Below, piece by piece: positions 1 to 64,000 of a stretch of DNA of 64,000 bases. Below the pieces are notes generated by a model. The model searched no databases, was not told where the DNA came from, and saw nothing but the letters and a program-made list of their open reading frames with translations. Source of the DNA: Thermoguttaceae bacterium (lineage in GTDB: Bacteria; Planctomycetota; Planctomycetia; Pirellulales; Thermoguttaceae); contig JANXAQ010000156.1 of assembly GCA_025062105.1 (NCBI GenBank), positions 1 to 64,000 of the forward strand, written 5' to 3'. How positions within the stretch are numbered: the first letter of the stretch is position 1; the number at the start of each line of letters is the position of its first letter. The translations under genes and the position numbers were made by a program.

Positions 1-979
1 GCCGCATCAATAAGGACACACGTTGACTCAATACCTCTAACGGCTCCGCACCAGCTTCGTTCGCAGCCGCTTGGCTTCCTAAAGCGTCTTCAGCAACCTC
101 CTGACCGGCCAATTGCTTCTCCAACTTTTCCAGATCGGCCAATAACTCCTGGGGAGAGCTGTATCTTTGCTGGGGGGATTTGGCCAACATTTTATGCACA
201 ATCCGGCATATTCCAGGCGGTAGATGCGGACAAAGCTTCTCTAAGGGGATCGGCTCTTTATGAAGATGCTGAAATGCCAAACTCAGGACTGTCTGACCGG
301 TAAATGGCGCTTGGCCGGAAAGCATCTGGTAGCAGGTTACCCCCAGCGAATAGATATCGCTGCGGCTGTCCAAGGGTTTGCCTTCCAATTGCTCCGGACT
401 CATATAAAGTGGGGTTCCCAAAGTCATTCCCGTCTGCGTGAGGCTGACGGTTTCAGGTTGGCTGAGGATTCGGGCCAGGCCAAAATCTGTTACTTTCACC
501 TCTCCGGAGCGGCTGATTAGGATATTTTCCGGTTTGATGTCCCGATGGATGATGCCTAACTCGTTGGCCTTGGCTAGGGCGGAGGCCACTTGCTTCATAA
601 TCGAAATGGCGGTTGGCAGATCCGGTGCCCCATTGCGGGCCAGCCATTGCCGAAGATTCTCTCCCTGCACATACTCTTGAACAATAAAATGCCTCCCATC
701 TGCACAACCGACTTCGTAGATTTGCACAATATTTGGGTGGATCAACACGGCTGCTGCACGAGCTTCCCGCTGGAATCGGGCCACCGCCTTGGGATCACTG
801 GCCAATCGGCTCTTGAGTACCTTGACCGCCACAAGACGCTGCAGACTCAGTTGCTCGGCTAGATAGACCTCCGCCATGGCTCCCTGCCCCAGGCGGCGCA
901 GGAGCCGAAAATGCCCCAATTGACATCCGGTCAAGTCCGGTTCCCACACATCGCTAGGGGGTAAATGGGACTCTGCCAT
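1..979 (-). CDS. Serine/threonine protein kinase, 3' end beyond the window
   Basis: Hanks-type protein kinase, 326 codons visible and open at the window edge. The start at 979 begins MAESHLPPSD. Seen in the translation: a glycine loop GQGAMAEVYLAE (about residues 31-42), the ATP-binding lysine in VAVKVLK (K53), the catalytic loop HRDIKPENIL (D147), DFG (D165) and an activation-segment GTPLYMSPEQLEGK, so all key residues for phosphotransfer are present. After the kinase lobe, sequence rich in Glu, Ala and Leu continues off the window. Kinases of this type in planctomycetes often carry C-terminal sensor or membrane regions that cannot be seen here. Substrate unknown. The kinase assignment is firm; its role is not. 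Confidence 0.93.
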   Translation of the reverse strand, partial: MAESHLPPSDVWEPDLTGCQLGHFRLLRRLGQGAMAEVYLAEQLSLQRLVAVKVLKSRLASDPKAVARFQREARAAAVLIHPNIVQIYEVGCADGRHFIVQEYVQGENLRQWLARNGAPDLPTAISIMKQVASALAKANELGIIHRDIKPENILISRSGEVKVTDFGLARILSQPETVSLTQTGMTLGTPLYMSPEQLEGKPLDSRSDIYSLGVTCYQMLSGQAPFTGQTVLSLAFQHLHKEPIPLEKLCPHLPPGICRIVHKMLAKSPQQRYSSPQELLADLEKLEKQLAGQEVAEDALGSQAAANEAGAEPLEVLSQRVSLLMR

Positions 980-1049
980 ACGGAGAACTCTTCCGCTCAA
1001 ACGGGTAGAGCGCCCTTTAACAGCTGTAAACTCTCAACACGATAGTTGT

Positions 1050-1230
1050 GGAACTTCTGGATAATACTGAAGTTGATAAACTTTATGGGATTCGGCAGCC
1101 GTTGGCGGCCCTCATCCAAACCCCTATTTTAGGAGGATGCTAGCACTGCTAGTAACCCAATATATTGGGTCAGAGGCGGAGGTAATCCACATGGGATAAA
1201 AATATTCCGCTCGCATTATGCAGAGCTTCC
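1050..1230. repeat. Element B, copy B1
   Basis: Starts GGAACTTCTGGATAAT and ends CAGAGCTTCC, matching the inverted ends of family B. The core has TGCTAGCACTGCTAG. Flanks TTGT and TTGG agree at 3 of 4 positions. Confidence 0.75.
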
Positions 1231-1237
1231 TTGGTAT

Positions 1238-1384
1238 CTGGACTTTGGCCACTTTTCCTAACTTGTTTTGTTCCTAAGGGTTACAGCGTACTATCTTTTG
1301 TTCACCCAATTTCCTAAGTTCAATAATTCCAGGGACTTAGAGCTTTCCCATTTCGGCAGAAGACCAAAATCGGTAAAAGCCAAA
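1238..1384. repeat. Element A, copy A1
   Basis: Left end CTGGACTTTGGCCACTTTTC is a diverged A terminal repeat; the right end is degraded. The interior keeps CACCCAATTTCCTAAG and ATAATTCCAGGGACTTAGAG. Confidence 0.75.
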
Positions 1385-1393
1385 ATACTATAA

Positions 1394-1583
1394 AGAACCC
1401 CTTAAAGTAATGAACATATAATCGACATTATGAACTTTTGATTCGATAGAGGTTAACCACTGTCATTGAAACACCTACTATATGTATGGTGCTAGCAATC
1501 CCAGTAACCCTTATAGATTGCGTTGGGGGGGAGGGTAGCCAACATGAGATAAAAAATCCCGCTTGAAATTAGGTAGAGGCTCC
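1394..1583. repeat. Element B, copy B2
   Basis: Keeps the B interior: GAACATATA near the left end, GAACTTTTGATTC, and the core GGTGCTAGCAAT. Ends are diverged (AGAACCCC and TAGAGGCTCC). A further B right-end fragment (CCCGAATTATGCAAAG) follows at 1617-1649 and touches the stop codon of the next kinase gene. Confidence 0.7.
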
Positions 1584-1649
1584 CTATCTATAGGATTAGA
1601 AGATTGTCAAGCCAAAATGGTATCCCCCCGAATTATGCAAAGCTTTCCC

Positions 1650-3140
1650 TTAATCTTCCGTGGGTTTGGACTGGGTAGCGGGCTGTTGCGGTAGCAATTG
1701 GTTAATGGCTTCTCGAAGTTGGCGAACAGTCAGCGGCATTTGCAATACCAACCGATGGGATGCCGTAATGGCTTGGTCCTTCCATGCTTGTTGGGAGGGA
1801 TCCAGCAAGAGAATGACCGGCACATGTTGAAGGTTTCCAGGCTCCCCAAACTGATTAAACACCTCCAAGGCGGCCCGCCCTATTTGTTGGGCATTGATAA
1901 TTAGGCATTCAGCCGTGTTGGGTTGCTCCCGGAATCGATTCAGAGCCCGCTCTGGATCGCTGGTCAAGAGGACTCGGAAGCCCGCTTTTTTGAGCTGTTC
2001 CCGGAATAACTCCTGCATCCGGGGATTGGATTCCACCACCATGACGGGCCGTTTGGGTGTGGCCAGGGCATCGGCACTACCCAACCCGGCAGAAGCTCCC
2101 CCCGCTTTTTCTGCTTCTTCCCGAAGTCGTTTGGCCGCTATCTTCAAATCCACCAGCATAGCCCCCGGCGTCTGATACCGGCGATTCACATCCAACGACA
2201 TGGCTTTATTGACCACCAAAGCCACGCAGCTTGGCACCTCCGGGAGTACCTTCTGAATAGGCGGAACGTTCAAGAACCGATGTTTCGACAGACGCTGAAT
2301 CCGATCTTTGGTCTCCAGCAGCGGCGGATGTCCAGTGAGCATATGATAATAAATACAACCGGCAAAATAGATATCGCTGCGGGTGTCGTCTTTACGCACG
2401 CCGGTGGCCCGTTCCAGACCTGCATAGTCAATGGTCCGAGGATTGGCAAATTCGCTCAACAGATCATCATCCACATGTTCATCCACCGCAGCCAGGCCAA
2501 AATCCACCAGCTTTGCCCGGCCCTCTGTAGATATCAGCACGTTGGTCATCTTCAGATCGCGATGGGTCAGCCCATGCTCAAAAGCATATTGCAGGCCGCT
2601 GGCGATATCGCACATCAGTCGCGTGGCTTCCTCCGGCGAAAGCCGACCCCGAATCTTCATAAAGTCCCGCAAATTCTGCCCCTCCACAAACTCCATCACT
2701 AGATAGTGCGTATGCCCCTCAGAGACCACTTCATAAATGGGTACAATGTTTGGATGCCGCAGCGTCAGCCCCACCCGCCCTTCCCGCACAAACGCCTCAT
2801 AATGCTCCGGATTATCGCTATACCGACGCCGAAGCACCTTCAGGGCAACTACCTGCCCCGTTTCCCGATGCACCGCTCGAAACACCCGGGCAAAAGTACC
2901 TGCTCCCACCAAATACAAAACCTTATAATCCCCATAAAAAAAACCGCTCTTCTCCCCTTTGAGAATCTTATCCACCTGATAGTTGGTCAGCGTCTCCCGA
3001 CCCACCAGATATTGAACAAACTCCTCCAGCGAGACATGCCGAGTCCCAAATGCCGCCCATGCCTCTCTCAGTTGCCGGTCGGTAACCAGACCTAGGTCAA
3101 AAGCCCGTTGGGCAAATTGCTCCGCCGTCATTTGACCCAT
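1650..3140 (-). CDS. Serine/threonine protein kinase with C-terminal pseudo-receiver domain
   Basis: Cytoplasmic Hanks-type kinase of 496 residues. Start 3140 is preferred over the upstream in-frame codon because GGGGGAG lies just upstream. Residues 1-70 form a module ending LTNYQVDKILKGEKSGFFYG, which I know as the N-terminus of a planctomycete kinase family. The kinase domain follows: VGAGTFARVFRA (78-89), VALKVL (K101), HRDLKMTNVL (D195), DFG (D213). Residues about 366-485 resemble a response-regulator receiver (VMVVESNPRMQELFREQL), but the phospho-acceptor position reads LIINAQQ with Asn for Asp, and the conserved Lys-Pro is QMP. The active kinase fused to a non-phosphorylatable receiver suggests a docking or regulatory domain, which is inference. 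Confidence 0.92.
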   Translation of the reverse strand: MGQMTAEQFAQRAFDLGLVTDRQLREAWAAFGTRHVSLEEFVQYLVGRETLTNYQVDKILKGEKSGFFYGDYKVLYLVGAGTFARVFRAVHRETGQVVALKVLRRRYSDNPEHYEAFVREGRVGLTLRHPNIVPIYEVVSEGHTHYLVMEFVEGQNLRDFMKIRGRLSPEEATRLMCDIASGLQYAFEHGLTHRDLKMTNVLISTEGRAKLVDFGLAAVDEHVDDDLLSEFANPRTIDYAGLERATGVRKDDTRSDIYFAGCIYYHMLTGHPPLLETKDRIQRLSKHRFLNVPPIQKVLPEVPSCVALVVNKAMSLDVNRRYQTPGAMLVDLKIAAKRLREEAEKAGGASAGLGSADALATPKRPVMVVESNPRMQELFREQLKKAGFRVLLTSDPERALNRFREQPNTAECLIINAQQIGRAALEVFNQFGEPGNLQHVPVILLLDPSQQAWKDQAITASHRLVLQMPLTVRQLREAINQLLPQQPATQSKPTED

Positions 3141-3186
3141 CGCTACTCCCCCTACCTCGCAGAGAAATCCCAACAAATCGCCCTTG

Positions 3187-3371
3187 GTAACATTTCAGCC
3201 GAATGAAATCCAAGCTTATTTCTCTCCCCTCAGCCCCGGCGACACAGGATAGGGCAAGCAGTAAAATGCCACGTTCCACCGCCCTTTTATCCCGCAAACC
3301 GCATTGCTTTGGGCCGTTACCGGGTTTTCCCATCCATGGCAAAGGCAGTTTTGCACTCGGCTGAAATGGTA
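3187..3371. repeat. Element E, copy E1
   Basis: Bounded by TAACATTTCAGCCGAATG on the left and CACTCGGCTGAAATGGTA on the right, an imperfect inverted pair about 185 bp apart. It lies directly upstream of the kinase gene at 1650-3140 and contains no coding signal. Confidence 0.6.
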
Positions 3372-3481
3372 TTGCCCTTGAAATCCTACCAAAAACTCCT
3401 GGCCCTCCACTTTCTTTTATGCTAAGACAGCAACCATGTTTCTGCAACGGTTTGAAAGAATTTCTTTCGATCTTTCCCTAG

Positions 3482-3610
3482 CTCGACTTTTACCGATTTT
3501 TCCCTAACTGCTTTTGATTCAATCAGTTAGGACAAATACTCTTGTTAGGTACACAAGCTCTTGCTAACTGCCATGGTTACAAGCAGCTAAAGCAGTTCCA
3601 CGTTGAGGGA
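3482..3610. repeat. Element A, degenerate copy A2
   Basis: One A end, CTCGACTTTTACCGATTTTT, then an internal hairpin CTAACTG...CAGTTAG. The far end is not recognisable. Confidence 0.5.
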
Positions 3611-3907
3611 ACGGATAATATTATTTATCTCTAACTCCTTAATATACAAGAATTTAGGAAAAAGCCTCTCTGTTCAATCCGGAAACCTCCCCGCCAATTT
3701 TAAAACAGGCCAGTGCACCGAGACCAACAGACAGCCAAAACTCCTCGAAACAACTCTTTCGGGGTGATATTAAAAAACCTCTTAACACGGAATCGAACTC
3801 ATGATGACGCACTATGGTTACAGCAAATGTTAGGACCATGTTTTCCCGGCCCCTCTGAAGCTCGGTTCTAAGAGGCCGGGAGGCAGTGTGTTGAAAAGCA
3901 TTTTCTA

Positions 3908-4100
3908 ACAACCTCCGCATAATTTCGGAGGGAGATATTTTTACCAGTTTGGCACTCTCTGCGTCTGACCCAATATATTGGGTTGCAAGCACTGTTAGCA
4001 CCCTACATATTGTAGGTGTTTGGATGGGGGGCAGCCAAAGCTTATCGAAACCACAGTTCATAGAGTTCCCTATATATATTCAGCATTATGCAAAGACTCT
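3908..4100. repeat. Element B, copy B3
   Basis: Left end ACAACCTCCGCATAATTTC, core GGTTGCAAGCACTGTTAGC, then GTTCATAGAGTTCCCTATAT and right end TTATGCAAAGACTC. About 193 bp, diverged but complete. Confidence 0.7.
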
Positions 4101-4189
4101 TTTTCTATCCAACCGGCTGCAAAATAGCGGATAACGACCCTTTTAAAAGAAAGAAACTGTTAGTTTGGAGAAATTGCATCATTTAGGAA

Positions 4190-4277
4190 AGCTCCATGGA
4201 AGATGAGCCAGTGCATGGGTTAGAAGCAGTGTTTTTTTATCCCTCCTTCCTCAACGAGCTTTCGGGGTTTGCCTGAA
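4190..4277. repeat. Element F, copy F1 (partial)
   Basis: Shares ATTTAGGAAAG at one end and TCAACGAGCTTTCGGGGTTT at the other with copies at 55348-55467 and, inverted, 22250-22369. Function unknown. Confidence 0.4.
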
Positions 4278-4515
4278 GTCATGTACGACCACTTCAAATC
4301 TCACCTGTCCATCACAGCGAACTCATAAAGGTGTGGATCCCAGGGCCACTCAATTTGGGCAAAATGGGCTATTTAGGAAAAGGAAGCCGGTTAATCTAAA
4401 GGAACCCAAAATCTTTTTTCTTTTATCCAAGTTTCCTCAAATTTGAGGCACGCCTGTGTGGCTGAATGGATCGCACAAGAAGAATCGCACAAGAAAAATG
4501 TGGAGTTCCACAAAG

Positions 4516-4661
4516 CTGGCTTTTGGCCATTTTCCCTAACTTGTTTTGGACTGTGGAGTTAGGGCGAAGCTTCCTTTTGGCCACCCAATTTTCTAACTCT
4601 AACTCCAAAGACTTATAACTTTCCCATTTCGGCAGAAGACCAAAAATTGGCGAAAGTTGAG
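4516..4661. repeat. Element A, copy A3
   Basis: Ends CTGGCTTTTGGCCATTTTC and GGCGAAAGTTGAG; the interior is typical of A. Flanks CAAAG and CTAAG agree at 4 of 5 positions. Confidence 0.8.
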
Positions 4662-4679
4662 CTAAGAGAACACCTTATT

Positions 4680-4726
4680 AGCATAAAAAACACTCCGGCA
4701 CTTTCGGGCGGAAGTGCCGGAGTGTT
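4680..4726 (-). terminator. Rho-independent terminator for the small gene at 4997-5320
   Basis: Perfect 15-bp stem: 4689-4703 (AACACTCCGGCACTT) pairs with 4712-4726 around an 8-nt loop. On the minus strand the stem is followed by a T run (complement of the A run at 4684-4690), the arrangement of an intrinsic terminator for minus-strand transcription. It lies 270 bp past the stop of the minus-strand gene. Confidence 0.75.
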
Positions 4727-4996
4727 CCCCGCCCCAGTGAAGAGTCTGCAGTCACTTTTTCAGGACCGAGGCCCTGCAGATGATCACACACAATGGTTTT
4801 GTGGGATCACAGCTTCTACAAAGCTTTAATTCCCTCTCTTTGGGGTAAAACTTCTAGCCCTATGTGTTTGGTTAGCAGCTCCGCTCTGGAAACCTACAAG
4901 GAGTACTGGCCGTAACTAACCTGGGTTTGGAGAACTTAGGAGCTGCTGAGTAATTGGTGATTGCCTTTTTTAAGCTCAATGTCTGGATAGGGTGAA

Positions 4997-5320
4997 TTAT
5001 GGTTCTAATGGAGGGCCATCTTCTCCCTCAAAATAGTTATTTTGTTGATCTAATTGCTGACGATAAGCATCTCTTTCCCTGCGGGTAGCTTCTAAGTCGA
5101 AGATCAGATATTTCATATCCAGGCGCAATTGGGCCAGTGCCTCTTGGACCATGTTGAGGATTCGCCGGCGTCGGCGGGTGCTGTCCATGACTCGGCACAT
5201 CAGGGGGGCTAACTGAGTCCGGTAGGGCATAGGCAATTGGTCAATCGCATTGGCCAATTCCAGAATTTCTCCTGGCAAAGGCTCGATTTCCGACTGGGGG
5301 GATCGCAGCGGCTCGTTCAT
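4997..5320 (-). CDS. Conserved planctomycete coiled protein of unknown function
   Basis: 107 residues from the ATG at 5320, chosen because GGAG lies 8 nt upstream; a longer frame reaches 5377 without a better signal. The protein begins MNEPLRSPQSE. Its middle (LPMPYRTQLAPLMCRVMDST, then RRRRRILNMVQEAL) is helical and basic, and it ends in a charged helix (LIFDLEATRRERDAYRQQLD) likely to form a coiled coil. There is no signal peptide, membrane segment or recognised catalytic motif. It resembles small proteins I know only from planctomycetes. No gene is adjacent on the same strand; a strong terminator lies downstream. Function unknown; a nucleic-acid or scaffold role is only a guess from its charge. 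Confidence 0.75.
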   Translation of the reverse strand: MNEPLRSPQSEIEPLPGEILELANAIDQLPMPYRTQLAPLMCRVMDSTRRRRRILNMVQEALAQLRLDMKYLIFDLEATRRERDAYRQQLDQQNNYFEGEDGPPLEP

Positions 5321-5594
5321 GGGGCTTTCTCCACAGGTGCTTGCTATATCGGACTGCAAAAGCACCCGGTGTGCCATAACACTTGGCCCTCTAAAAATTC
5401 TCCTAAGTTCTTTCTGAACAACGGATTACAATTTTTGGGCGGTTTCCGGTTGCTGCTACTTGTTGCCAAAAGCCCACAGTTGATCTAGCCAAAAATCGCA
5501 ACTGCTGATACAACCCCAGGTTACGAAGGGTCTTCAGGGAGGAAGCTGTTGTGCTGGTTTGGCTACATCGTTAGAGGAGATTCCCCTTGTTCAT

Positions 5595-5751
5595 AGGCTA
5601 TCCGAGAAAGCATTTTCTATGATGAAAGGGGATTTCCTTCCTAAATTCCCCAGAATCCCAAAATCCCTGTTTTTAAGGAGTCTGGAGGATAGGAGCCGGT
5701 CGGCCAAAACCCATGGGAAACCAGCCTAATCCCCATTTTAGGACCCAGCCT
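5595..5751. repeat. Element C, copy C1
   Basis: Left end AGGCTATCCGAGAAAG, right end GGACCCAGCCT. The interior GGAGTCTGGAGGATAGGAGC and CGGTCGGCCAAAACCCATGG matches other C copies. The right flank CTCAG is the target of the adjacent A4. Confidence 0.8.
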
Positions 5752-5756
5752 CTCAG

Positions 5757-5904
5757 CTCGACTTTGCCATTTCCCCTAACTTCTTTTGGCATCGAAAGTT
5801 ACGGAGCACCTTTCATTTGGACATGCAATTTCCTAACCCTAATGCCAACAAAGACTTAAAGTGTGGCGGATTCGCTATATGGTCAAAAATGGCAAAAAGT
5901 CGAG
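5757..5904. repeat. Element A, copy A4, inserted at the end of C1
   Basis: Ends CTCGACTTTGCCATTTC and AAAATGGCAAAAAGTCGAG. Flanks CTCAG (the C1 end) and CTTAG agree at 4 of 5 positions. Confidence 0.88.
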
Positions 5905-6068
5905 CTTAGAGGGAAATAGGAGTCCACATGGTATAAATTCCTTTTGAATTATGTAGAAGTTCCTTAAAAATGAAGCAAAGGTTCCCCGAGCAATTTTGCA
6001 AACCGGCGAGCTTAGTTGACTAAGATCCACTGACACAATGAGGTTTTCTCCCTGTATAAGGGAGTAAA

Positions 6069-6214
6069 GTCGACTTTTGCCATCTTTGGTTTCCTACCGA
6101 AAAAGGAACTTCTAATTCCCCGGAATGATTGGAGTTAGGAAATTGAGTGATCAAAAGGAGGGTTCGGCCTAACGCCTAGCTCAAAAAAAGTTAGAAAGAA
6201 TAGCCAATTTCAAG
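6069..6214. repeat. Element A, copy A5 (inverted orientation)
   Basis: Left end GTCGACTTTTGCCATC, right end diverged (GAATAGCCAATTTCAAG). The interior TTGGAGTTAGGAAATTGAGT is in reverse orientation to A1. Flanks GTAAA and ATAAA agree at 4 of 5. Confidence 0.75.
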
Positions 6215-6266
6215 ATAAAGTACCCCTTCCCATGGGCTAGGAGTCTTTATGTTACGAGGCTCTAAA

Positions 6267-6417
6267 CAGCCTTGTGCTATTTTCCTAAGTTGGTTTGCTT
6301 CCAATAGTTACGGCGGAATCTCCTTTTGTTCATCCAATTTTTCCTAAGTCCAATAGTTACAAGGAGTTAGAGCTTCTACCCCCGTGCGGGGTGAGGCAAA
6401 AAATGACAAAAGTCGTG
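6267..6417. repeat. Element A, copy A6
   Basis: Left end worn (CAGCCTTGTGCTATTTTCC), right end AAAATGACAAAAGTCGTG. The flanks are a perfect 5-bp duplication, CTAAA at 6262-6266 and 6418-6422. It lies just upstream of the large secreted-protein gene. Confidence 0.85.
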
Positions 6418-6452
6418 CTAAAGGGGTTTAGTAGTGAGGCGGGTAGGGCAAA

Positions 6453-9389
6453 ATGGGAGCTCTTTTTGCTAGGTTGCTAGTGGGTTGCCGTCCCCCAGTG
6501 GCTTGGAAGTTGCTGGTGTGCGTCTTTGGGGGAATAATATGGTGCAGCTCCTCTCCGGCCGGCAGGCCTGCTGAGGGCCGCTCCGCCCTTTACGAAGGTT
6601 TTGAAGGCCCGGAGGTCTCTTGGCAACAGGCTGGGGGAGATACCCCCTATCGGATGGAATTTCATGGGCGTGTGCAAGGGCAAGCCCATGTAGGCCAGGG
6701 GTGCGAGCGGGTCCGGCTGGTAGCAGGCCATGGCAGTTATGTGTATCTGGCCCATCCGATTGGCTGTGCGCGAATCATCGACGAACTACTGATTAGTGTG
6801 TGGGTCAAATCAGATCGAGCTGGCATCCAGCTTTTGGCGCAGGTCGTTTTACCTCGAAGCGTCCAGCCCCGAACTGGGGAACAATTGACTACGCTGATCC
6901 GAGGAACCACCTATACCCAAGTGGGCCGATGGGAACAACTCCGACTGGAAAATCTGCCCCAACAACTTGCCCGCCAAGTCCGAATCCTTCGCAGCCAATA
7001 CGGCCCCCAGGTGGACGAACGAGAAGCCTATGTGTCTCATGTGCTGCTGAATATTTATGGTGGCCCAGGAGTAACTAATCTGTGGATCGATGACTTGGAT
7101 GTAGCCGGACTGATCGAAACGAAACCCTCGGCCACTGCACCTAGAGCAATTTCCGCTCCGTTGTTTTCAAGGCCAGGTGGTGGTTCAGAAGCGGCTTCCC
7201 CTCGAATTGCTGGCGCCCCGATAGGTGCTTCTGGTCCATCTTCTCCGGTAGCAAATCCCCCCTCCTCTTTTTTGTCAACCGCTGGCGCGGAACCCTGGCC
7301 AGTGCGATTGGAAGGGAGTATCTTACAAGTCCAAGGCCGACCATTTTTCCCCCGCATCCTTCAATATCAGGGAGAAGCTTTGGAGCTGGTCCAGCAGTTA
7401 GGGTTTAATGTGCTTTGGTTGGCCTCAGAACCCACTCCGGAATTGTTAGCCAAGGCAGAGCGGCTAGACCTGTGGCTTATCTGTCCACCGCCCATTTCTC
7501 GCCAACCCCCCCCAGCCGAAGAAGCTTCTTCCATCCACGGGATTCGGGAAAAAATTCCACCCGAATTCGACCGAGTGTTAGCTTGGGATGTAACTTTGGA
7601 ACCGCCTAGCGCCAGGTTAACTGAGATTGCTCGCTGGGCTGAGAGAGTGCGCCGTGCGGAGAGCCGATCGACTCGACCTCTGGTGGCTCGGGCCTCAGAA
7701 AATCTCCAGCCCTTGAGCCGAGTGGTAGATATTATTTGGCTGAGCCGGGGACCGAGCGGCAGTGGTTTAGAGCTGTCTGAGTATGCCAGCTGGCTTCGGG
7801 ACCGGGAATTGTTAGTTCGACCAGGGACCCCATTGTGGCTTTCCATTCCTACCCAGCTGCCAGCCTCAGTTCGGACCCAATGGCGTCTGATGAGTTCCGC
7901 CCGAGTGGGAGAGGAAAAGCTTCAGATACGGGGAAATTTTCATCCTGAGATACCAGAAAATTTGGAGCCGGAACAGATTCGGCTGGGCCTTTATGTGGGC
8001 TTAGCGGGAGGGGTTCGGGGGGTGGCCTATGAATCGGATCGGCCGTTGGACTGTCAAGCCCCCGAAACCCAACTGCGTGCTGCTACCCTAGAGCTGCTCA
8101 ACAGAGAAACCGAAGTGGTAGAACCATGGTTGGCCGCCGGCGGTAGGCTAGCCGGAGTGCAGGCCAGCCAACCTCACGTTCAAGGGGCTTTGCTAAAAAC
8201 AGAGCGAGCCCGGTTAGCCATTTTGTTTTGGACCGGACCGGCAGCTGAGTATCTGGTAGGTCAGGCTGCTGCTGAACAACTCAGTTTCCTCTTGCCCGGC
8301 CTTCCAGATGCACATGAGGCCTACCAGATTGCTGGGGGCCGACTACAGCCACTGCGCAGAGAGCGGACTGCAGGAGGCACTCGAATCCACCTGGAAGAAT
8401 TCGATCTGAGCACAGTAGTACTTTTCAGCCAAGATCCTATGCCTGTCAGTGTTACCACACAGCGGGCTTTAGCGCAGCAGCGACGTCTAGCGCAGTTGCA
8501 CCACCTCCTAGCTACTGAAAAGCTCCGCCAAATCCAGCAACTTTGGGGCCGACTACCTCCTCAACTCCTTTCCCCGCAGTCAAAATCGGAACCCTTTTTA
8601 GGGCCCATGTCGCCCCCCTCTTCATTCGCTAAGGCTTTGCAGCTGGCTCAGGAACAGATGAACTTTTGCACCCAACGACTCCAAAACCGGGACTATGGGG
8701 CAGCTATCTTGGCAGCTCAACGGGCCCACCGGGCAGTTCGATTTTTAGAACGCAGAATTTGGGAAGCAGCTACCCAAACGGCCGAATCGCCAGCGATCTG
8801 GCCCTTAGCATGTTGTTTTCGGATGGTACCCGAACATTGGGAAATGATCCGACAAGTTCGATATGCGACCCCAGAGCCAAACCGGCTCCCGGCCGGGGAT
8901 TTTGAAGATTTCCAGGCGATGGTAAGCTCTGGTTGGTCCCGGGGGGAGAATCATTCGGAGATTGCCACCGGCTTTGTAGAATTAAGCCCTCAGGCCGCTC
9001 GCTCAGGGCGTTTTGGACTTCGATTAGCAACAGCGGCCCGAGATCCCCAATCGCCGCCAGAAATTCTAGACCTTCCCCCTATATGGGTGATAAGTCCCCC
9101 TGTTCCGTGCCCCCCTGGCCAGCTTGTCCGGATCCAAGGTTGGGTTCAAGTCCCTCAGCCGATTCACGGCTGTGTGGATGGGTTGATGATCGCCGACTCT
9201 TTCGGAGGGGAAAGCTTAGCGTGGCGGATTCGGAAAACGGCGGGGTGGCAGCCGTTTGAAATGTATCGGATGGTCCCTGAAGGCGGACGGCTTCAGATTA
9301 GATTTGTGCTAACTGGTTTGGGAGAGGTTTGGCTTGATGATATTATAGTTCAAGCCCTGGAGTGGGGTAGTTTAGGCAGAGGCGGATAA
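6453..9389 (+). CDS. Large secreted protein with two jelly-roll-like domains and a barrel-like middle, function unknown
   Basis: 978 residues. The N-terminus has a basic stretch then a hydrophobic run (WKLLVCVFGGIIW, about 19-31) ending in SSSPAG, so export is likely. Residues about 46-215 (LYEGFEGPEVSW ... NLWIDDLDVAG) look like a beta-sandwich of carbohydrate-binding type; the closing IDDLDV motif is typical. A Pro/Ser-rich linker (about 225-280) leads to a region (about 285-640) with barrel-like alternation: GRPFFPRILQYQG, LGFNVLWLASEPT, VLAWDVTLEP, GVRGVAYESD. A helical region follows, then a second sandwich (about 830-970) closing with VWLDDIIVQ. The domains suggest a glycan-binding or glycosidase-like exported protein, but I see no certain catalytic pair and name no reaction. 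Its start has only a weak ribosome site. Confidence 0.8.
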   Translation: MGALFARLLVGCRPPVAWKLLVCVFGGIIWCSSSPAGRPAEGRSALYEGFEGPEVSWQQAGGDTPYRMEFHGRVQGQAHVGQGCERVRLVAGHGSYVYLAHPIGCARIIDELLISVWVKSDRAGIQLLAQVVLPRSVQPRTGEQLTTLIRGTTYTQVGRWEQLRLENLPQQLARQVRILRSQYGPQVDEREAYVSHVLLNIYGGPGVTNLWIDDLDVAGLIETKPSATAPRAISAPLFSRPGGGSEAASPRIAGAPIGASGPSSPVANPPSSFLSTAGAEPWPVRLEGSILQVQGRPFFPRILQYQGEALELVQQLGFNVLWLASEPTPELLAKAERLDLWLICPPPISRQPPPAEEASSIHGIREKIPPEFDRVLAWDVTLEPPSARLTEIARWAERVRRAESRSTRPLVARASENLQPLSRVVDIIWLSRGPSGSGLELSEYASWLRDRELLVRPGTPLWLSIPTQLPASVRTQWRLMSSARVGEEKLQIRGNFHPEIPENLEPEQIRLGLYVGLAGGVRGVAYESDRPLDCQAPETQLRAATLELLNRETEVVEPWLAAGGRLAGVQASQPHVQGALLKTERARLAILFWTGPAAEYLVGQAAAEQLSFLLPGLPDAHEAYQIAGGRLQPLRRERTAGGTRIHLEEFDLSTVVLFSQDPMPVSVTTQRALAQQRRLAQLHHLLATEKLRQIQQLWGRLPPQLLSPQSKSEPFLGPMSPPSSFAKALQLAQEQMNFCTQRLQNRDYGAAILAAQRAHRAVRFLERRIWEAATQTAESPAIWPLACCFRMVPEHWEMIRQVRYATPEPNRLPAGDFEDFQAMVSSGWSRGENHSEIATGFVELSPQAARSGRFGLRLATAARDPQSPPEILDLPPIWVISPPVPCPPGQLVRIQGWVQVPQPIHGCVDGLMIADSFGGESLAWRIRKTAGWQPFEMYRMVPEGGRLQIRFVLTGLGEVWLDDIIVQALEWGSLGRGG

Positions 9390-9473
9390 AAATAAAATGG
9401 GTCGTCTAGATAAAGTGGAGAGAATGGATAATTCTTGCCGATGAAGAAAAACGGTTCGGCAAGGAGCTCTCCC

Positions 9474-10466
9474 ATGACCCCATCCCCCTTAACACCTCAC
9501 TACATTCTTTACTCCTCCTCGGATCCGGTAAAAAAAACCTGGCGATTTTCTATCTGCTCAACCAAAGGGGCCACGCTGCTGGAAGTCTCGGATCGGGAAC
9601 CGGATGCCCCAGCCGACCGATTGGCCCTCCTAGCGGTGGTTCTGGGGTTAGAGGCCTTAGAACAGCCCTCCCATATTATCTTGTGTACCCCTAGTCGATA
9701 TGTGCAAGAAGGCATTCAGTTTGGAGTACCCGAATGGCGGGCTAACGGTTGGCAGTGGGAATATTTCGGCCAGATGGTGCCGGTCAAACACCGGGATCTT
9801 TGGCAACGAGTGGAACGAGCGATGCGATTCCATCGGGTGGAATGCCGATCTTGGCGATTTGACCCCCCGCATAAAGCCTTATTTGCCAAAAGAGCATTAC
9901 CCCCGCAAAAGCCGGTAGGTACCTCCGCCGTTTGCTTCTCTAGGGGACAACCAGCTGAGAGCAAACGCCTCTGCCCTCCTGGGCCAGGTCATTGTGCTGT
10001 TTCCCATCTCCAGCGCACGATCCCTTTCCCCCATGAACAACTTCCGGAAGATCTGCCAAGGGGGCAAAAGGTCAATGAACAGGCAGTTTGGGGCAGAGTA
10101 GAGGAATCCCAACCAAACTCCAAAAGCTTTTCATCTGTCAAGCTGGGGGCTGGATTGGCCCTCAATGGCTCGGAACACTCCTACCCGAGTTTCCGTCCAG
10201 TGGCAGCCTTTAAAAAAACCGCTCCTCTTTCTCCTTCCCAGTTTGAAAATTCAGAAAATAACCTTCTCCTGACGGGAGCGGTGAATCCCGTGGTTCATTC
10301 TCAGCAGCGGCTTGGCGGCTTGGAGGAAGGCCCTCCCAGAGAAAGGGGTTTCCCTTTAGGCAGAGGGGTTGGGCGTCTATTCCACCGGGCAATCCGAAAG
10401 TTTTGGGCCATTCTGGGAAAACTGTTTCCAACCGAACCCTCCGATCCGTCCGGCGGAGGTCTATGA
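9474..10466 (+). CDS. RNase HI-fold protein lacking the catalytic carboxylates
   Basis: 330 residues from the ATG at 9474, chosen because AAGGAG (9461-9466) stands 7 nt before it. Residues about 1-130 align by eye with RNase HI: LALLAVVLGLEALEQP matches the E. coli helix with Glu48, ILCTPSRYVQEGI the strand with Asp70, and NGWQWEYFGQMVPVKHRDLW the handle and PVKNxDLW segment. The Glu48 position is Ala51, the Asp70 position is Pro73, no Asp is seen at the first strand (ILYSSSDP), and the final Asp motif is absent. Metal-dependent RNA cleavage is therefore not expected. Residues 135-330 are low-complexity, Pro/Ser/Gly-rich and of unknown role. From memory, similar proteins occur across Planctomycetota and are often annotated as RNase H. 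A nucleic-acid-binding role is inference. Confidence 0.8.
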   Translation: MTPSPLTPHYILYSSSDPVKKTWRFSICSTKGATLLEVSDREPDAPADRLALLAVVLGLEALEQPSHIILCTPSRYVQEGIQFGVPEWRANGWQWEYFGQMVPVKHRDLWQRVERAMRFHRVECRSWRFDPPHKALFAKRALPPQKPVGTSAVCFSRGQPAESKRLCPPGPGHCAVSHLQRTIPFPHEQLPEDLPRGQKVNEQAVWGRVEESQPNSKSFSSVKLGAGLALNGSEHSYPSFRPVAAFKKTAPLSPSQFENSENNLLLTGAVNPVVHSQQRLGGLEEGPPRERGFPLGRGVGRLFHRAIRKFWAILGKLFPTEPSDPSGGGL

Positions 10467-10579
10467 GGGGAGCCGGGTGAAGATAGGGAAAACGAGCGGG
10501 TTGCGGGAGGTTTTCCAGAAAGAACAATAAAATAGGCAAACCAGGCAAAATGGCGAGATTTCAGAGAAAAATTAACCGA

Positions 10580-10607
10580 TTGACATGATGCAATCATAGG
10601 GTACTGT
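10580..10607 (+). promoter_or_regulatory. Possible sigma-70 promoter for glgB
   Basis: TTGACA at 10580-10585, a 16-nt spacer and TACTGT at 10602-10607, about 60 bp before the glgB start. The -35 box is perfect, the -10 box weak. Not tested. Confidence 0.35.
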
Positions 10608-10669
10608 TCTAAAAAAGGGGCTTTGGGTAAATTGTGTTATATAGAGAAATGGCGCAAGGAGGCATTTTC

Positions 10670-12886
10670 GTGCGTAGCACAGCACCTTTGGATCAGATCA
10701 GGCTACTGTTAGAACAACGACACGAAAATCCTTTTGCGATTCTTGGGCCTCATGAGGTGGAAGCCGATGGCCAAAAGATGTTGGCCATCCGGGCGTATTT
10801 ACCTCATTGCAGTCAGGCTTGGGTGGTGGACGGCCCCCATGGGCAGGAGATTTGCCGACCGATGCGGCGGATCCACCCGGCCGGAGTCTTTGAAGTCCTC
10901 TGCCCCCCCAATGGCAATGGGCATCCTCACTATCAACTGCGGGTTACCGACGCCAGTGGGAACACGACCACCATGCACGACCCCTACCGATTCCCACCCC
11001 TGCTAACGGACTACGATCTGTATCTTCTGAACGAGGGGAAACACTATCGGGCCTATGAGAAGCTCGGCGCCCAATTGCGTACGATTGACGGGGTAGATGG
11101 TGTCAATTTTGCGGTCTGGGCGCCGAATGCTACCAGTGTGAGCGTGATTGGGGATTTTAACGGCTGGGATGGCCGACGCCACCCGATGCGCAAACACATT
11201 CCGGCCGGCTTTTGGGAGCTGTTTATTCCTGGACTCGGCGAAGGAACACTTTATAAGTATCAGATTCGCTATCACGATCGAGTTTGGGACAAGGCGGATC
11301 CGTTTGGTTTTGCTGCCGAGCTACCTCCTCGGACAGCTTCGAAGGTAGTGGATCTAAACCGATATAAATGGCATGATGCGGAGTGGCTGGCCCGACGGGC
11401 ACAGACCGATTGGTTCCGAAAGCCGATCTTGATTTATGAGGTGCATTTGGGCAGTTGGCGTCGGCCGGGCGATGATCCTCGACGGTGGATGACCTACCGG
11501 GAATTGGCCCATCAGTTAGTCGAATATGTCAAGCAGATGGGCTACACCCATATTGAGCTTCTCCCGATAAGTGAGCATCCGCTTACAGCAAGTTGGGGTT
11601 ATCAAACCACCGGCTATTATGCGGTTACCAGCCGATACGGTACCCCCCATGATTTCATGTATTTCGTCGATCTTTGTCATCAAAATGGCATCGGCGTGAT
11701 TATCGACTGGGTGCCGGCACATTTTCCGAAAGACGGTCATGGTTTGGCCCGTTTCGACGGCACCGCCCTATACGAACACGAAGACCCCCGGCAAGGTGAA
11801 CACAAAGACTGGGGGACCCTGATTTTCAACTACGGTCGGCATGAAGTCCGTAATTTCCTGGTGGCTAACGCCCTGTTCTGGTTTGATAAATACCATGTCG
11901 ATGGCATTCGGGTGGATGCCGTTGCCTCGATGCTCTATCTGGACTATAGCCGACGGGATGGCGAATGGATTCCCAACGAATACGGCGGCCGGGAAAACCT
12001 CAAAGCGATCGCCTTCCTCCGGGAGATGAACGAGCAGGTGCATTTGCAATTTCCTGGAGTGCTGACGATCGCGGAGGAATCGACGGCTTGGCCGAGCGTG
12101 TCTCGGCCCACCTATGTGGGCGGCCTGGGTTTTAGCATGAAGTGGAACATGGGCTGGATGAACGACACGCTCCGTTACATGCGGCACGATCCGATCCATC
12201 GGAAATATCATCATGATGAACTGACATTCAGTCTCATCTATGCCTTCCATGAAAACTTCGTCCTGCCGCTTTCTCACGATGAAGTGGTTCATGGAAAAGG
12301 CTCGCTTTTGGGCAAAATGCCCGGCGACCTCTGGCAACGGTTTGCCAACCTCCGGCTCCTGTTAAGCTACATGTGGACGCATCCAGGAAAAAAGCTTTTG
12401 TTCATGGGAAGCGACTTCGGCCAATGGAATGAATGGGATTTCGACTCCAGCTTGCAGTGGGACCTTTTGCAATGGGAGCCCCACCAAGGCGTCCATAAGA
12501 TGGTGGCTGACCTCAATCGGCTGGTGCAGCGGGAACCAGCTCTGCATGAAGTGGATTTTGACGGCCGAGGCTTTGAATGGATCGACTGCCACAATTACGA
12601 AGACAGCACTCTGAGCTATATTCGACGGGCCTTGGATCCGAACGATTATCTTGTGGTGGCCTGCAATTTTACGCCGGTGCCTCGGTTTCGGCATCGGTTA
12701 GGAGTGCCGGAACTCTGTTGGTATGAAGAAATCTTCAACTCAGATTCTATGTATTACGGTGGCAGCAATCTGGGCAATGGCCCGGGCGTTCAGGCCGAAC
12801 CAATCCCCAACCACGGCCGGCCCGCCTCTATCCAGGTTGTGCTACCGCCGCTGGCCACCATCATCCTCAAACCCCGTCGAGGCTAA
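10670..12886 (+). CDS. glgB: 1,4-alpha-glucan branching enzyme
   Basis: Cuts alpha-1,4 glucan chains and rejoins them as alpha-1,6 branches in glycogen (GH13, subfamily 9 type). 738 residues from GTG at 10670, chosen because AAGGAGG (10656-10662) lies 7 nt upstream; an upstream GTG at 10634 has no such site. Order: an N-terminal segment ([13 protein letters not shown]), a CBM48-like sandwich (about 140-225, [20 protein letters not shown]), the catalytic barrel and a C-terminal beta domain. The nucleophile is Asp416 in [10 protein letters not shown], acid/base Glu469 in TIAEEST, stabiliser Asp537 in LSHDEVVHG; their spacing equals E. coli GlgB (405/458/526). No other glycogen gene is in the window, so it stands alone. 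Family assignment is secure. Confidence 0.97.
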
Positions 12887-12958
12887 ACAAAGCATTATCC
12901 ACAGTTCAGTATCCCTCTTCTTGTTTTCGCAGGAAGGGCCCCGATGCTAATATTTACA

Positions 12959-13146
12959 GGAACCTCTGCAAAATACTGAACATATAGTGAACTTTATGGA
13001 CTCTTGATTCTATAGCCATTCGGTCCTTCTATCCGAATACCTACTATCTATTGGATGCTAGCAATGCTCGAACTCTATATGTGGTGTTAGAGGAAGGACA
13101 TCGAAAATCGTATCAAAATATCCCCCTTGAATTATGCAGAGGTTCC
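12959..13146. repeat. Element B, copy B4
   Basis: Well-preserved copy: GGAACCTCTGCAAAAT at left, ATTATGCAGAGGTTCC at right, GAACATATAGTGAACTTTAT inside. Flanks TACA and TATA agree at 3 of 4. Confidence 0.9.
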
Positions 13147-13154
13147 TATATAAG

Positions 13155-13292
13155 ATTGATTTTTGCCATTTTTCCTAACTATGTTTGTCCCCACCAGGTA
13201 CGACGAAGCATCCTTCTGTTCACCCAATTAATAATTTCAAGCACTTAGAGCTTTCCTCTTTTGCCAGGAGGCCACAAATGGCAAAAGTCGAG
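13155..13292. repeat. Element A, copy A7
   Basis: Left end ATTGATTTTTGCCATTTTTC, right end AAATGGCAAAAGTCGAG. The target duplication ATAAG is perfect (13150-13154 and 13293-13297). Confidence 0.9.
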
Positions 13293-13296
13293 ATAA

Positions 13297-13636
13297 GAAA
13301 CTTCTGCAAAATCGGAAACATATAGTGAACACCTGAGCTTTTGATTCTATAGCCGTTCCGGGCTTCTCTCCGACCACCTACTGGCTATTGGGTGCTGCAA
13401 TGCTCGCACTCTAGATATTGCGTTCGAGGGAAGATCGGCCAACATGATATAAACTCGACTTTTCCCAATTTCCAGGGTGCTGCCCCTTTGGGATATCCTC
13501 TCCCTTTGAAAATATTGGAGTTAGGGAATTTACTGAACAAAGAATCTTCAAAACCTAAGTCCTTGAAATAAAAGACATTACAAAAAACGGCAAAAGTTGA
13601 GATAAAAATATCCCCTTTCCATTATGCAGAGATTCC
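13297..13636. repeat. Element B, copy B5, split by A8
   Basis: Left half 13297-13453 (GAAACTTCTGCAAAATC ... CATGATATAAA), right part 13607-13636 (AATATCCCC ... GCAGAGATTCC). Flanked by ATAA on both sides (13293-13296, 13637-13640). Element A8 sits inside with its own duplication. Confidence 0.88.
13454..13601. repeat. Element A, copy A8, nested inside B5
   Basis: Ends CTCGACTTTTCCCAATTTC and ACGGCAAAAGTTGAG, inverted orientation. A perfect 5-bp duplication ATAAA at 13449-13453 and 13602-13606 lies within B5 sequence; removing A8 and one copy restores the B consensus. Confidence 0.92.
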
Positions 13637-13772
13637 ATAAAATCCCTTCGGGCGCCATGGACCAGTCTGTCCTACAATGCCAGTCTGTGCTACAATGGGA
13701 TTTCCATAAAATCCCATTTGGCCCTAAGGGCCCAGCTGGCCCACAATGCAAGACCGGCCTCAGATGCCCAGA
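13633..13772. repeat. Local imperfect tandem repeat
   Basis: CAGTCTGTCCTACAATGC (13663-13680) is followed directly by CAGTCTGTGCTACAATGG (13681-13698), with a third degraded form near 13732. TTCCATAAAATCCC also occurs twice, about 70 bp apart (13633, 13702). It lies upstream of the beta-helix gene. Confidence 0.6.
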
Positions 13773-13868
13773 TGGCCGACTTCGTGGCGAGGAACAACTT
13801 CGCTATATGATGGGAAAGTAAATGAAGAGCGGGCTTCACAACATAGATGCACCTAGGAGGAAACTTCG

Positions 13869-15854
13869 ATGGACCATAAAGCAGACCGATTGGGGACCAG
13901 ATGGTATTGGAATCGGCACGGGGCGGTTATTGTGGGGCTGGGATTGCTGGCCATCGGGATCCCTGCGGTTAGCGGAGCGTCTGGCCAGGAGGGGAGGCCG
14001 GGGGTGATCTTCGTTTCGCCCGATGGTGACGATGCCGCTGCAGGTACCCAAGAGGCCCCCTTCCGTACCCTGCAGCGAGCCCAGCAGGCCGTCCGGGAAC
14101 TGAAGAAAACCTGGAAGGAGAAAAAGGATCTGGTTGTGGTTCTTCGAGGCGGGGTCTATCGACTGGAAAGCCCGATCGTCTTTGGGCCGGAAGATTCTGG
14201 CGGCAAAGATTGGGACGTTGTCTATCGGGCTGCCGATGGCGAAGAAGTCATTCTCAGCGGTGGCAAACTGGTGAATGGTTGGAAGCAAGAGGAGGGCGGT
14301 TTGTGGTCGGCCGAAGCGGATCTAAAGCCGTTTCGGCAGCTTTATATCGGCGGGCGTCGAGCGGTCCGTGCCCGGAGCGGCAAATTGCCCGAAAACCCCG
14401 CACCCTATCGCTGGGAATTCCTCCACGATCCTTCCAAAGAAGGCGGACTGCCTGACGCCGACTTCCTCCACTACGAAGGCTTCCGCACCTCATGGACCGA
14501 AATGGCCCAATGGAAAAATCAACAGGATGTGGAGCTTTCCTTCCTCAATGTCTGGAGCCACATGCGCTATAAGGTCCGAGCCATTCGCCAAGAGGGCGAT
14601 GCGGCTTTGCTGCTCATGCTCCAGCCGTACTTCTTGCATGGCCGGGCCAAAGAAGGCAGGCAGGTCAATTTACCGGCTTGGGTGGAAAATGCCCGGGAGC
14701 TATTAGATCAACCGGGGGAATGGTACTATGATCAACCGGCTCGGCGTCTCTACTACCTGCCTCGGCCGGGCGAAGACCTGGGCCAACAGGAAGTGATTGC
14801 CCCGCAGTTGGAGCGGCTTTTGATCGTCCAGGGTGTCCCAGGTCGACCTGTGCGCCGCCTCCGCTTCGAAGGCCTTCTGTTTGCCGAAAGCAACTGGGCC
14901 TTGCCCAATCGGATCGGTCATGCCGACATGCAAGCCAATTTTACGTTGGATTCCCACTCCCCCAAGCTTGAAGTCCGTCTAGGCGGGCTGGTTCAGGTCC
15001 ATAATGAATATCGGAAAAGTCCCGGCGCGGTTCTTTTGCGCATGGCCGAGCAAGTGGTCTTTGACCGTTGCACGTTCACCAGGCTTGGACATGCCGGCAT
15101 CGATATCGAACAAGGCTCTCGACGGAATCAGATTATCGGTTGCCATTTTTATGATATTTCGGGCAGTGCGATTCAGGTAGGTGATGTGGGGCCGGAAGAC
15201 CATCATCCCAGCGACTCAGCTCGGATTGTCTGCGATAATACGATTGCCAACTGTTTGATCCATGATTGCTGCCTGGAGTACATGGGAGGAGTGGGCGTCT
15301 TTGTCGGCTACACCACTCGGACGGTCATCCGAAACAACGAAATCTGCCGATTGCCCTATACAGGTGTTTCTGTTGGTTGGGGCTGGGGGGAAGAAGATGC
15401 TGGTGGCGGCGCCTATTGGCAGCCGTTCTTCTACGACACTCCTACCCCTTCCAGAGAAAATCTGATCCTTCGGAACCATATACATCATGTGATGCGGCCC
15501 ATGCAGGACGGCGCCGGCATCTACACCCTGGGCCGACAACCCGGCGCCCAAATCTTGGAAAATTACATCCACGATAACCCCGGCGAACCTGGCGGCATCT
15601 ACCTAGACGAAGGTAGCGCCGAAATTACCGTCCAGAATAACCTGGTAGTCGGTGTGCCCAAAGGTCTGTTCTTCAACAACCACGCCCAGGATCGCCATCT
15701 GACCTGCAAAGTGGAAAACAATTACATCCATGAAGAAAAACCACCGGCCCAGTGGAAACCCGAAGAACAAAAGATCATCCAGTCTGCCGGCCTGGAGGAA
15801 AAATATAAGGACCTGCTCCAAAAGCAACAGAAGTGGTTAGCCGAATCGGAGTAA
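13869..15854 (+). CDS. Secreted right-handed parallel beta-helix protein, GH141-like
   Basis: 661 residues; AGGAGG lies 8 nt before the ATG. A long N-terminal signal region (basic start, hydrophobic AVIVGLGLLAIGIPAVSG about 19-36) predicts export. The mature N-terminus reads VIFVSPDGDDAAAGTQEAPF then TLQRAQQAVREL and VVVLRGGVYRLESPIVFGPE, the opening of pectate-lyase-like beta-helix proteins of the GH141 kind; GGRRAVRARSGKLPENP fits the inserted sandwich. From about 395 the helix coils repeat (VFDRCTFTRLGHAGIDIEQG, IIGCHFYDISGSAIQVGD, NTIANCLIHDCCLEYMGGVG). GH141 members act on pectic fucose or xylan; which glycan is used here cannot be told, and no catalytic residue is assigned. It stands as a single gene between clusters of repeats. 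Confidence 0.85.
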   Translation: MDHKADRLGTRWYWNRHGAVIVGLGLLAIGIPAVSGASGQEGRPGVIFVSPDGDDAAAGTQEAPFRTLQRAQQAVRELKKTWKEKKDLVVVLRGGVYRLESPIVFGPEDSGGKDWDVVYRAADGEEVILSGGKLVNGWKQEEGGLWSAEADLKPFRQLYIGGRRAVRARSGKLPENPAPYRWEFLHDPSKEGGLPDADFLHYEGFRTSWTEMAQWKNQQDVELSFLNVWSHMRYKVRAIRQEGDAALLLMLQPYFLHGRAKEGRQVNLPAWVENARELLDQPGEWYYDQPARRLYYLPRPGEDLGQQEVIAPQLERLLIVQGVPGRPVRRLRFEGLLFAESNWALPNRIGHADMQANFTLDSHSPKLEVRLGGLVQVHNEYRKSPGAVLLRMAEQVVFDRCTFTRLGHAGIDIEQGSRRNQIIGCHFYDISGSAIQVGDVGPEDHHPSDSARIVCDNTIANCLIHDCCLEYMGGVGVFVGYTTRTVIRNNEICRLPYTGVSVGWGWGEEDAGGGAYWQPFFYDTPTPSRENLILRNHIHHVMRPMQDGAGIYTLGRQPGAQILENYIHDNPGEPGGIYLDEGSAEITVQNNLVVGVPKGLFFNNHAQDRHLTCKVENNYIHEEKPPAQWKPEEQKIIQSAGLEEKYKDLLQKQQKWLAESE

Positions 15855-16055
15855 GCCCCGCCGGACGAAAATAGCGATCCTTCCACGGGTCGAAATCCTC
15901 GTCTCTACCTACCTTGCTGTGCTTTCTTAAAAAAACGTCCTAACTGCTTAAATTACAAGAAGTTAGGGTTACTGGCTTTGGGAGGTCCCAAAATCCTAAT
16001 TCCCGAAACGCCAACAGGTTAGAACAATCGTCCTTGACAGTGTTTAGAAAAGTCG
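15855..16055. other. Intergenic stretch
   Basis: Only a short internally deleted A-like piece (CCTAACTGCTTAAATTACAA, about 15938-15966). TTGACA at 16033-16038 has no convincing -10 box. Confidence 0.4.
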
Positions 16056-16227
16056 GAACACTTTAGTCGAGGGGAGGGAGTGTTGATTTTGGGTCCAAAA
16101 GTTGCCTTACAATTGCCATTCCCGCGGAAGCGGGAATCCAGATTTTTTTCTCCAGTGTTTTTGACGAACTGGATCCCTGCTTTCGCGGGGATGACAAGGA
16201 CGGCTTCTCCGTTCGGCTGAAGTGTTA
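16056..16227. repeat. Element E2 carrying hairpin repeat D
   Basis: Left boundary GAACACTTTAGTCGAG, right boundary GTTCGGCTGAAGTGTTAC, imperfectly inverted. Inside, 16115-16201 holds two hairpins: ATTCCCGC/GCGGGAAT at 16118-16137 and a second ATCCC...GGGGAT at about 16173-16197. This is the repeat whose chance translation gives VIPAKAGIQ peptides in many genomes. Confidence 0.75.
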
Positions 16228-16265
16228 CAGAAAGTATAGGACCTTCCCGCCGCTTTATCCCAACC

Positions 16266-17321
16266 ATGAACCGAATCCTTTCTCTACTTACGAATCTTTT
16301 CCCGGTGTGGGTTTTGGTGGGCGGGACGTTGGCGTTAGTCCACCCTACTTGGTTCACCTGGTTTAGTGGGCCGTGGATCACCTGGGGATTGGCGGTGATC
16401 ATGCTTGGCATGGGCATTACGCTCAGCCTGGATGATTTCAAAGCGGTGCTCAAAACGCCTTGGGGGGTGGCCGTAGGCTTCGTGGGTCAATACACCATCA
16501 TGCCTCTGTTAGGTTGGAGCATAGCTCGGCTTTTTGAACTGCCGACGCCGCTGGCCGTTGGATTGATTTTGGTCTCCTGTTGTCCGGGCGGCACAGCCTC
16601 CAATGTGGTAACGTATCTGGCCGGGGCCAATGTCCCGCTATCGGTACTGATGACCATGTGCTCGACGTTTGGGGCGATTGTGATGACACCGATATTGACC
16701 GATTGGCTGGCTGGCGCCTATGTGCCGGTGCCTGCCTGGGAGATGTTCCTCAGCACTTTGCAGATTGTGTTAGCACCGTTGGTCTTGGGACTAGTGCTGC
16801 ATCACCTTACCCCTCGGATAGTGAAACTGGTTTTGCCGGTAGCGCCGCTCGTCTCGGTGGTAACCATTGTGCTTATCTGTGCAAGTATTATTGGCAGCAG
16901 TGCCGAGGACCTGAAACAATCAGGCTTCCGGATTCTGCTGGCGGTGGTATTACTTCATGTAGGTGGATTTTTGTTGGGATATGTGTTTGCCTGGCTGTTG
17001 CGCTTTAGCCGACGGGACTGCCGCACCATTTCCATCGAAGTCGGAATGCAGAACTCCGGCCTAGGCGCCAGCTTGGCGAAGAAACATTTTCCGGAAATGC
17101 CTTCGGCAGCGTTGCCGTGTGCCATCTCGGCCACCTGTCATTCTGTAATTGGTAGCCTGTTGGCCGGTCTGTGGCGATTGGTACCGACGCCTGAGCCGAT
17201 CAAACCGCCGAAATTGGCTCCTGGAACCCCATCTGAGGAGTCCGCCCTCCTAACCAAGCAGTTTGCTCCAGCAACAGGCAGCTCTCGCAATAGCCTCGGC
17301 CCCTTCCACCCAACCCCCTAG
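16266..17321 (+). CDS. Bile acid:sodium symporter (BASS) family transporter
   Basis: 351 residues, inner-membrane protein with about nine or ten hydrophobic segments (first VWVLVGGTLALVHPTWF). Family signatures: LAVIMLGMGITLSLDDFKAV (about 42-61), LVSCCPGGTASNVVTYLAGA (about 101-120, the crossover region with the Na+ site) and IEVGMQNSGLGASLAKKHFP (about 257-276, the second crossover). BASS proteins couple Na+ entry to uptake of organic acids or sterols; bacterial members carry substrates such as pantoate or pyruvate, so the substrate stays open. A hydrophilic tail of about 45 residues follows the last segment. The gene is convergent with the Nramp-like gene, with one B element between them. 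Confidence 0.92.
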   Translation: MNRILSLLTNLFPVWVLVGGTLALVHPTWFTWFSGPWITWGLAVIMLGMGITLSLDDFKAVLKTPWGVAVGFVGQYTIMPLLGWSIARLFELPTPLAVGLILVSCCPGGTASNVVTYLAGANVPLSVLMTMCSTFGAIVMTPILTDWLAGAYVPVPAWEMFLSTLQIVLAPLVLGLVLHHLTPRIVKLVLPVAPLVSVVTIVLICASIIGSSAEDLKQSGFRILLAVVLLHVGGFLLGYVFAWLLRFSRRDCRTISIEVGMQNSGLGASLAKKHFPEMPSAALPCAISATCHSVIGSLLAGLWRLVPTPEPIKPPKLAPGTPSEESALLTKQFAPATGSSRNSLGPFHPTP

Positions 17322-17350
17322 CCAATCGAGCTTAACTTTTTTTGGATAAT

Positions 17351-17540
17351 GGAACCTCTGCATAATTCAAAGGGGATATTTTTATACCATTGTGGCTGAT
17401 CCTTCCTCTAACACAATATATAGGGGTGCCAGGATTGCTAGCCCACAATAGATAGTAGGGGGCCTGGGAGGACAACGGAACGATTAGAGAATCAAAAGTG
17501 CATAAAGTTCACTGGATGTTCAGAATTTTGCAGAGGTTCC
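17351..17540. repeat. Element B, copy B6
   Basis: Complete: GGAACCTCTGCATAATTC at left, TTTTGCAGAGGTTCC at right. Target duplication TAAT at 17347-17350 and 17541-17544. It lies between two convergent genes. Confidence 0.92.
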
Positions 17541-17546
17541 TAATCT

Positions 17547-19196
17547 TTATCGGAGCACTGAGGCCAGTTCGTTCCAGGCGGTCCATAGGCCGCTGACCAG
17601 CATCCCCAAAGCCGACAGCCATAAAAACAAGTCCCACACCCGGCCAGGCCGAATCCTTTGGTCGCATCGCCGATACCGATAATACAAGGTGGCCCCCGCC
17701 AACATGGGAAGCATGATCCCCTGGAGCAGACCACTAGCTAAGATCAGCTTTTCCGGCCGACGAATGCATAAGCAACAAAATAGAGCAAAACTCGGCAAAA
17801 ACACGCAAAAACCTTTCACCCACCGCCACCGGGTTTCTGGCCGACCAGCACCCAGGCCGAAGATTCTTACCGCATCGGTGGCCACTAAGGCATGGCCCGC
17901 ATTGGCCACAAAAAAGGTAGAATACAACACGGCAAACGCCCCGAATAGGAAAACCCAGTGGGCCCAAGACCCAAAGACTTTCACATACGGTTGGCTCAGA
18001 GCATAGACCATCTGATTGCCTTCTGGATCCAGGCCTTCCGGGTAAAGAACCGCGGCACCCAGAATATAGAAAGCCACCGTAGCGAATGTATATATTACCA
18101 TAGATAAAAAGGCGTCCCATCGCATCACTCGCATCCAACCTTGGGCACGTTGGGCCCAAGCCGAGCCAGGCTCCAGCGGCCCCGTCCAGCGGGCATACCC
18201 CTTTTCCAGGCACCAGTATGGATAGCTGATCAGTTCATTGGCACCAACTCCTATAATGCCAAAGGTGGCCAAGGCAGTAGCCACCGCATTTTTCGGTTCG
18301 CTCCGCACTAAGGCCATCAGCGAATGGGTCAATTCCTCCCAACGGGGAGTCCGACCTTTCAACCCCTCCAGTAAATCCGTCCATCGGATGGCATACTCCG
18401 TCCGCTGCAAAGCCACCACACAAAAAATCGTTACCCCAGTAAATCCCGCCACCAAAAAGGCCGACACATTCTGCACTAACCCATATCGACCCACCACTAA
18501 AAGGGCAATGGTAAGTAAGGTAACCAAACCGGCCCAAAGAATATCATCTTCCGTGGGCTGGTCCTCAGCTTTCGGCCGAGGCCGACCTATCACCTCCTCC
18601 AACCAGGCCTTGATCCGGTCCCGGGCCGATTGGCGGACCTTAGGGTCTTGACTGGATAATGCCCCTTTTTCCTCCTCGGACAACCGCTGCAAATGCCTCC
18701 AGGCAGCCTCGTCCCAGGCAATCTGCTCTTCTAACAGACGCTTGAAATCGCCGGTAATCGGTAGGCTGATAGCCAAAGATTGCCCTACCCCATGCACAAT
18801 GCCGCCCAACTGGGCAATGCTAACCGTAAACATCACCAGCCAATACCACAAAATCCACCGCACCCCCCATAACCGAGGCCCAGGCACTTCCTGTAAGGCA
18901 TCCATGGTGGCCTTCCCAGAGGAGATCGCATATCGCCCAAACTCCACCTGCACAAACACCTTGATCACACAACCCAGAATGATCAGCCACAATAGGCTGA
19001 AACCGGCCTGGGCCCCGGTTTTGGGTGTCAGAATCAGTTCTCCAGAGCCCACAATGGCGGCAGCGATAATTAGCCCCGGCCCAAGCCGACTTAAAATTTT
19101 CCATATCTCTGTAGGAGGAACCTCATACCGGCTATTGAGAGAAACCAAGGATTCGGAACCTTTCTCTACCGAAGGATTGGCCTGAGGTTCCGGCAT
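17547..19196 (-). CDS. Nramp-family divalent metal transporter homologue
   Basis: 549 residues from the ATG at 19196 (MPEPQANPSVEKG), preceded by AGGAG; a longer frame to 19331 lacks such a site. Inner-membrane protein with about 11 hydrophobic segments. The first helix reads LGPGLIIAAAIVGSGELILT followed by PKTGAQAGFSLLWLII, the Nramp start, but the metal-binding DPGN of classical Mn/Fe transporters is replaced by VGSGE. A charged ~80-residue insert (about 165-240, with DEAAWRHLQRLSEEEKGA) separates early helices. This variant branch is common in planctomycetes; because the metal-ligand Asp and Asn are absent the substrate is uncertain. The fold assignment is sound, transport of Mn or Fe is not shown. 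Confidence 0.85.
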   Translation of the reverse strand: MPEPQANPSVEKGSESLVSLNSRYEVPPTEIWKILSRLGPGLIIAAAIVGSGELILTPKTGAQAGFSLLWLIILGCVIKVFVQVEFGRYAISSGKATMDALQEVPGPRLWGVRWILWYWLVMFTVSIAQLGGIVHGVGQSLAISLPITGDFKRLLEEQIAWDEAAWRHLQRLSEEEKGALSSQDPKVRQSARDRIKAWLEEVIGRPRPKAEDQPTEDDILWAGLVTLLTIALLVVGRYGLVQNVSAFLVAGFTGVTIFCVVALQRTEYAIRWTDLLEGLKGRTPRWEELTHSLMALVRSEPKNAVATALATFGIIGVGANELISYPYWCLEKGYARWTGPLEPGSAWAQRAQGWMRVMRWDAFLSMVIYTFATVAFYILGAAVLYPEGLDPEGNQMVYALSQPYVKVFGSWAHWVFLFGAFAVLYSTFFVANAGHALVATDAVRIFGLGAGRPETRWRWVKGFCVFLPSFALFCCLCIRRPEKLILASGLLQGIMLPMLAGATLYYRYRRCDQRIRPGRVWDLFLWLSALGMLVSGLWTAWNELASVLR

Positions 19197-19578
19197 GGAA
19201 GAGATCTCCTGCTTATCTAGTGTTCTTAGGGAGATACGCTCCCTTTGGAGGAGAAGATTTCTAAGCTGAGAGGAATCTTCCTTTGAGGGTGCCCCTTTTT
19301 GGATGCTTTGAGCGGTTCGTTTACCCCCCAAATTGGGGAGATTTTCCCTTGAAATGCATCTAACTTGATCAATTTGCTAATGATTATTAAAAAATCTCGC
19401 AAAAACTGCTAGGAAAACACATGCTTTTGGATTGGCTATACTCTAGAGTTAAGTTGGAGGAGAGCGTGCCGGAATAGTCCGAACGGGGGGTAAAATCCAT
19501 TTTTGAGGTGTTTTTTTCCGAGGTCTTCAAGGATCCGATTCTAAAACCTCCACATAGGGAGATTAAGAGAACCCCAAA
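19197..19578. other. Divergent intergenic region
   Basis: Separates the Nramp-like gene from the pilin-like gene. A TATACT at 19437-19442 could be a -10 box for the plus-strand gene, but no good -35 is seen. No A, B or C element. Confidence 0.3.
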
Positions 19579-20121
19579 ATGGTAGATCGTTTGGTGAAGA
19601 TTGAAGGGGACCCTTTGGTGATAGCCATCGCCATCGGGGCGCTGGCTACCGGCGGATATGTGCTTCTATGCTTCCGGTATCGCCAGGGGACATTTACCTT
19701 TTTAGATGCCTGTTTAGGGATAGCGATTTGGGCAATTGGTTCTGGGATTGCCTATCCTTGGATCTGGACAGTGTCTCAGCAAACCAAAGCCTCTGCTTTG
19801 CAACAAACTTTGCATACCCTCCGGACCCAAATCCAACGGTACCGGATCGATCATGGAGGCAGTACGCCCGTGCTTTTCGAGGGCCGACTCCCCCAATTAA
19901 CTGTCGCAACCAATGCGCAAGGAGAACCTGGACCTCCAGGTCCAGATTATCCCTATGGGCCTTATCTACCTGCCGGAATTCCTGCTAATCCCTATACCGG
20001 CATTAATACAGTTACCAGTACCCCCACCAATCCTCCTCCAGGCCCCAGCGGAGTAGGAGGCTGGCTATATCATGAACCGAGCGGCCAAATCTGGCCAGAT
20101 TTACCAGACCATTTAGATTAA
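19579..20121 (+). CDS. Type IV pilin/GspG-like protein with atypical N-terminus
   Basis: 180 residues. The C-terminal part follows the GspG plan: ALQQTLHTLRTQIQRYRIDH (73-92) after a hydrophobic segment, then LPQLT, YGPYLPAGIPANPYTG (126-141) and GGWLYHEPSGQIWPD (160-174). The usual short leader with G-FTLIE is missing. Instead a first hydrophobic segment (DPLVIAIAIGALATGGYVLL, 11-30) precedes QGTFTFLDACLGIAIWAIGS (36-55), where GTFTFLD resembles a degraded prepilin site with Asp in place of Glu5. Either a double-membrane anchor or cleavage at Gly37 is possible. No secretion genes are adjacent. The next bases after its stop codon begin an A element. Confidence 0.65.
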   Translation: MVDRLVKIEGDPLVIAIAIGALATGGYVLLCFRYRQGTFTFLDACLGIAIWAIGSGIAYPWIWTVSQQTKASALQQTLHTLRTQIQRYRIDHGGSTPVLFEGRLPQLTVATNAQGEPGPPGPDYPYGPYLPAGIPANPYTGINTVTSTPTNPPPGPSGVGGWLYHEPSGQIWPDLPDHLD

Positions 20122-20266
20122 CTGGTCTTATGCCATTTTTGGGCTTACCCTGGTAAATGCTCTAACTCCTTGTAGTGGTTGCTATTGGGTTAGATTTTGT
20201 GAAGAAAGCAGAAATCGTTGTAACTACTGGAAAAGAGAACAGTTAAGAAAAATGGCAAGAATCAAG
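20122..20266. repeat. Element A, copy A9, directly after a stop codon
   Basis: Left end CTGGTCTTATGCCATTTTTG begins at the base after the pilin-like gene's stop; right end AAAAATGGCAAGAATCAAG. Inverted orientation. No clear duplication. Confidence 0.8.
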
Positions 20267-20395
20267 ATCCCCCGGCCTTGGTTGTACGGGGATAGGAAAG
20301 GTAGGTTCTCCATTCGGCTGGACTACCTTATGCTCAAAAGGAGGTATTTGAAGATTACCTCGGCTTTCTTTTAGCCAAACGGCCCGGCGGGTTGG

Positions 20396-20581
20396 TTATC
20401 GTTCTTCCAGACCTAAATTTTTCAGCACCTGCAGATACCCAGGGGTTAAGGCCCGAATTTTTTGAGCGATCAAGGCTTTTTCGGAGGGAGTAGCAGTAGC
20501 TAACCGGCGGGCCCATTTCCGAATTTTTTCCCGCCGATGCCGGCGGCGTCGGAGTTCTTTTTTACGTTCGCAAATGCCCAC
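20396..20581 (-). CDS. Small basic protein, DUF6800-like
   Basis: 61 residues from GTG at 20581, with AAAGGAG 7 nt upstream on the minus strand (20589-20595); a TTG at 20608 would add nine residues. The protein is very basic: ERKKELRRRRHRREKIRKWA, then a helix SEKALIAQKIRALTPGYLQV. It resembles the small Arg/Lys-rich planctomycete proteins I associate with DUF6800. Such charge suggests contact with RNA, DNA or ribosomes, but no function is known. It is a single gene. Confidence 0.65.
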   Translation of the reverse strand: MGICERKKELRRRRHRREKIRKWARRLATATPSEKALIAQKIRALTPGYLQVLKNLGLEER

Positions 20582-20608
20582 AGGTTTACTCCTTTGCTTG
20601 TGGTTCAA

Positions 20609-21260
20609 GCCTCAGCAAGCTGCTGGAAAATATTCCGGAACTTAGTTCTTTCGGGTTTTTGGTAGGGAAAACCATCATGAACTTATCTATTTTGTGTATT
20701 TTATATATTCTATTTTTCTAAAGTAACTTATACCTTCCCAAGCTAAAAAATTATATTTTTACCATGAAAGCCCGCCCCTGTCAATCTGGAGGCCATTTTA
20801 TTTCGCCTGGTGGTGGTTTGCCGATCTGCTACCTTTTTGACACCTTACCTCCAACCCATTTTCTGCATCCCAAAGCTATTCATTTCCTCTTTCCTGGAAG
20901 GTGCTCTGTTCCCGGGGTCTAAAAGTTGAACAGCCCCGGGTCCCGGCGGAAAACCGCTCTTGCTTTAAACAGGGTTTTTCAGTACCCTGCCGCTCTCCCC
21001 CTTGGTGAGATGGGAGGAGTGAGAGGCACGGCAGAAAATCCGTTGGGCCATTCGGGACCATTCTCCTTTCGCACTCCTGAACCTAGGCGTGCCTATTTGG
21101 AATGGTTTTTGAACGGAAGTTAGCGGATCTCCCCAATCCCTTCGGTAACCGTCGGAAATAACATTTCGGCATCGCTTAAAAGGGCCAAATTCTGTAGGGC
21201 GCAGACCGGAGAAAGGTAAGGCAGCATTTTTGGGTCTCATTAGAAGGCGAGTTCCGACCC
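20609..21260. other. Gene-poor stretch of 650 bp
   Basis: Contains a very AT-rich block (20677-20765) and no A, B or C element. Several short frames here have no ribosome site or protein-like composition. Nothing else recognised. Confidence 0.4.
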
Positions 21261-21926
21261 ATGAGCAGAGAAAAATGGGCTTTTTGTTTGAAATGGGCTG
21301 GGTTATGCGTGGGCTTATTGTGGGCCATTTCGGCAGGTTGTGTGGGGGCCCTTACTACGGCTGCGTATTTGCTCCAGGGTACTGACGTACCGGCCGAGTT
21401 TACCGGCCTGAAAGGCAAAAAAGTAGCGGTGGTCTGTCAGCCTATGGTAGCCATGCAGGTGCGCAGTAGCACAGCTGCCCGGGATTTAGCCCGCCAACTA
21501 AGTGTACTTCTACAACAGAATGTGGCTCGGATTCAGGTCATCTCCTCGCAAAAAGTAGAAAATTGGATGGACCAGAACCAGTGGGAGGAGTTTCTGGACA
21601 TTGGTAAAGCACTTCAAGCAGACATGGTGGTCGGGGTCGAACTGGAGCAGTTTAATCTTTACCAAAGCCAAACTCTTTATCAGGGGCAGGCCAGCCTCAC
21701 CGTAAAAGTTATCGACTGCAATGCGGGCGGAAAAATCGTCTTTGAACGAGCTTTGTCTCAAATCCGATATCCGCCGAATCACAGCATCCCCACCTGGGAG
21801 AAGCCAGAGGCCCAATTCCGCCGAGAGTTTATTGCCTATTTGGCCGAAGCGATTGGCCGATATTTCTATGGCTATGACCCCTATCGGGATTTTGCGCAGG
21901 ATGCAATGTTTTTGCACGGCCAGTAG
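21261..21926 (+). CDS. Conserved lipoprotein of unknown function
   Basis: 221 residues. The N-terminus is basic (MSREK), then a hydrophobic run ends ISAGC, a lipobox with Cys27 as the likely lipidated residue. The mature part has an alternating alpha/beta pattern: KKVAVVCQPMVAMQVRSS, RDLARQLSVLLQQNV, IQVISSQKVENWMD, ADMVVGVELEQFNLY, LTVKVIDCNAGGKIVFERAL, and a C-terminal REFIAYLAEAIGRYFYGYDP. This looks like the envelope proteins of unknown role that bind other components through an alpha/beta domain; I recall planctomycete homologues but no function. It would sit on the outer or inner membrane facing the periplasm. The ribosome site is weak. Confidence 0.8.
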   Translation: MSREKWAFCLKWAGLCVGLLWAISAGCVGALTTAAYLLQGTDVPAEFTGLKGKKVAVVCQPMVAMQVRSSTAARDLARQLSVLLQQNVARIQVISSQKVENWMDQNQWEEFLDIGKALQADMVVGVELEQFNLYQSQTLYQGQASLTVKVIDCNAGGKIVFERALSQIRYPPNHSIPTWEKPEAQFRREFIAYLAEAIGRYFYGYDPYRDFAQDAMFLHGQ

Positions 21927-22249
21927 GGGTGCGGCTGTAATTCTGTGGGAAAATTGGGCAAACTAGACAATATAGGCCAAACAAGCCCTACCCCCGAAAG
22001 CCAACTTTGCACAGAACCTACTCATTTTACTTCCAGATATCCACACCTAAACTCCTTCCAGCAACTCATAGCCCCTGGAATCTGGAATCCAGAGCTTTTT
22101 GTTCTGACAGATGCCAGTGGAAGGGCCGGGTCGATGGGCCTGGCAATGATCTATGGTTCCCCAACTCTTCTAGCCTGACCACAAAAAATCAGCCGCACCC
22201 GCCAGTCTCGCTGTTATACACAAGTTAGAGTTCAGACGCTCGGACATCA
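21927..22249. other. Intergenic stretch
   Basis: No gene, terminator or recognised repeat found between the lipoprotein gene and element F2. Confidence 0.3.
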
Positions 22250-22369
22250 CTTTAGGTAAAGCAGGAAAACTCGTTGAACAACACAGAATGGACCAAATAG
22301 AAAATATAGGCAAACCATTTTCTGAAACTAAAGACCTCCTGATCTTTTAAATGATTTTTCCTAAATTAT
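22250..22369. repeat. Element F, copy F2 (inverted)
   Basis: Reverse complement of the family-F plan: AAAACTCGTTGAACAACA near one end and TTTTTCCTAAATTATGC at the other. Compare 55348-55467. Confidence 0.5.
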
Positions 22370-22411
22370 GCATTTATCCAAAGTAACTATTGGCTTGTTT
22401 TGGAAGGTTTG

Positions 22412-22642
22412 TTATCCCCCTAATTGGATCAATCGTTTGGTGCTACTCTGAGGGGAAATCCATCCCAAAGATGTGGATAACAGCGAGACCCGCCAGTAGG
22501 GATGGGATCCGAGCCGGAGGGGCTCTGGCTTCTTTTCTGGTAACATTTCCCACCGGGTGAAGAACCCCGCCGCTTGCCTGGTGCCGGCCGAATGAGCCGA
22601 TAACCAGGCCGAGGGAGCCAAAAACTCATTTACTCGTCTCAT
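22412..22642 (-). CDS. Possible small protein, unrecognised
   Basis: 76 residues beginning MRRVNEFLAPSAWLSAH. GAGGGG stands about 9 nt before the start, which is why it is listed. Composition is not clearly protein-like, part of it overlaps an E-type end sequence (GGCCGAATGAG), and I recognise no family. It could well be chance. Confidence 0.2.
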   Translation of the reverse strand: MRRVNEFLAPSAWLSAHSAGTRQAAGFFTRWEMLPEKKPEPLRLGSHPYWRVSLLSTSLGWISPQSSTKRLIQLGG

Positions 22643-22979
22643 TTCTCTTTCCCCTCTTTTTCACCTTTTACCCTCTGGAGGTCCTGGGGAGAAAATAGGA
22701 CTCCCTCATTCGGCTGAAGTATTCCCTTTTCTTTTCTCTTCTTCCAACCTAGGGGTTAGCCCGGTGCGGGATGCCGCATAATGGGTATCTTTGATTGCCC
22801 ATTGGTGGGGTTCTTTACAAAAAGCCCCGGCTATTTTAGCATAACCTTTAGCACAAACAGGGTTTTCCCAGCCTTTTTAGGGGAGAAGACCTATCTGAAG
22901 AAAGTGGAAAGTCCTTTTGTTGGGCGCCTGGTGGAGGAAATGTTTTCTTTTCCGGAGTCCTTCCCTGCCTAGACACAGT

Positions 22980-23795
22980 ATGGTAGCAGAGCGGATTGGG
23001 TTAATTGGGGCCGGTCAAATGGCCACCGCCTTAGCCTGTGGGTGGCTGCGGGTGGGATTGGTCCGCCCAGAAGGTCTTTTGGCGTCGGATCCGTCTGCTG
23101 AAGCCCGGAACCGCTTCACGCAAGCCACTCAAGTCCGCAGTACCTCTAATAACTTGGAAGTAGTGGACTTGGCCCAGGTCCTGGTGTTGGCGGTAAAGCC
23201 CCAACATATTCGGGGGGTTTTGGAGGAACTCCGTGGGAAAGTCCGGCCTACTCAACTGGTGATTTCGGTGGTAGCGGGGCTGCGGTTGGAAAAGTTGCAA
23301 GAGGCTTTAGGAGAAACCAGCCGGATTGTACGGGTGATGCCCAACACCCCTTGTTTGGTAGGCTATGGGGTTTCCGCTTATTGTTTGGGCTCGGCGGCTA
23401 CCGATGCAGATGGTCAGTTGGTGGCTCAGCTTTTTGGGGCAGTGGGCCAAACGTATGAAGTTCAAGAAGCCTGGATGGACGCGGTAACCGGGCTTTCCGG
23501 ATCAGGACCTGCCTATGGATTTGTGATTTTGGAGGCGTTAGCCGATGCAGGGGTCCGATTGGGACTGCCACGGGATGTCGCCTTAAAGTTGGCGGCCCAT
23601 ACGCTGGTAGGATCGGCTCAAATGGTTATTGCCACTGGCGAACATCCGGCGGTGTTGAAAGATCGGGTGGCCAGTCCCGGCGGGACCACCATTATGGGAC
23701 TCTATATGTTGGAACGAGGCGGTCTGCGGGCTGCTTTAATCGAGGCCGTCGAAGCAGCCGCACGCCGCAGCGCCGAACTGGCACAACTGTTTTAA
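22980..23795 (+). CDS. proC: Pyrroline-5-carboxylate reductase
   Basis: Last step of proline synthesis: reduces 1-pyrroline-5-carboxylate with NAD(P)H. 271 residues from the ATG at 22980, so that the Rossmann motif IGLIGAGQMATALACGW begins at residue 6; the frame is open further up but that part is not protein-like. Other marks: VLAVKPQHIRGVLEEL, VVAGLRLEKLQEAL, RVMPNTPCLVGYGVSAY, and the C-terminal signature GSGPAYGFVILEALADAGVR followed by ASPGGTTIMGLYMLERGGLR. Length is usual for ProC. No other proline gene is near. An array of A pieces lies just downstream. Confidence 0.97.
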   Translation: MVAERIGLIGAGQMATALACGWLRVGLVRPEGLLASDPSAEARNRFTQATQVRSTSNNLEVVDLAQVLVLAVKPQHIRGVLEELRGKVRPTQLVISVVAGLRLEKLQEALGETSRIVRVMPNTPCLVGYGVSAYCLGSAATDADGQLVAQLFGAVGQTYEVQEAWMDAVTGLSGSGPAYGFVILEALADAGVRLGLPRDVALKLAAHTLVGSAQMVIATGEHPAVLKDRVASPGGTTIMGLYMLERGGLRAALIEAVEAAARRSAELAQLF

Positions 23796-23830
23796 CTGGA
23801 CTGTTACCATTTTGGGCTCTGTCCTGCCAA

Positions 23831-24103
23831 CTCGACCTTTTGCCATTTTGGACGCTGCTCTAGAAACTCAACTTTTGCCATTTTGGGTCTCGCTTTCGAA
23901 AAAGGATACTCGAACTACTCGTAGCTATTGAAGGTTACAAATTGGATAAACCAATAGAGTTCGACTTTTGCCGTTTTTCCTGGGTTGGTTTGACTCCAAG
24001 GGTTACGACGAACCTCCTGCTCTTGCAATTTCCTAAGGCCAATCATTTCAAGGAGTGAGAGTTTTCCCTCTTCAGCAGCAGCCCAAAAATAGCAAAAGTC
24101 GCA
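23831..24103. repeat. Cluster of A elements: two fragments and copy A10
   Basis: Two A ends follow one another (CTCGACCTTTTGCCATTTTG at 23831, CTCAACTTTTGCCATTTTG at 23877), the second truncated near 23958. A fuller forward copy A10 runs 23960-24103 (TTCGACTTTTGCCGTTTTTC ... AATAGCAAAAGTCGCA). Confidence 0.75.
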
Positions 24104-24108
24104 CAGAG

Positions 24109-24583
24109 GGAATCTCTGCCAAATCCTTAAACAGAGTAAGGAATTATAGGAACTTTTGCTTCAATAAGCATCAAGCCGCTCTATCCCATCACCTACTATA
24201 TGTAGCCCCGTTGGATAATCCTGGACATATAGTGAACATTATGAGTTTTGATTCGGTAGGTTTTAGCCTAGCCATCCAAACACCTACTCTATGTAGGGAG
24301 CTAGCAGGCTAGTAACCCTCTATGTAGGGTTGGAGATGAGGGCACCAAAATGATATAAAGAACCTCTGCAAAATCCTGAACATATAGTGCACTTTGGGAA
24401 CTTTTGACTCTCTAGCCGGTAGATTTTCCTATCTGGAAATCTACGATCGATTGGGTGCTAGCAATGCTAGAAGCCCTAGTTGTTGTGTTAGAGAGAAGAC
24501 CAGACAAAATGCTATAAAAATATCCCTTTCGATTATGCAGAGGTTCCATAAAAAATATCTCCGTTGGATTATCCAGAGGTTTC
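24109..24583. repeat. Compound B element: outer hybrid copy B7 containing another B
   Basis: Outer left end GGAATCTCTGCCAAATCC at 24109. A second B left half, lacking its end, begins near 24214. The outer right end ATTATCCAGAGGTTTC finishes at 24583. A complete B (24359-24547) interrupts it. Confidence 0.8.
24359..24547. repeat. Element B, inner copy nested in B7
   Basis: AGAACCTCTGCAAAATCC at left and ATTATGCAGAGGTTCC at right. Duplication ATAA at 24355-24358 and 24548-24551, within outer B sequence that continues on both sides. Confidence 0.9.
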
Positions 24584-24719
24584 TTGGCGTTTTTTGACCT
24601 ATCCAGCATTCAAGGGTCTTTTGGCAAAGGTATGAGAGACTCCTCTGATCCTGGGAGCGTCCCAAAGAGGAGGCGATGGGAGAGGAATTGTAGTTTTTGA
24701 CTAGGGAGACCCATGGCCT

Positions 24720-25199
24720 ATGTCCATGTTCGAAGATACACAGTATCGATGGCGAGAGACCTATTTTGTATTGTTTGATGCTCGGAATCGACCTACTTTA
24801 GAACAAGTAGAAAAGGCATTGCAACGATTAAAATGTCGGTTGATTTTCCGGAATCAGGAGGCAGATTCTCGGGGACGGTTTTCTTCGATAACGGTTTTGT
24901 CTCCGGATGATTTCGCGGCGTTGGATATTTGCTATACCGGCGGTAAAGAGGTTACCGAAGAAGCGGAGGAACTTTTTCGAGAATTAGCTGGGCCGGATTG
25001 CTCCAAAGGGGATCGTGCCCGACTGGAGAAACTCCGCCGGGCCACAGGCCGATTCGAGGTCCTACATTTCGAACAAATCCTGGACGAAGAAAATGACGAA
25101 GAGATGCTAGATCCGAGCACTCTGTTGATGGTGCTAGAAGCGTTGGCCAACCTTACCGATGGAATTGCTGTCGATCCGCAGTCCGGCACATTGGTATAA
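24720..25199 (+). CDS. Conserved planctomycete protein of unknown function
   Basis: 159 residues, cytoplasmic, acidic. It begins MSMFEDTQYRWRETYFVLFD, then RPTLEQVEKALQRLKCRLIF and a middle with SPDDFAALDICYTGG, followed by a charged helix (TEEAEELFRELAG). The second Met (24726) is an alternative start. There is no signal peptide or membrane segment and no motif of a known enzyme; the N-terminal half has the beta-alpha-beta pattern of small ferredoxin-like domains, which is only an impression. I recall homologues only in planctomycetes. The EF-P-like gene follows on the same strand after about 195 bp. Confidence 0.8.
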   Translation: MSMFEDTQYRWRETYFVLFDARNRPTLEQVEKALQRLKCRLIFRNQEADSRGRFSSITVLSPDDFAALDICYTGGKEVTEEAEELFRELAGPDCSKGDRARLEKLRRATGRFEVLHFEQILDEENDEEMLDPSTLLMVLEALANLTDGIAVDPQSGTLV

Positions 25200-25394
25200 A
25201 AATATTCCTTATCGCCTTGGGAAGCCTACAACAGGAAAAACGAAAGCCTCTTCGGTTTGGGAAAATAGTCAGAAGGCTTTTTGGCCAAGGGAGTAACTTT
25301 TTGGGCGTTTCTTCCCACAGGTGAGTCAGGGTGCTATTTTGTTGGTTCAATGCCTTCTAACGATAAGATGCTCCGAACAGAAGGGGATGGTTCT

Positions 25395-25958
25395 ATGTTA
25401 GCTAAAGATATTAAGCCTGGCGCGATTGTGGTATATCAGGATGCGCCCTGTTTGATTGAGGCGGTTTCGGTGCAGAGTCCGTCGGCTCGAGGTGCGCAGA
25501 CATTGTATAAATATCGTGCCCGGAATCTGATCACCCGTCAAAAGGTGGATATTACTCTTCGAGGGGGGGAGTCGTTGGAAGAAGCCGACTTTGTTCGCCG
25601 ACCAGTCAAATACATCTATTCCGATGCGACTCATCACCACTTTCTCGACCAGACGGACTATAACGATTATGCTTTGCCGCACGAGGCCATCGCCGAGCAG
25701 ATGCAATACGTTACCGAAGAGCTGGAAGGCATTCAGGCCCTGATTTTCAATGGGGAATGCGTGAGCATTCAGGTGCCCTGGACGGTAACGCTGCGGATTG
25801 TGGAATGTGAACCCGGCGTGCGGGGCAACTCCGCCACTTCTCGAAGCAAACCTGCCAAATTGGAGACCGGCCTGGTGGTCCAGGTGCCGGAATATCTGGA
25901 ACCGGGCGAATTGATCAAAGTAGATACTCGGACCGGAGAGTATCTTTCCCGGGCATAA
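25395..25958 (+). CDS. Elongation factor P-like protein, YeiP type
   Basis: 187 residues from the ATG at 25395 (MLAKDIKPGAIVVYQDAPCL); upstream in-frame codons give an unlikely extension. Three domains as in EF-P: the KOW-like N-domain (1-63), an OB domain (about 67-125, PVKYIYSDATHHHFLDQ) and a second OB domain closing GLVVQVPEYLEPGELIKVDT. EF-P enters the ribosomal E site and relieves stalling at proline runs. In EF-P the loop tip carries a modified Lys34 (PGKG); here the loop is SPSARGAQTLYKYR with Arg32, as in E. coli YeiP. This argues for the YeiP branch with no lysine modification. No modification gene (epmA, epmB) is adjacent. Confidence 0.9.
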   Translation: MLAKDIKPGAIVVYQDAPCLIEAVSVQSPSARGAQTLYKYRARNLITRQKVDITLRGGESLEEADFVRRPVKYIYSDATHHHFLDQTDYNDYALPHEAIAEQMQYVTEELEGIQALIFNGECVSIQVPWTVTLRIVECEPGVRGNSATSRSKPAKLETGLVVQVPEYLEPGELIKVDTRTGEYLSRA

Positions 25959-26334
25959 TGATCTAATTTATAGTCTATCGTTCGTTTCTTTTTCGGAAGA
26001 CTTCAGCCAAAGAGAATGGGCCTATGTTTTTCGTGGCTCCTAGAGGGTTAAGGAACGACGAAAGGGGGAAAACAAGCAGTTTTTTGGCACTTTCACTCTA
26101 GTCTGCTCCTCACTACGCCAATGTACCTGGCCCCCGGAGACAAGTAGCATTTTTTGGACCTTTTCCTCAGCGAACTTTGCTGGCCAACCTCTCAGAGGCT
26201 GTGTCGCATGAACCAGTTTTCCTTATTCCGCTGGCCGGTCAAGACTTTTGGTAGCCGAGGTCGCCACATCCTGGGCTGTAGATCCTCCGAGTGGGTAGGA
26301 CAGGCAGCCGAGTAAACCAAAAATCGTTTTTCAG
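25959..26334. other. Intergenic stretch
   Basis: No gene or recognised element between the EF-P-like gene and element C2. Confidence 0.3.
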
Positions 26335-26490
26335 AGGCTGTTCTAAAAAAACATTTTCGATGAGGAAAGGTGGTTTCCTTCCTCAATGGCACAGAATCCC
26401 CAAAATCCCTCTTTTTAAAGAGTGAGGAGGGAGGAGCTGGTCGGACAAAACTCATTGGAAACCGCCCAAATCCCAATTTCAGGACGGCCT
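26335..26490. repeat. Element C, copy C2
   Basis: Ends AGGCTGTTCTAAAAAAAC and CAGGACGGCCT. The interior matches C3 (TTTCCTTCCTCAATGG, AAATCCCTCTTTTTAA). Flanks TTCAG and CTCAG agree at 4 of 5. Confidence 0.85.
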
Positions 26491-26582
26491 CTCAGACAGG
26501 CTCCTGGCACGCAGCGGAAAGGTAAATGAGTTCAGTGGGCTGAAGTGTTATACTTTTCTTCGTGTTGGAAAGATGGCTTCGG

Positions 26583-27857
26583 TTACTGGGAAGCAGAAGC
26601 TTCCTGCAGGGGGGCTCCGGAGCAGGGGGCATCTGGGTGGATGGATTCCACTCGGCTAGTGGCTTGGCCGCGATAGAACCGAGTCAACAGCTCTTCTCCC
26701 GGTTGCAACTGAATGGCATCTCGTACCAGTTGTCCATCCGCCCGCCGCCAAGTCATCGAATAGCCTCGGCCTAATACTGCCAAGGGACTGAGCGATTCTA
26801 GTCGAGCCGCTAACAGCCGGACCTTCTCTCCTACCCCCTGCAGCCGAAACCGTAATGCCCGCCCTAATCGGGCTTCCAATTCATCGATTTTTTGGGTTAT
26901 GGTATTTAGGTGTTCCCGTGGTCGTCGGAAGACTCGGCTGGAGGCGATAGCTGCATAGCGGGCTCGAATGGTACTTAGCCGATGCCGCAAACACGTCCAA
27001 AGCCGCTTCTGATACCCCTGCAGTTCCTGAAGCAGCTCCTCCTTAGTCGGGGCAAGCAGCATGGCGGCATGCGTAGGTGTCAGTGCCCGCACGTCAGCAG
27101 CTAGATCCGCTAAGGTAACGTCGATCTCATGGCCTACGCCGGTAACCACCGGAATACTAGAGGCGGCAATGGCCCGCACCAGCACCTCTTCGTTAAAGGC
27201 CCAGAGGTCTTCCAAGCTCCCGCCGCCCCGAGCCAGGACAATACATTCGGGCTTTTCTGCCAGACGATTGACCAGTCGAATGGCAGCGGCAATTTCTTCC
27301 GCAGCCCCTTCCCCCTGGACTCGAGAAGGCACAATCCATAGCCGGCCGCTCCACCATCGGTTCCGAAGCACTTCCAGGAAGTCTCGAATGGCTGCTCCGG
27401 TAGGACTGGTAATCAGGGCGATTCGGTGAACAAACCGGGGGAGGGAACGTTTGCGTTTAGGGTCGAACAGGCCCTCTTGGGCCAGTTTGTCGCGCAATTG
27501 TCGAAGGGCCAATTCTAGGGCGCCAATACCTTTAGGATAAATTTGTTCAACAATCAACTGGTAAGTGCCCCTCGGCTCATAGACTTCAATGTGGCCTCGA
27601 CAAATCACCTCCAAACCATCCCGCAAGGGGAAAGGCAGTCGGCTAGCTAAGCTTCGCCAAATCACCGCCCGGATTTGGGCCGACGAATCCTTCAGATCCA
27701 TGTAACAATGACCGGCTAGCGATCGGCACACGTTCGAAATCTCCCCAAGCACCCAAACCTCAGGATACGCACTTTCTAGTAAATCCTTGATTTCCGCAGT
27801 CAATTGAGATACGGTCAAAATTGTTTGTGGCAAAGGAATCCCATTGATGGCTGCCAT
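26583..27857 (-). CDS. xseA: Exodeoxyribonuclease VII large subunit
   Basis: Large subunit of ExoVII, which degrades single-stranded DNA from both ends and needs the small subunit XseB. 424 residues from the ATG at 27857 (AAGGAAA just upstream); the frame runs on to 27950 without a site. Domain order: N-terminal OB fold (TVSQLTAEIKDLLES to about 105, with WVLGEISNVCRSLAGHCYMD), then the catalytic domain with FDPKRKRSLPRFVHRIALIT, SPTGAAIRDFLEVLRNRW, VLARGGGSLEDLWAFNEE and VVTGVGHEIDVTLADLAAD, a coiled region and a C-terminal tail with LGRGYSMTWRRADG. xseB is not within the flanking few hundred bases, where it is usually found in other bacteria. Confidence 0.97.
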   Translation of the reverse strand: MAAINGIPLPQTILTVSQLTAEIKDLLESAYPEVWVLGEISNVCRSLAGHCYMDLKDSSAQIRAVIWRSLASRLPFPLRDGLEVICRGHIEVYEPRGTYQLIVEQIYPKGIGALELALRQLRDKLAQEGLFDPKRKRSLPRFVHRIALITSPTGAAIRDFLEVLRNRWWSGRLWIVPSRVQGEGAAEEIAAAIRLVNRLAEKPECIVLARGGGSLEDLWAFNEEVLVRAIAASSIPVVTGVGHEIDVTLADLAADVRALTPTHAAMLLAPTKEELLQELQGYQKRLWTCLRHRLSTIRARYAAIASSRVFRRPREHLNTITQKIDELEARLGRALRFRLQGVGEKVRLLAARLESLSPLAVLGRGYSMTWRRADGQLVRDAIQLQPGEELLTRFYRGQATSRVESIHPDAPCSGAPLQEASASQ

Positions 27858-28006
27858 AAGGTTTCCTTTTTGCTGGATGTTATCTGGGCGCCCATTAGCT
27901 CTCAAAAGACAGATTTCTCTGGACGCACACTTACTTACACCATTCCACACAAAACTGTGTTTTTCCTATCGGCAAACAGCCTCCCCAGGTCTTTGACAAT
28001 GGTAAG

Positions 28007-28197
28007 GGGGCCGTCTGCATAATTCAAAGGAAATATTTTTACACTATTTTGCTGCCTTCCACCTCTCACCCAATATATACGGTTGCTAGCACTGCTAGCA
28101 ACCTACATAGAATGAGTATTCAAATAGAAAGTACTAATCTCTACCGAATTGAGGGTTCATAAAGTTCACTATATGGTTAGGAGTTTCCAGAGGTCCG
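28007..28197. repeat. Element B, copy B8
   Basis: GTCTGCATAATTCAAAGG near the left end, core GGTTGCTAGCACTGCTAGCA (full palindrome), TTCATAAAGTTCACTATATG, right end CCAGAGGTCCG. Confidence 0.8.
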
Positions 28198-28344
28198 AAA
28201 GATTTCTTGGAGACTAGTAAACTTTACCCCCTTCAAGAAAATAGTGAAACTCTTTTCGGTTTATTCTATCGGGAACGATATGCTACGAGGGAGGGTTATT
28301 GGAGGCTGATGTCCTGGAGAATCATTTTCCGGAAACAATCTAAT

Positions 28345-28364
28345 CTCGACTTTTTGCCATTTTT
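28345..28364. repeat. Isolated A end
   Basis: A lone left end (CTCGACTTTTTGCCATTTTT) with no recognisable partner; a remnant. Confidence 0.5.
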
Positions 28365-28626
28365 GTCTCTTGCTGTACTTTCTGCAAAATCACTCTTTAG
28401 GGGGAGAAGTGATGGAGCCAGCCCAACCGGTCCCACCCATCCCAAACAGAATTTCCAACTTCTACACCCTGGCCGAAGACCCTAACCAAAATGGCACCTC
28501 TAACCGATGGCCTTCCAAATAGGTTAGGCTCCTCGGCAACCCACAGGGACTGGGCTGGCAGCCGCTGAAGGCAAGCCGGAGCCAGAGTAAGTTACACCCA
28601 TAAAGTGGAACTTTTCAGAAAGTACA

Positions 28627-28814
28627 TGAACCTATGCAAAATCCTGAACATGTAGTGAACTTTTGGGACTTTTGATCCTATCGCCGTTCGGTTCTTCTCT
28701 CTGAACACCTACGATCTATTAGGTGCTAGCAATGCTGCCGGTTTATATGTTGTGTGGGAGGAAGGGCATCGGAAATGGTATAAAAATATCTCCCTTGAAT
28801 TATGCAGAGGTTCC
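28627..28814. repeat. Element B, copy B9
   Basis: TGAACCTATGCAAAATCCTG at left, ATTATGCAGAGGTTCC at right. Duplication TACA at 28623-28626 and 28815-28818; A12 follows directly. Confidence 0.9.
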
Positions 28815-28818
28815 TACA

Positions 28819-28966
28819 CTCGACTTTTGCCATTTTTCCTAACTGCTTTTGCTTCCAATAGTTACGACGAAACCTCCTTTCGTTCACTCAATTTCCTAAG
28901 TCCAATAATTACAAGAAGTTAGAGTTTTCCCTTTCTGGGACAAAGCCAAAAATGGCAAAAGTCGAG
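28819..28966. repeat. Element A, copy A12 (close to consensus)
   Basis: 148 bp; ends CTCGACTTTTGCCATTTTTC and AAAAATGGCAAAAGTCGAG are perfectly complementary over 18 bp. Flanks CTACA and CTTAG agree at 3 of 5. This is the best reference copy. Confidence 0.95.
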
Positions 28967-29439
28967 CTTAGCCCTATTATGGCAGACTGAAAAGTGATTG
29001 GCTTTCTACGAGTCATTACTCCCAACAAAGGGCTGTCGAACCGCAGAGGGGAATCAGCTTCAGAGAAAGGTGCGATTTTCACCCCGGTGGATTCGTTCCC
29101 ACCGGAGGGGATCGGGGCTTTCGGCTGAAGCGGATGGGAAGCTTTGAGGAGGATCTTGGCTGAGGGTGTATATCAGGAAAAGGGGATCCGTCGGCCTCGG
29201 ACCAGGCTTCTGTAGGCGTTGGCTGCTTTGCGGAAATTTGGTGGCAGGTAACCCTGCGCTCACCTGGCTCAATTGGGATCAGCTTCTGAGGTTCCGGAGG
29301 CTTGTGGTTCAGCTAGAGGAAAGGAGGTAAAAGGCTAGAAATGGGAGTGCTTTCAGATGGCCTACTCCTTATTACATCACCCCTTCCGATCTGAAGATTC
29401 CTCTGCTCGTGGGAAAAGAAGTTTTTGGGAAAAGAAGTT
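28967..29439. other. Intergenic stretch
   Basis: Only a lone E-type end (TTTCGGCTGAAGCGG near 29118). No gene seen. Confidence 0.3.
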
Positions 29440-30309
29440 TTATTGCAATGGGACAAATTCTGGCTCAACTGCTCTGGGGATGATTCCGGCTTGGTAGCCG
29501 CGTCGAAGCAACTCCGTAATGGCCTGTCGACCGAGCTGGCCTAGCTCCAGGGTCCAGTGGTTGACGTACATGCCGACGAATCGATCGGCCATAGGGCGGG
29601 CCAATCCGCGAGCAAATCGTAGAGCATATTCCAATGCCTCCTCTCGATGCTCCAACCCATATCGAATACTTTCTAGCAGGAGGCGGGTGATGTCGCAAGC
29701 AGTTTGCAACTGCAGATCTTTCCGCACCCCATTTAGTCCCAAAGGCAGAGGCAAACCGGTTTCCTCCTGCCACCACCGCCCCAGGTCCACGAGCAGCTGT
29801 AAGTGGTGTTGCCCGTAGGTGAGTTGACCTTCGTGGATGAGAAGCCCGGCCACTACGGGCTGGCCCTGATAAAATCCAACCTCCACGGCCGGGATGATGC
29901 TGTCGAAAGGGACTACCACGGGGTGAAACTGTGTGCCCAACCAAAGAGACAAAACTAAATACGCGGTGGTCATCGTACCGGGGACGGCAATAGCGGAATT
30001 GCGGAGCCGTTCCACCGGCATAGGTTCCCTAGCCACTAGCACCGGTCCATAGCCATCGCCCACACTGGCCCCACACGGACAGAGCAGATATCGGTCCGCT
30101 ACATAGGCATATGCATGCACACTGAGAGCCGTCAGTTCCAGACGACCCTCTAAGGCCCACCGGTTCAAGGTTTCGATGTCGGCCAATTGATGCTGGAATT
30201 CATAGGATCCAGTAGGGATCCGTCCCTGAAGTAAGGCATAAAACATGAACGCATCATCAGCATCGGGACTATGACCAATCCGTATTCGTTTCGGTAAAGG
30301 CGTTTTCAT
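29440..30309 (-). CDS. mqnD: 1,4-dihydroxy-6-naphthoate synthase-like protein of the futalosine menaquinone pathway
   Basis: MqnD converts cyclic de-hypoxanthine futalosine to 1,4-dihydroxy-6-naphthoate. 289 residues from the ATG at 30309 (MKTPLPKRIRIGHSPDADDA). An in-frame ATG five codons earlier lies inside the end of an A element and is less likely. Family marks: RIGHSPDADDAFMFYALLQG at the N-terminus, LADIETLNRWALEGRLELTA, GPVLVAREP, AVPGTMTTAYLVLSLWL and EVGFYQGQPVVAGLLIHEGQ, the two lobes of a periplasmic-binding-protein-like fold. Other mqn genes are not in the window. MqnA is a relative, but the length and the DADDAF motif favour MqnD. The A element supplies the immediate upstream region, so expression may depend on it. 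Confidence 0.85.
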   Translation of the reverse strand: MKTPLPKRIRIGHSPDADDAFMFYALLQGRIPTGSYEFQHQLADIETLNRWALEGRLELTALSVHAYAYVADRYLLCPCGASVGDGYGPVLVAREPMPVERLRNSAIAVPGTMTTAYLVLSLWLGTQFHPVVVPFDSIIPAVEVGFYQGQPVVAGLLIHEGQLTYGQHHLQLLVDLGRWWQEETGLPLPLGLNGVRKDLQLQTACDITRLLLESIRYGLEHREEALEYALRFARGLARPMADRFVGMYVNHWTLELGQLGRQAITELLRRGYQAGIIPRAVEPEFVPLQ

Positions 30310-30459
30310 CTCGACTGTTGCCATTTTTCCGAACTTGGTTTGTCTCCAAACAGGTCCGGCGAACCCACTTTTTGTTCGCCCAATTTCCCTAAGTCCAATA
30401 ATTCCAGGGAGTTAGAGATTTCCCCCCTTGGCAGAAGGCCCAAAATGGTAAAAGGGCAG
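30310..30459. repeat. Element A, copy A13, abutting the mqnD start
   Basis: Left end CTCGACTGTTGCCATTTTTC begins at the base next to the mqnD start codon; right end AAAATGGTAAAAGGGCAG. No duplication visible. Confidence 0.85.
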
Positions 30460-30494
30460 TTGTATCATGAGGAAAAAATCTCGGAGATTTTGAT

Positions 30495-30646
30495 CTCGAC
30501 TTTTGCCATTGTGGCTCTTGCCCTGAAAGGGCAATGTTTTCAGGCCTTGTAACCATTGGAATTATGGAATTGTGGCAGCAAAGGAAAATAAATTGCATCC
30601 TAACTGTTGGATGACAAAGGAGTTAGAGAAAATGGCAAAAGTCGAG
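30495..30646. repeat. Element A, copy A14 (inverted)
   Basis: CTCGACTTTTGCCATTGTG at left, AAAATGGCAAAAGTCGAG at right. Flanks TTGAT and TGGAC do not match. Confidence 0.88.
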
Positions 30647-30726
30647 TGGACAACCTCTCTTAAAAACACAGGCTAGCAGCCAGCTGACATCCTGTTGGCC
30701 TGCTATCTCTGGTCGCCAACAAGCAG

Positions 30727-31158
30727 TTAGGCCTGGAAGGAAAAAGCTTGGCTTTCCGGAGAGTGGGTTGGGCTGAGCGTGTCGGAGCGGCTAGTTTGCT
30801 CACAGAATACCTGCCAAGTATGTTGTTCCATTTTGAGGATTTTCAGAGCTTCGTCAAGGGCTTGGCGATTTCGCTGCAGGTTGGCATCCCGGAGCCGACG
30901 CAACACGAAAGTATATAAGGCGGCTAATTTGTGAGCCAGTTCGCCCGCTTGTAGGTTGAGTCCGGCCAACATCTGGGCCACACATTCCTGGGCTCGCAGG
31001 AGGGCTTCACAGGCTAAGCCACGGTCTTCGTCGTCCCAGAGGGCCTGGGCTTGCTGGGTTGCGCGAATGGCTGCCTCAATAAGCATCAGATGCAGCTTCT
31101 GGACAGGGGCGGTCAACACTTGCATGGTAAAATATTCATCACCCACCGAGCCTTCCAT
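30727..31158 (-). CDS. fliS: Flagellin export chaperone FliS
   Basis: FliS binds the disordered C-terminus of flagellin in the cytoplasm and keeps it from polymerising before export. 143 residues; the middle is helical as expected: VQKLHLMLIEAAIRATQQAQ, LLRAQECVAQMLAGLNLQAG and AALYTFVLRRLRDANLQRN, the usual four-helix bundle. The N-terminus (DEYFTMQVLTAPVQKL) fits the family's YxxxxVxTAxPxxLIxMLY pattern loosely. AAAGG lies about 9 nt before the ATG. It is the last gene of the flagellar run, 277 bp after fliD with a B element between, so it may have its own promoter or share the fliD transcript. Confidence 0.9.
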   Translation of the reverse strand: MEGSVGDEYFTMQVLTAPVQKLHLMLIEAAIRATQQAQALWDDEDRGLACEALLRAQECVAQMLAGLNLQAGELAHKLAALYTFVLRRLRDANLQRNRQALDEALKILKMEQHTWQVFCEQTSRSDTLSPTHSPESQAFSFQA

Positions 31159-31209
31159 AGCTAACGCCTTTCCCGAGAAGCAGATAGTTCAGAGACGGAA
31201 TTGACCTTT

Positions 31210-31398
31210 AGAACCTCCAAAAAATCCTGAACATCGAGTGAACTTCGTCAATGTTTGATTTTCTCGTGGTTTCGTTATCTTCGTCGAATGCCTTCTATCG
31301 GATGGCTGCTAGCAAAGCTAGGAGCCCTATAGATTGGATTCGAGGGAAGGCAAAGTAACATACCATCTCAATATCCCTCTTGCAGGATGCAGAGGTCC
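31210..31398. repeat. Element B, copy B10, between fliD and fliS
   Basis: Left end AGAACCTCCAAAAAATCC, core GCTGCTAGCAAAGCTAG, right end GCAGAGGTCCG. Flanks CTTT and TTTT agree at 3 of 4. Confidence 0.8.
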
Positions 31399-31435
31399 GT
31401 TTTACATCGAACTGCCTGGCAGGGCCTAAGGAAGC

Positions 31436-34183
31436 CTACCGACGATTGTTCCGATACTGTTGAGTGATCCAGGCAATCGACTCCAGAGCAGTGAGGCTGT
31501 CTTGGATTTTAGCGACAGCCAATTCCATCTTGTAAAGCTGATTCAGGAGCCTAGTACGCTCTTTTTCCAGCATGGCGCTCATATGTTCGATTCGCTGCAA
31601 ATTGGCGTTGATTTTTCCGTTCAGGGCTTCGAGGCGTTGGGAGATAGTGGAATTTTGTTCGCCAGCCAATTGTTCAATCAGTTCCTGAAGCCGATTGGCC
31701 AGGCCTGTGCCAGAAGCAGCAAAAAAGTTTTGAACTTCTTGAGGATCTTCGGCATAGGCGGCCTGAAATTTTTGCTCGTCCAGCTGTAGTTTTCCTTCTT
31801 CTGTTAAGCTCAGGCCAAGGGATGCTAGGGATTGGAATCGGCGACTGCCAGTAAACCGACCGCTCAGGAAAGCACTCAGACTGGATTCAAATCGCAGTGC
31901 CGTCGAATCCCCCGTTAAAATCGACCCTTTCCCGGTGTTCGTATCGTACTTGGTATAATCTTTCAGTTGGTCTCGAAACTTGTTGTAATTTTCCACGAAG
32001 GTTTTCAGACTAGCCTGCAAGACCGCATCCGAACTGCTTACTTGCACTGTAACCGTAGTGCCTGTGGCCTGTTTAATCTGTAGCGAAACGCCGTCGATTA
32101 CATTGGTAAAGGTGTTTGATGAAGAACTGATTACCATTGCCGAGGCGGCTGAGGAAGCAGGTCCATAAACCAACTGGGCATCCTGAGCCCGGCTGGTCTC
32201 CTGAAACTGGATGCCCAAATCGGCCGTATCCACTACTAAAGCTCCCACTTTTCCGGACTGTTGGCTAACTAGAGCTAAATGCCACGGCCAAACCGAACCG
32301 GCATTCAACAAAGAAGCCCTGAACCCAGCCCCAACGGCATTAATTTTTTCCTGAAGACTCTGAAGGGTGTCGGTACTGCTAAGGCTGATTTGGTAGGTCA
32401 TCGACCCGTTGATAATCTGTTGGGTTTGGCTTCCTTCAACTACCGTCTGTGCCGAGCGGAGCAGTCCCAAATCTTTGGCCGTGGTGCTGCCGGCTTCGGT
32501 AACAGTTAGTTTTCCTGCCCCTCCAGCAGTATCTCGCAACAGGATGCCATCGCCGGTGGAATTAATCTCCGCGCGGACGTAGAGGGAGTTGGTATTGATG
32601 GTTCGAAGGACATCGCCGACAGTCTGGATGTTGCTAGAGCGGAGGTCGATCGTGGTGGTGCGACCGGTGCTATCTTTGATATAGAACCGCCCCCTAGCAA
32701 CCCCTGCTCCGCCATTCAGAGAGCTTAGCAACGTATTTTCACTCAGGATCCTTAGATGCAAATCGCCGCTATCCACAGAGCTGACCGGAGCATTGACAGC
32801 AATCTGTAGCTTGTCGGCCGTATTGGTTTGGTCGCCATTGGCTACAATGAGGTTGTTAGCCGTGGCACCTGAGGTATCGAGTAATTCGATCCCATTTTTT
32901 GCCCGATTTACCCTAGCTAGGATGGAAACCGAAGAGGCGTTAATGGCTTCTATTACATCTTCCAAGGTTTCTGCATTCCTCAGATCCACCACATCGGTAT
33001 TGCCGCTTCTATCGGTAAGCGACAAGAGGCCTAACTGGCCCAGGCCGCTGCCGCCGTTAAGACTCCGAAGGCCTACTGTGCGCAGACCGCTCAAGATGCG
33101 CCGACCGGTAATCACTCCACCAACCGATTCTGTATCTAGGCCCAAATCGGCCAGGGTCTTTGAGCCGTAAAGAGGGCTCAAGGTGAAAGTACCGGGCCCG
33201 GTGGTTAAATCCCTCAGCACGAGCCGACGCCCATCCGGGCCGATCTCCGCCCGGATTTTGCCACCCGATTGTTCCTGGATTTTTTGTAAGATCTCTCCTA
33301 GCGTAACCTCTCGGGTGCCGGAGGAGGCAAAGTTAATCTGGCCTTTGGAACCATCCCGAAGTGTATAAGAAATCTCTGGCAACGAGCTACTGATGGAAAT
33401 CCCAGCACCATCGTTGAGGACATGAAGCTCCATGTTGTCAAACAGCCGAAGAATGTCTTCTCCCTCGGCCACATTCTGGGCCACATTAATTCCAGCCAGA
33501 CCGAGCGACCGAGCGGTTGTGCCGCTGCCGACTTCCAGCACTTTGAGGTTGGAGACCGTCTGGCCGGTTTGGTCTTCCAGACGGATTCGACCGTCCCGCA
33601 CACTGGCCAGTACATTGACGGTGGTATTGTGATTGATCGCCTCAAGCACATCGTCGATGGTCTGGGCGGTGGATAGATCGATGTCGGCCCAAGCACCGCT
33701 GCGATCAACGATGCGTATTTTACCCCGCTGGATGCCTTGGCCGCCGTTGACCAGGCTAAGCGAAAGGCCCCGTTCTACATGGTCGCCAAAGCGGATGCTC
33801 ATGGTGCCAGAAATGCCCAAAGGCTCTTGAGCAGAGCGGAAACCGGTACTGAGCAGTTTATGGTTTTGGGCCATCCGAATAGGCGTCAGTTCATATTGGC
33901 CTAAGGGGGGATTACCGGTTTTAGTGACGGCCAATATATCGGGGTTACTGGAAGTAACTTGGCGCTGTTGGTAGGTTTCGGATTTGGCCAGAGTGGCTAC
34001 GGGCATTTTGATTGCATAAAGCAATCCGGCCAAGGTCCCCAGGGCAGTCTGCTGTTCCTGGAGGGTTTTGTTTCGCTCTTCGAGAATCTGTTTGGGCCGG
34101 GCTGAGATTTCCATCAGCTTATCGACCAGCTCTTTGATGTTAATGCCGGTTATCAGCCCGACCGTGGTTTGGATGGTGCCCAT
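31436..34183 (-). CDS. fliD: Flagellar filament cap protein FliD (hook-associated protein 2)
   Basis: FliD caps the growing filament and guides flagellin folding at its tip. 915 residues, far above the ~470 of E. coli. The N-terminal FliD_N part holds VGLITGINIKELVDKLMEIS and RPKQILEERNKTLQEQQTAL. The C-terminal FliD_C part holds FVENYNKFRDQLKDYTKYDT and LNQLYKMELAVAKIQDSLTA. Between them, about 130-600, lie at least four flagellin_IN-type repeats, each marked by LNGGxG or LNDGAG followed by IDLxxAxTIxDVLxxIN (SLVNGGQGIQRGKIRIVD, LRSLNGGSGLGQLG, LSSLNGGAGVARGRFYIKD). These add surface domains. It is transcribed with the cluster and is 1.1 kb downstream of fliC. Confidence 0.95.
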   Translation of the reverse strand: MGTIQTTVGLITGINIKELVDKLMEISARPKQILEERNKTLQEQQTALGTLAGLLYAIKMPVATLAKSETYQQRQVTSSNPDILAVTKTGNPPLGQYELTPIRMAQNHKLLSTGFRSAQEPLGISGTMSIRFGDHVERGLSLSLVNGGQGIQRGKIRIVDRSGAWADIDLSTAQTIDDVLEAINHNTTVNVLASVRDGRIRLEDQTGQTVSNLKVLEVGSGTTARSLGLAGINVAQNVAEGEDILRLFDNMELHVLNDGAGISISSSLPEISYTLRDGSKGQINFASSGTREVTLGEILQKIQEQSGGKIRAEIGPDGRRLVLRDLTTGPGTFTLSPLYGSKTLADLGLDTESVGGVITGRRILSGLRTVGLRSLNGGSGLGQLGLLSLTDRSGNTDVVDLRNAETLEDVIEAINASSVSILARVNRAKNGIELLDTSGATANNLIVANGDQTNTADKLQIAVNAPVSSVDSGDLHLRILSENTLLSSLNGGAGVARGRFYIKDSTGRTTTIDLRSSNIQTVGDVLRTINTNSLYVRAEINSTGDGILLRDTAGGAGKLTVTEAGSTTAKDLGLLRSAQTVVEGSQTQQIINGSMTYQISLSSTDTLQSLQEKINAVGAGFRASLLNAGSVWPWHLALVSQQSGKVGALVVDTADLGIQFQETSRAQDAQLVYGPASSAASAMVISSSSNTFTNVIDGVSLQIKQATGTTVTVQVSSSDAVLQASLKTFVENYNKFRDQLKDYTKYDTNTGKGSILTGDSTALRFESSLSAFLSGRFTGSRRFQSLASLGLSLTEEGKLQLDEQKFQAAYAEDPQEVQNFFAASGTGLANRLQELIEQLAGEQNSTISQRLEALNGKINANLQRIEHMSAMLEKERTRLLNQLYKMELAVAKIQDSLTALESIAWITQQYRNNRR

Positions 34184-34748
34184 ATAGGAGTGCCCAATGC
34201 CTGGGAAGTCCGTCGTTGGCTCTTTATTCTCTCTCTAATTAAAATTAGATCGTCTTCAAAAAGGGAATTGGTGAAATTTCCTTATCTTAGGAAATAGAAA
34301 ATGGAGGAAATCAGGAGAAAAAAAGACGTTTACGAAATTTACATAAAATAATAGGAATGATGTTTTGGGAAGGCTGTACCAGGGGACCCAGCCAAAGCCC
34401 TCCGTTTTATGGCATAGGAAACCCCCTATCTTCTCATTTCCGTGCACACAGGCCTCCAGACTTCATAAGGCAGCCCCCCATTGGTGTGTACACATCTTTT
34501 CGGACTCACAATATGTTGTGGTAAACTGCTCGGTAAGGCCATAACATCTTGTAGGAGAAAGCCGTTATGTAAATACCAATGGCAGCCCCCTGAATCTTTC
34601 CCTAGAAGCAGACATCCCAATTCTCGATTCCCAAAATTTTTAACCTGTTTTTCTGGATGCCGCTTTTGCAGTGAGGACTCCCTGGATCTCTGTTTGTGCT
34701 GAGCTCAGCCCCCTGCATCCCTGATTCCGCAGAGAAGGCAAAAATGGG
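34184..34748. other. Region upstream of fliD
   Basis: Upstream of fliD on the minus strand: an AT-rich block with a palindrome (TCTAATT AA AATTAGA, 34234-34249). No clear sigma-28 or sigma-54 site found by eye. No gene. Confidence 0.35.
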
Positions 34749-35102
34749 GAACCTCTGCATAATTCAAGGGGCAAGGGGGATATTTTGATACCATTTTGGA
34801 TGTCTTTCCTCTAAGAGGCTGTCTGAAAAGAACGTTTGGCTCGCTGGGCTGCCAAGTTGTTTCCACCCTCAGGAAAAGCTCCAAGCCAGGATTTGGGCAC
34901 CTTGGCTACCCAGAACCCTCACCGGCCTTTGCAAAAGGAAGCTTGGCTACCGCCCTTTTCAGACAACATCTCACACAACATATAGAGCGCAACATTACTA
35001 ATACCCAATAAGAATAGTAAGTGTTCGGATAGAAGAACCGAACGGCTATAGAATCAAAGGTCCATAAAGTTCACTATATGTCCAGGATTTTGCAGAGGTT
35101 CC
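34749..35102. repeat. Element B, copy B11, split by C5
   Basis: GGAACCTCTGCATAATTC at left, TTTTGCAGAGGTTCC at right, duplication ATGG at 34745-34748 and 35103-35106. C5 interrupts it. It lies between fliC and fliD. Confidence 0.92.
34816..34969. repeat. Element C, copy C5, nested in B11
   Basis: Ends AGGCTGTCTGAAAAG and TTTTCAGACAACAT. Flanks CTAAG and CTCAC; the interior differs from other C copies, so it may be a sister family sharing ends. Confidence 0.7.
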
Positions 35103-35173
35103 ATGGATTTCTCCAGTGGCTTTCGCCGTGGGAGATGCCAAAACGGGGCTTTTTCAGGTGCGTGGAAATGGTA

Positions 35174-35216
35174 CCCAACAAAAAGCGGCGTGGTTCCTGA
35201 GGGGAACACGCCGCTT
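35174..35216 (-). terminator. Rho-independent terminator of the flagellin gene
   Basis: Stem arms at 35183-35197 and 35203-35216 (AAGCGGCGTGGTTCC pairing with GGAACACGCCGCTT, one bulged G). In the minus direction a T-rich run follows (complement of 35174-35184). About 110 bp past the fliC stop. Confidence 0.85.
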
Positions 35217-35327
35217 GGAATGGTTCAGCAGGTTCGGATAGGTTCCAACCGGCTAGGTATTTTGGCGGTTTACCGTTTTAAGTTGTCGGCAACCTATCCG
35301 GCTATGGCTCCTGGCCCGAGGAACTTA

Positions 35328-38051
35328 CTAGAGGTTCCGGAGCAGGGCCAGGACGTTTTGCGGGTTCTGGTTGGCGATGGTCAACACAGCCATACCGGAT
35401 TGCACGAGCACCTGGGCCCGGGTGAGATTAGCCGTCTCGGTAGCGAAATCGGCGTCTCGGATCTGGCTTTCGGCACTAACCATGTTTTCCAAGGTGTCTT
35501 CCATGGTTTTGATGTTGGTCTGCATGGTTAGGCCTTCCAGAGCGCCGAGCCGACCTCGAAGCTCTGTAACCACCTGAATCGCTTCATTGACGATCTTGGC
35601 GGCCAGAGTGGGATTGGTATATAGGTCGGCATCGCCGCCGGTTTGCAGTTGGTATAGTTTTCCGCTGGCGCCGCCGAGCCGGGCCGTATTCAGGCTCTTA
35701 ATGCCCATGCGGATCTGCTGGTTGGTAACCACGTCTGGGCCTAACTGGAACTGGGCACCGCCGCCCAGGATCGTAAACTTAAAGTTGTCATCAGTTTCTG
35801 GGGCCAGATCGATAGTAATATCCAGCATGGAGGTGTTGACCCACATCTTGTTGCCGTCCGATGTGGCTGTGACACCGTTGATCTTCCCTTGCACATCCGT
35901 ACCAGTGGCCCGGAAAGCGCTGACACTGCGGGTAAAGGTACCTTGGGTGCCCTCGTTAATCACATTGACGGAGATAAACTGTTTGGAGCCATATTGCTGA
36001 GTTTGGAAGGTAACTAAGGCATTGTCATGGAGGGCGACCAGGCCCAGGGTATCAGACACGGCGTTGATAGCGGCGGCCACTTGGTCGGCCGTAGTGCCGC
36101 GGTAGAAGGTAAACACTTCCATACCTTCCGGACCGGCCACTTCCAACACCAGATCATCCAGCAGGGCGTTACCGCCGCTGGTGCCAGTGTTGCCCACCAC
36201 CGTGTTATCCACGCTATTGCCGTAGATCCGGCCAATGCCATTATCCTGATAGTAGGCAGCAAAACCTTCCACGGCATTGATGGCATTAGCGATGTCTTTG
36301 AGCGTGGTGGCCGAGGTGTCGCTGTAGTTGACCTTGATGGTGAAGGTATTGGAGGCTCGGTCATACATGGCCACCGGGGCGCTAAGCCCTGTTTGGGCTT
36401 GGATAACCACCTGCATGTTGTTGTAATTCGAACCAGGCAGAATCGCTTCCACCGTCAGCGTATCCTGGCCGGTCTCCACGGAAGTCTGATTTCCGTTGAC
36501 CGTTTCGGTGCCGCCGTCCAGGACATGAACAGTCCAGGCACCGGTCTGTTTGATCACTTCCGCAATCCGATTGACGGTGGTCGAACCACTCTTATAGTGG
36601 ACCACCAACGATTTACTATCTGCGTCGTACTGAGCGTACTCATTACCTTCGGTGGCATCGTCGAGAAACTGGATGAGCACATTGGCCGCTGTCGCACCCA
36701 ACCTATTGGCCTTGATGTCCACCGTAGCCGTGCCGTTGTTGGTGGTAAAGGTCTTGGTAGCACCGGCGGCAAAGGTCAGGGTAGCTTGGGCCCGGCTTCC
36801 AGCGCTGAAGGCTGATTTCAGATAGCCGCTCACACTGGTGCTGGCCCGAGTGGCCAAATCCGAAGCCAACGCACCATACACTCGAGTGGCCGCGGTGCTG
36901 GCCGTCGCCTGGAAATAGTTGCCTAGATTGTTATTAATTGCTGAGGCAATGGTAGTCAGCCTCGTATAATTGGCCGCTAGGTCTTGCCCGTTCACTTTGA
37001 TCGTGATCGTCTTAGTAACCGAATCATAGGTGGCTTGGGCGGTGTCAGCGCCCAAGGTATTATCCTTTTCCAAAAGGACCCGAACGTTGTTATACTCAGT
37101 GCCTTCCGTTTTTGCAGTGATAGTAATGTAGTCCCTCGCCATCGTGGCAAGGCCCTGGGCATTGCCCAGACTATTGACTTTGGTATTGGCGTTGGCTTCT
37201 GAATAAGCCTCGAATAATCCGGTATTTTCGATGGCTGTGATGATTTGGCCGATGGTAGAATCATCCTGGTCGAAGGTAACGGTAAGCACCTTACTAGTGG
37301 CGTCATAGCTGGCCGATACGGCAGTGCCGTCCCCGCCAGCGATGAATCGGACAGTAACGCCGTCGAATTCCTTGGAGTTGGACTTGGCGGCAATGAATAG
37401 ACTGATGTCGTTGTCCCCATCGTCTTTTCCGGGGGCTAGCACCCGGCTGGAGAAATAGAGATTGGTGGTAGCGTAATCGGCACCGGAAGAAGAGGTGATT
37501 TGGGCTTTTGTCGCAGGGGCCTCAATTTCCACCGAAACCTCCATCTGGCCGGTAGCGCCGAGGTTGGCCTGATCAATCTTCAAATTGCGAATCTGTGGGA
37601 TGGTGTTGGCGTTGGTGACAAAGTCCAACGAGCCGTCCAATACGCGCCGGCCTTGGAACTTGGTAACCTGCGAGATTCGGTTGATGGCTTCCAGAGCAGA
37701 GTCCACCTGCATTTGGTTAGCGGCCAGCTGCTCTTCGCTCATCACCGCGGTGTTGGCTGCCTCGGTAACCAGAGACCGAATGTCATGTAACAGGCTAGCA
37801 ATCGAGCCTAAGGCACTGTCGATCGTAGCGATCATCTGGGTGCCGCGCTGCGTGTTGCTGATGGCTTTTTGCACCGCAACGATGTTGTTCCGCATGATTT
37901 CCGCGGCAATCATACCGGCCGGATCGTCTTTTCCGGTGTTGATCCGCAAGCCGGTGCTTAGACGAGTCAAGGCGGTTTGCAACGCTTGCGTGTTGCGCGA
38001 CAACGTCTTTTGCGCATTGAGCGAACTGACGTTTGTGTTAATGCGGGTCAT
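35328..38051 (-). CDS. fliC: Flagellin with large repeated insert domain
   Basis: Filament subunit, 907 residues, almost twice E. coli FliC. The D0/D1 core is clear at both ends: MTRINTNVSSLNAQKTLSRN, ALTRLSTGLRINTGKDDPAG and IQVVTELRGRLGALEGLTMQ, then LTRAQVLVQSGMAVLTIANQ and the terminal QNPQNVLALLRNL. Between about 214 and 610 are four repeats of an ~80-residue unit: a strand, a G/N turn with N-G/N-V/M-x-V, a YDxxSKxLTI strand, then TTxxxIAxAIN and an aromatic-rich end. The same unit occurs four times in FlgL. Such inserts form the outer surface of the filament. Three GGA triplets in the leader could be CsrA sites. AAAAGG lies 9 nt before the ATG. Confidence 0.96.
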   Translation of the reverse strand: MTRINTNVSSLNAQKTLSRNTQALQTALTRLSTGLRINTGKDDPAGMIAAEIMRNNIVAVQKAISNTQRGTQMIATIDSALGSIASLLHDIRSLVTEAANTAVMSEEQLAANQMQVDSALEAINRISQVTKFQGRRVLDGSLDFVTNANTIPQIRNLKIDQANLGATGQMEVSVEIEAPATKAQITSSSGADYATTNLYFSSRVLAPGKDDGDNDISLFIAAKSNSKEFDGVTVRFIAGGDGTAVSASYDATSKVLTVTFDQDDSTIGQIITAIENTGLFEAYSEANANTKVNSLGNAQGLATMARDYITITAKTEGTEYNNVRVLLEKDNTLGADTAQATYDSVTKTITIKVNGQDLAANYTRLTTIASAINNNLGNYFQATASTAATRVYGALASDLATRASTSVSGYLKSAFSAGSRAQATLTFAAGATKTFTTNNGTATVDIKANRLGATAANVLIQFLDDATEGNEYAQYDADSKSLVVHYKSGSTTVNRIAEVIKQTGAWTVHVLDGGTETVNGNQTSVETGQDTLTVEAILPGSNYNNMQVVIQAQTGLSAPVAMYDRASNTFTIKVNYSDTSATTLKDIANAINAVEGFAAYYQDNGIGRIYGNSVDNTVVGNTGTSGGNALLDDLVLEVAGPEGMEVFTFYRGTTADQVAAAINAVSDTLGLVALHDNALVTFQTQQYGSKQFISVNVINEGTQGTFTRSVSAFRATGTDVQGKINGVTATSDGNKMWVNTSMLDITIDLAPETDDNFKFTILGGGAQFQLGPDVVTNQQIRMGIKSLNTARLGGASGKLYQLQTGGDADLYTNPTLAAKIVNEAIQVVTELRGRLGALEGLTMQTNIKTMEDTLENMVSAESQIRDADFATETANLTRAQVLVQSGMAVLTIANQNPQNVLALLRNL

Positions 38052-38504
38052 ACGAGAAAACCTTTTCTAAAAAAGTCTTGTCCAAGCCTGACCGGAGTGC
38101 GGGTTCCTACGGTCCTGGCCAGCTTGTCTGGATGCCGCGGGCGGCTAGAGCCGGCGGCCCCAGAGGGAAACTTTGTCTATCCGTTCACCCGCTCAAGAGG
38201 CTTGCCGACACCACATCGGCAACGGCCCCATGAGGGCGCTTCCTGCCTATAGCAATTATCGACTTGATAAAATAGGTGCTTTAGGTAATTTGGGTTTGTG
38301 AGTTAATCTTTCCCCCTATTCTTCTCTAGGTTTTCTTCGGCATCAAAATTTCTTCGGGACGGTAAAAAATTCCTTTCCACAAACACCTATCACTTCCCAC
38401 CGCCGTTATAATCGGAATAAACGGAACAGCCGAAGCCTTTGGATGTTCGAACTGACAAGGAAGATCATTAACTTTTATTTTCGAGGAGTTGGGCTTTGAG
38501 AGTT
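38052..38504. promoter_or_regulatory. Flagellin leader and upstream region
   Basis: On the minus strand the leader next to the fliC start has GGA triplets at 38081-38083, 38105-38107 and 38113-38115, and an inverted repeat TTGCCGA...TCGGCAA near 38200-38221. CsrA binds GGA motifs in leaders, and csrA with fliW lies just upstream, so control of fliC translation by CsrA is plausible. No promoter identified with confidence. Confidence 0.3.
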
Positions 38505-38594
38505 CTTCAATTCACTAAATTGTCTAATTCCAGTATTGTTGAGGGATTAGAACATCCAAACGGGCAGCCATCCTAAAAATTGGCAAAAGTCGAG
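38505..38594. repeat. Element A, truncated copy A15
   Basis: Right half only, ending AATTGGCAAAAGTCGAG then CTTAG. The left end is lost. Beyond it, up to csrA at 38910, only a lone E-type end (GTTCGGCTGAGG) is seen. Confidence 0.6.
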
Positions 38595-38909
38595 CTTAGC
38601 AGAACCGCAGGGTGCCAAGATTGCTGGGTATACCGAGTCCTAGCGGCAGATTGTAGGAACCAGTAGCTGGGCGGGCCTTGAAGCCAATAGGCAGCTCGAA
38701 CTGCTATTGTCGTACAGAAGGCGATGTGGAATCTGCGTTCGGCTGAGGTGGTCTAACAATAGTTGGGGAGGAACAGACGACCGGCAGGGGTCAACTCTGC
38801 TTTCGGCCAATCTGGCGGACCCGTTGAGCATAACCAGCCAGGAGGATTTTGCCGTGCTATCAGAAGGCCCGAGAGTGCACCCTACTCTGTTTAAGAACGA
38901 AGGGGCAGG

Positions 38910-39167
38910 TTATACAGAAGAATTAGGTGGGCTTGGCGGTTGGGACGATGTGCTTTCAGTCAGTGGGTGGGTGTCGGCCGGGTCCAATTGAGCCGCCCGA
39001 AGGTTCTCCCGTTTGATGGCCTCATACACCTCTTTACGATGCACCGGAATTTCACTAGGGGCTTCGATTCCTAGGCGGACCTTGTCCCCCCGAATATCGA
39101 CCACGGTGATGATGATATTGTCCCCGATGATGATGCTTTGGTTGCGTTGTCGGCTCAGCACTAGCAT
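38910..39167 (-). CDS. csrA: Carbon storage regulator CsrA
   Basis: RNA-binding translational regulator, dimeric, 85 residues. The core is complete: [20 protein letters not shown] then [20 protein letters not shown] and [17 protein letters not shown], with the RNA-contact residues L4, R6 and the R44-equivalent region (PVHRKEV) conserved. A Pro/Ser/Thr-rich tail of about 22 residues follows the usual end. GGGGGA lies about 8 nt upstream. It is 30 bp downstream of fliW, the usual gene pair in flagellated bacteria with FliW, where free flagellin, FliW and CsrA set flagellin translation. Confidence 0.97.
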
Positions 39168-39197
39168 GGCCGGTTCCCCCAGTTGCCTATCCGCTGG

Positions 39198-39638
39198 TTA
39201 AGCAGTTTTTCGTAACGCAGTGTTCAGGCTAGCCACCACATATTGGATCGGTTGATCCCCATAGCAAACCACCTGCCGAGCTAGTCCCCGTTGGAGGTTA
39301 AAGATTAACGGAGCTTTGAGATTTAGAGTGATATAGCCGGCCGATCGACTGACAATGACCAAAACCTCTGCCGACTCCAAGTTCTCAAGCTCCAGCGGCT
39401 CTAGGTCTCGTCGGGGCAGACGCACTTGATAATTGGGGACGAACCGCCGAGGACTGACTACGCAAAGAGCTACTTCCGGCCGATCCACACTTTGCAACCA
39501 AGCAATGATTGGATTACGTCTGTCGGCTAACAGGAGCCACTGCCGACATCCAGGCAATCCTAGGATGCCTTCCGGAAACCGGATTACATCTTCGGGTTCA
39601 AATTGGATCAGGCCGAATCGCGTCGTAGCGATCCACAT
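39198..39638 (-). CDS. fliW: Flagellar assembly factor FliW
   Basis: FliW binds CsrA and also flagellin: when flagellin is exported, FliW is freed to sequester CsrA. 146 residues from the ATG at 39638 (MWIATTRFGLIQFEPEDVIR); an upstream codon at 39665 is less likely. Marks of the family: TRFGLIQFEPEDVIRFPEGI, LGLPGCRQWLLL, LQSVDRPEVALCVVSPRRFV and LNLKAPLIFNLQRGLARQVV. Length is normal. csrA follows after 30 bp and flgL precedes it by 290 bp. Confidence 0.95.
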   Translation of the reverse strand: MWIATTRFGLIQFEPEDVIRFPEGILGLPGCRQWLLLADRRNPIIAWLQSVDRPEVALCVVSPRRFVPNYQVRLPRRDLEPLELENLESAEVLVIVSRSAGYITLNLKAPLIFNLQRGLARQVVCYGDQPIQYVVASLNTALRKTA

Positions 39639-39929
39639 GGTGGAGGCCTCTACCCAAAAGATCACGTGTCCCCCGTGGGAAGTTTCTGCTACCTGGTCAA
39701 AAAATGGTATCTGGTGCCGCCGATTGTTACGCCGGTTGTTTTGTCATGCCCCCGCAGCCGGCAATCCGAATATTCTCTTTGTGGGGTCGATAGTTTTCTT
39801 CCAACGGGGGAGTTCTCACCGGGAAATAGTAACACACACAATTTATATCGGTTTCGGTAAAGCAGACAGAACAGAAAAAATAGAAGCGATCAGGAAAAAT
39901 AATTACAAATGGAGAAATTAGCAGGAAAA

Positions 39930-42900
39930 TTACAAATAGTTAAGAAGGGAAAGCTGGAATATCTGGGCAACTGCCCGCAATGCTGCTTCATACGTCGCCT
40001 GCCGCCCCACAAACTCCGAGACTACCCTCACCATGTCGGCATCAATATCCGAAGAAAGTGCAGTCTGCAGGTGTAGGTCTTCTTCTTCCAACCGCTGTTG
40101 CAAGATATCGAGGCCCTGTTGTCTGGCGCCCAAACTAGCCCGGCTAAAGTTCAGGTCCACCACCCTCTGGTCCAGCATGGCAATGGCCCGCTCAATTAGC
40201 CAATTATCATTCCGGATCAGGCCTTCGTGCAGCCGTAACAATGCGGTAAATAGACCTTCTGTCTCCTGAGGGTTTACATCCTGACCAGTAAGCAAATCAG
40301 GCTGGCCCCCTTCCAACTGGCCGGTTCTTTCGCCCAATGTTCCGGTGCCATTGTTCGGTCCACTGCGGGTATCCAACACCACGTCAAAAAGAGCATAGGC
40401 GGTCGGATCCAACGGCGGTTGCTGATTGAAACGTTGAATCAGCTGATTGGCTGTGGTTACTCCAGGATCAATGGAAAAGGTCAAGACCCGGTTGACCGGA
40501 TCATAGGAGTAGGAATTAGCCCCTGGGCCGCCGTTGACAAACCGGACCGTTACGCCGTTGAGCGTGTTCGTTCGGCCTCGAGTCCGGATGAGCAAAGCAC
40601 TGTTAGCTGTGCCAAAATCTAGGCGAACCGTAGCCTGGGCGCCTGGGGTAGAAACCGTGGCGGACTCTTGGCCTTCGGGGATGAGTCCCAGCTGGATGGC
40701 GGCCCGGCTCATAGAGGTCCGCTGGATGCGAAGCTGGCCGGTACCACCGCTATTATCCACCAGTTCAATCCCATTGCCGTACCGGGCCAGCCGAGCTACC
40801 AGCGGCGTACCTGTAGCCAAATTGTCCGGATGATTGTTAATCCGGTCCAGCACATCACCGATAGTCCGGGCGCCTTGGAGATTCACCTCGAAGCGCACGC
40901 CGTCGGAACGGGTGATGATAAAATCGGCGTTATCGACAAAGCCCCCAGCAGTCCGAACGGAGGCAACCTGTTTACCGCCATCGGTCCACAGGTTCGGTTT
41001 AGCCCATACGGTACCACTGCCGCTGCTAGGATGGTCGTCCGGATCTAAATAAAGAACAAAGTCTTGGTTGGCGTTTGGGTCGGCCTGAAGCCAACTGATC
41101 AGATCTTGAGCAGTAGTAACCCCCGATTGGATGGAAAAGATCATTCGTTTTTCCGTTCGAGAGTAGCTAAAGCCCGGTGGCCCTTCGACAATCTGAACCA
41201 AGACATCGTTCCACTGGGGCCCTGCATTTCGGGCCTTCAAGATCAGATCGTTGTCTGGGCCTCCCCATTGAAGTTTCAATGTGGCCGAGCGGCTGCAATC
41301 CACCAGACCGGTGCCGTCGTTATACGGCTCATTCCGCTTATCCAATTCCGCTTCAAAATAATCCCGAATGCCTGGCGTTTCTCGCACTAGCCGGAGAATA
41401 TCGTTGGCGGTGGTTTTGCCGGGCGTGATTTCAAACCGAATCGTCTTGGCGGTGGGATCATAGGAAACAGAATCCATCCCAGGTGGTACCTTTTCCACAA
41501 ACTCTACCGTAAAGTCGTTCCACTCTGCGCCGGTGCGGCGGGCTCGGATGACCAGGTCGCTATTGGCGGCGGCACTGTCCCAGCAGCACCAAGCCTTCTC
41601 CCCTACTCCGGCATAATCACACACACCCAGCCCGAAATTCAGTTCTTCCAAAAGGGTCTGATCGGAGAATGTGCGGATTCCCAATTGCTGGGCTGTAATG
41701 CCGCCGTTTTCGCCAATAGCAAAATCACAGCCGCTCAGTCGGGAACGAACGTCAATGCCAGTGCCAGCGGCATTAATCCTAGCAACGACATCGGCATCAG
41801 AGCCGTTAAAGACATTCAGCAAATCTTCGATGGTTTCAACGCCATCCTCTTTAGAAAAGGTGAGCGTAAAGATTTTGTTGCCATTGCGGATCTGCACTCC
41901 GGAATCCTGATCCAATTCGGTGCCGGTGCCAAACCGCAATTGGGCGGAAGCACCTACGGTAACCGCCGCTTTTCCGCCGTTTTGTTCGTCTAAAGGATCT
42001 AGTTCTGCGCGGAACGGGCAGCTGTGGGGATCATAGGCGGCGTTGATGGCGTCCACTACATGTCGGGCTGTGGTATAGCCTGCTTTAATGTTTACCCAGA
42101 GGGTCCGGGTGGCCTGCTCATAGCGCACAACTTCTCCGCCTGGATCCATCACGGTACCGTCGTCGTAGTAGCGGACAGTGATCCCGTTGTAGGCATCGCC
42201 TCGATATTGAGCAGTAACGATCACATCGTTATCTCGGCCGTTGGAGCGGATGACCGCTCTAGCCCGAGCGCCTAAGATATCGTCCAAGCGGGTTGTAGGT
42301 CGAAGGATGGGGTTCAGATCTTTGCCAACCAAGGGACCTGTGCTGACACCGTCTTTGGCCAAGATGCCCAGTTCACTCGCTGTGGTCCCATTGCCAACTT
42401 CTCGGATCGTCAGTGTGCCGCCGCTAAGGGAGATTTCCAGCCCGGTGGGGGTGATTTCTATATACATTTGTGTGCCTGTCGGCTGGTTTTGTAACAACCG
42501 AAGCGCCACATCACCAATCGTCTCGCAGCCGGTAATATCAACAATCCGGCTATCCATGCCGTTGGACACTTCAATGCTGCCGGGCCGCACTCCTTGCCCA
42601 CCGTTTAGGTCAGCAAGCCGGGTCTGAAACGTCAGTACCGGCGTTAAATCCGCTGTACCTCGCACCGCCTCCGACAGGGCGCCAAAGACCTCATGGCCGG
42701 TTAAATTGGTGGCAAATAGTAAATCCACATCCCCATAGCTTTCCAGCAGTGCTTCATTGCCCAGATACCGGACGATATTATCGGATCGGAGCTGAAAAGG
42801 CCGAATACCGGTCAGCGAACCAGCAAATAGATACCGCCCCCGAAAATTCTGATTGCCCGCATCGACCAACTGCTGCAGGGCTTGGCGCACGAGCATGGCT

Positions 42901-43256
42901 GCGGCTTGGCGTTGCTCGTCACTAGCCGTCGTCCCCACCACTGCCAATGCATTGGCACGCACCTCGGCCATCATCGACGAAATGCTGGAAATGGCCGTGT
43001 CCGTGGCGCTCATGAACGACTGGTTGGTGGCCAGATTCGTTTTGACCTGCTGTTTGCGTTCTAGCAGCCGCTGCAGACCAACAGCCCGCATCGAAGTAAC
43101 CGGATCCTCACTGGGCCGGTTAATCCGCCGGCCAGTGCTCATCTGGGTCTGCACTTTAAACAGGGCAAGCTGATCCTTGGCCACCTGCGTTAGCAGCCGT
43201 TCCCGGACAAATAGATCACTTACCCGAGTGCTGGGTATTCCAATGACATTGGCCAT
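39930..43256 (-). CDS. flgL: Flagellar hook-filament junction protein FlgL, very large
   Basis: HAP3, which joins the hook to the filament. 1108 residues from ATG 43256, against ~317 in E. coli. The core is present at both ends: DLFVRERLLTQVAKDQLALF, QMSTGRRINRPSEDPVTSMR, ALQQLVDAGNQNFRGRYLFA and, at the C-terminus, LNFSRASLGARQQGLDILQQ with MVRVVSEFVGRQATYEAALR. The middle holds flagellin_IN-like repeats (LADLNGGQGVRPGSIEVSNG; IGDVLDRINN) and four copies of an ~80-residue unit (about 343-423, 565-643, 669-743, 885-968) of the plan NDLxIRARxTGxxWNDxTVxFVE, PGxxxxSYDPxxKTIxFxIxPGxTTAxDI. That unit is shared with flagellin. The flank with flgK carries an E/D repeat. Confidence 0.95.
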   Translation of the reverse strand: MANVIGIPSTRVSDLFVRERLLTQVAKDQLALFKVQTQMSTGRRINRPSEDPVTSMRAVGLQRLLERKQQVKTNLATNQSFMSATDTAISSISSMMAEVRANALAVVGTTASDEQRQAAAMLVRQALQQLVDAGNQNFRGRYLFAGSLTGIRPFQLRSDNIVRYLGNEALLESYGDVDLLFATNLTGHEVFGALSEAVRGTADLTPVLTFQTRLADLNGGQGVRPGSIEVSNGMDSRIVDITGCETIGDVALRLLQNQPTGTQMYIEITPTGLEISLSGGTLTIREVGNGTTASELGILAKDGVSTGPLVGKDLNPILRPTTRLDDILGARARAVIRSNGRDNDVIVTAQYRGDAYNGITVRYYDDGTVMDPGGEVVRYEQATRTLWVNIKAGYTTARHVVDAINAAYDPHSCPFRAELDPLDEQNGGKAAVTVGASAQLRFGTGTELDQDSGVQIRNGNKIFTLTFSKEDGVETIEDLLNVFNGSDADVVARINAAGTGIDVRSRLSGCDFAIGENGGITAQQLGIRTFSDQTLLEELNFGLGVCDYAGVGEKAWCCWDSAAANSDLVIRARRTGAEWNDFTVEFVEKVPPGMDSVSYDPTAKTIRFEITPGKTTANDILRLVRETPGIRDYFEAELDKRNEPYNDGTGLVDCSRSATLKLQWGGPDNDLILKARNAGPQWNDVLVQIVEGPPGFSYSRTEKRMIFSIQSGVTTAQDLISWLQADPNANQDFVLYLDPDDHPSSGSGTVWAKPNLWTDGGKQVASVRTAGGFVDNADFIITRSDGVRFEVNLQGARTIGDVLDRINNHPDNLATGTPLVARLARYGNGIELVDNSGGTGQLRIQRTSMSRAAIQLGLIPEGQESATVSTPGAQATVRLDFGTANSALLIRTRGRTNTLNGVTVRFVNGGPGANSYSYDPVNRVLTFSIDPGVTTANQLIQRFNQQPPLDPTAYALFDVVLDTRSGPNNGTGTLGERTGQLEGGQPDLLTGQDVNPQETEGLFTALLRLHEGLIRNDNWLIERAIAMLDQRVVDLNFSRASLGARQQGLDILQQRLEEEDLHLQTALSSDIDADMVRVVSEFVGRQATYEAALRAVAQIFQLSLLNYL

Positions 43257-43285
43257 AGCCAATTATCATCCGATGCCGGAGGTTC

Positions 43286-43471
43286 GTAACCATTCAGCCG
43301 AATGAAGGAAGCCCCCTCGTTATACCGGAATCAACCCTTGCAGTGTCATTCCTGCGTAAGCAGGAATCCAGGTAAAACTAGAAATTCTGCATCCCCGCTT
43401 TCGCGGGGATGACATTCCTGGCTGTTTCCTTATGCAGAGATGACAGGCGGCTCCATTCGGCTGGAGTATTT
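43286..43471. repeat. Element E3 carrying hairpin repeat D, between flgK and flgL
   Basis: Boundaries TAACCATTCAGCCGAATGAA and TCCATTCGGCTGGAGTATT. Inside are two hairpins: ATTCCTGCGTAAGCAGGAAT (43348-43367) and ATCCCCGCTTTCGCGGGGAT (43391-43410). Confidence 0.8.
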
Positions 43472-43479
43472 GCAGGAAC

Positions 43480-45177
43480 TTAAATACTGACCAAAATTTC
43501 AAATAGTTCGCTCAATTGGGCGATGAATCGGGCGGCGGCTTGGAATTGGCGTTGGAAGGTAATCATCTTGACTGCTTCTTCATCGATACTTACGCCGCTT
43601 AGGGCCAGTTTTTGGCCGCGCAGAGTGGCCTCGAAGGTTCGGCTCCCTTCGGCCACCGCCTGCATAATGGCCGATCCCTGCGTCACCCCGCTTACCAAAC
43701 GATCGTAAAGGACTGCTAGGGAGTCTCCATTTTTGGCCTTTAAGGGAAGATCCAAAAATCGGGCTAATTCTATGGCATTGTCGGTATCTGCGCCGATGCC
43801 GCCGCGGCTAGCCGCCAACAGCGCCGGCTCGGCCGCCACCTGTTCGTTGACCCCAATGCTTAGCGCCGTGGTGCCGGTAAAAAAGGTATTAATTCCCAAA
43901 GCGGCCAACAGCCCACTGGTATCGTTGGCAAACCCAAACTCCAAATCCGAAGAAGTGCTCCAAATACGAAGCCCCCGGCTAGGAGTGATTTCCGCTGAGA
44001 GGCCATTAATAGCATTCAACGCATTTACAATATCTTCCAAGGTGGTATCTCGGCCAATCCCGTTCAAATCCACCCGAATATCGGTGGTGTTGGTCAGTCC
44101 GGTTTTCCGGTTGTACACCAGCACTTGGAAAGAACCGTTGACCGGTTGAAAGGAAAGCCCTACCTGGTTGAGCGGCGCATCGACGGCATCGACTTCCTGT
44201 TGACTAGTAACGTCCCGGAAGCCCACAAGGCCTTGGCCGCTCGCGTACATCTTGTTAAACTCAAAGATCAGCGTGCGTGCAAAATCATCCAATTGATCCA
44301 AAAAACCGCCAAGAATCTGATCCCTGGCATAGACCAACCCATAGTATTGTCCGGAACGGGTATCCAATGGGGACTGGGTATCCACCAATTGGATGGCCGC
44401 AATCCCCATGCCCCGGTCGGTAGTTTTGCTCACCTCCACCCGGCGAGCAAATCCTTCACTGACCAAATAGTCCGCCCCGCAATAGACGGTTACCGAGCCG
44501 TTGTTCTGTTCTTCCACCCGAATAGAAATCAGCTCGGCAAGTTTTTCCAGCGCTTGGAGGCGTTGATCCCGCAGCCCCACGGCATGGCTTTTGGAAACGG
44601 TGCCACCTTCGGTCTCTGTAATCCGAATATTCAAGGTACGGATTTCTTCCAAGAGGCGGTTGATATCGTCGGCCATTTGAGTAATCCGGCCGTTGACCGC
44701 CGTACGAATCTGATTCACCCGGCTAGCCAACCGCCGAATCTCTGAGGCTAAGGTTTGCCCCTGCAGCACCACCAGATTTCGCACCGATCGGCTTTCCGGC
44801 TGATTAAGGACTTCAGCTATGCTGCCAAAGAAGGCGTTTAGGCGGGTGCTTAAATCTGTCTCACTCAGTTCACCGATGAGTTGTTCTAGCTCCAGGTAGG
44901 TCTCTTCTTGGGCTTCGGCGCTAGTCTTATCACTGACAGCCCCTCGGAGCCGCTCCTCCAAAAAATGGTCGATCTTTTGAATAATCGCCTCTACCTGCAC
45001 GCCCAACCCCAAAAGCAATCCGCCGTAGCGGAATGTCGGCGCAGGAGTCAGCACTACCTCTTCACGGATGTAGCCGGGCGTGTTGGCATTGGCGATATTC
45101 TGAGCGATGACCTGCAAGGCGATTTGGTCGGCTTGCAGGGTATTGGCGGCCATTCGGATGGAGCTAAAGAGGGTCAT
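43480..45177 (-). CDS. flgK: Flagellar hook-filament junction protein FlgK
   Basis: HAP1 of the hook-filament junction, 565 residues, near the usual 550. N-terminal core: MAANTLQADQIALQVIAQNI then ANANTPGYIREEVVLTPAP, the bacterial rod-hook-filament family start. Middle: LRDQRLQALEKLAELISIRV and EEQNNGSVTVYCGADYLVSE, the FlgK switch region. C-terminal core: IDEEAVKMITFQRQFQAAAR and FIAQLSELFEILVSI, the axial family end. The insert around 330-430 (FQPVNGSFQVLVYNRKTGLT, TTLEDIVNALNAINGLSAEI) resembles flagellin_IN domains. It is encoded directly after flgN, 48 bp apart. Confidence 0.97.
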   Translation of the reverse strand: MTLFSSIRMAANTLQADQIALQVIAQNIANANTPGYIREEVVLTPAPTFRYGGLLLGLGVQVEAIIQKIDHFLEERLRGAVSDKTSAEAQEETYLELEQLIGELSETDLSTRLNAFFGSIAEVLNQPESRSVRNLVVLQGQTLASEIRRLASRVNQIRTAVNGRITQMADDINRLLEEIRTLNIRITETEGGTVSKSHAVGLRDQRLQALEKLAELISIRVEEQNNGSVTVYCGADYLVSEGFARRVEVSKTTDRGMGIAAIQLVDTQSPLDTRSGQYYGLVYARDQILGGFLDQLDDFARTLIFEFNKMYASGQGLVGFRDVTSQQEVDAVDAPLNQVGLSFQPVNGSFQVLVYNRKTGLTNTTDIRVDLNGIGRDTTLEDIVNALNAINGLSAEITPSRGLRIWSTSSDLEFGFANDTSGLLAALGINTFFTGTTALSIGVNEQVAAEPALLAASRGGIGADTDNAIELARFLDLPLKAKNGDSLAVLYDRLVSGVTQGSAIMQAVAEGSRTFEATLRGQKLALSGVSIDEEAVKMITFQRQFQAAARFIAQLSELFEILVSI

Positions 45178-45225
45178 AGCCTACTTCACGCCTTCTGCCA
45201 GGTCCATCTAGCTTATCCAATTTGC

Positions 45226-45711
45226 TTAGACTTCCTGGTCCACCAGAGCCCCGCTATGCAACCAGCAGTGGTCCTTTCCATAAGTCGGTTCCTCTTGGCC
45301 GCCTGTTGCGAGAATCTCTAACAATTGGGAAAGATGAAGCAAACATCGGTGGATGACCACCCAATTGGTCAGTGCCTGATGTTGGAGCAGGCGGGCTTGA
45401 GATTTCGCTAATTTTACCTGTTTTCCCAATTTATCAGCCTCTGGTTTAGGCATGGCCGCTGCCAGTCGCTCTAGGCTTTGGGCCGGGAGCCGTTGGGCGG
45501 ACGCTTCTGCCAACAACTCCTCCCGACGCCGGAGACATGCCTCCCACCGCTCCAGCAGCTTTTGTTCCGGTGGGCCGGTTTGGGCTAAACCCTCCAAATC
45601 TCCCCGCTCAAGCATCTGCCGCTTCTGTTCCAGAAGCCCGAGGGTCTGCTGTTGTAAGTCCAAAAGTTCCCCGAGCAACTCTGCCAACTGTGCCTCTAAT
45701 CCTGCTTGCAT
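45226..45711 (-). CDS. flgN: FlgN-like export chaperone for FlgK and FlgL
   Basis: 161 residues, helical throughout with heptad patterns: AQLAELLGELLDLQQQTLGL, LEQKRQMLERGDLEGLAQTG, WEACLRRREELLAEASAQRL and LAKSQARLLQHQALTNWVVI. FlgN keeps the hook-filament proteins soluble until export. Sequence motifs of FlgN are weak, so the call rests on length, all-helical character and position directly before flgK and flgL (48 bp from flgK). No better alternative is seen. Confidence 0.75.
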   Translation of the reverse strand: MQAGLEAQLAELLGELLDLQQQTLGLLEQKRQMLERGDLEGLAQTGPPEQKLLERWEACLRRREELLAEASAQRLPAQSLERLAAAMPKPEADKLGKQVKLAKSQARLLQHQALTNWVVIHRCLLHLSQLLEILATGGQEEPTYGKDHCWLHSGALVDQEV

Positions 45712-45777
45712 GTAAACGCCTCTTCCAAAACCAAAGACCCATCGAAAAAGGTAGTCGTTACGCCCCTAGAGTGAAAA

Positions 45778-46119
45778 GGAACCTCTCGATAATGTGAGGG
45801 ATATATTTTTATACTATTTTCGTTCCTCCCAGGACTGCCCCAAGATATTGGGTTGCTAGCACTGTTTGCTCCTGCATAAAGTAGCCATTTAGATAGAGGT
45901 CGCTAAACTCGACTTTTGCCATTTTCCCTAAGCTCTTTTGTTTCCGGTACTTACGACAAGACCTCCTTTTGTCCACCCAATTTCCGAACTCCAATAGTTC
46001 CAGGAAGTTAGAACTTTCTCCTTCCGGGAGGAGGCCAAAAATGACAAAAGTCGAGCTAAAGCCTATCGAATCAAAGGTTCTTGAGGCTCACTTCACGTTC
46101 ACGATTTTCCAGAACTTTC
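45778..46119. repeat. Element B, copy B13, split by A16
   Basis: Left part from GGAACCTCTCGATAATGTG to GAGGTCGCTAAA, right part from GCCTATCGAATCAAAGG to CCAGAACTTTC. The right end is worn. It lies between flgJ and flgN. Confidence 0.82.
45908..46055. repeat. Element A, copy A16, nested inside B13
   Basis: Ends CTCGACTTTTGCCATTTTCC and AAAAATGACAAAAGTCGAG. Perfect duplication CTAAA at 45903-45907 and 46056-46060. Confidence 0.95.
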
Positions 46120-46410
46120 TCTGTTTCCTCCGGTCCTTGCAATTCATGGCTCTTTGATAGGCCTGAAGAGTTGTCTAAAATCATCTCCCCAAAACAACCG
46201 GTGGGCAAACCACCGATAAGCGATGCCACCTCCAAGGGAATCCCGCAGTACTTAGGAGGCCATGCTTTGGCAGGGCTAAGGCCCCACAACCTGCTTTTCT
46301 GAAAAGCAGAGTGCCTGCAACTCCACCTCTAAAAACAATCCCGGGGCATCAGAAGTTTTTGTAGGGGATAACCAAAAGTGCTTATCTCCGTCTGAGGCAA
46401 ATATAGCCGC
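46120..46410. other. Intergenic stretch between flgJ and the B13/A16 pair
   Basis: No element recognised. flgJ transcription runs toward this region; no terminator hairpin with a T run seen. Confidence 0.3.
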
Positions 46411-46764
46411 TCATCGGCGGGAAAGCATAAAAAGCTCAAACATCGGTTCGCTCACCTTGTGAGCTAATGTCTTGGTTAATGATTCGGCCAAGATCTGGTC
46501 TAACTGCTGGGTAAATATATCCTCAGCAATTCCTCCGTACACATACGCTGGTTTCCCTGTAGTCCTTCGCATTGCTTTGAGCATTTGGCCGAAATAGACT
46601 TCCCCTAAAAACGCGTCGAAGGCTTTTCGGAGTTCCGAGCAGCTTTGTTCGGCGTGTTCTGAGGGCCCGGTTTTCGCCAGTCGGGGGGTTTGAACGGGCG
46701 AAGCCACTGGGAGGCTTCCCGCCGACAAGGCCATAGGATTGCCAGCAGCGAGAATAGAATTCAT
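46411..46764 (-). CDS. flgJ: Rod-binding protein FlgJ, N-terminal domain only
   Basis: 117 residues. Cap of the growing rod, periplasmic. The rod-binding core is ELRKAFDAFLGEVYFGQMLK (45-64) followed by AMRRTTGKPAYVYGGIAEDI and FTQQLDQILAESLTKTLAHK, the usual FlgJ order. The muramidase domain of enterobacterial FlgJ is absent, as in many other phyla, so a separate enzyme must open the wall. The gene begins with an AGAGG ribosome site 8 nt before the ATG that belongs to the end of the B element next to it. It follows flgI after 215 bp. Confidence 0.85.
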   Translation of the reverse strand: MNSILAAGNPMALSAGSLPVASPVQTPRLAKTGPSEHAEQSCSELRKAFDAFLGEVYFGQMLKAMRRTTGKPAYVYGGIAEDIFTQQLDQILAESLTKTLAHKVSEPMFELFMLSRR

Positions 46765-46768
46765 GTGG

Positions 46769-46959
46769 CGAACCTCTGAAAAAACCTGAACCTACAATGG
46801 CAATTATGAACTTTTGATTCTATAATCGTTCTATGCCCCTATCCGGGCACGTAGTATGGATTAGCTTGCTAGCCATGTTAGCAACTCTCGCGGTTGGGTT
46901 CTGGGAAGAAAAAGCGGAAATGGTATGAAAATATCACCTCGGAATGATCCAGAGGTTCC
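46769..46959. repeat. Element B, copy B12, giving flgJ its ribosome site
   Basis: Left end CGAACCTCTGAAAAAACC lies 4 bp before the flgJ start; read on the minus strand it gives AGAGG 8 nt before the ATG. Right end TCCAGAGGTTCC. Flanks do not match well. Confidence 0.85.
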
Positions 46960-46979
46960 TGGTAGATATTGCAAACAGG

Positions 46980-48074
46980 TTATTGGAGGATCAACTTTCC
47001 ATGGAGTTTGCCGTTCCGGTCGATCCCTTTTAGAATGTCGATAATATCCTGGGGTGGCACATGGACGGCGTTGAGCGCTTCGACCAGAGCTTTAAGTTTG
47101 GCAGTTTGGGCCTGTTCGGGATCGATCGGAGCAAACCGGCCGCCGGTTGGTGCCGCTGCGCCAGGGCCGGTCTCCACCACCACATTTTTATGGGTAACCA
47201 CGACAGGCCCGATCTCCACATCGCCGCTAATGACGATGCTGCCGGTCCGTTCGTTGACCACCACCCGGGGCAGCACCGGTTGGGCCTGGACGGGCGTGGC
47301 CAAAACCTGCGAAATAAACAACACCGGATCATCATGATATTGGGGCGGAATTCGAACCTCGATGTTTTGCTGATTGATGGCACGAGCCAAGGGTTTGCCT
47401 TCCACCTGGATGCTTAGTTGGCTGTTGATCCATTCGGCTACGTCGGAGGCGGTCTGGAAATCGGCATGATTAGGATCCAACACCAGGGTGATTCGGCCAT
47501 CTTTGACAAAAGGAGTGAAAAAATCCTCCTCCATTCGGCAACCACCGGCGATCTTGCCGATCGTTGGCGTGGATTCGTCTTCAATGCTGATCAATCCTTC
47601 CGCAAAGGCATAGACCCGAGGATTCTGGGGATTTTCGGGTCCGACCAGAGGGGTCAAGAACAACCGACCACCTTTCAGACTCTTAGCCGCTCCGATAGAA
47701 CTGACCACGCAATCCAGTCGGTCGCCTTGTCGGGCGCCGCCCGGCGGCACTGTCGCCGTTACCAACACCAGCGCCACATTCTTGGCGTCCTTTAGTTCGG
47801 TCGGGGCTTGGACCGGTTTGCCCATCAGTTGCATGGTCATGGCCAAACTTCGCATCGTAGGTAAAAAGGCCCCCCCATCGCCGGTACCTTTTAAACCCAC
47901 TACCAACCCCATCCCATGCAAGGTGTTTTCTTCCTGGCCTTTAAGGCGACAGATGCTTTTGATGGTGGTTTTAGCCTCACTGGGCCAAGCAAGCCCCAGT
48001 ACCAGAAGCCAAACAGCAGCCCGGATTCCAGACAGGATATTCCAAAATCTTTTGCATTGCCTGAAAGCTTCCAT
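46980..48074 (-). CDS. flgI: Flagellar P-ring protein FlgI
   Basis: Forms the P ring around the rod in the peptidoglycan layer; exported by Sec. 364 residues from ATG 48074, chosen because GGAGGG lies 7 nt upstream. The signal peptide spans about 1-34 (hydrophobic AAVWLLVLGLAWPSEAK). Core: LKGQEENTLHGMGLVVGLKG then GTGDGGAFLPTMRSLAMTMQ, VALVLVTATVPPGGARQGDR, LDCVVSSIGAAKSLKGGRLF, LTPLVGPENPQNPRVYAFAE, and the C-terminal VEALNAVHVPPQDIIDILKG. An A element lies directly between flgI and flgH. The full set flgA, flgH and flgI suggests a Gram-negative style envelope with L and P rings. Confidence 0.96.
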   Translation of the reverse strand: MEAFRQCKRFWNILSGIRAAVWLLVLGLAWPSEAKTTIKSICRLKGQEENTLHGMGLVVGLKGTGDGGAFLPTMRSLAMTMQLMGKPVQAPTELKDAKNVALVLVTATVPPGGARQGDRLDCVVSSIGAAKSLKGGRLFLTPLVGPENPQNPRVYAFAEGLISIEDESTPTIGKIAGGCRMEEDFFTPFVKDGRITLVLDPNHADFQTASDVAEWINSQLSIQVEGKPLARAINQQNIEVRIPPQYHDDPVLFISQVLATPVQAQPVLPRVVVNERTGSIVISGDVEIGPVVVTHKNVVVETGPGAAAPTGGRFAPIDPEQAQTAKLKALVEALNAVHVPPQDIIDILKGIDRNGKLHGKLILQ

Positions 48075-48118
48075 GAGATGGCCCTCCATTTTCAAGAGCC
48101 GAATTTCTGAAGAGGTTT

Positions 48119-48266
48119 CTCGACTTTTGCCAATTTTCCTACCCTGGTTTGCCTCCGAGACTTACAGCGAACATGCCTTTTATTCATCCGATTTCCTAAC
48201 TCCAATAGTTCCAAGCAGTTACAGCTTTCCCATTTCGGCATGGGCCCAAAAAGGGCAAAAGTCGCA
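48119..48266. repeat. Element A, copy A17, between flgH and flgI
   Basis: CTCGACTTTTGCCAATTTTC at left, AAAGGGCAAAAGTCGCA at right. No duplication. A copy of the right-end motif (GCAAAAGTCTCACTTCTGGC) recurs at 48327-48355. Confidence 0.85.
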
Positions 48267-48394
48267 CTTCTTGCAAACCAAAATCTTCAGACCCCCTTTA
48301 TGCCTTAAAAGCCGAGCCAAACTTGCAAAAGTCTCACTTCTGGCAAAGCCCAGGATTGGGAATGGACGCCTTATTGGCTGGATTGGGTAAGGAA

Positions 48395-49303
48395 TTAGAA
48401 GGGCTGGAACCGGTCCAGCCATTCCATCAACCAACCCCGGCGATAACCGTCCCGCACATGCCCGGTTTCCCGTTTCCAAATCCGCAGCTCAGCAATCTTC
48501 TCACTTTCGATGGTATTGTTAGGTTTTACGTCTTCAGGCCTGATGACGCCTAGCAGGAAATATTCCCAGGTATCCTCGTTGTGTTTGATGATACGTCGGC
48601 CTTCGATCAGCAGCGTACCATTCGGTCGAACGTCGATTACTCGGGCAGCAATGGTAAATTTGATAGCATCTCTGGCCTCGAAATCGGCCTGAGCTCGGTA
48701 TTTGTTATCCCATTGGCCGTCGATTTTCGGTTCACCTGCTGACTGCGGATCCGGCCGAATACCAAAGGACCGAGGACTGAAGAGGATCCAGTCTTTTAGG
48801 GCCGCTTGCAAGGAGGCGTTTTTCCGCCGGTCCATTTCTCCTTCGCTTAGGACATGGGATTTTTCATCCACGGTAACAATGACGATGTCGTTAAGTTTCA
48901 GTGTCCGGGGCGGCGGCATCGGCACATGGGCAAGATCGACCATTTCCCGCAAAAGCGGCGGCCGAGTCCCCGGAGCCCCAAAAAGACTGCCACTCGGCCC
49001 TCCTAGATCGATTCGTTCTGCAGGTTCAGGCGGAGCCGGTACCCCAACCGCCGAACCAGTTCTGTTTCGGTCTCCTCTTTCGGCTCCAAAACCCATCGGA
49101 GCTAACAAAGCTGCTAGAGCCAGACCTACCAGAAGGGTCCAATATCCGGTAGGGCCACGACAACCGCCGACGGAGGCAGCTTCTCTGGCCGCCAGGCTCA
49201 TTAGAAGGCTCCAACATCCGGCAAGCTGACAACCCCCGGATTTTCGGCCACAACAGAGGTTCCGCCGACTAAAGGATCGGCATCTGCTGCCATGCTCGAA
49301 CAT
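48395..49303 (-). CDS. flgH: Flagellar L-ring protein FlgH with duplicated signal region
   Basis: Forms the L ring in the outer membrane. 302 residues from ATG 49303 (AAAGGA 8 nt upstream); an in-frame ATG at 49201 (GGAG 7 nt upstream) is an alternative. Two related hydrophobic stretches occur near the start, GGCQLAGCWSLLMSLA and GGCRGPTGYWTLLVGLA. The second, extended to about residue 72, is the likely signal or anchor. Core FlgH: RTLKLNDIVIVTVDEKSHVL, RKNASLQAALKDWILFSPRS, DAIKFTIAARVIDVRPNGTL, LIEGRRIIKHNEDTWEYFLL, GVIRPEDVKPNNTIESEKIA. No lipobox is seen, unlike the lipoprotein FlgH of enterobacteria. It starts 28 bp after the flgA stop. Confidence 0.93.
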   Translation of the reverse strand: MFEHGSRCRSFSRRNLCCGRKSGGCQLAGCWSLLMSLAAREAASVGGCRGPTGYWTLLVGLALAALLAPMGFGAERGDRNRTGSAVGVPAPPEPAERIDLGGPSGSLFGAPGTRPPLLREMVDLAHVPMPPPRTLKLNDIVIVTVDEKSHVLSEGEMDRRKNASLQAALKDWILFSPRSFGIRPDPQSAGEPKIDGQWDNKYRAQADFEARDAIKFTIAARVIDVRPNGTLLIEGRRIIKHNEDTWEYFLLGVIRPEDVKPNNTIESEKIAELRIWKRETGHVRDGYRRGWLMEWLDRFQPF

Positions 49304-49331
49304 GGATGTTATCCTTTCAGGGAAGAAAACG

Positions 49332-50549
49332 TCACGGTCTTTCGCTAGAAGACCTATGGTAGCCGGAAGAAGCGCTCTCGGAGAGGATGGGCAGTTGTGT
49401 ATCGGCATGGATGCCCCGTGCAAAGACCTCTACCTCCTGAGGACCGCACACCCGGGCAAAAAACGTTTTTCGATCGGCCAGGGATTCAACAGCCACCAAA
49501 TCGCTCAAGCTGCCGTCGTCTTTGGCACGCGCTTGGGTCCGGACCCGAATGCCCGGTGCCCGGGCATAGACAGTAACTATTTGTCCCCGTCGAACGAGTA
49601 ACGGGGATTGTACGGCATCCTGGGGGATAGCCCGGCCTGCCGGCAGACCCCGCAGTGCCTCTTTGCCAACAACCTCCTGGAGGGCGGAGAAATAGCCGTC
49701 GATTTTTTCGTTTGCCGGCACAGACTGCAGGGCCAAGTCTTCTGCCTGCAGGATAGTACCTTTAGGGATTGGTCGGGCAGCCACCACCACGCTGGCCGCT
49801 TCGGAAACCTCCGCCTGCACCACCAGGCTGCGAAGGCCTTCCGGACCAGTTAAACTCAGCTCAAACCATTGCAGACCAGTCCAAGGGGGCGATCCGCCAC
49901 GCACCTCCAGTCCATGAACCGTTTCCGGAAAAATGGTCTTGAGCTCTTCTTTGCTTGTGAGTTTGATTTGCCAGCCGTTGCGGTTCGGAGCTTTTTGCTG
50001 TACATAGGCGTGGATGGCTTCTTCGACCATAGCTTCTACTCGTCGGCGGTTGGCAGGTGTGGGTCGGCTGCCGATAACTCCTTTATTCCGGTCCGAACCC
50101 GAATCCGACGCCTCAGAAACGGATGGCCTGCTTGGGCGCCGGATTTCTACCTGCGAAGCACCGGTTAAGCGAATCTCCGCCATGGGCAAACCACGGCGCA
50201 CAAGAAGTTCTTCGATCTCCATGCTGGACACATACCGACGGCTGCCAGGCGCAGGCGCAGGAAATAGTTCCGTCTGCACCAATCGCGCAGCCAAAACAGA
50301 CTGGGCTGGGAAAAAATCGGCCAAATCGCCCATTCGCACAATCGGCCCATGAATAACTGCCTGCGACCGAAGGCGAACTTCCAGGTCGGACTCTTCGTAG
50401 GCTGTTTGTTTCGACACTGGAGGAGCAGAAGCATTCTGATAGGCCATAGCAGGTTCCAGAACTCCCATTCCCAGGTGCCAAACGAGCAGAACTGCCCAGA
50501 CCGCCTCCCCTAAACCACCCTGTTCCCAAAAGCGGATAACTTTGTCCAT
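49332..50549 (-). CDS. flgA: P-ring assembly chaperone FlgA
   Basis: Periplasmic chaperone for FlgI assembly. 405 residues from ATG 50549, beginning MDKVIRFWEQGG; the hydrophobic part WAVLLVWHLGMGVLEPAMA follows as a signal peptide. The frame is open to 50867 but that extension is not protein-like. The C-terminal half carries the SAF/ChapFlgA domain: VVVAARPIPKGTILQAEDLA, LQEVVGKEALRGLPAGRAIP, LLVRRGQIVTVYARAPGIRV and LSDLVAVESLADRKTFFARV. The N-terminal half has an LVQTELFPAPAPGSRRYVSS segment and a Ser/Arg-rich linker, longer than the usual FlgA (~220 residues). flgH starts 28 bp downstream. Confidence 0.9.
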   Translation of the reverse strand: MDKVIRFWEQGGLGEAVWAVLLVWHLGMGVLEPAMAYQNASAPPVSKQTAYEESDLEVRLRSQAVIHGPIVRMGDLADFFPAQSVLAARLVQTELFPAPAPGSRRYVSSMEIEELLVRRGLPMAEIRLTGASQVEIRRPSRPSVSEASDSGSDRNKGVIGSRPTPANRRRVEAMVEEAIHAYVQQKAPNRNGWQIKLTSKEELKTIFPETVHGLEVRGGSPPWTGLQWFELSLTGPEGLRSLVVQAEVSEAASVVVAARPIPKGTILQAEDLALQSVPANEKIDGYFSALQEVVGKEALRGLPAGRAIPQDAVQSPLLVRRGQIVTVYARAPGIRVRTQARAKDDGSLSDLVAVESLADRKTFFARVCGPQEVEVFARGIHADTQLPILSESASSGYHRSSSERP

Positions 50550-51024
50550 CGATGGGGTCTTTCGGAATAAACAAGATTGTTGGAACCAACAGGGCAGATG
50601 GGTTCGCGTTTGACACGCCCATGGTCTAAACAACCGCTTAGAAGTCTCCCGAACAGGATTTTCCGGTGGCAGACTCAGCATTGCGTGGAGGCTCCAAAAT
50701 TCGGCAAACGCCGCCCATGTGGTGCCGAGAGTTCCCGGATGGATCGGAACTGGAAAATTCCTCGCAAAACGCTGAAATCCCATTTTGTATGTAGTTTCCA
50801 AAACATTACCGTAGGGTGGGCTATGGGAGTAGGTTTGCCCAGCCGACGAAAGACCTGCTGGTGCCATTTATTGCCCGATATACCGAGCCAAGCAACAGCC
50901 CAAGATAGGCGATCGAACCTCCGTTGCCAGCACCGGTTCGGCGGCTCGGTTTGGAACATCTTTCGACTCTAGCCGATGGCATGAAGCTGGCTGGAGATAT
51001 CCCCTTTGTATCACCCCTGTCAAG

Positions 51025-51172
51025 CTTGACGCTTGCCATTTTTTCTAACTTGCTTTAACTCGATGAGTTACGGGGAACGCTGCTTTTGGCCGCTCAATTT
51101 CCTAACACCGATAATTACAAAGAGGTAAAGCTTTTTCCTTTCGGCAGCCCAACCAAAATGGCACAAGTTGAG
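51025..51172. repeat. Element A, copy A18
   Basis: CTTGACGCTTGCCATTTTTT at left, AAAATGGCACAAGTTGAG at right. Flanks TCAAG and ATAAA differ. Confidence 0.85.
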
Positions 51173-51220
51173 ATAAAGGGAACTTTTGAGAAAGTCCAGA
51201 TTTTTAGGACAATCTCTTAG

Positions 51221-51321
51221 CTCGAGTTTTGCCATTTTCCCTAACTTGGTGTGCCTCCAATAGTTCCATGGACTTAGAGCTTTGTCCGTCGAGGGCGAGG
51301 CCAAAAATGGCAAAAATCGAG
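51221..51321. repeat. Element A, internally deleted copy A19
   Basis: CTCGAGTTTTGCCATTTTCC at left and AAAATGGCAAAAATCGAG at right, only 101 bp. Perfect duplication CTTAG at 51216-51220 and 51322-51326. The left flank reads AGGACAATCTCTTAG, like the end of a C element. Confidence 0.92.
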
Positions 51322-51394
51322 CTTAGTGGGCCTTTTGGCATATTGAGCCTCCCTTGGAAAAAGCAGTCCTGTAGCTGTGGGTAAACCATTGGGG

Positions 51395-51475
51395 TTAAGA
51401 AATTACGTACACAAGATGGGTCTCATCCTAACTACTGGAAGTAAAAACAGTTATGGAACAATGGCGGCGATCAAA
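51395..51475. repeat. Element A, truncated copy at the flgG stop
   Basis: Only the right half of an inverted A (TAACTACTGGAAGTAAAAAC, AACAATGGCGGCGATCAAA). It ends against CTTAG (51476-51480), which contains the flgG stop codon on the minus strand. Confidence 0.65.
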
Positions 51476-51476
51476 C

Positions 51477-52280
51477 TTAGTACCGGCGGAGATTGGAGAC
51501 CAGTTGCATCATTTCGTCGCCGGCTTTAATGACTTGGGAACTCATTTCGAAGGCTCGTTGAGTGGCAATCAGTTCGATGAGCTCCCGAACCGGTTCGACA
51601 TTGGAACCTTCCAGGGCGCCCTGTCGAAGTAAACCCAGTCCCTCTTGGCCGGGGTTGCCTAAGATCGGGGCACCGGAAGCGTCCGTCTGGGCATAAAGAT
51701 TTTCACCGATTTTGAGCAATCCATCTGGGTTAATGAAAGTGGCCAATTCGATCTGGCCGACTTGACTCATCTGAGGATTGTTCGGCTGTTTAACGGAGAC
51801 AATGCCTTCCGGGCTTATCGAAATGCCGATGGCATCCTGCGGGATGGAGATAGGTGGTTCGAGCAGTCGGCCCATATAGCCTGAGCCGATTACCAAGTAG
51901 CCGTTGGCGTTGACGTTGAAATTGCCCGCTCGGGTGTAATAGATCTGCCCGGAGGGATCGGAGACTTGAAAGAATCCAGGACCTTCAATGGCTACATCCA
52001 GTTCCCGGTCCGTTTGGATGAAACTACCTTGTTCGAAGTTGGTCTGGGTGCTGGTCAGGCGAACGCCTAAGCCTACGGAAACGCCGGTGGGCGTAGGTTC
52101 CGAAGCCCGATCTTCGATGCCCGGCAGGCGTTCATGCTGATAGTAGAGATCTTCAAAATTAGCTCGATCCCTTTTGTAAGCAGTAGTGGAGACATTGGCC
52201 AGGTTGTTGGCCACGACGTTCAGCTTGGTTTCCATGGCGGCCATGCCCGTGGCCGCTGCCTGCAGCGCCTGAATGCCCAT
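51477..52280 (-). CDS. flgG: Flagellar distal rod protein FlgG
   Basis: Forms the distal rod in the periplasm. 267 residues, the usual length. N-terminal rod signature MGIQALQAAATGMAAMETKL then NVVANNLANVSTTAYKRDRA and NFEDLYYQHERLPG. Middle: LTSTQTNFEQGSFIQTDREL with DVAIEGPGFFQVSDPSGQIY and YTRAGNFNVNANGYLVIGSG. C-terminus: SNVEPVRELIELIATQRAFE and MSSQVIKAGDEMMQLVSNLR. All family blocks are intact. It lies 35 bp after flgF. A truncated A element touches the stop codon. Confidence 0.98.
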   Translation of the reverse strand: MGIQALQAAATGMAAMETKLNVVANNLANVSTTAYKRDRANFEDLYYQHERLPGIEDRASEPTPTGVSVGLGVRLTSTQTNFEQGSFIQTDRELDVAIEGPGFFQVSDPSGQIYYTRAGNFNVNANGYLVIGSGYMGRLLEPPISIPQDAIGISISPEGIVSVKQPNNPQMSQVGQIELATFINPDGLLKIGENLYAQTDASGAPILGNPGQEGLGLLRQGALEGSNVEPVRELIELIATQRAFEMSSQVIKAGDEMMQLVSNLRRY

Positions 52281-52315
52281 GATAACCGAGCTCCTCCGAA
52301 GTTATAAGAGAATAT

Positions 52316-53068
52316 TTACACTTTTAATAACCGGTGCACCAAACCACTGAGCATTTGATCCTGAGCTTTCATCAGGTTCAAATTGGCTTCGATCAGCCGG
52401 GAGGTTTCGATCAGCTCCAGCAGTTCCAAGGCGGGGCGAACGCCGGAACGTTCTAAGAAGCCCTGCAACAGACGGCGTTGTGCAGACGGCACAGGTTCCG
52501 GTTGTCCTTGGATATGGAATAAATTTTCACCAACCCGTTGAACTGCCTCCGCCGATGGTGGTTTGACCACAGCTAGCGCCCGCCGAAACCCGCCTTGGAC
52601 AATCTGTCCGGCAGAATTGATCTCAAAAGGTCGCGTTGGTTGGGGGAGCACAATCGGACTGCCATCTTCACCCAGCACAAAATAACCTTGTTGGGTTACC
52701 AGTTCTCCTCGGCTAGAAAGCCGGAAATTGCCAGCACGCGTCAAAAACCGTTCCTGCCCCTTCTCCACCCAAAAGAAACCTTCGCCTTCCAGAGCTACAT
52801 CCGTAGGCAGACCGGTCCGTTCCAGGGTACCTGGGGCAAAATCGGTCGGAGTCTCCCGCACCATTACCCCTCCGCCGATTTGGTTGATAGAGCCGCTGCC
52901 GGGCCAGTCTTCCCCTTGTTCAATCGCCTCCGCATATCGAGCCTGGAAAATAGCTAACTGACGTTTAAACCCGGGTGTATCTGCGTTGGCCAAATTATTG
53001 GCAATCACTTCCAGACGTTTGGCCTGCGCATGGGCCCCCTCAGCCGCTATGTACAATCCATACGGCAT
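52316..53068 (-). CDS. flgF: Flagellar proximal rod protein FlgF
   Basis: Proximal rod protein, 250 residues from ATG 53068 (GGGGAG about 10 nt upstream; a TTG at 53086 is possible). Same plan as FlgG but shorter: MPYGLYIAAEGAHAQAKRLE, VIANNLANADTPGFKRQLAI, GTLERTGLPTDVALEGEGFF, FLTRAGNFRLSSRGELVTQQ and the C-terminal VRPALELLELIETSRLIEAN. It is the first gene of the flagellar run in this window. flgB, flgC and fliE are not here, and no upstream promoter was recognised in the 240 bp before it. Confidence 0.96.
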   Translation of the reverse strand: MPYGLYIAAEGAHAQAKRLEVIANNLANADTPGFKRQLAIFQARYAEAIEQGEDWPGSGSINQIGGGVMVRETPTDFAPGTLERTGLPTDVALEGEGFFWVEKGQERFLTRAGNFRLSSRGELVTQQGYFVLGEDGSPIVLPQPTRPFEINSAGQIVQGGFRRALAVVKPPSAEAVQRVGENLFHIQGQPEPVPSAQRRLLQGFLERSGVRPALELLELIETSRLIEANLNLMKAQDQMLSGLVHRLLKV

Positions 53069-53387
53069 CTCCGGCACTCTCCCCAACTTTTAGAAAACGT
53101 CCTTTCTCAAAATCCCTTATTCCACACTACCAGCCCTGGACGCTTGTAGGCCAGGAACTTATTTTTCGGCGAAAAGGCTTTGGCGAAAAACATCTTTCCG
53201 GAGGCTAGCAGAGTTTTGTCTAGCAGCCCCCATCGCAAGAACTTCTTTTTACCAAGTTTTGCCGGATGGATCGGTTCGCTCCAAAAATCTATCAGAAGAC
53301 ACTAAATCCACATCGCACAGCCACAAAGTTCGACTTTTGCCATGGTGGCACCGTTCCGCAAGAATAATGTTCTAATCTTTGTCACTG

Positions 53388-53530
53388 CTTGACTTTTGCC
53401 ATTTTTACTAACTGCTATTGCCTCTGGGAGTTACGATGAACATTTTGCCCATACATTGTGCCCACAATGTTTCTAACTTCGTACTCCGGGGACTTAGAAC
53501 TTTACCCCTTCGGCAGTAAACTTAATGAGA
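53388..53530. repeat. Element A, copy A20, right end lost
   Basis: CTTGACTTTTGCCATTTTTA at left, then TTACGATGAACATTTTG and TTAGAACTTTACCCCTTCGG; the right end is missing. A second lone A end (TTCGACTTTTGCCATGG) sits at 53329. Confidence 0.65.
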
Positions 53531-54108
53531 AATGTCCCGCTAGACTTCAGCCGAGGCAGAAGCTGCTGATCGGCTCATCCCCGCCAAATCGGGCATCCCT
53601 ATCCGTACAACATAGAAGGAATCTGGCTCCCCTTTTGCACGGCAGAGATAAAGTAGGGGATCTTCTGAACAAAACAATCTCCCCACCGATCGGCGGAAAT
53701 GCTCATAGATAAGGGTGCTGCCTTAGGCAGAAGGGTTGGTTTTTTCGGAAGTATTTTTGCCGACAAGCAATCTTCATGCCAAACCAGCTAGCCAAAGAAC
53801 AAAAGAGGCCAAGTGATTTCCTATCTGTTTGTCAGCTAAGAGGTTAAAGATCCGGCTCCTGGCAGATCTCTCTACCCGGCAAGCAGGTAGGTTTTGAGCG
53901 GCTAGCAGAGCCGGGCAAAATCTGCCATTTGGATACGTAAAAATTGCCGATCTTTGCTTTCCCGGCAGATCCCTTCCCAAAACCAGACTCTCCTACTACA
54001 ATAAACTCCCCAACTGTTCCTGCACGGAGTTGCTGTTAAAAGGGTAAGTGGCTTGCAGAAAGATTTTTGGAAGGTCGGGCCAATTTCCTCTTTAGTAAAT
54101 GGCTTCTT
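53531..54108. other. Intergenic stretch
   Basis: No gene or recognised repeat. It is 578 bp upstream of the homocysteine methyltransferase gene; no riboswitch fold (SAM, cobalamin) was found by eye. Confidence 0.3.
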
Positions 54109-54987
54109 ATGCATGTTTTGATAGAGCAATTGACTTCGACCGGTCCGGTAGTGACCGACGGAGCTTGGGGCACCCAGCTGCAGCAGCTTGGCCTGCCGGT
54201 AGGCCAATGCCCAGAACGTTGGAACTTGGAACATCCGGATCGGGTCCAGCAGGTGGCCCAAAGCTACGTCGAAGCCGGCAGCCTGATTATTTTGACCAAT
54301 ACGTTCGGCGGCAATCGGTTCAGTTTGGCCCGCTATGGCTTGGCAGAACACGTCCGGCAGATCAACCAGGCAGGAGTGCAGATTTCGCTTCAGGCAGCCG
54401 GACAACAGGCCTTAGTCTTTGCTTCGGTAGGCCCAAGTGGCAAAATGCTCCTTACCGGCGATACCACCGCTGACCAGCTGGAATCGGTCTTTCTGGAGCA
54501 GTGTGAAGTTTTAGCCGAGGCAGGCGCCGATGGTCTGGTCATTGAAACCATGTCCGATCTGGAAGAAGCGCTGATTGCGGTTCGGGCGGCCAAAACCACC
54601 GGTTTGCCTGTAGTGGCCTGTATGGTCTTTGCCTCTGGCCGTGATAAGGATCGGACCCTGATGGGCAACAGTCCAGAACAGGCGGCCGAAGCCCTCAGCC
54701 AGGCAGGAGCCGACGTAGTAGGAGCTAACTGTGGACAAGGCATCGAAGGTTTTTTGTCAATTTGCCGACGGCTCCGAACCGCTACAGACCGGCCCATCTG
54801 GATCAAACCCAATGCGGGACTGCCCCAACTGGTGGACGGACAGGTTCGGTACAGTCAAACCCCGGAGCATTTTGCCTCCTATGTACCTGCCCTGCTGGAA
54901 GCCGGGGCTGCCTTTTTGGGCGGTTGCTGCGGCACCACTCCAGATTTCATCCGCGCCATCCGCAACCAATTGGCCCAATTGGGCTAA
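54109..54987 (+). CDS. Homocysteine S-methyltransferase family protein
   Basis: 292 residues from ATG 54109 (MHVLIEQLTSTGPVVTDGAW). Transfers a methyl group to homocysteine or a related thiol. Family blocks: TDGAWGTQLQQLGLPVG, SYVEAGSLIILTNTFGGNR, SVGPSGKMLLTGDTTADQL, EVLAEAGADGLVIETMSDLE, and the zinc ligands in VGANCGQG (Cys about 206) and FLGGCCGTTPDF. Length fits the single-domain MmuM/BmtA or the N-terminal unit of MetH; no cobalamin domain is fused. The methyl donor cannot be told. The next gene on the strand, a UroD-family protein, often pairs with such methyltransferases. Confidence 0.93.
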   Translation: MHVLIEQLTSTGPVVTDGAWGTQLQQLGLPVGQCPERWNLEHPDRVQQVAQSYVEAGSLIILTNTFGGNRFSLARYGLAEHVRQINQAGVQISLQAAGQQALVFASVGPSGKMLLTGDTTADQLESVFLEQCEVLAEAGADGLVIETMSDLEEALIAVRAAKTTGLPVVACMVFASGRDKDRTLMGNSPEQAAEALSQAGADVVGANCGQGIEGFLSICRRLRTATDRPIWIKPNAGLPQLVDGQVRYSQTPEHFASYVPALLEAGAAFLGGCCGTTPDFIRAIRNQLAQLG

Positions 54988-55066
54988 GCAATCAGCCGAC
55001 TGCTATGCTCGGCTTCTGCCTTATGGTTGGCTTCTGCCATTTTGGTTCCCTGGCAAAAGGAGAAAA

Positions 55067-55262
55067 GGAACCTCTCCAAAATTATAAACATTCATTCATC
55101 TTTAGGAACCTTTGATTTGATAGAACGTGGCACCCATTCAGAGATTTCCTATCTATATATGAGGGCTATCTATGGAGGTATATAGAGGTTGCTAGCGGTG
55201 CTAGCACCCCTACCGATTGGGCTCGCTGTTATACACATTTTTGGGAGGTATTTCCCATCCCA
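55067..55262. repeat. Element B, copy B14, right end worn
   Basis: GGAACCTCTCCAAAATTATA at left, core GGTTGCTAGCGGTGCTAGCA, then lost similarity at the right end. Confidence 0.65.
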
Positions 55263-55347
55263 ACGGCAGCAAATGATTACCCAAAACGGGGGAATAACCA
55301 ACCTTTCTAAAGAAGCTAATTGTTACTCTATAGGAAGGAGAAATGGC

Positions 55348-55467
55348 AGCATTTAGGAAAGATCACTTCCAAGAGCAAAAAGTGCTTGGTTTCAAAGACT
55401 TGTCTTAGCCAAATCGCCTATTGTATCCATTCTGCGTTGTTCAACGAGCTTTTGAGATTTGCCTAAA
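55348..55467. repeat. Element F, copy F3
   Basis: GCATTTAGGAAAG at left and TTGTTCAACGAGCTTTTGAG near the right. Compare 22250-22369 and 4190-4277. It ends at CCTAAA, where A21 begins. Confidence 0.5.
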
Positions 55468-55615
55468 CTCGACTTTTGCCATTTTAGGCCTTCTCCCGGA
55501 AGGGGAAAACTTTAACTCCTTGTAAATATTGGACTTAGGAAATTGAGTGAACAAAAAGAAGGTTTGCCATAACGGCTGGAGCCAGACTAAGTTAGGAAAA
55601 ATGGCAAAAGCCGAG
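55468..55615. repeat. Element A, copy A21 (inverted), inserted at the end of F3
   Basis: CTCGACTTTTGCCATTTTAG at left, AAAAATGGCAAAAGCCGAG at right. Flanks CTAAA and ATAAG. Confidence 0.9.
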
Positions 55616-55680
55616 ATAAGCTTGTGCCATCAGGACGTTTTTCTGGCCTTTACTGGTACCCACCGGAGGAGCCTTGGAAA

Positions 55681-56892
55681 ATGAATTCCCGGGAACGGGT
55701 AATGTGTGCATTAGAACATCGGGAGCCGGACCGGGTGCCCATCGATGTGGGGGCTACCCGGCAGACCGGCATTGCTGCCTCCACCTATCATAAACTGAAA
55801 CAACTGCTGGGCATTCGTACCCCAACACGGGTGTATGATCTGTATCAAATGTTGGCCGAGATTGAGCGGCCGGTGTTGGAACGGCTTGGTGGGGATGTGG
55901 TTGGGCTGCAACGGCCAGCCGTCGTCTTCGGCATCCGAAACGAGCGTTGGAAACCCTGGAAACTGTTCGATGGCACGCCGGTGGAAGTACCTGGCGATTT
56001 CAATCCCCTTGTCCGAGCCAATGGGGATCTGCTCCTATTGCATCCGGACGGCCGACCGATGGCGGTCATGCCCCGAGGTGGCTTTTACTTTGACCGTGTA
56101 GATAAATTCCCCGGTGCGGCTCATGTCGATCCCGATAAATTGGAATTGCCCCTGCTGACCCAGGAAGAATGCGATCATCTACATGCCCAGGCCGAAAGTT
56201 GGTGGCAAAACTCCGATTATGCAATTATGGTGGCCATGGGACCACCTTATGAACTGTTTTTCGGTCTGGGCATCGGCGATTTTACCGCCTGGATGATTAC
56301 TTTGGCAACCGAACCAGACTACGTACGCCAGCTATACGAACGGATCGTCGAAGCGTGGATAGAGAATCTCCGTCGGCTGGCCGATGCCGTCGGCGATCGG
56401 GTCCAAATTGTGCAATTCAACGACGATCTGGGCACCCAAACTGGGCCGTTTCTTTCTGTCGGCATGTTCCGGGAACTGATTATGCCCTATTACAAACGAG
56501 GACTTGATTGGATTCATCAGCACACCCGATGGAAAGTCTTCATGCACAGCGACGGTGCTATTTATCCGTTTCTGCCCAGCTTGATCGAAATGGGCGTGGA
56601 TATTATTAATCCGGTGCAGACGTCGGCTAAGGGGATGGATCCGGTTCGGCTGAAGCGAGAATTCGGCCAGAAGCTGGTGTTTTGGGGCGCTGCCTGCGAC
56701 AGCCAAAAAACGCTGCCGTTTGGAACCCCGGAACAGGTGGCCGAAGAGGTCCGAGAAAATATTCGCATTTTGGCCCCGGGTGGCGGCTACGTATTAGCTA
56801 GTGTCCATAACATTCAGGCCGGCGTACCACCGGAAAATGTCCTTGCTCTGTTTCAAACCGCCCAAGAGGCCGGCAGATATGAATATCTGTAA
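55681..56892 (+). CDS. Uroporphyrinogen decarboxylase-family methyltransferase-like protein
   Basis: 403 residues from ATG 55681 (GGAGGAG upstream). The start MNSRERVMCALEHREPDRVP is the hallmark of the UroD/MtaA superfamily, followed by VYDLYQMLAEIERPVLERLG, ELFFGLGIGDFTAWMITLAT, RVQIVQFNDDLGTQTGPFLS, MLFRELIMPY-like FRELIMPYYKRGLDWIHQHT, HSDGAIYPFLPSLIEMGVDI and GGGYVLASVHNIQAGVPPEN. True heme-pathway HemE is shorter (~350) and keeps other residues, so this is more likely a corrinoid-linked methyltransferase or a related enzyme. The neighbouring homocysteine methyltransferase supports a methyl-transfer role. No corrinoid-binding domain is seen next to it. Confidence 0.88.
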   Translation: MNSRERVMCALEHREPDRVPIDVGATRQTGIAASTYHKLKQLLGIRTPTRVYDLYQMLAEIERPVLERLGGDVVGLQRPAVVFGIRNERWKPWKLFDGTPVEVPGDFNPLVRANGDLLLLHPDGRPMAVMPRGGFYFDRVDKFPGAAHVDPDKLELPLLTQEECDHLHAQAESWWQNSDYAIMVAMGPPYELFFGLGIGDFTAWMITLATEPDYVRQLYERIVEAWIENLRRLADAVGDRVQIVQFNDDLGTQTGPFLSVGMFRELIMPYYKRGLDWIHQHTRWKVFMHSDGAIYPFLPSLIEMGVDIINPVQTSAKGMDPVRLKREFGQKLVFWGAACDSQKTLPFGTPEQVAEEVRENIRILAPGGGYVLASVHNIQAGVPPENVLALFQTAQEAGRYEYL

Positions 56893-57126
56893 ATCTCTCT
56901 GGGAAAATGATCCTATTTGGCTGATGGCTGTCTCCTATCGTTGCTACGGACTGAGCCCTCCTAGTTTCCCCGGCTATCCTGCCCTTTCTATTATCAGGGG
57001 AAAGTGCCTGTGTTGCTCCCTTCGTCTCCCAGACTGACTAGAGACTGGCTAGACAGCCAAGAGCCCCGGCTACAGACTCCCTCCCAGACGGGGTGAGTGA
57101 CTTTCAGATTCCCGAGATAGTCTGAG

Positions 57127-57272
57127 CTCGACTTTGGCCATTTTCCCTAACTCCTTTTGTCTCCAGTAGGTACGACGGACTTTCTTTCATTCACACAATG
57201 TTCTACGTCAAATAGTTGCAAGGAGTTAGAGTTTTCCCCTCCGGGAGAAGGCCTAAAGTGGCAAAAGTCGAG
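57127..57272. repeat. Element A, copy A22, at the end of C3
   Basis: Ends CTCGACTTTGGCCATTTTCC and AAGTGGCAAAAGTCGAG. Perfect duplication CTGAG at 57122-57126 and 57273-57277; the second copy is also the left flank of C3. Confidence 0.93.
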
Positions 57273-57277
57273 CTGAG

Positions 57278-57431
57278 AGGCTGTCCTAAAAAACATGTTC
57301 TATGAGGAAAGGAAGTTTCCTTCCTAAATGGCCAGAATGCCAAAATCCCTCTTTTTAAGGAGTCTGGAGGGTAGGAGCCGGTCGGCCAAACCCCATTGGA
57401 AACCGCCCAAATCTCAATTTCAGGACAGCCT
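57278..57431. repeat. Element C, copy C3
   Basis: AGGCTGTCCTAAAAAACATG at left, TTTCAGGACAGCCT at right. Duplication CTGAG at 57273-57277 and 57432-57436. The clearest C copy. Confidence 0.92.
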
Positions 57432-57439
57432 CTGAGCAG

Positions 57440-58108
57440 TTACTCTTCTGGTTCCAATGGGCCACCTTCCGGAAGCATCTGTTCCAGAGGGCAACCGGAA
57501 CATTTTGGCTGCCGTCGGCAATGTAACTTACCGACTCGGACCAATAGGGCATGATATTCATTAAAAAGTTGTACATTCGCCTCTAATTGGCTTTCAAAAA
57601 AATCTTTGATCTGATAATAGTCGGCATCGAACCCGATCCAACCATGACGAGCTAACACACGATGGGTATAGGTATCCACGACAAAAGTGGGAAAACCTCC
57701 TGCATAAAGGAGGATCGAATCAGCGGTTTCCGGTCCGATGCCCGGCACCCCAAGCAACTCTTCTCGTAAGGCGTCCAGAGGGCGGGAAAACATCCGTTCC
57801 AGTAAGCCGCCATATCGGCGCACGATCAGCTCCAGCAAGTTCCGCAGACGCCGGGCTTTAATCCGGTAGTAGCCTGCTGGCCGGATCAATTCCTCTAATT
57901 CTGGCAGAGGCACTTTGGCCAGACGCCGAGGCTCTAGAAGCCCCGCTTCCCGCAGGTTGCCAATGGCACGTTCAACGTTTTTCCAATTAGTGTTCTGCAC
58001 CAGCACCGCTCCCACAATCACCTCAAAAGGCGTCTGTGCCGGCCACCAATGCTGCGGCCCATAAGCCGCATACAACCGATCATAGACCTCTTGTAATAAC
58101 CCACTCAT
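57440..58108 (-). CDS. Endonuclease III-like DNA glycosylase (MagIII-type)
   Basis: Removes damaged bases in base-excision repair. 222 residues with the HhH-GPD fold: TPFEVIVGAVLVQNTNWKNV, LRNLLELIVRRYGGLLERMF, the hairpin LLGVPGIGPETADSILLYAG (119-138) and the catalytic Asp in VVDTYTHRVLARHGW (D145). The Lys of endonuclease III that forms the Schiff base (GxGxxTA) is Glu127 here, as in MagIII of Helicobacter, so glycosylase without AP-lyase activity is likely. Three cysteines (197, 203, 206, in HCRRQPKCSGCPL) resemble an iron-sulfur motif, but the usual fourth is absent. Substrate unknown; alkylated purines are the analogy. Confidence 0.88.
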   Translation of the reverse strand: MSGLLQEVYDRLYAAYGPQHWWPAQTPFEVIVGAVLVQNTNWKNVERAIGNLREAGLLEPRRLAKVPLPELEELIRPAGYYRIKARRLRNLLELIVRRYGGLLERMFSRPLDALREELLGVPGIGPETADSILLYAGGFPTFVVDTYTHRVLARHGWIGFDADYYQIKDFFESQLEANVQLFNEYHALLVRVGKLHCRRQPKCSGCPLEQMLPEGGPLEPEE

Positions 58109-58139
58109 AACTGACTATCTACAGAAGCACAGAGGACTG

Positions 58140-58302
58140 AGGGGGGCTCCTGAAAAGGAGTGTTTGACCTTGTAAGCAGTGCTTTGCTGGACCCTCGCTA
58201 CCATCCCCAAATCCACTGTTTTAGGGAGTTTTGGCCGAGGCACCTGCCTCCAGGAAACCTCTCGGAAGACGCCTAACATCCTATCCTATTTCGCGGCAGC
58301 CT
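58140..58302. repeat. Element C, diverged copy C8
   Basis: Ends GGGGGCTCCTGAAAAGG and GCGGCAGCCT, interior ATCCCCAAATCCACTGTTTT. It lies directly before A23. Confidence 0.6.
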
Positions 58303-58306
58303 CTGG

Positions 58307-58454
58307 TTGGACTTTTGCCATTTTCCCTAACTTGTTTTCTTCCCAAGGGTTGCCCCAAACCACCTCTTTGGCCACATAATTTCCTAACTCCAATAATTCC
58401 AAAAAGTTAGAACTTTCCTATTTCGGCAGAAGGCCGAAATCGGCAAAAGTCGAG
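58307..58454. repeat. Element A, copy A23, at the end of C8
   Basis: TTGGACTTTTGCCATTTTCC at left, AATCGGCAAAAGTCGAG at right, followed by CTCAG. Confidence 0.85.
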
Positions 58455-58793
58455 CTCAGAAACCGAACTGCTTCCCAAAACAGGTGCCGGATGTCCGCAG
58501 TCGGCATCTCCGGCAAAATTGATCTAGTCTATCCACACGCTCAAGCCGAAAAACAGCTTCCGTCGAAAAATGATCTGGGAATACCTGCCGGACTCCTACC
58601 AGTGCAACCGAATGGAGTGCGTCTATGCTTTTTCTCTTCTACCTACTATTCCAAGAGGGCTCGACGCCAGAAGGAGGTCCACCAGCAGTTTTTTTTCTCC
58701 CCTGAGCCGGGTAAGCCTCGCTTGGCGTCCTCTCTCAGGCAGCAGGAAGACAAAGTACTGCTGTATGCGGAAGTGTGGCCAGGAGGCTTTCGA
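58455..58793. other. Region before the CPBP gene
   Basis: The reading frame of the protease gene is open upstream to 58491, but that part is not protein-like and the strong ribosome site lies at 58781. Confidence 0.4.
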
Positions 58794-59561
58794 ATGACAG
58801 CCGACGAACAAGTTGCCTTGGCCGGCCCCCCTGCGCCCGGCCAACTTGGCGAGGAACTGGGCGAGGATTACTGGTCCCAATCTCGTCGTCCTTGGCCAAG
58901 TTTATTGTTTTTAACACCTTTGCTGATCGTTTATGAAGGGGGGGTCTTACTGGAAAGCTCGGCGGCGGCTCGCAATGGTGCCGATCTATGGCTTCGTAGG
59001 GTGCTGGATAGTGTGGGCCTAGGCCATTATTTTTTACTGCCTTTGCTTTTGGTAGGCATCTTGCTAGCCTGGCACTATACGAGCGGCCAATCCTGGCGAG
59101 TGTCACCTACCACACTGCTTGGCATGGCGGTGGAATGCAGTCTGCTTTCTGTGGCGCTTTGGGGGCTCCTGCGCTGGCAGGGGAGTCTTTGGCAGCTGCA
59201 TCCGGTGGCAGGCAGTACCGGTTGGCCCGGATGGCTGGTTCGCACAATCAGTTATCTGGGGGCTGGGCTCTATGAGGAACTTTTGTTTCGATTGATCCTT
59301 TTACCCGCCATGCTCGGCCTATTTCGTCTTGCTGGCCTGGGTCTGGGCGAAAGTTTTTTGGCAGCTGCCTTGAGCACCAGTGGGCTTTTTGCGCTGGCCC
59401 ATCACCTCGGTCCAGCCGGCGATCCCTGGAATCTGGCTATCTTTAGCTTTCGTTGGCTGGCCGGGATGTTTTTTTGCGGCCTTTTTTGGTTCCGAGGGTT
59501 TGGGATTGCCGCCGGCACCCATGCTGGTTACGACATCCTTGTCGGAGTCCTGCTGCCCTAG
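58794..59561 (+). CDS. CPBP-family intramembrane metalloprotease
   Basis: 255 residues from ATG 58794, set by AGGAGG at 58781-58786, 7 nt upstream. Inner-membrane protein with about 7-8 hydrophobic segments. Family residues: the glutamate pair and Arg in YEELLFR (E161, E162, R166), His in FALAHHLG (H203 or H204), and the closing His/Asp in THAGYD (H243, D247), as in the CAAX-processing and bacteriocin-processing proteases. Substrate unknown; roles in prenyl-CAAX cleavage or protein quality control are family analogies. The first 30 residues are a cytoplasmic acidic segment. No partner gene is adjacent. Confidence 0.92.
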   Translation: MTADEQVALAGPPAPGQLGEELGEDYWSQSRRPWPSLLFLTPLLIVYEGGVLLESSAAARNGADLWLRRVLDSVGLGHYFLLPLLLVGILLAWHYTSGQSWRVSPTTLLGMAVECSLLSVALWGLLRWQGSLWQLHPVAGSTGWPGWLVRTISYLGAGLYEELLFRLILLPAMLGLFRLAGLGLGESFLAAALSTSGLFALAHHLGPAGDPWNLAIFSFRWLAGMFFCGLFWFRGFGIAAGTHAGYDILVGVLLP

Positions 59562-59773
59562 ACAGGTGCATACATCCTCTTTGGGAACAGTTCAGACCAT
59601 GTGAGGGGGGTTCATTTTTAGCCCAAAAGGTGCCCCTGCCGGGTCATCGCCCCACAAGCAGCATTGCAGGCTTATTGCCCCAATCGTAGCCCTCCAGAGA
59701 CACACAAACGAGGCCAAGATTCCTGTCTCTGGAAAAATCCAATGCTGCGCCCCTGGGCTGCAATATTACTTCG

Positions 59774-59937
59774 ATGCTGTCCTGAAATGGGGATTTGCGC
59801 GGTTTCCCATGGGTTTTGGCCGACCGGCTCCTACCCTTCAGACTCCTTAAAAACAGCAATTTTGGGTCTGAGGCATTGAGGAAGGAAACCTCCTTTCATC
59901 ATAGACAATGTTTTCGACAATGTTTTTAGGACAGCCT
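59774..59937. repeat. Element C, copy C4 (inverted)
   Basis: ATGCTGTCCTGAAATGGG at left, TTTTTAGGACAGCCT at right. Flanks CTTCG and CTTAG agree at 4 of 5. Confidence 0.85.
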
Positions 59938-59942
59938 CTTAG

Positions 59943-60090
59943 CTCGAATTTTGCTATTTTTGGCCTCCCCTCGGGGAGGAGATTTTTTAACTCTTTGGAA
60001 TTATTGGAGTTAGGAAATTGGATGACCTAATAGATGGTTCATCGTAACTGCCAGAAACAAAAGCAGTTAGGAAAAATGGCAAAAGGCGAC
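59943..60090. repeat. Element A, copy A24 (inverted), at the end of C4
   Basis: CTCGAATTTTGCTATTTTTG at left, AAAAATGGCAAAAGGCGAC at right. Left flank CTTAG (the C4 end), right CTACC. Confidence 0.85.
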
Positions 60091-60354
60091 CTACCACCCA
60101 CTATGGGTAAGGTAGGTCAACCCAATAGATTGGCTCAGAAGCGGGGAACCAAAATAGTATAAAAATATATCTCTCGAAATTTCACAGAGATTCCTTTTGC
60201 CCTATTTTGGTGTTCTCCCTCTCTAGCCCAATCGGTAGGGCTGCAAGCACTGCTAGCAGCCTACATATAGTGGGTCTGTGAATGGAACGGATCAATCCTA
60301 TCGATTCAAAAGTTCATATAGTTCACTATATGTTCATTTTTTTCGAGACCTTCC
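60091..60354. repeat. Two partial B copies (B15a and B15b)
   Basis: B15a is a right half ending TTTCACAGAGATTCC at 60194. B15b carries GGGCTGCAAGCACTGCTAGC and GTTCATATAGTTCACTATAT and ends near 60354; its left end is lost. Confidence 0.7.
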
Positions 60355-60922
60355 TTCCAAAAAGGCCGATCCATTACGCGCATCCCCAGATGTTGGGAGG
60401 AGGCTAGTCCCAAAAAGAGCGAAGCAAAATGCAACAAGTATGCTAGGCATCTTTGAGGGATGGTTAGATTACCAAAATTTTCCTCAAGAAGATTCATTCG
60501 GAACACCATTTGCATCACCGTGAGTTGGACTCTTTTTCTTCAAACACCCCTTGGTAGATTCAAACATCAGAGCTATAATAAGCACTAAGAATAGGGTTTA
60601 AGGCTTTCGCTGCAGGAGGCTGTCAGAGAGATTGCGGCTTGGGCCAGAAGAAAGCCGATTCCGTAGGTAGGGAGTGCCTTTCTTCGGATGGGTAAAAAAA
60701 TTCATATAACAGTTAGCCGAGGGCCAAACTCCTCTGGCCTCCGGCCCAGAGGTCGGCATTGCGAAAGGTAATGCCGGGCAGGGCGTAAGAGGCCTCTTGT
60801 AGGCCTTTTTCTCCTCCCTCTGCCCCTATCTTAGCCATGGAGGAGAGGTGAGCGAAATCCGCCCACTGCCTTCGGCTGGACTGGTCCAAACTTATGAACA
60901 CCGATTTTTAAGGACCGTTGCC
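60355..60922. other. Intergenic stretch before the DUF2617-like gene
   Basis: No gene, hairpin with T run or recognised repeat. A GTG at 60848 is an alternative, weaker start for the next gene. Confidence 0.3.
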
Positions 60923-61465
60923 GTGCTAAGCGTTCGTCCTAAAGTGACGGAATTAGTCTTTGTGGTGTACGGCCGGCCTTTGCATCCGGAATTGTTTCAG
61001 GTGGTTCAGTCTCGGCACATTGAGTATGGCAGCTATCGAGCAAAATTGCAGATCACCACGGCCGGGCATGTGATCTCATGGAACTATGCGGATTTGGTAC
61101 TCACAGAAGTAGCTACCTCCGCTCAGCATCCGTTGCCAGAATTGCGCCGGTTGATCTGCCACCGGCTCCGGGAAAGCCGACAGGAACGTATCCAGTGCCG
61201 AGGTGGAATCCTCTATCAGGTCCAGTTCCACCTGGACCGACTATCCCCGGAAGAGTTTTGGGCCTTTCAGCAAGAATTGTCCCTTGCCGACCAGGAGCCG
61301 GAAGGCCTGTACTACAAGTTCGCCTCCAACGGCCGGATTGCTGTGGGGGCGGTCAGTTATATGCATCCTGAGTGCCGCCAGCGGTGCTTCCGGATCCAAG
61401 CTTTCCATACCTTCCCCGACGATTATGCCATCGTCAAAACCGAGTCCCTTTTCCAATTACCGTAA
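60923..61465 (+). CDS. DUF2617-like protein
   Basis: 180 residues from GTG 60923, chosen because AAGGA lies 8 nt upstream and because the family I recall starts MLSVRPKV. Marks: LSVRPKVTELVFVVYGRPLH, SRHIEYGSYRAKLQITTAGH, VISWNYADLVLTEVATSAQH then PLPELRRLICHRLRESRQER, and the end IQAFHTFPDDYAIVKTESLF. The fold is mostly beta. From memory the family is frequent in planctomycetes and of unknown function. The protein is cytoplasmic, with no signal peptide. A GTG at 60848 would add 25 residues. hisF follows on the same strand after about 150 bp. Confidence 0.82.
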   Translation: MLSVRPKVTELVFVVYGRPLHPELFQVVQSRHIEYGSYRAKLQITTAGHVISWNYADLVLTEVATSAQHPLPELRRLICHRLRESRQERIQCRGGILYQVQFHLDRLSPEEFWAFQQELSLADQEPEGLYYKFASNGRIAVGAVSYMHPECRQRCFRIQAFHTFPDDYAIVKTESLFQLP

Positions 61466-61613
61466 CCAATCATTCCCTGAACCAACCCGCAGTTGCTACG
61501 CTCCATAGTTGCTATTCTGGTTGGCCTGTCGGTTGACCGGCTGGTGGTAGCTATCTGAGTCTAACACCCTTACGCTAACCTGTCCTTGTCCACCCATCAA
61601 GGGAAACCCTCGC

Positions 61614-62378
61614 ATGCAAAGCTCTGTACTTCGGATTATGCCTTGTCTGGATATGCACCATGGCCGGGTAGTGAAGGGAGTTCATTTTGTTAATCTTCGG
61701 GACGCCGGCGATCCGGTCGCCTGTGCTCAAGCCTATTGTCAGGCCGGCGCAGATGAGCTGGCGCTACTGGATATCACGGCTACCGTGGAGAATCGGCCAA
61801 CCATGCTCGAGGTGGTTCGCCGGGTAGCCGAAGTAACTAGGGTACCTTTTACTGTAGGTGGCGGAATTACCGATGTTGCTTCGGCTGCGGCCGTTCTAGA
61901 GGCAGGAGCTGACAAGGTTTCTGTCAGTTCCGCTGCCTTTCGCCGACCAGAACTGATCTCAGAGCTTATTGATCAGTTTGGCCCAGAAAGAGTTACTGTA
62001 GCCATCGATGTGGATCATAATCCTCAGATGCCCTCTGGGTATGAGGTCTATATCGACGGTGGCAGAACGGCCACCGGTGTGGATGCCCTGCAGTGGGCTA
62101 AACGTGTCAATGACTACGGCGTCCGGGTGATCCTTCCGACCAGCAAAGCGGCCGACGGGGCCCAGACCGGCTATGATCTGCCGCTGATCCGTTTGCTCCG
62201 GGCACACACCCAGGCCGAAATCGTCGCTTCTGGCGGCGCCGGCAGGTTGGAACACTTCCTGCAAGCTGCCCAGGCCGGGGCGACCATTCTGCTAGCTGCC
62301 TCGGTCTTCCATTTCGGCCTAATCAAAATCCCCGAACTCAAAGCCTACTTACGCTCCCACGGCCTGCCGGTCCGCTAA
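61614..62378 (+). CDS. hisF: Imidazole glycerol phosphate synthase cyclase subunit HisF
   Basis: With HisH, makes imidazole glycerol phosphate and AICAR in histidine synthesis. 254 residues, the usual length, beginning [20 protein letters not shown]. Catalytic Asp13 (PCLD) and Asp132 (VAIDVD) are present. Barrel blocks: [60 protein letters not shown], and [40 protein letters not shown]. The loop [11 protein letters not shown] replaces the common LLTSMDRDGT, which I think is lineage-typical. hisH is not in the window. Confidence 0.95.
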
Positions 62379-62382
62379 CTAT

Positions 62383-62414
62383 TTAATTACTGTTCCTCTT
62401 AATTACTGTTCCTC
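62383..62414. repeat. Perfect tandem duplication of 16 bp
   Basis: TTAATTACTGTTCCTC occurs twice in a row directly after the hisF stop. Confidence 0.9.
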
Positions 62415-63204
62415 TGCCCGTTGGTATCCGCCCCAGGCTATCAGCACCGGATCCCCGCCTGCACAACCCCGCTGACGACAACTACTACTTTTACTACTTT
62501 GCTTTGTATCGGTCCCCGAACAACCCTCTGGGCGCTGCCCAGCCTTATTGCCTCTTCCTCTTTTCGGCCCCCAAAGGTTCCTCCAAAAGGAGAATTCCAG
62601 AGGCCCCTGAGGCTCTGCCTTCCCTGACTGTGGTTTCCTTGTCGGCATAGGGGGCAATCTCGAATCGCATCCTGACGCCCCGCGTTCTTCCCCATAGGAC
62701 TGACAGCGAAGAGCATATGGCAGTTTTCCCACTTCTAGGAGGTTTGCTTCCCTGAGGCCACCGGCTGGCTTCCCCTCCCGGCTTGCAACCTTTTCCTTTA
62801 ATTTTGTCCTTTCTGAAAAGCTTCCCTTAATGGGGGTTCACTTAGTCTGGGGCCTGGTTGGCTTCAGGGGCTGCCAGCCAGCCCTATTGGGATGCCTAGC
62901 AACCTAAGATATTGGAAGGCCATAGGTTCCTAGGAGCTATTTTGGTAGGGTCTTGGGCGGGGGCTTAGAAGTTGGAAAATCTCTTCGGGAATGGGCGGCC
63001 CGGTTGGGCTGGCTCCATAGCCTCCCCCTTACAGAGTAATTTAAGCTTGGGAACCGATTATTGGGAGAAAATTGCTAATTTTAAGAAAGGAAATCTGGGC
63101 AATCTGGAAAATCTAGAAAATTTAGAAAATTAATGGGTTTTTTCTTTTCCCTGCTTCTCTATTGCATAAGGACTTGATTCGGCTGAATACTGCCATACTT
63201 TCTC
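62415..63204. other. Gene-poor stretch after hisF
   Basis: Two minus-strand frames (62403-62732, 62441-62716) have no ribosome site and poor composition. A small 9-bp repeat (ATCTGGAAA, ATCTAGAAA, ATTTAGAAA) lies at 63102-63128. Confidence 0.35.
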
Positions 63205-63354
63205 AAACTTCAGCCAAGAGGTCCGGGCTGTCATCCTCTGGAAAGTGGCCTCCGTCTTGTTCCCGTCCAAGCGGCAAACCACGGGACCCCAGAATAAAAC
63301 CGGATTCCTGCTTACGCAGGAATGACAAATTGCAGCATTCGGCCGAACTGTTGC
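63205..63354. repeat. Element E4 with hairpin D
   Basis: AACTTCAGCCAAGAG at left, GCATTCGGCCGAACTGTTGC at right, hairpin ATTCCTGCTTACGCAGGAAT at 63304-63323. Diverged. Confidence 0.55.
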
Positions 63355-64000
63355 TCTTAAGCCCGGAGGCCTCTTCCTGAACCCCACTTTTTGGTTACCT
63401 AATAATGCATCTCAAGCGTTAACCATTTTAGGTGGCTATTTCTCCCCTTATATCATTTTAAAAAAATTTTTTAAATTTTTTGTGCCAAATGCTTGCGGAC
63501 CTGCCGGAGGGCAATTATGATAAAAGCCAATGGATAGGGAAACTGTGGCAATTAGGCTATAAATAAAGGCCAAAGAAAATGGCCATCCTCCTAGGCCTGC
63601 CGGGCTAATCGCCGCGGCTACTTCCGGATGTACTGAGGGGGAAGAAACGTTCGGGTCTCTTAGTGAGGGGGGAGCTGTCCGGAAGATGCGAAGGCTGCCA
63701 CTGAGCTCTTGCGGTATATATCTTCTCTCCTCCGCGTTGGCTTTTCTGCGTGGCCATAGAGGCTGGGGGATGCTTGGTCTCTACTACGGGCAACAAGCCC
63801 AGGCTCTTTCGTTTGGGTTGCCCATCTTCCAACCGTCCCTTTGTCATAGCACCAAAACTACTGGTTGCCATAGGACTGGAACTACAGGGGGCCTTCGTTT
63901 GGTTTCAGGAGAGTGGGAGTTTGCTGAGGAATCTTTGTCCATGTGGGCCGATTTTGCTTATCTTCTTTCTTCTTTCTTCTTAGAGAGGTTTCTCCGACCG
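63355..64000. other. Window end, no confident gene
   Basis: An AT palindromic block (63457-63480, TTTAAAAAAATTTTTTAAAT). On the minus strand, 63500-63780 has a protein-like frame with a hydrophobic segment (PFSLAFIYSLIATVSLSIGF) but no start codon; see findings. Confidence 0.3.

Follow-up and report, generated by a model that had tools for sequence, protein, structure and literature searches.

A high-copy MITE family in a Thermoguttaceae genome and its candidate IS701-like partner

Introduction

What are the short inverted-repeat elements that crowd the gaps between genes in this Thermoguttaceae genome, and what moves them? The window, as we call the whole 64,000-nucleotide stretch analysed here, holds many copies of one such element, Family A, which a preliminary description had read as a mobilised, non-autonomous MITE. 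We put the probability at roughly 0.9 that Family A is a MITE whose 18-bp ends would be recognised in trans by the IS701-like DDE transposase of a 1,611-bp insertion sequence (IS) elsewhere in the genome. The kind of element is already known; it is the scale that is unusual.

Results

A profile built from the copy at 28819-28966 (+ strand) found 28 pieces of Family A in the window, on both strands; about 20 are near full length, in agreement with the first count of some 20 near-complete copies plus remnants (overlapping profile matches to Family A number 29). With ≤3 mismatches allowed, the window has 39 matches to the end CTCGACTTTTGCCATTTT where shuffles predict 0.08, and the conservation first noted over 18 bp was borne out. 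So was the near-constant length: the most frequent value genome-wide is 148 bp (108 of 275 copies).

All six of the 5-bp duplications named at the outset are exact. They are CTAAA around the 151-bp copy at 6267-6417 (+) and the 148-bp copy at 45908-46055 (+), ATAAG around the 138-bp copy at 13155-13292 (+), ATAAA around the 148-bp copy at 13454-13601 (-), CTTAG around an internally deleted 101-bp copy at 51221-51321 (+), and CTGAG around the 146-bp copy at 57127-57272 (+), which abuts a Family B element. Paralogous empty sites were found for the copies at 13155-13292, 13454-13601 and 45908-46055, the last within another repeat. The copy at 28819-28966 has perfect 18-bp terminal inverted repeats (TIRs) yet no exact duplication (flanks CTACA / CTTAG), and exact duplication is absent from most older copies.

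Further 148-bp copies lie on the + strand at 5757-5904 (flanks CTCAG / CTTAG), 48119-48266, 51025-51172 and 58307-58454, and on the - strand at 55468-55615 and 59943-60090, the latter with a left flank of CTTAG beside a Family B element. Others near full length are at 1238-1381, 4516-4661, 23960-24103 and 30310-30459 (+), and at 6069-6213, 20122-20266 and, with 152 bp, 30495-30646 (-). Decayed pieces comprise copies with an eroded right end (3482-3612 and 53388-53535, +), eroded ends (51331-51465, -) or a missing left end (38479-38594, +), a truncated copy (23867-23959, -), and remnants at 15938-16034 (+) and 53330-53381 (-).

Target duplication extends well beyond the window. In an 864-kb sample (the window plus 40 stretches from contigs already known to hold Family A or a transposase), exact 5-bp duplications flank 69 of 275 near-full-length copies, compared to 9.8 in shuffled pairings, whereas 4-bp duplications occur at chance level. 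The duplicated sequence is usually CTNAG, with CTTAG and CTAAG predominating. Where both flanks read CTNAG, the middle base is identical in 44 of 52 cases (20.4 expected), which shows that the flank is duplicated and not merely required. Family A copies are 68-92% identical to their consensus (median 81.5%), and by nearest-neighbour identity they fall into two groups, one older and one younger, the younger above 90%. Among 58 copies whose sibling is 90-94% identical, 34 have exact duplications of 5-8 bp; of 71 copies at 75-80%, 7 do. This drop in exactness with copy divergence is the decay expected of real duplications. Duplications of 6-8 bp were found for 20 copies in the same sample (L051-L090 and the window), where ~0.3 were expected, and are not explained by a single fixed stagger; they count as evidence against the main reading. 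A long palindromic target was rejected as an artefact of a symmetric profile that scored elements on both strands.

Empty sites were also found. A paralogous site without the insert could be aligned for 63 of 270 copies, several alignments being base-exact and some weak, and the clearest such sites fall in other repeats of high copy number, Family C for example. In two congeneric genomes, G001 and G002, Family A was missing from the syntenic gaps of the flagellar region that were compared (nine and seven, respectively). Eight of the nine gaps carry Family A in the window genome and all nine are shorter in the congeners, in one case 56 and 66 bp against 679 bp, at a divergence too great for base-exact alignment of orthologous empty sites. 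Genome-wide, Family A matches number 22 in G001, all diverged, and none in G002. G001 also has ~340-bp elements with A-type ends (L142 3599-3940 and L144 3707-4046). The flagellar proteins encoded in the window at 31436-43262 are unusually long (FliD-like, 915 aa; flagellin-like, 907 aa; FlgL, 1,110 aa).

Among 19 window ORFs scanned none encodes a transposase, as the preliminary description had observed; a transposase gene with matching inverted repeats, for which it had suggested a search, lies on other contigs. Contig C130 of the window genome (G000) carries, at ~14421-16031, a 1,611-bp IS that is bounded by Family A ends (18/18 and 17/18 bases) and encloses an intact transposase frame of 446 aa. 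We reached it by way of a transposase adjoining an A-type end in G020, a genome from another genus of the same family. The C130 transposase scored 252 bits against NCBIfam NF049999 (IS701; cut-off 170) over nearly its whole length, and 85 bits against Pfam PF13546 (DDE_5; cut-off 27). It had no match in G001 or G002. The flanks of the intact IS differ from each other (CTTAG / CTAAA), and a broken second copy is present on contig C259. As Family A and the C130 IS are alike over only the terminal ~18-23 bases, nothing visible marks Family A as an internally deleted form of the IS copies now present. The unequal flanks and the limited likeness both count against the main reading. With target duplications, empty sites and a matching transposase element all found, the description of Family A as a mobilised, non-autonomous MITE stands: it is short, has TIRs, a near-constant length and many copies, and has an apparent autonomous partner.

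A scan of named genomes with the window genome's own transposase alone found no relatives. With an alignment of three transposase sequences, the scan found them in a groundwater Planctomycetota MAG, Limnoglobus, Zavarzinella, Fimbriiglobus and Entotheonella. The ends of these elements read CTCGACTT(T/G)TGC or similar, with CTNAG flanks, and three of the elements have an exact 5-bp duplication (CTTAG, CTCAG and CTGAG). Other genera also contain short elements with A-type ends and different interiors, two of them, in G020, with exact duplications of CTAAC and CTAAG. As A-type ends occur on short elements of other interiors, this IS type has probably given rise to MITEs on more than one occasion. 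In G020, an A-type end (L131 4478-5260) adjoins an IS5-type transposase; no second end was found there, and the end and the transposase family appear mismatched.

Families B and C also occur in the window. Family B (~155 bp, ends AGGCTGTCC; 26335-26490, 57278-57431 and 59774-59937) has CTNAG flanks, with exact 5-bp duplications in 14 of 42 elements compared to 4.9 expected. A Family A neighbour lies ~5 bp from 27 of the 42 complete Family B elements, and 33 Family A copies abut Family B where uniform placement predicts 0.13. Family A is therefore nested next to Family B at sites of the CTNAG type. Elements of Family C are ~189 bp long with ends GGAACCTCTGCA; the family shows 4-bp duplications in 35 of 120 elements, compared to 1.9 expected, and amounts to ~1,400-2,100 pieces genome-wide; its window copies are at 1050-1230, 12959-13146, 17351-17540, 24359-24547, 28627-28814 and 46769-46959.

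How many copies does the genome hold? The assembly is a MAG of 6.07 Mb in 345 contigs, 93.8% complete, in which 1,766 matches to the Family A TIR were counted at ≤1 mismatch (reversed control, 0). The 864-kb sample contains 393 Family A pieces, 275 of them near full length, which make up 5.8% of its bases. Because this sample came from contigs known to hold Family A or a transposase, 20 contigs drawn irrespective of Family A content were used as a correction. These unselected contigs contain 74-77 pieces (4.6% of bases) and have a TIR density of 295 per Mb, compared to 291 for the whole genome. From the samples and pattern counts we estimate ~2,200-2,800 pieces genome-wide, including 1,400-1,900 near-full-length copies. 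Taken together, eight short-repeat families, with MITE status proven for only part of them, occupy 13.0% of the unselected sequence and 18.0% of the Family A-enriched sample.

Discussion

The sequence comparisons above point to a route by which Family A could have spread. The C130 transposase would move it by the DDE strand transfer usual for its family, with a preference for CTNAG, and each insertion would duplicate CTNAG and so leave two sites for further insertion. Since the site would be doubled at each insertion, and Family B has the same flanks, copies would be expected to pile up side by side. Only 6.7% of Family A bases lie within ORFs, compared to 62% of the sample (crude ORF calls); most surviving copies are intergenic, and the presumed reason is selection against insertions in genes. 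More tentatively, and with the odds somewhat against it, the genome may have undergone a plant-like MITE expansion, in which an IS701-like transposase specific for 5-bp CTNAG sites doubles its own targets and the site is both used and replenished by two or more unrelated MITE families (A and B), so that intergenic arrays grow.

Could Family A instead be moved by a different, unsampled transposase, the C130 element merely having like ends? Elements can be missing from a MAG of 345 contigs that is 94% complete, the interior of Family A is unrelated to that of the C130 element, and the IS5-type transposase beside one A-type end in G020 was counted against the partnership. However, the only transposase type found between paired A-type ends was that of C130, in the window genome and in other taxa. 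PF01609 transposases were tried as partners and rejected, as none of 20 such loci fetched from the window genome had a matching pair of Family A ends. We therefore regard a different transposase as unlikely.

Less likely still is that Family A is a functional intergenic element (a structured RNA, terminator or regulator, as has been claimed for some REP or ERIC sequences) kept by selection, with mobility incidental. Its intergenic location would suit such a role, as would the strong predicted folding of its consensus (z -8.3) and a mild bias in orientation relative to tandem genes (115 opposite, 77 same; 864-kb sample, crude ORF calls). The early suggestion that transcripts would fold strongly is thus upheld thermodynamically, but the pairing is not kept by compensatory change: pairs in the Family A helices are conserved no better than independent columns (median z per helix -0.1 to 1.4), RNAalifold found no consensus structure in 70 copies, and Rfam had no match in the window. 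As the pairing is not maintained, strong folding is no evidence of RNA function, and with no structural covariation the interior hairpins look like relics of the founder and not conserved RNA. The absence of Family A from the compared congeneric gaps also argues against a selected function. The least probable explanation, to which we give hardly any weight, is that the copy number is an artefact of assembly or binning. The MAG is fragmented and the initial sample came from contigs in which Family A or a transposase was already known, but contigs chosen blind to Family A match the genome in TIR density, Family A copies sit within gene order common to the congeners, and the copies differ from one another in sequence.

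Mobilization by the C130 transposase remains our preferred reading, and this partner is IS701-like as judged from its transposase, which exceeds the NF049999 cut-off. The size of the IS is in line with the 1.4-1.6 kb of IS701 elements, and its ends carry ACT at positions 5-7 and fit the IS701 consensus (---YACT-Y--YR) at Y9 and Y12, but not at positions 4 and 13. The YREK motif of the C130 transposase reads Y-(2)-R-(3)-E-(6)-R: Y, R and E are in place and an R stands for K. It thus keeps the motif tyrosine that is absent from most IS701 transposases. For IS701 elements, the duplication is described as exactly 4 bp long (De Palmenaer et al. 2008, PMC2266710). In contrast, Family A and the relatives' IS copies show a 5-bp CTNAG duplication, and for this reason we do not file the C130 IS as a strict IS701 member.

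Like Family A, the Correia (NEMIS) elements of Neisseria are MITEs bounded by terminal inverted repeats, and their size is similar, but they have a TA duplication and different ends. They number more than 120 copies in N. gonorrhoeae (PMC10969869), compared to well over a thousand for Family A. The highest bacterial figure in the same source is 711 copies, for ERIC of Photorhabdus luminescens, which is classed there as a MITE and resembles Family A as a short, palindromic, intergenic element of high copy number, though not in sequence. Near-full-length Family A copies, at ~5% of a 6-Mb genome, exceed this figure more than twofold. With one family at ~5% and eight at ~13% of unselected sequence, the genome offers a natural test of bacterial tolerance to non-autonomous load, aided by congeners without the C130 transposase for comparison and by a single intact source gene. 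RUP of pneumococcus is another MITE that has been attributed, on the strength of common ends, to an IS resident in its own genome, and it too inserts near other mobile elements (PMC2229807); it differs from Family A in having an IS630-type partner and a TA target.
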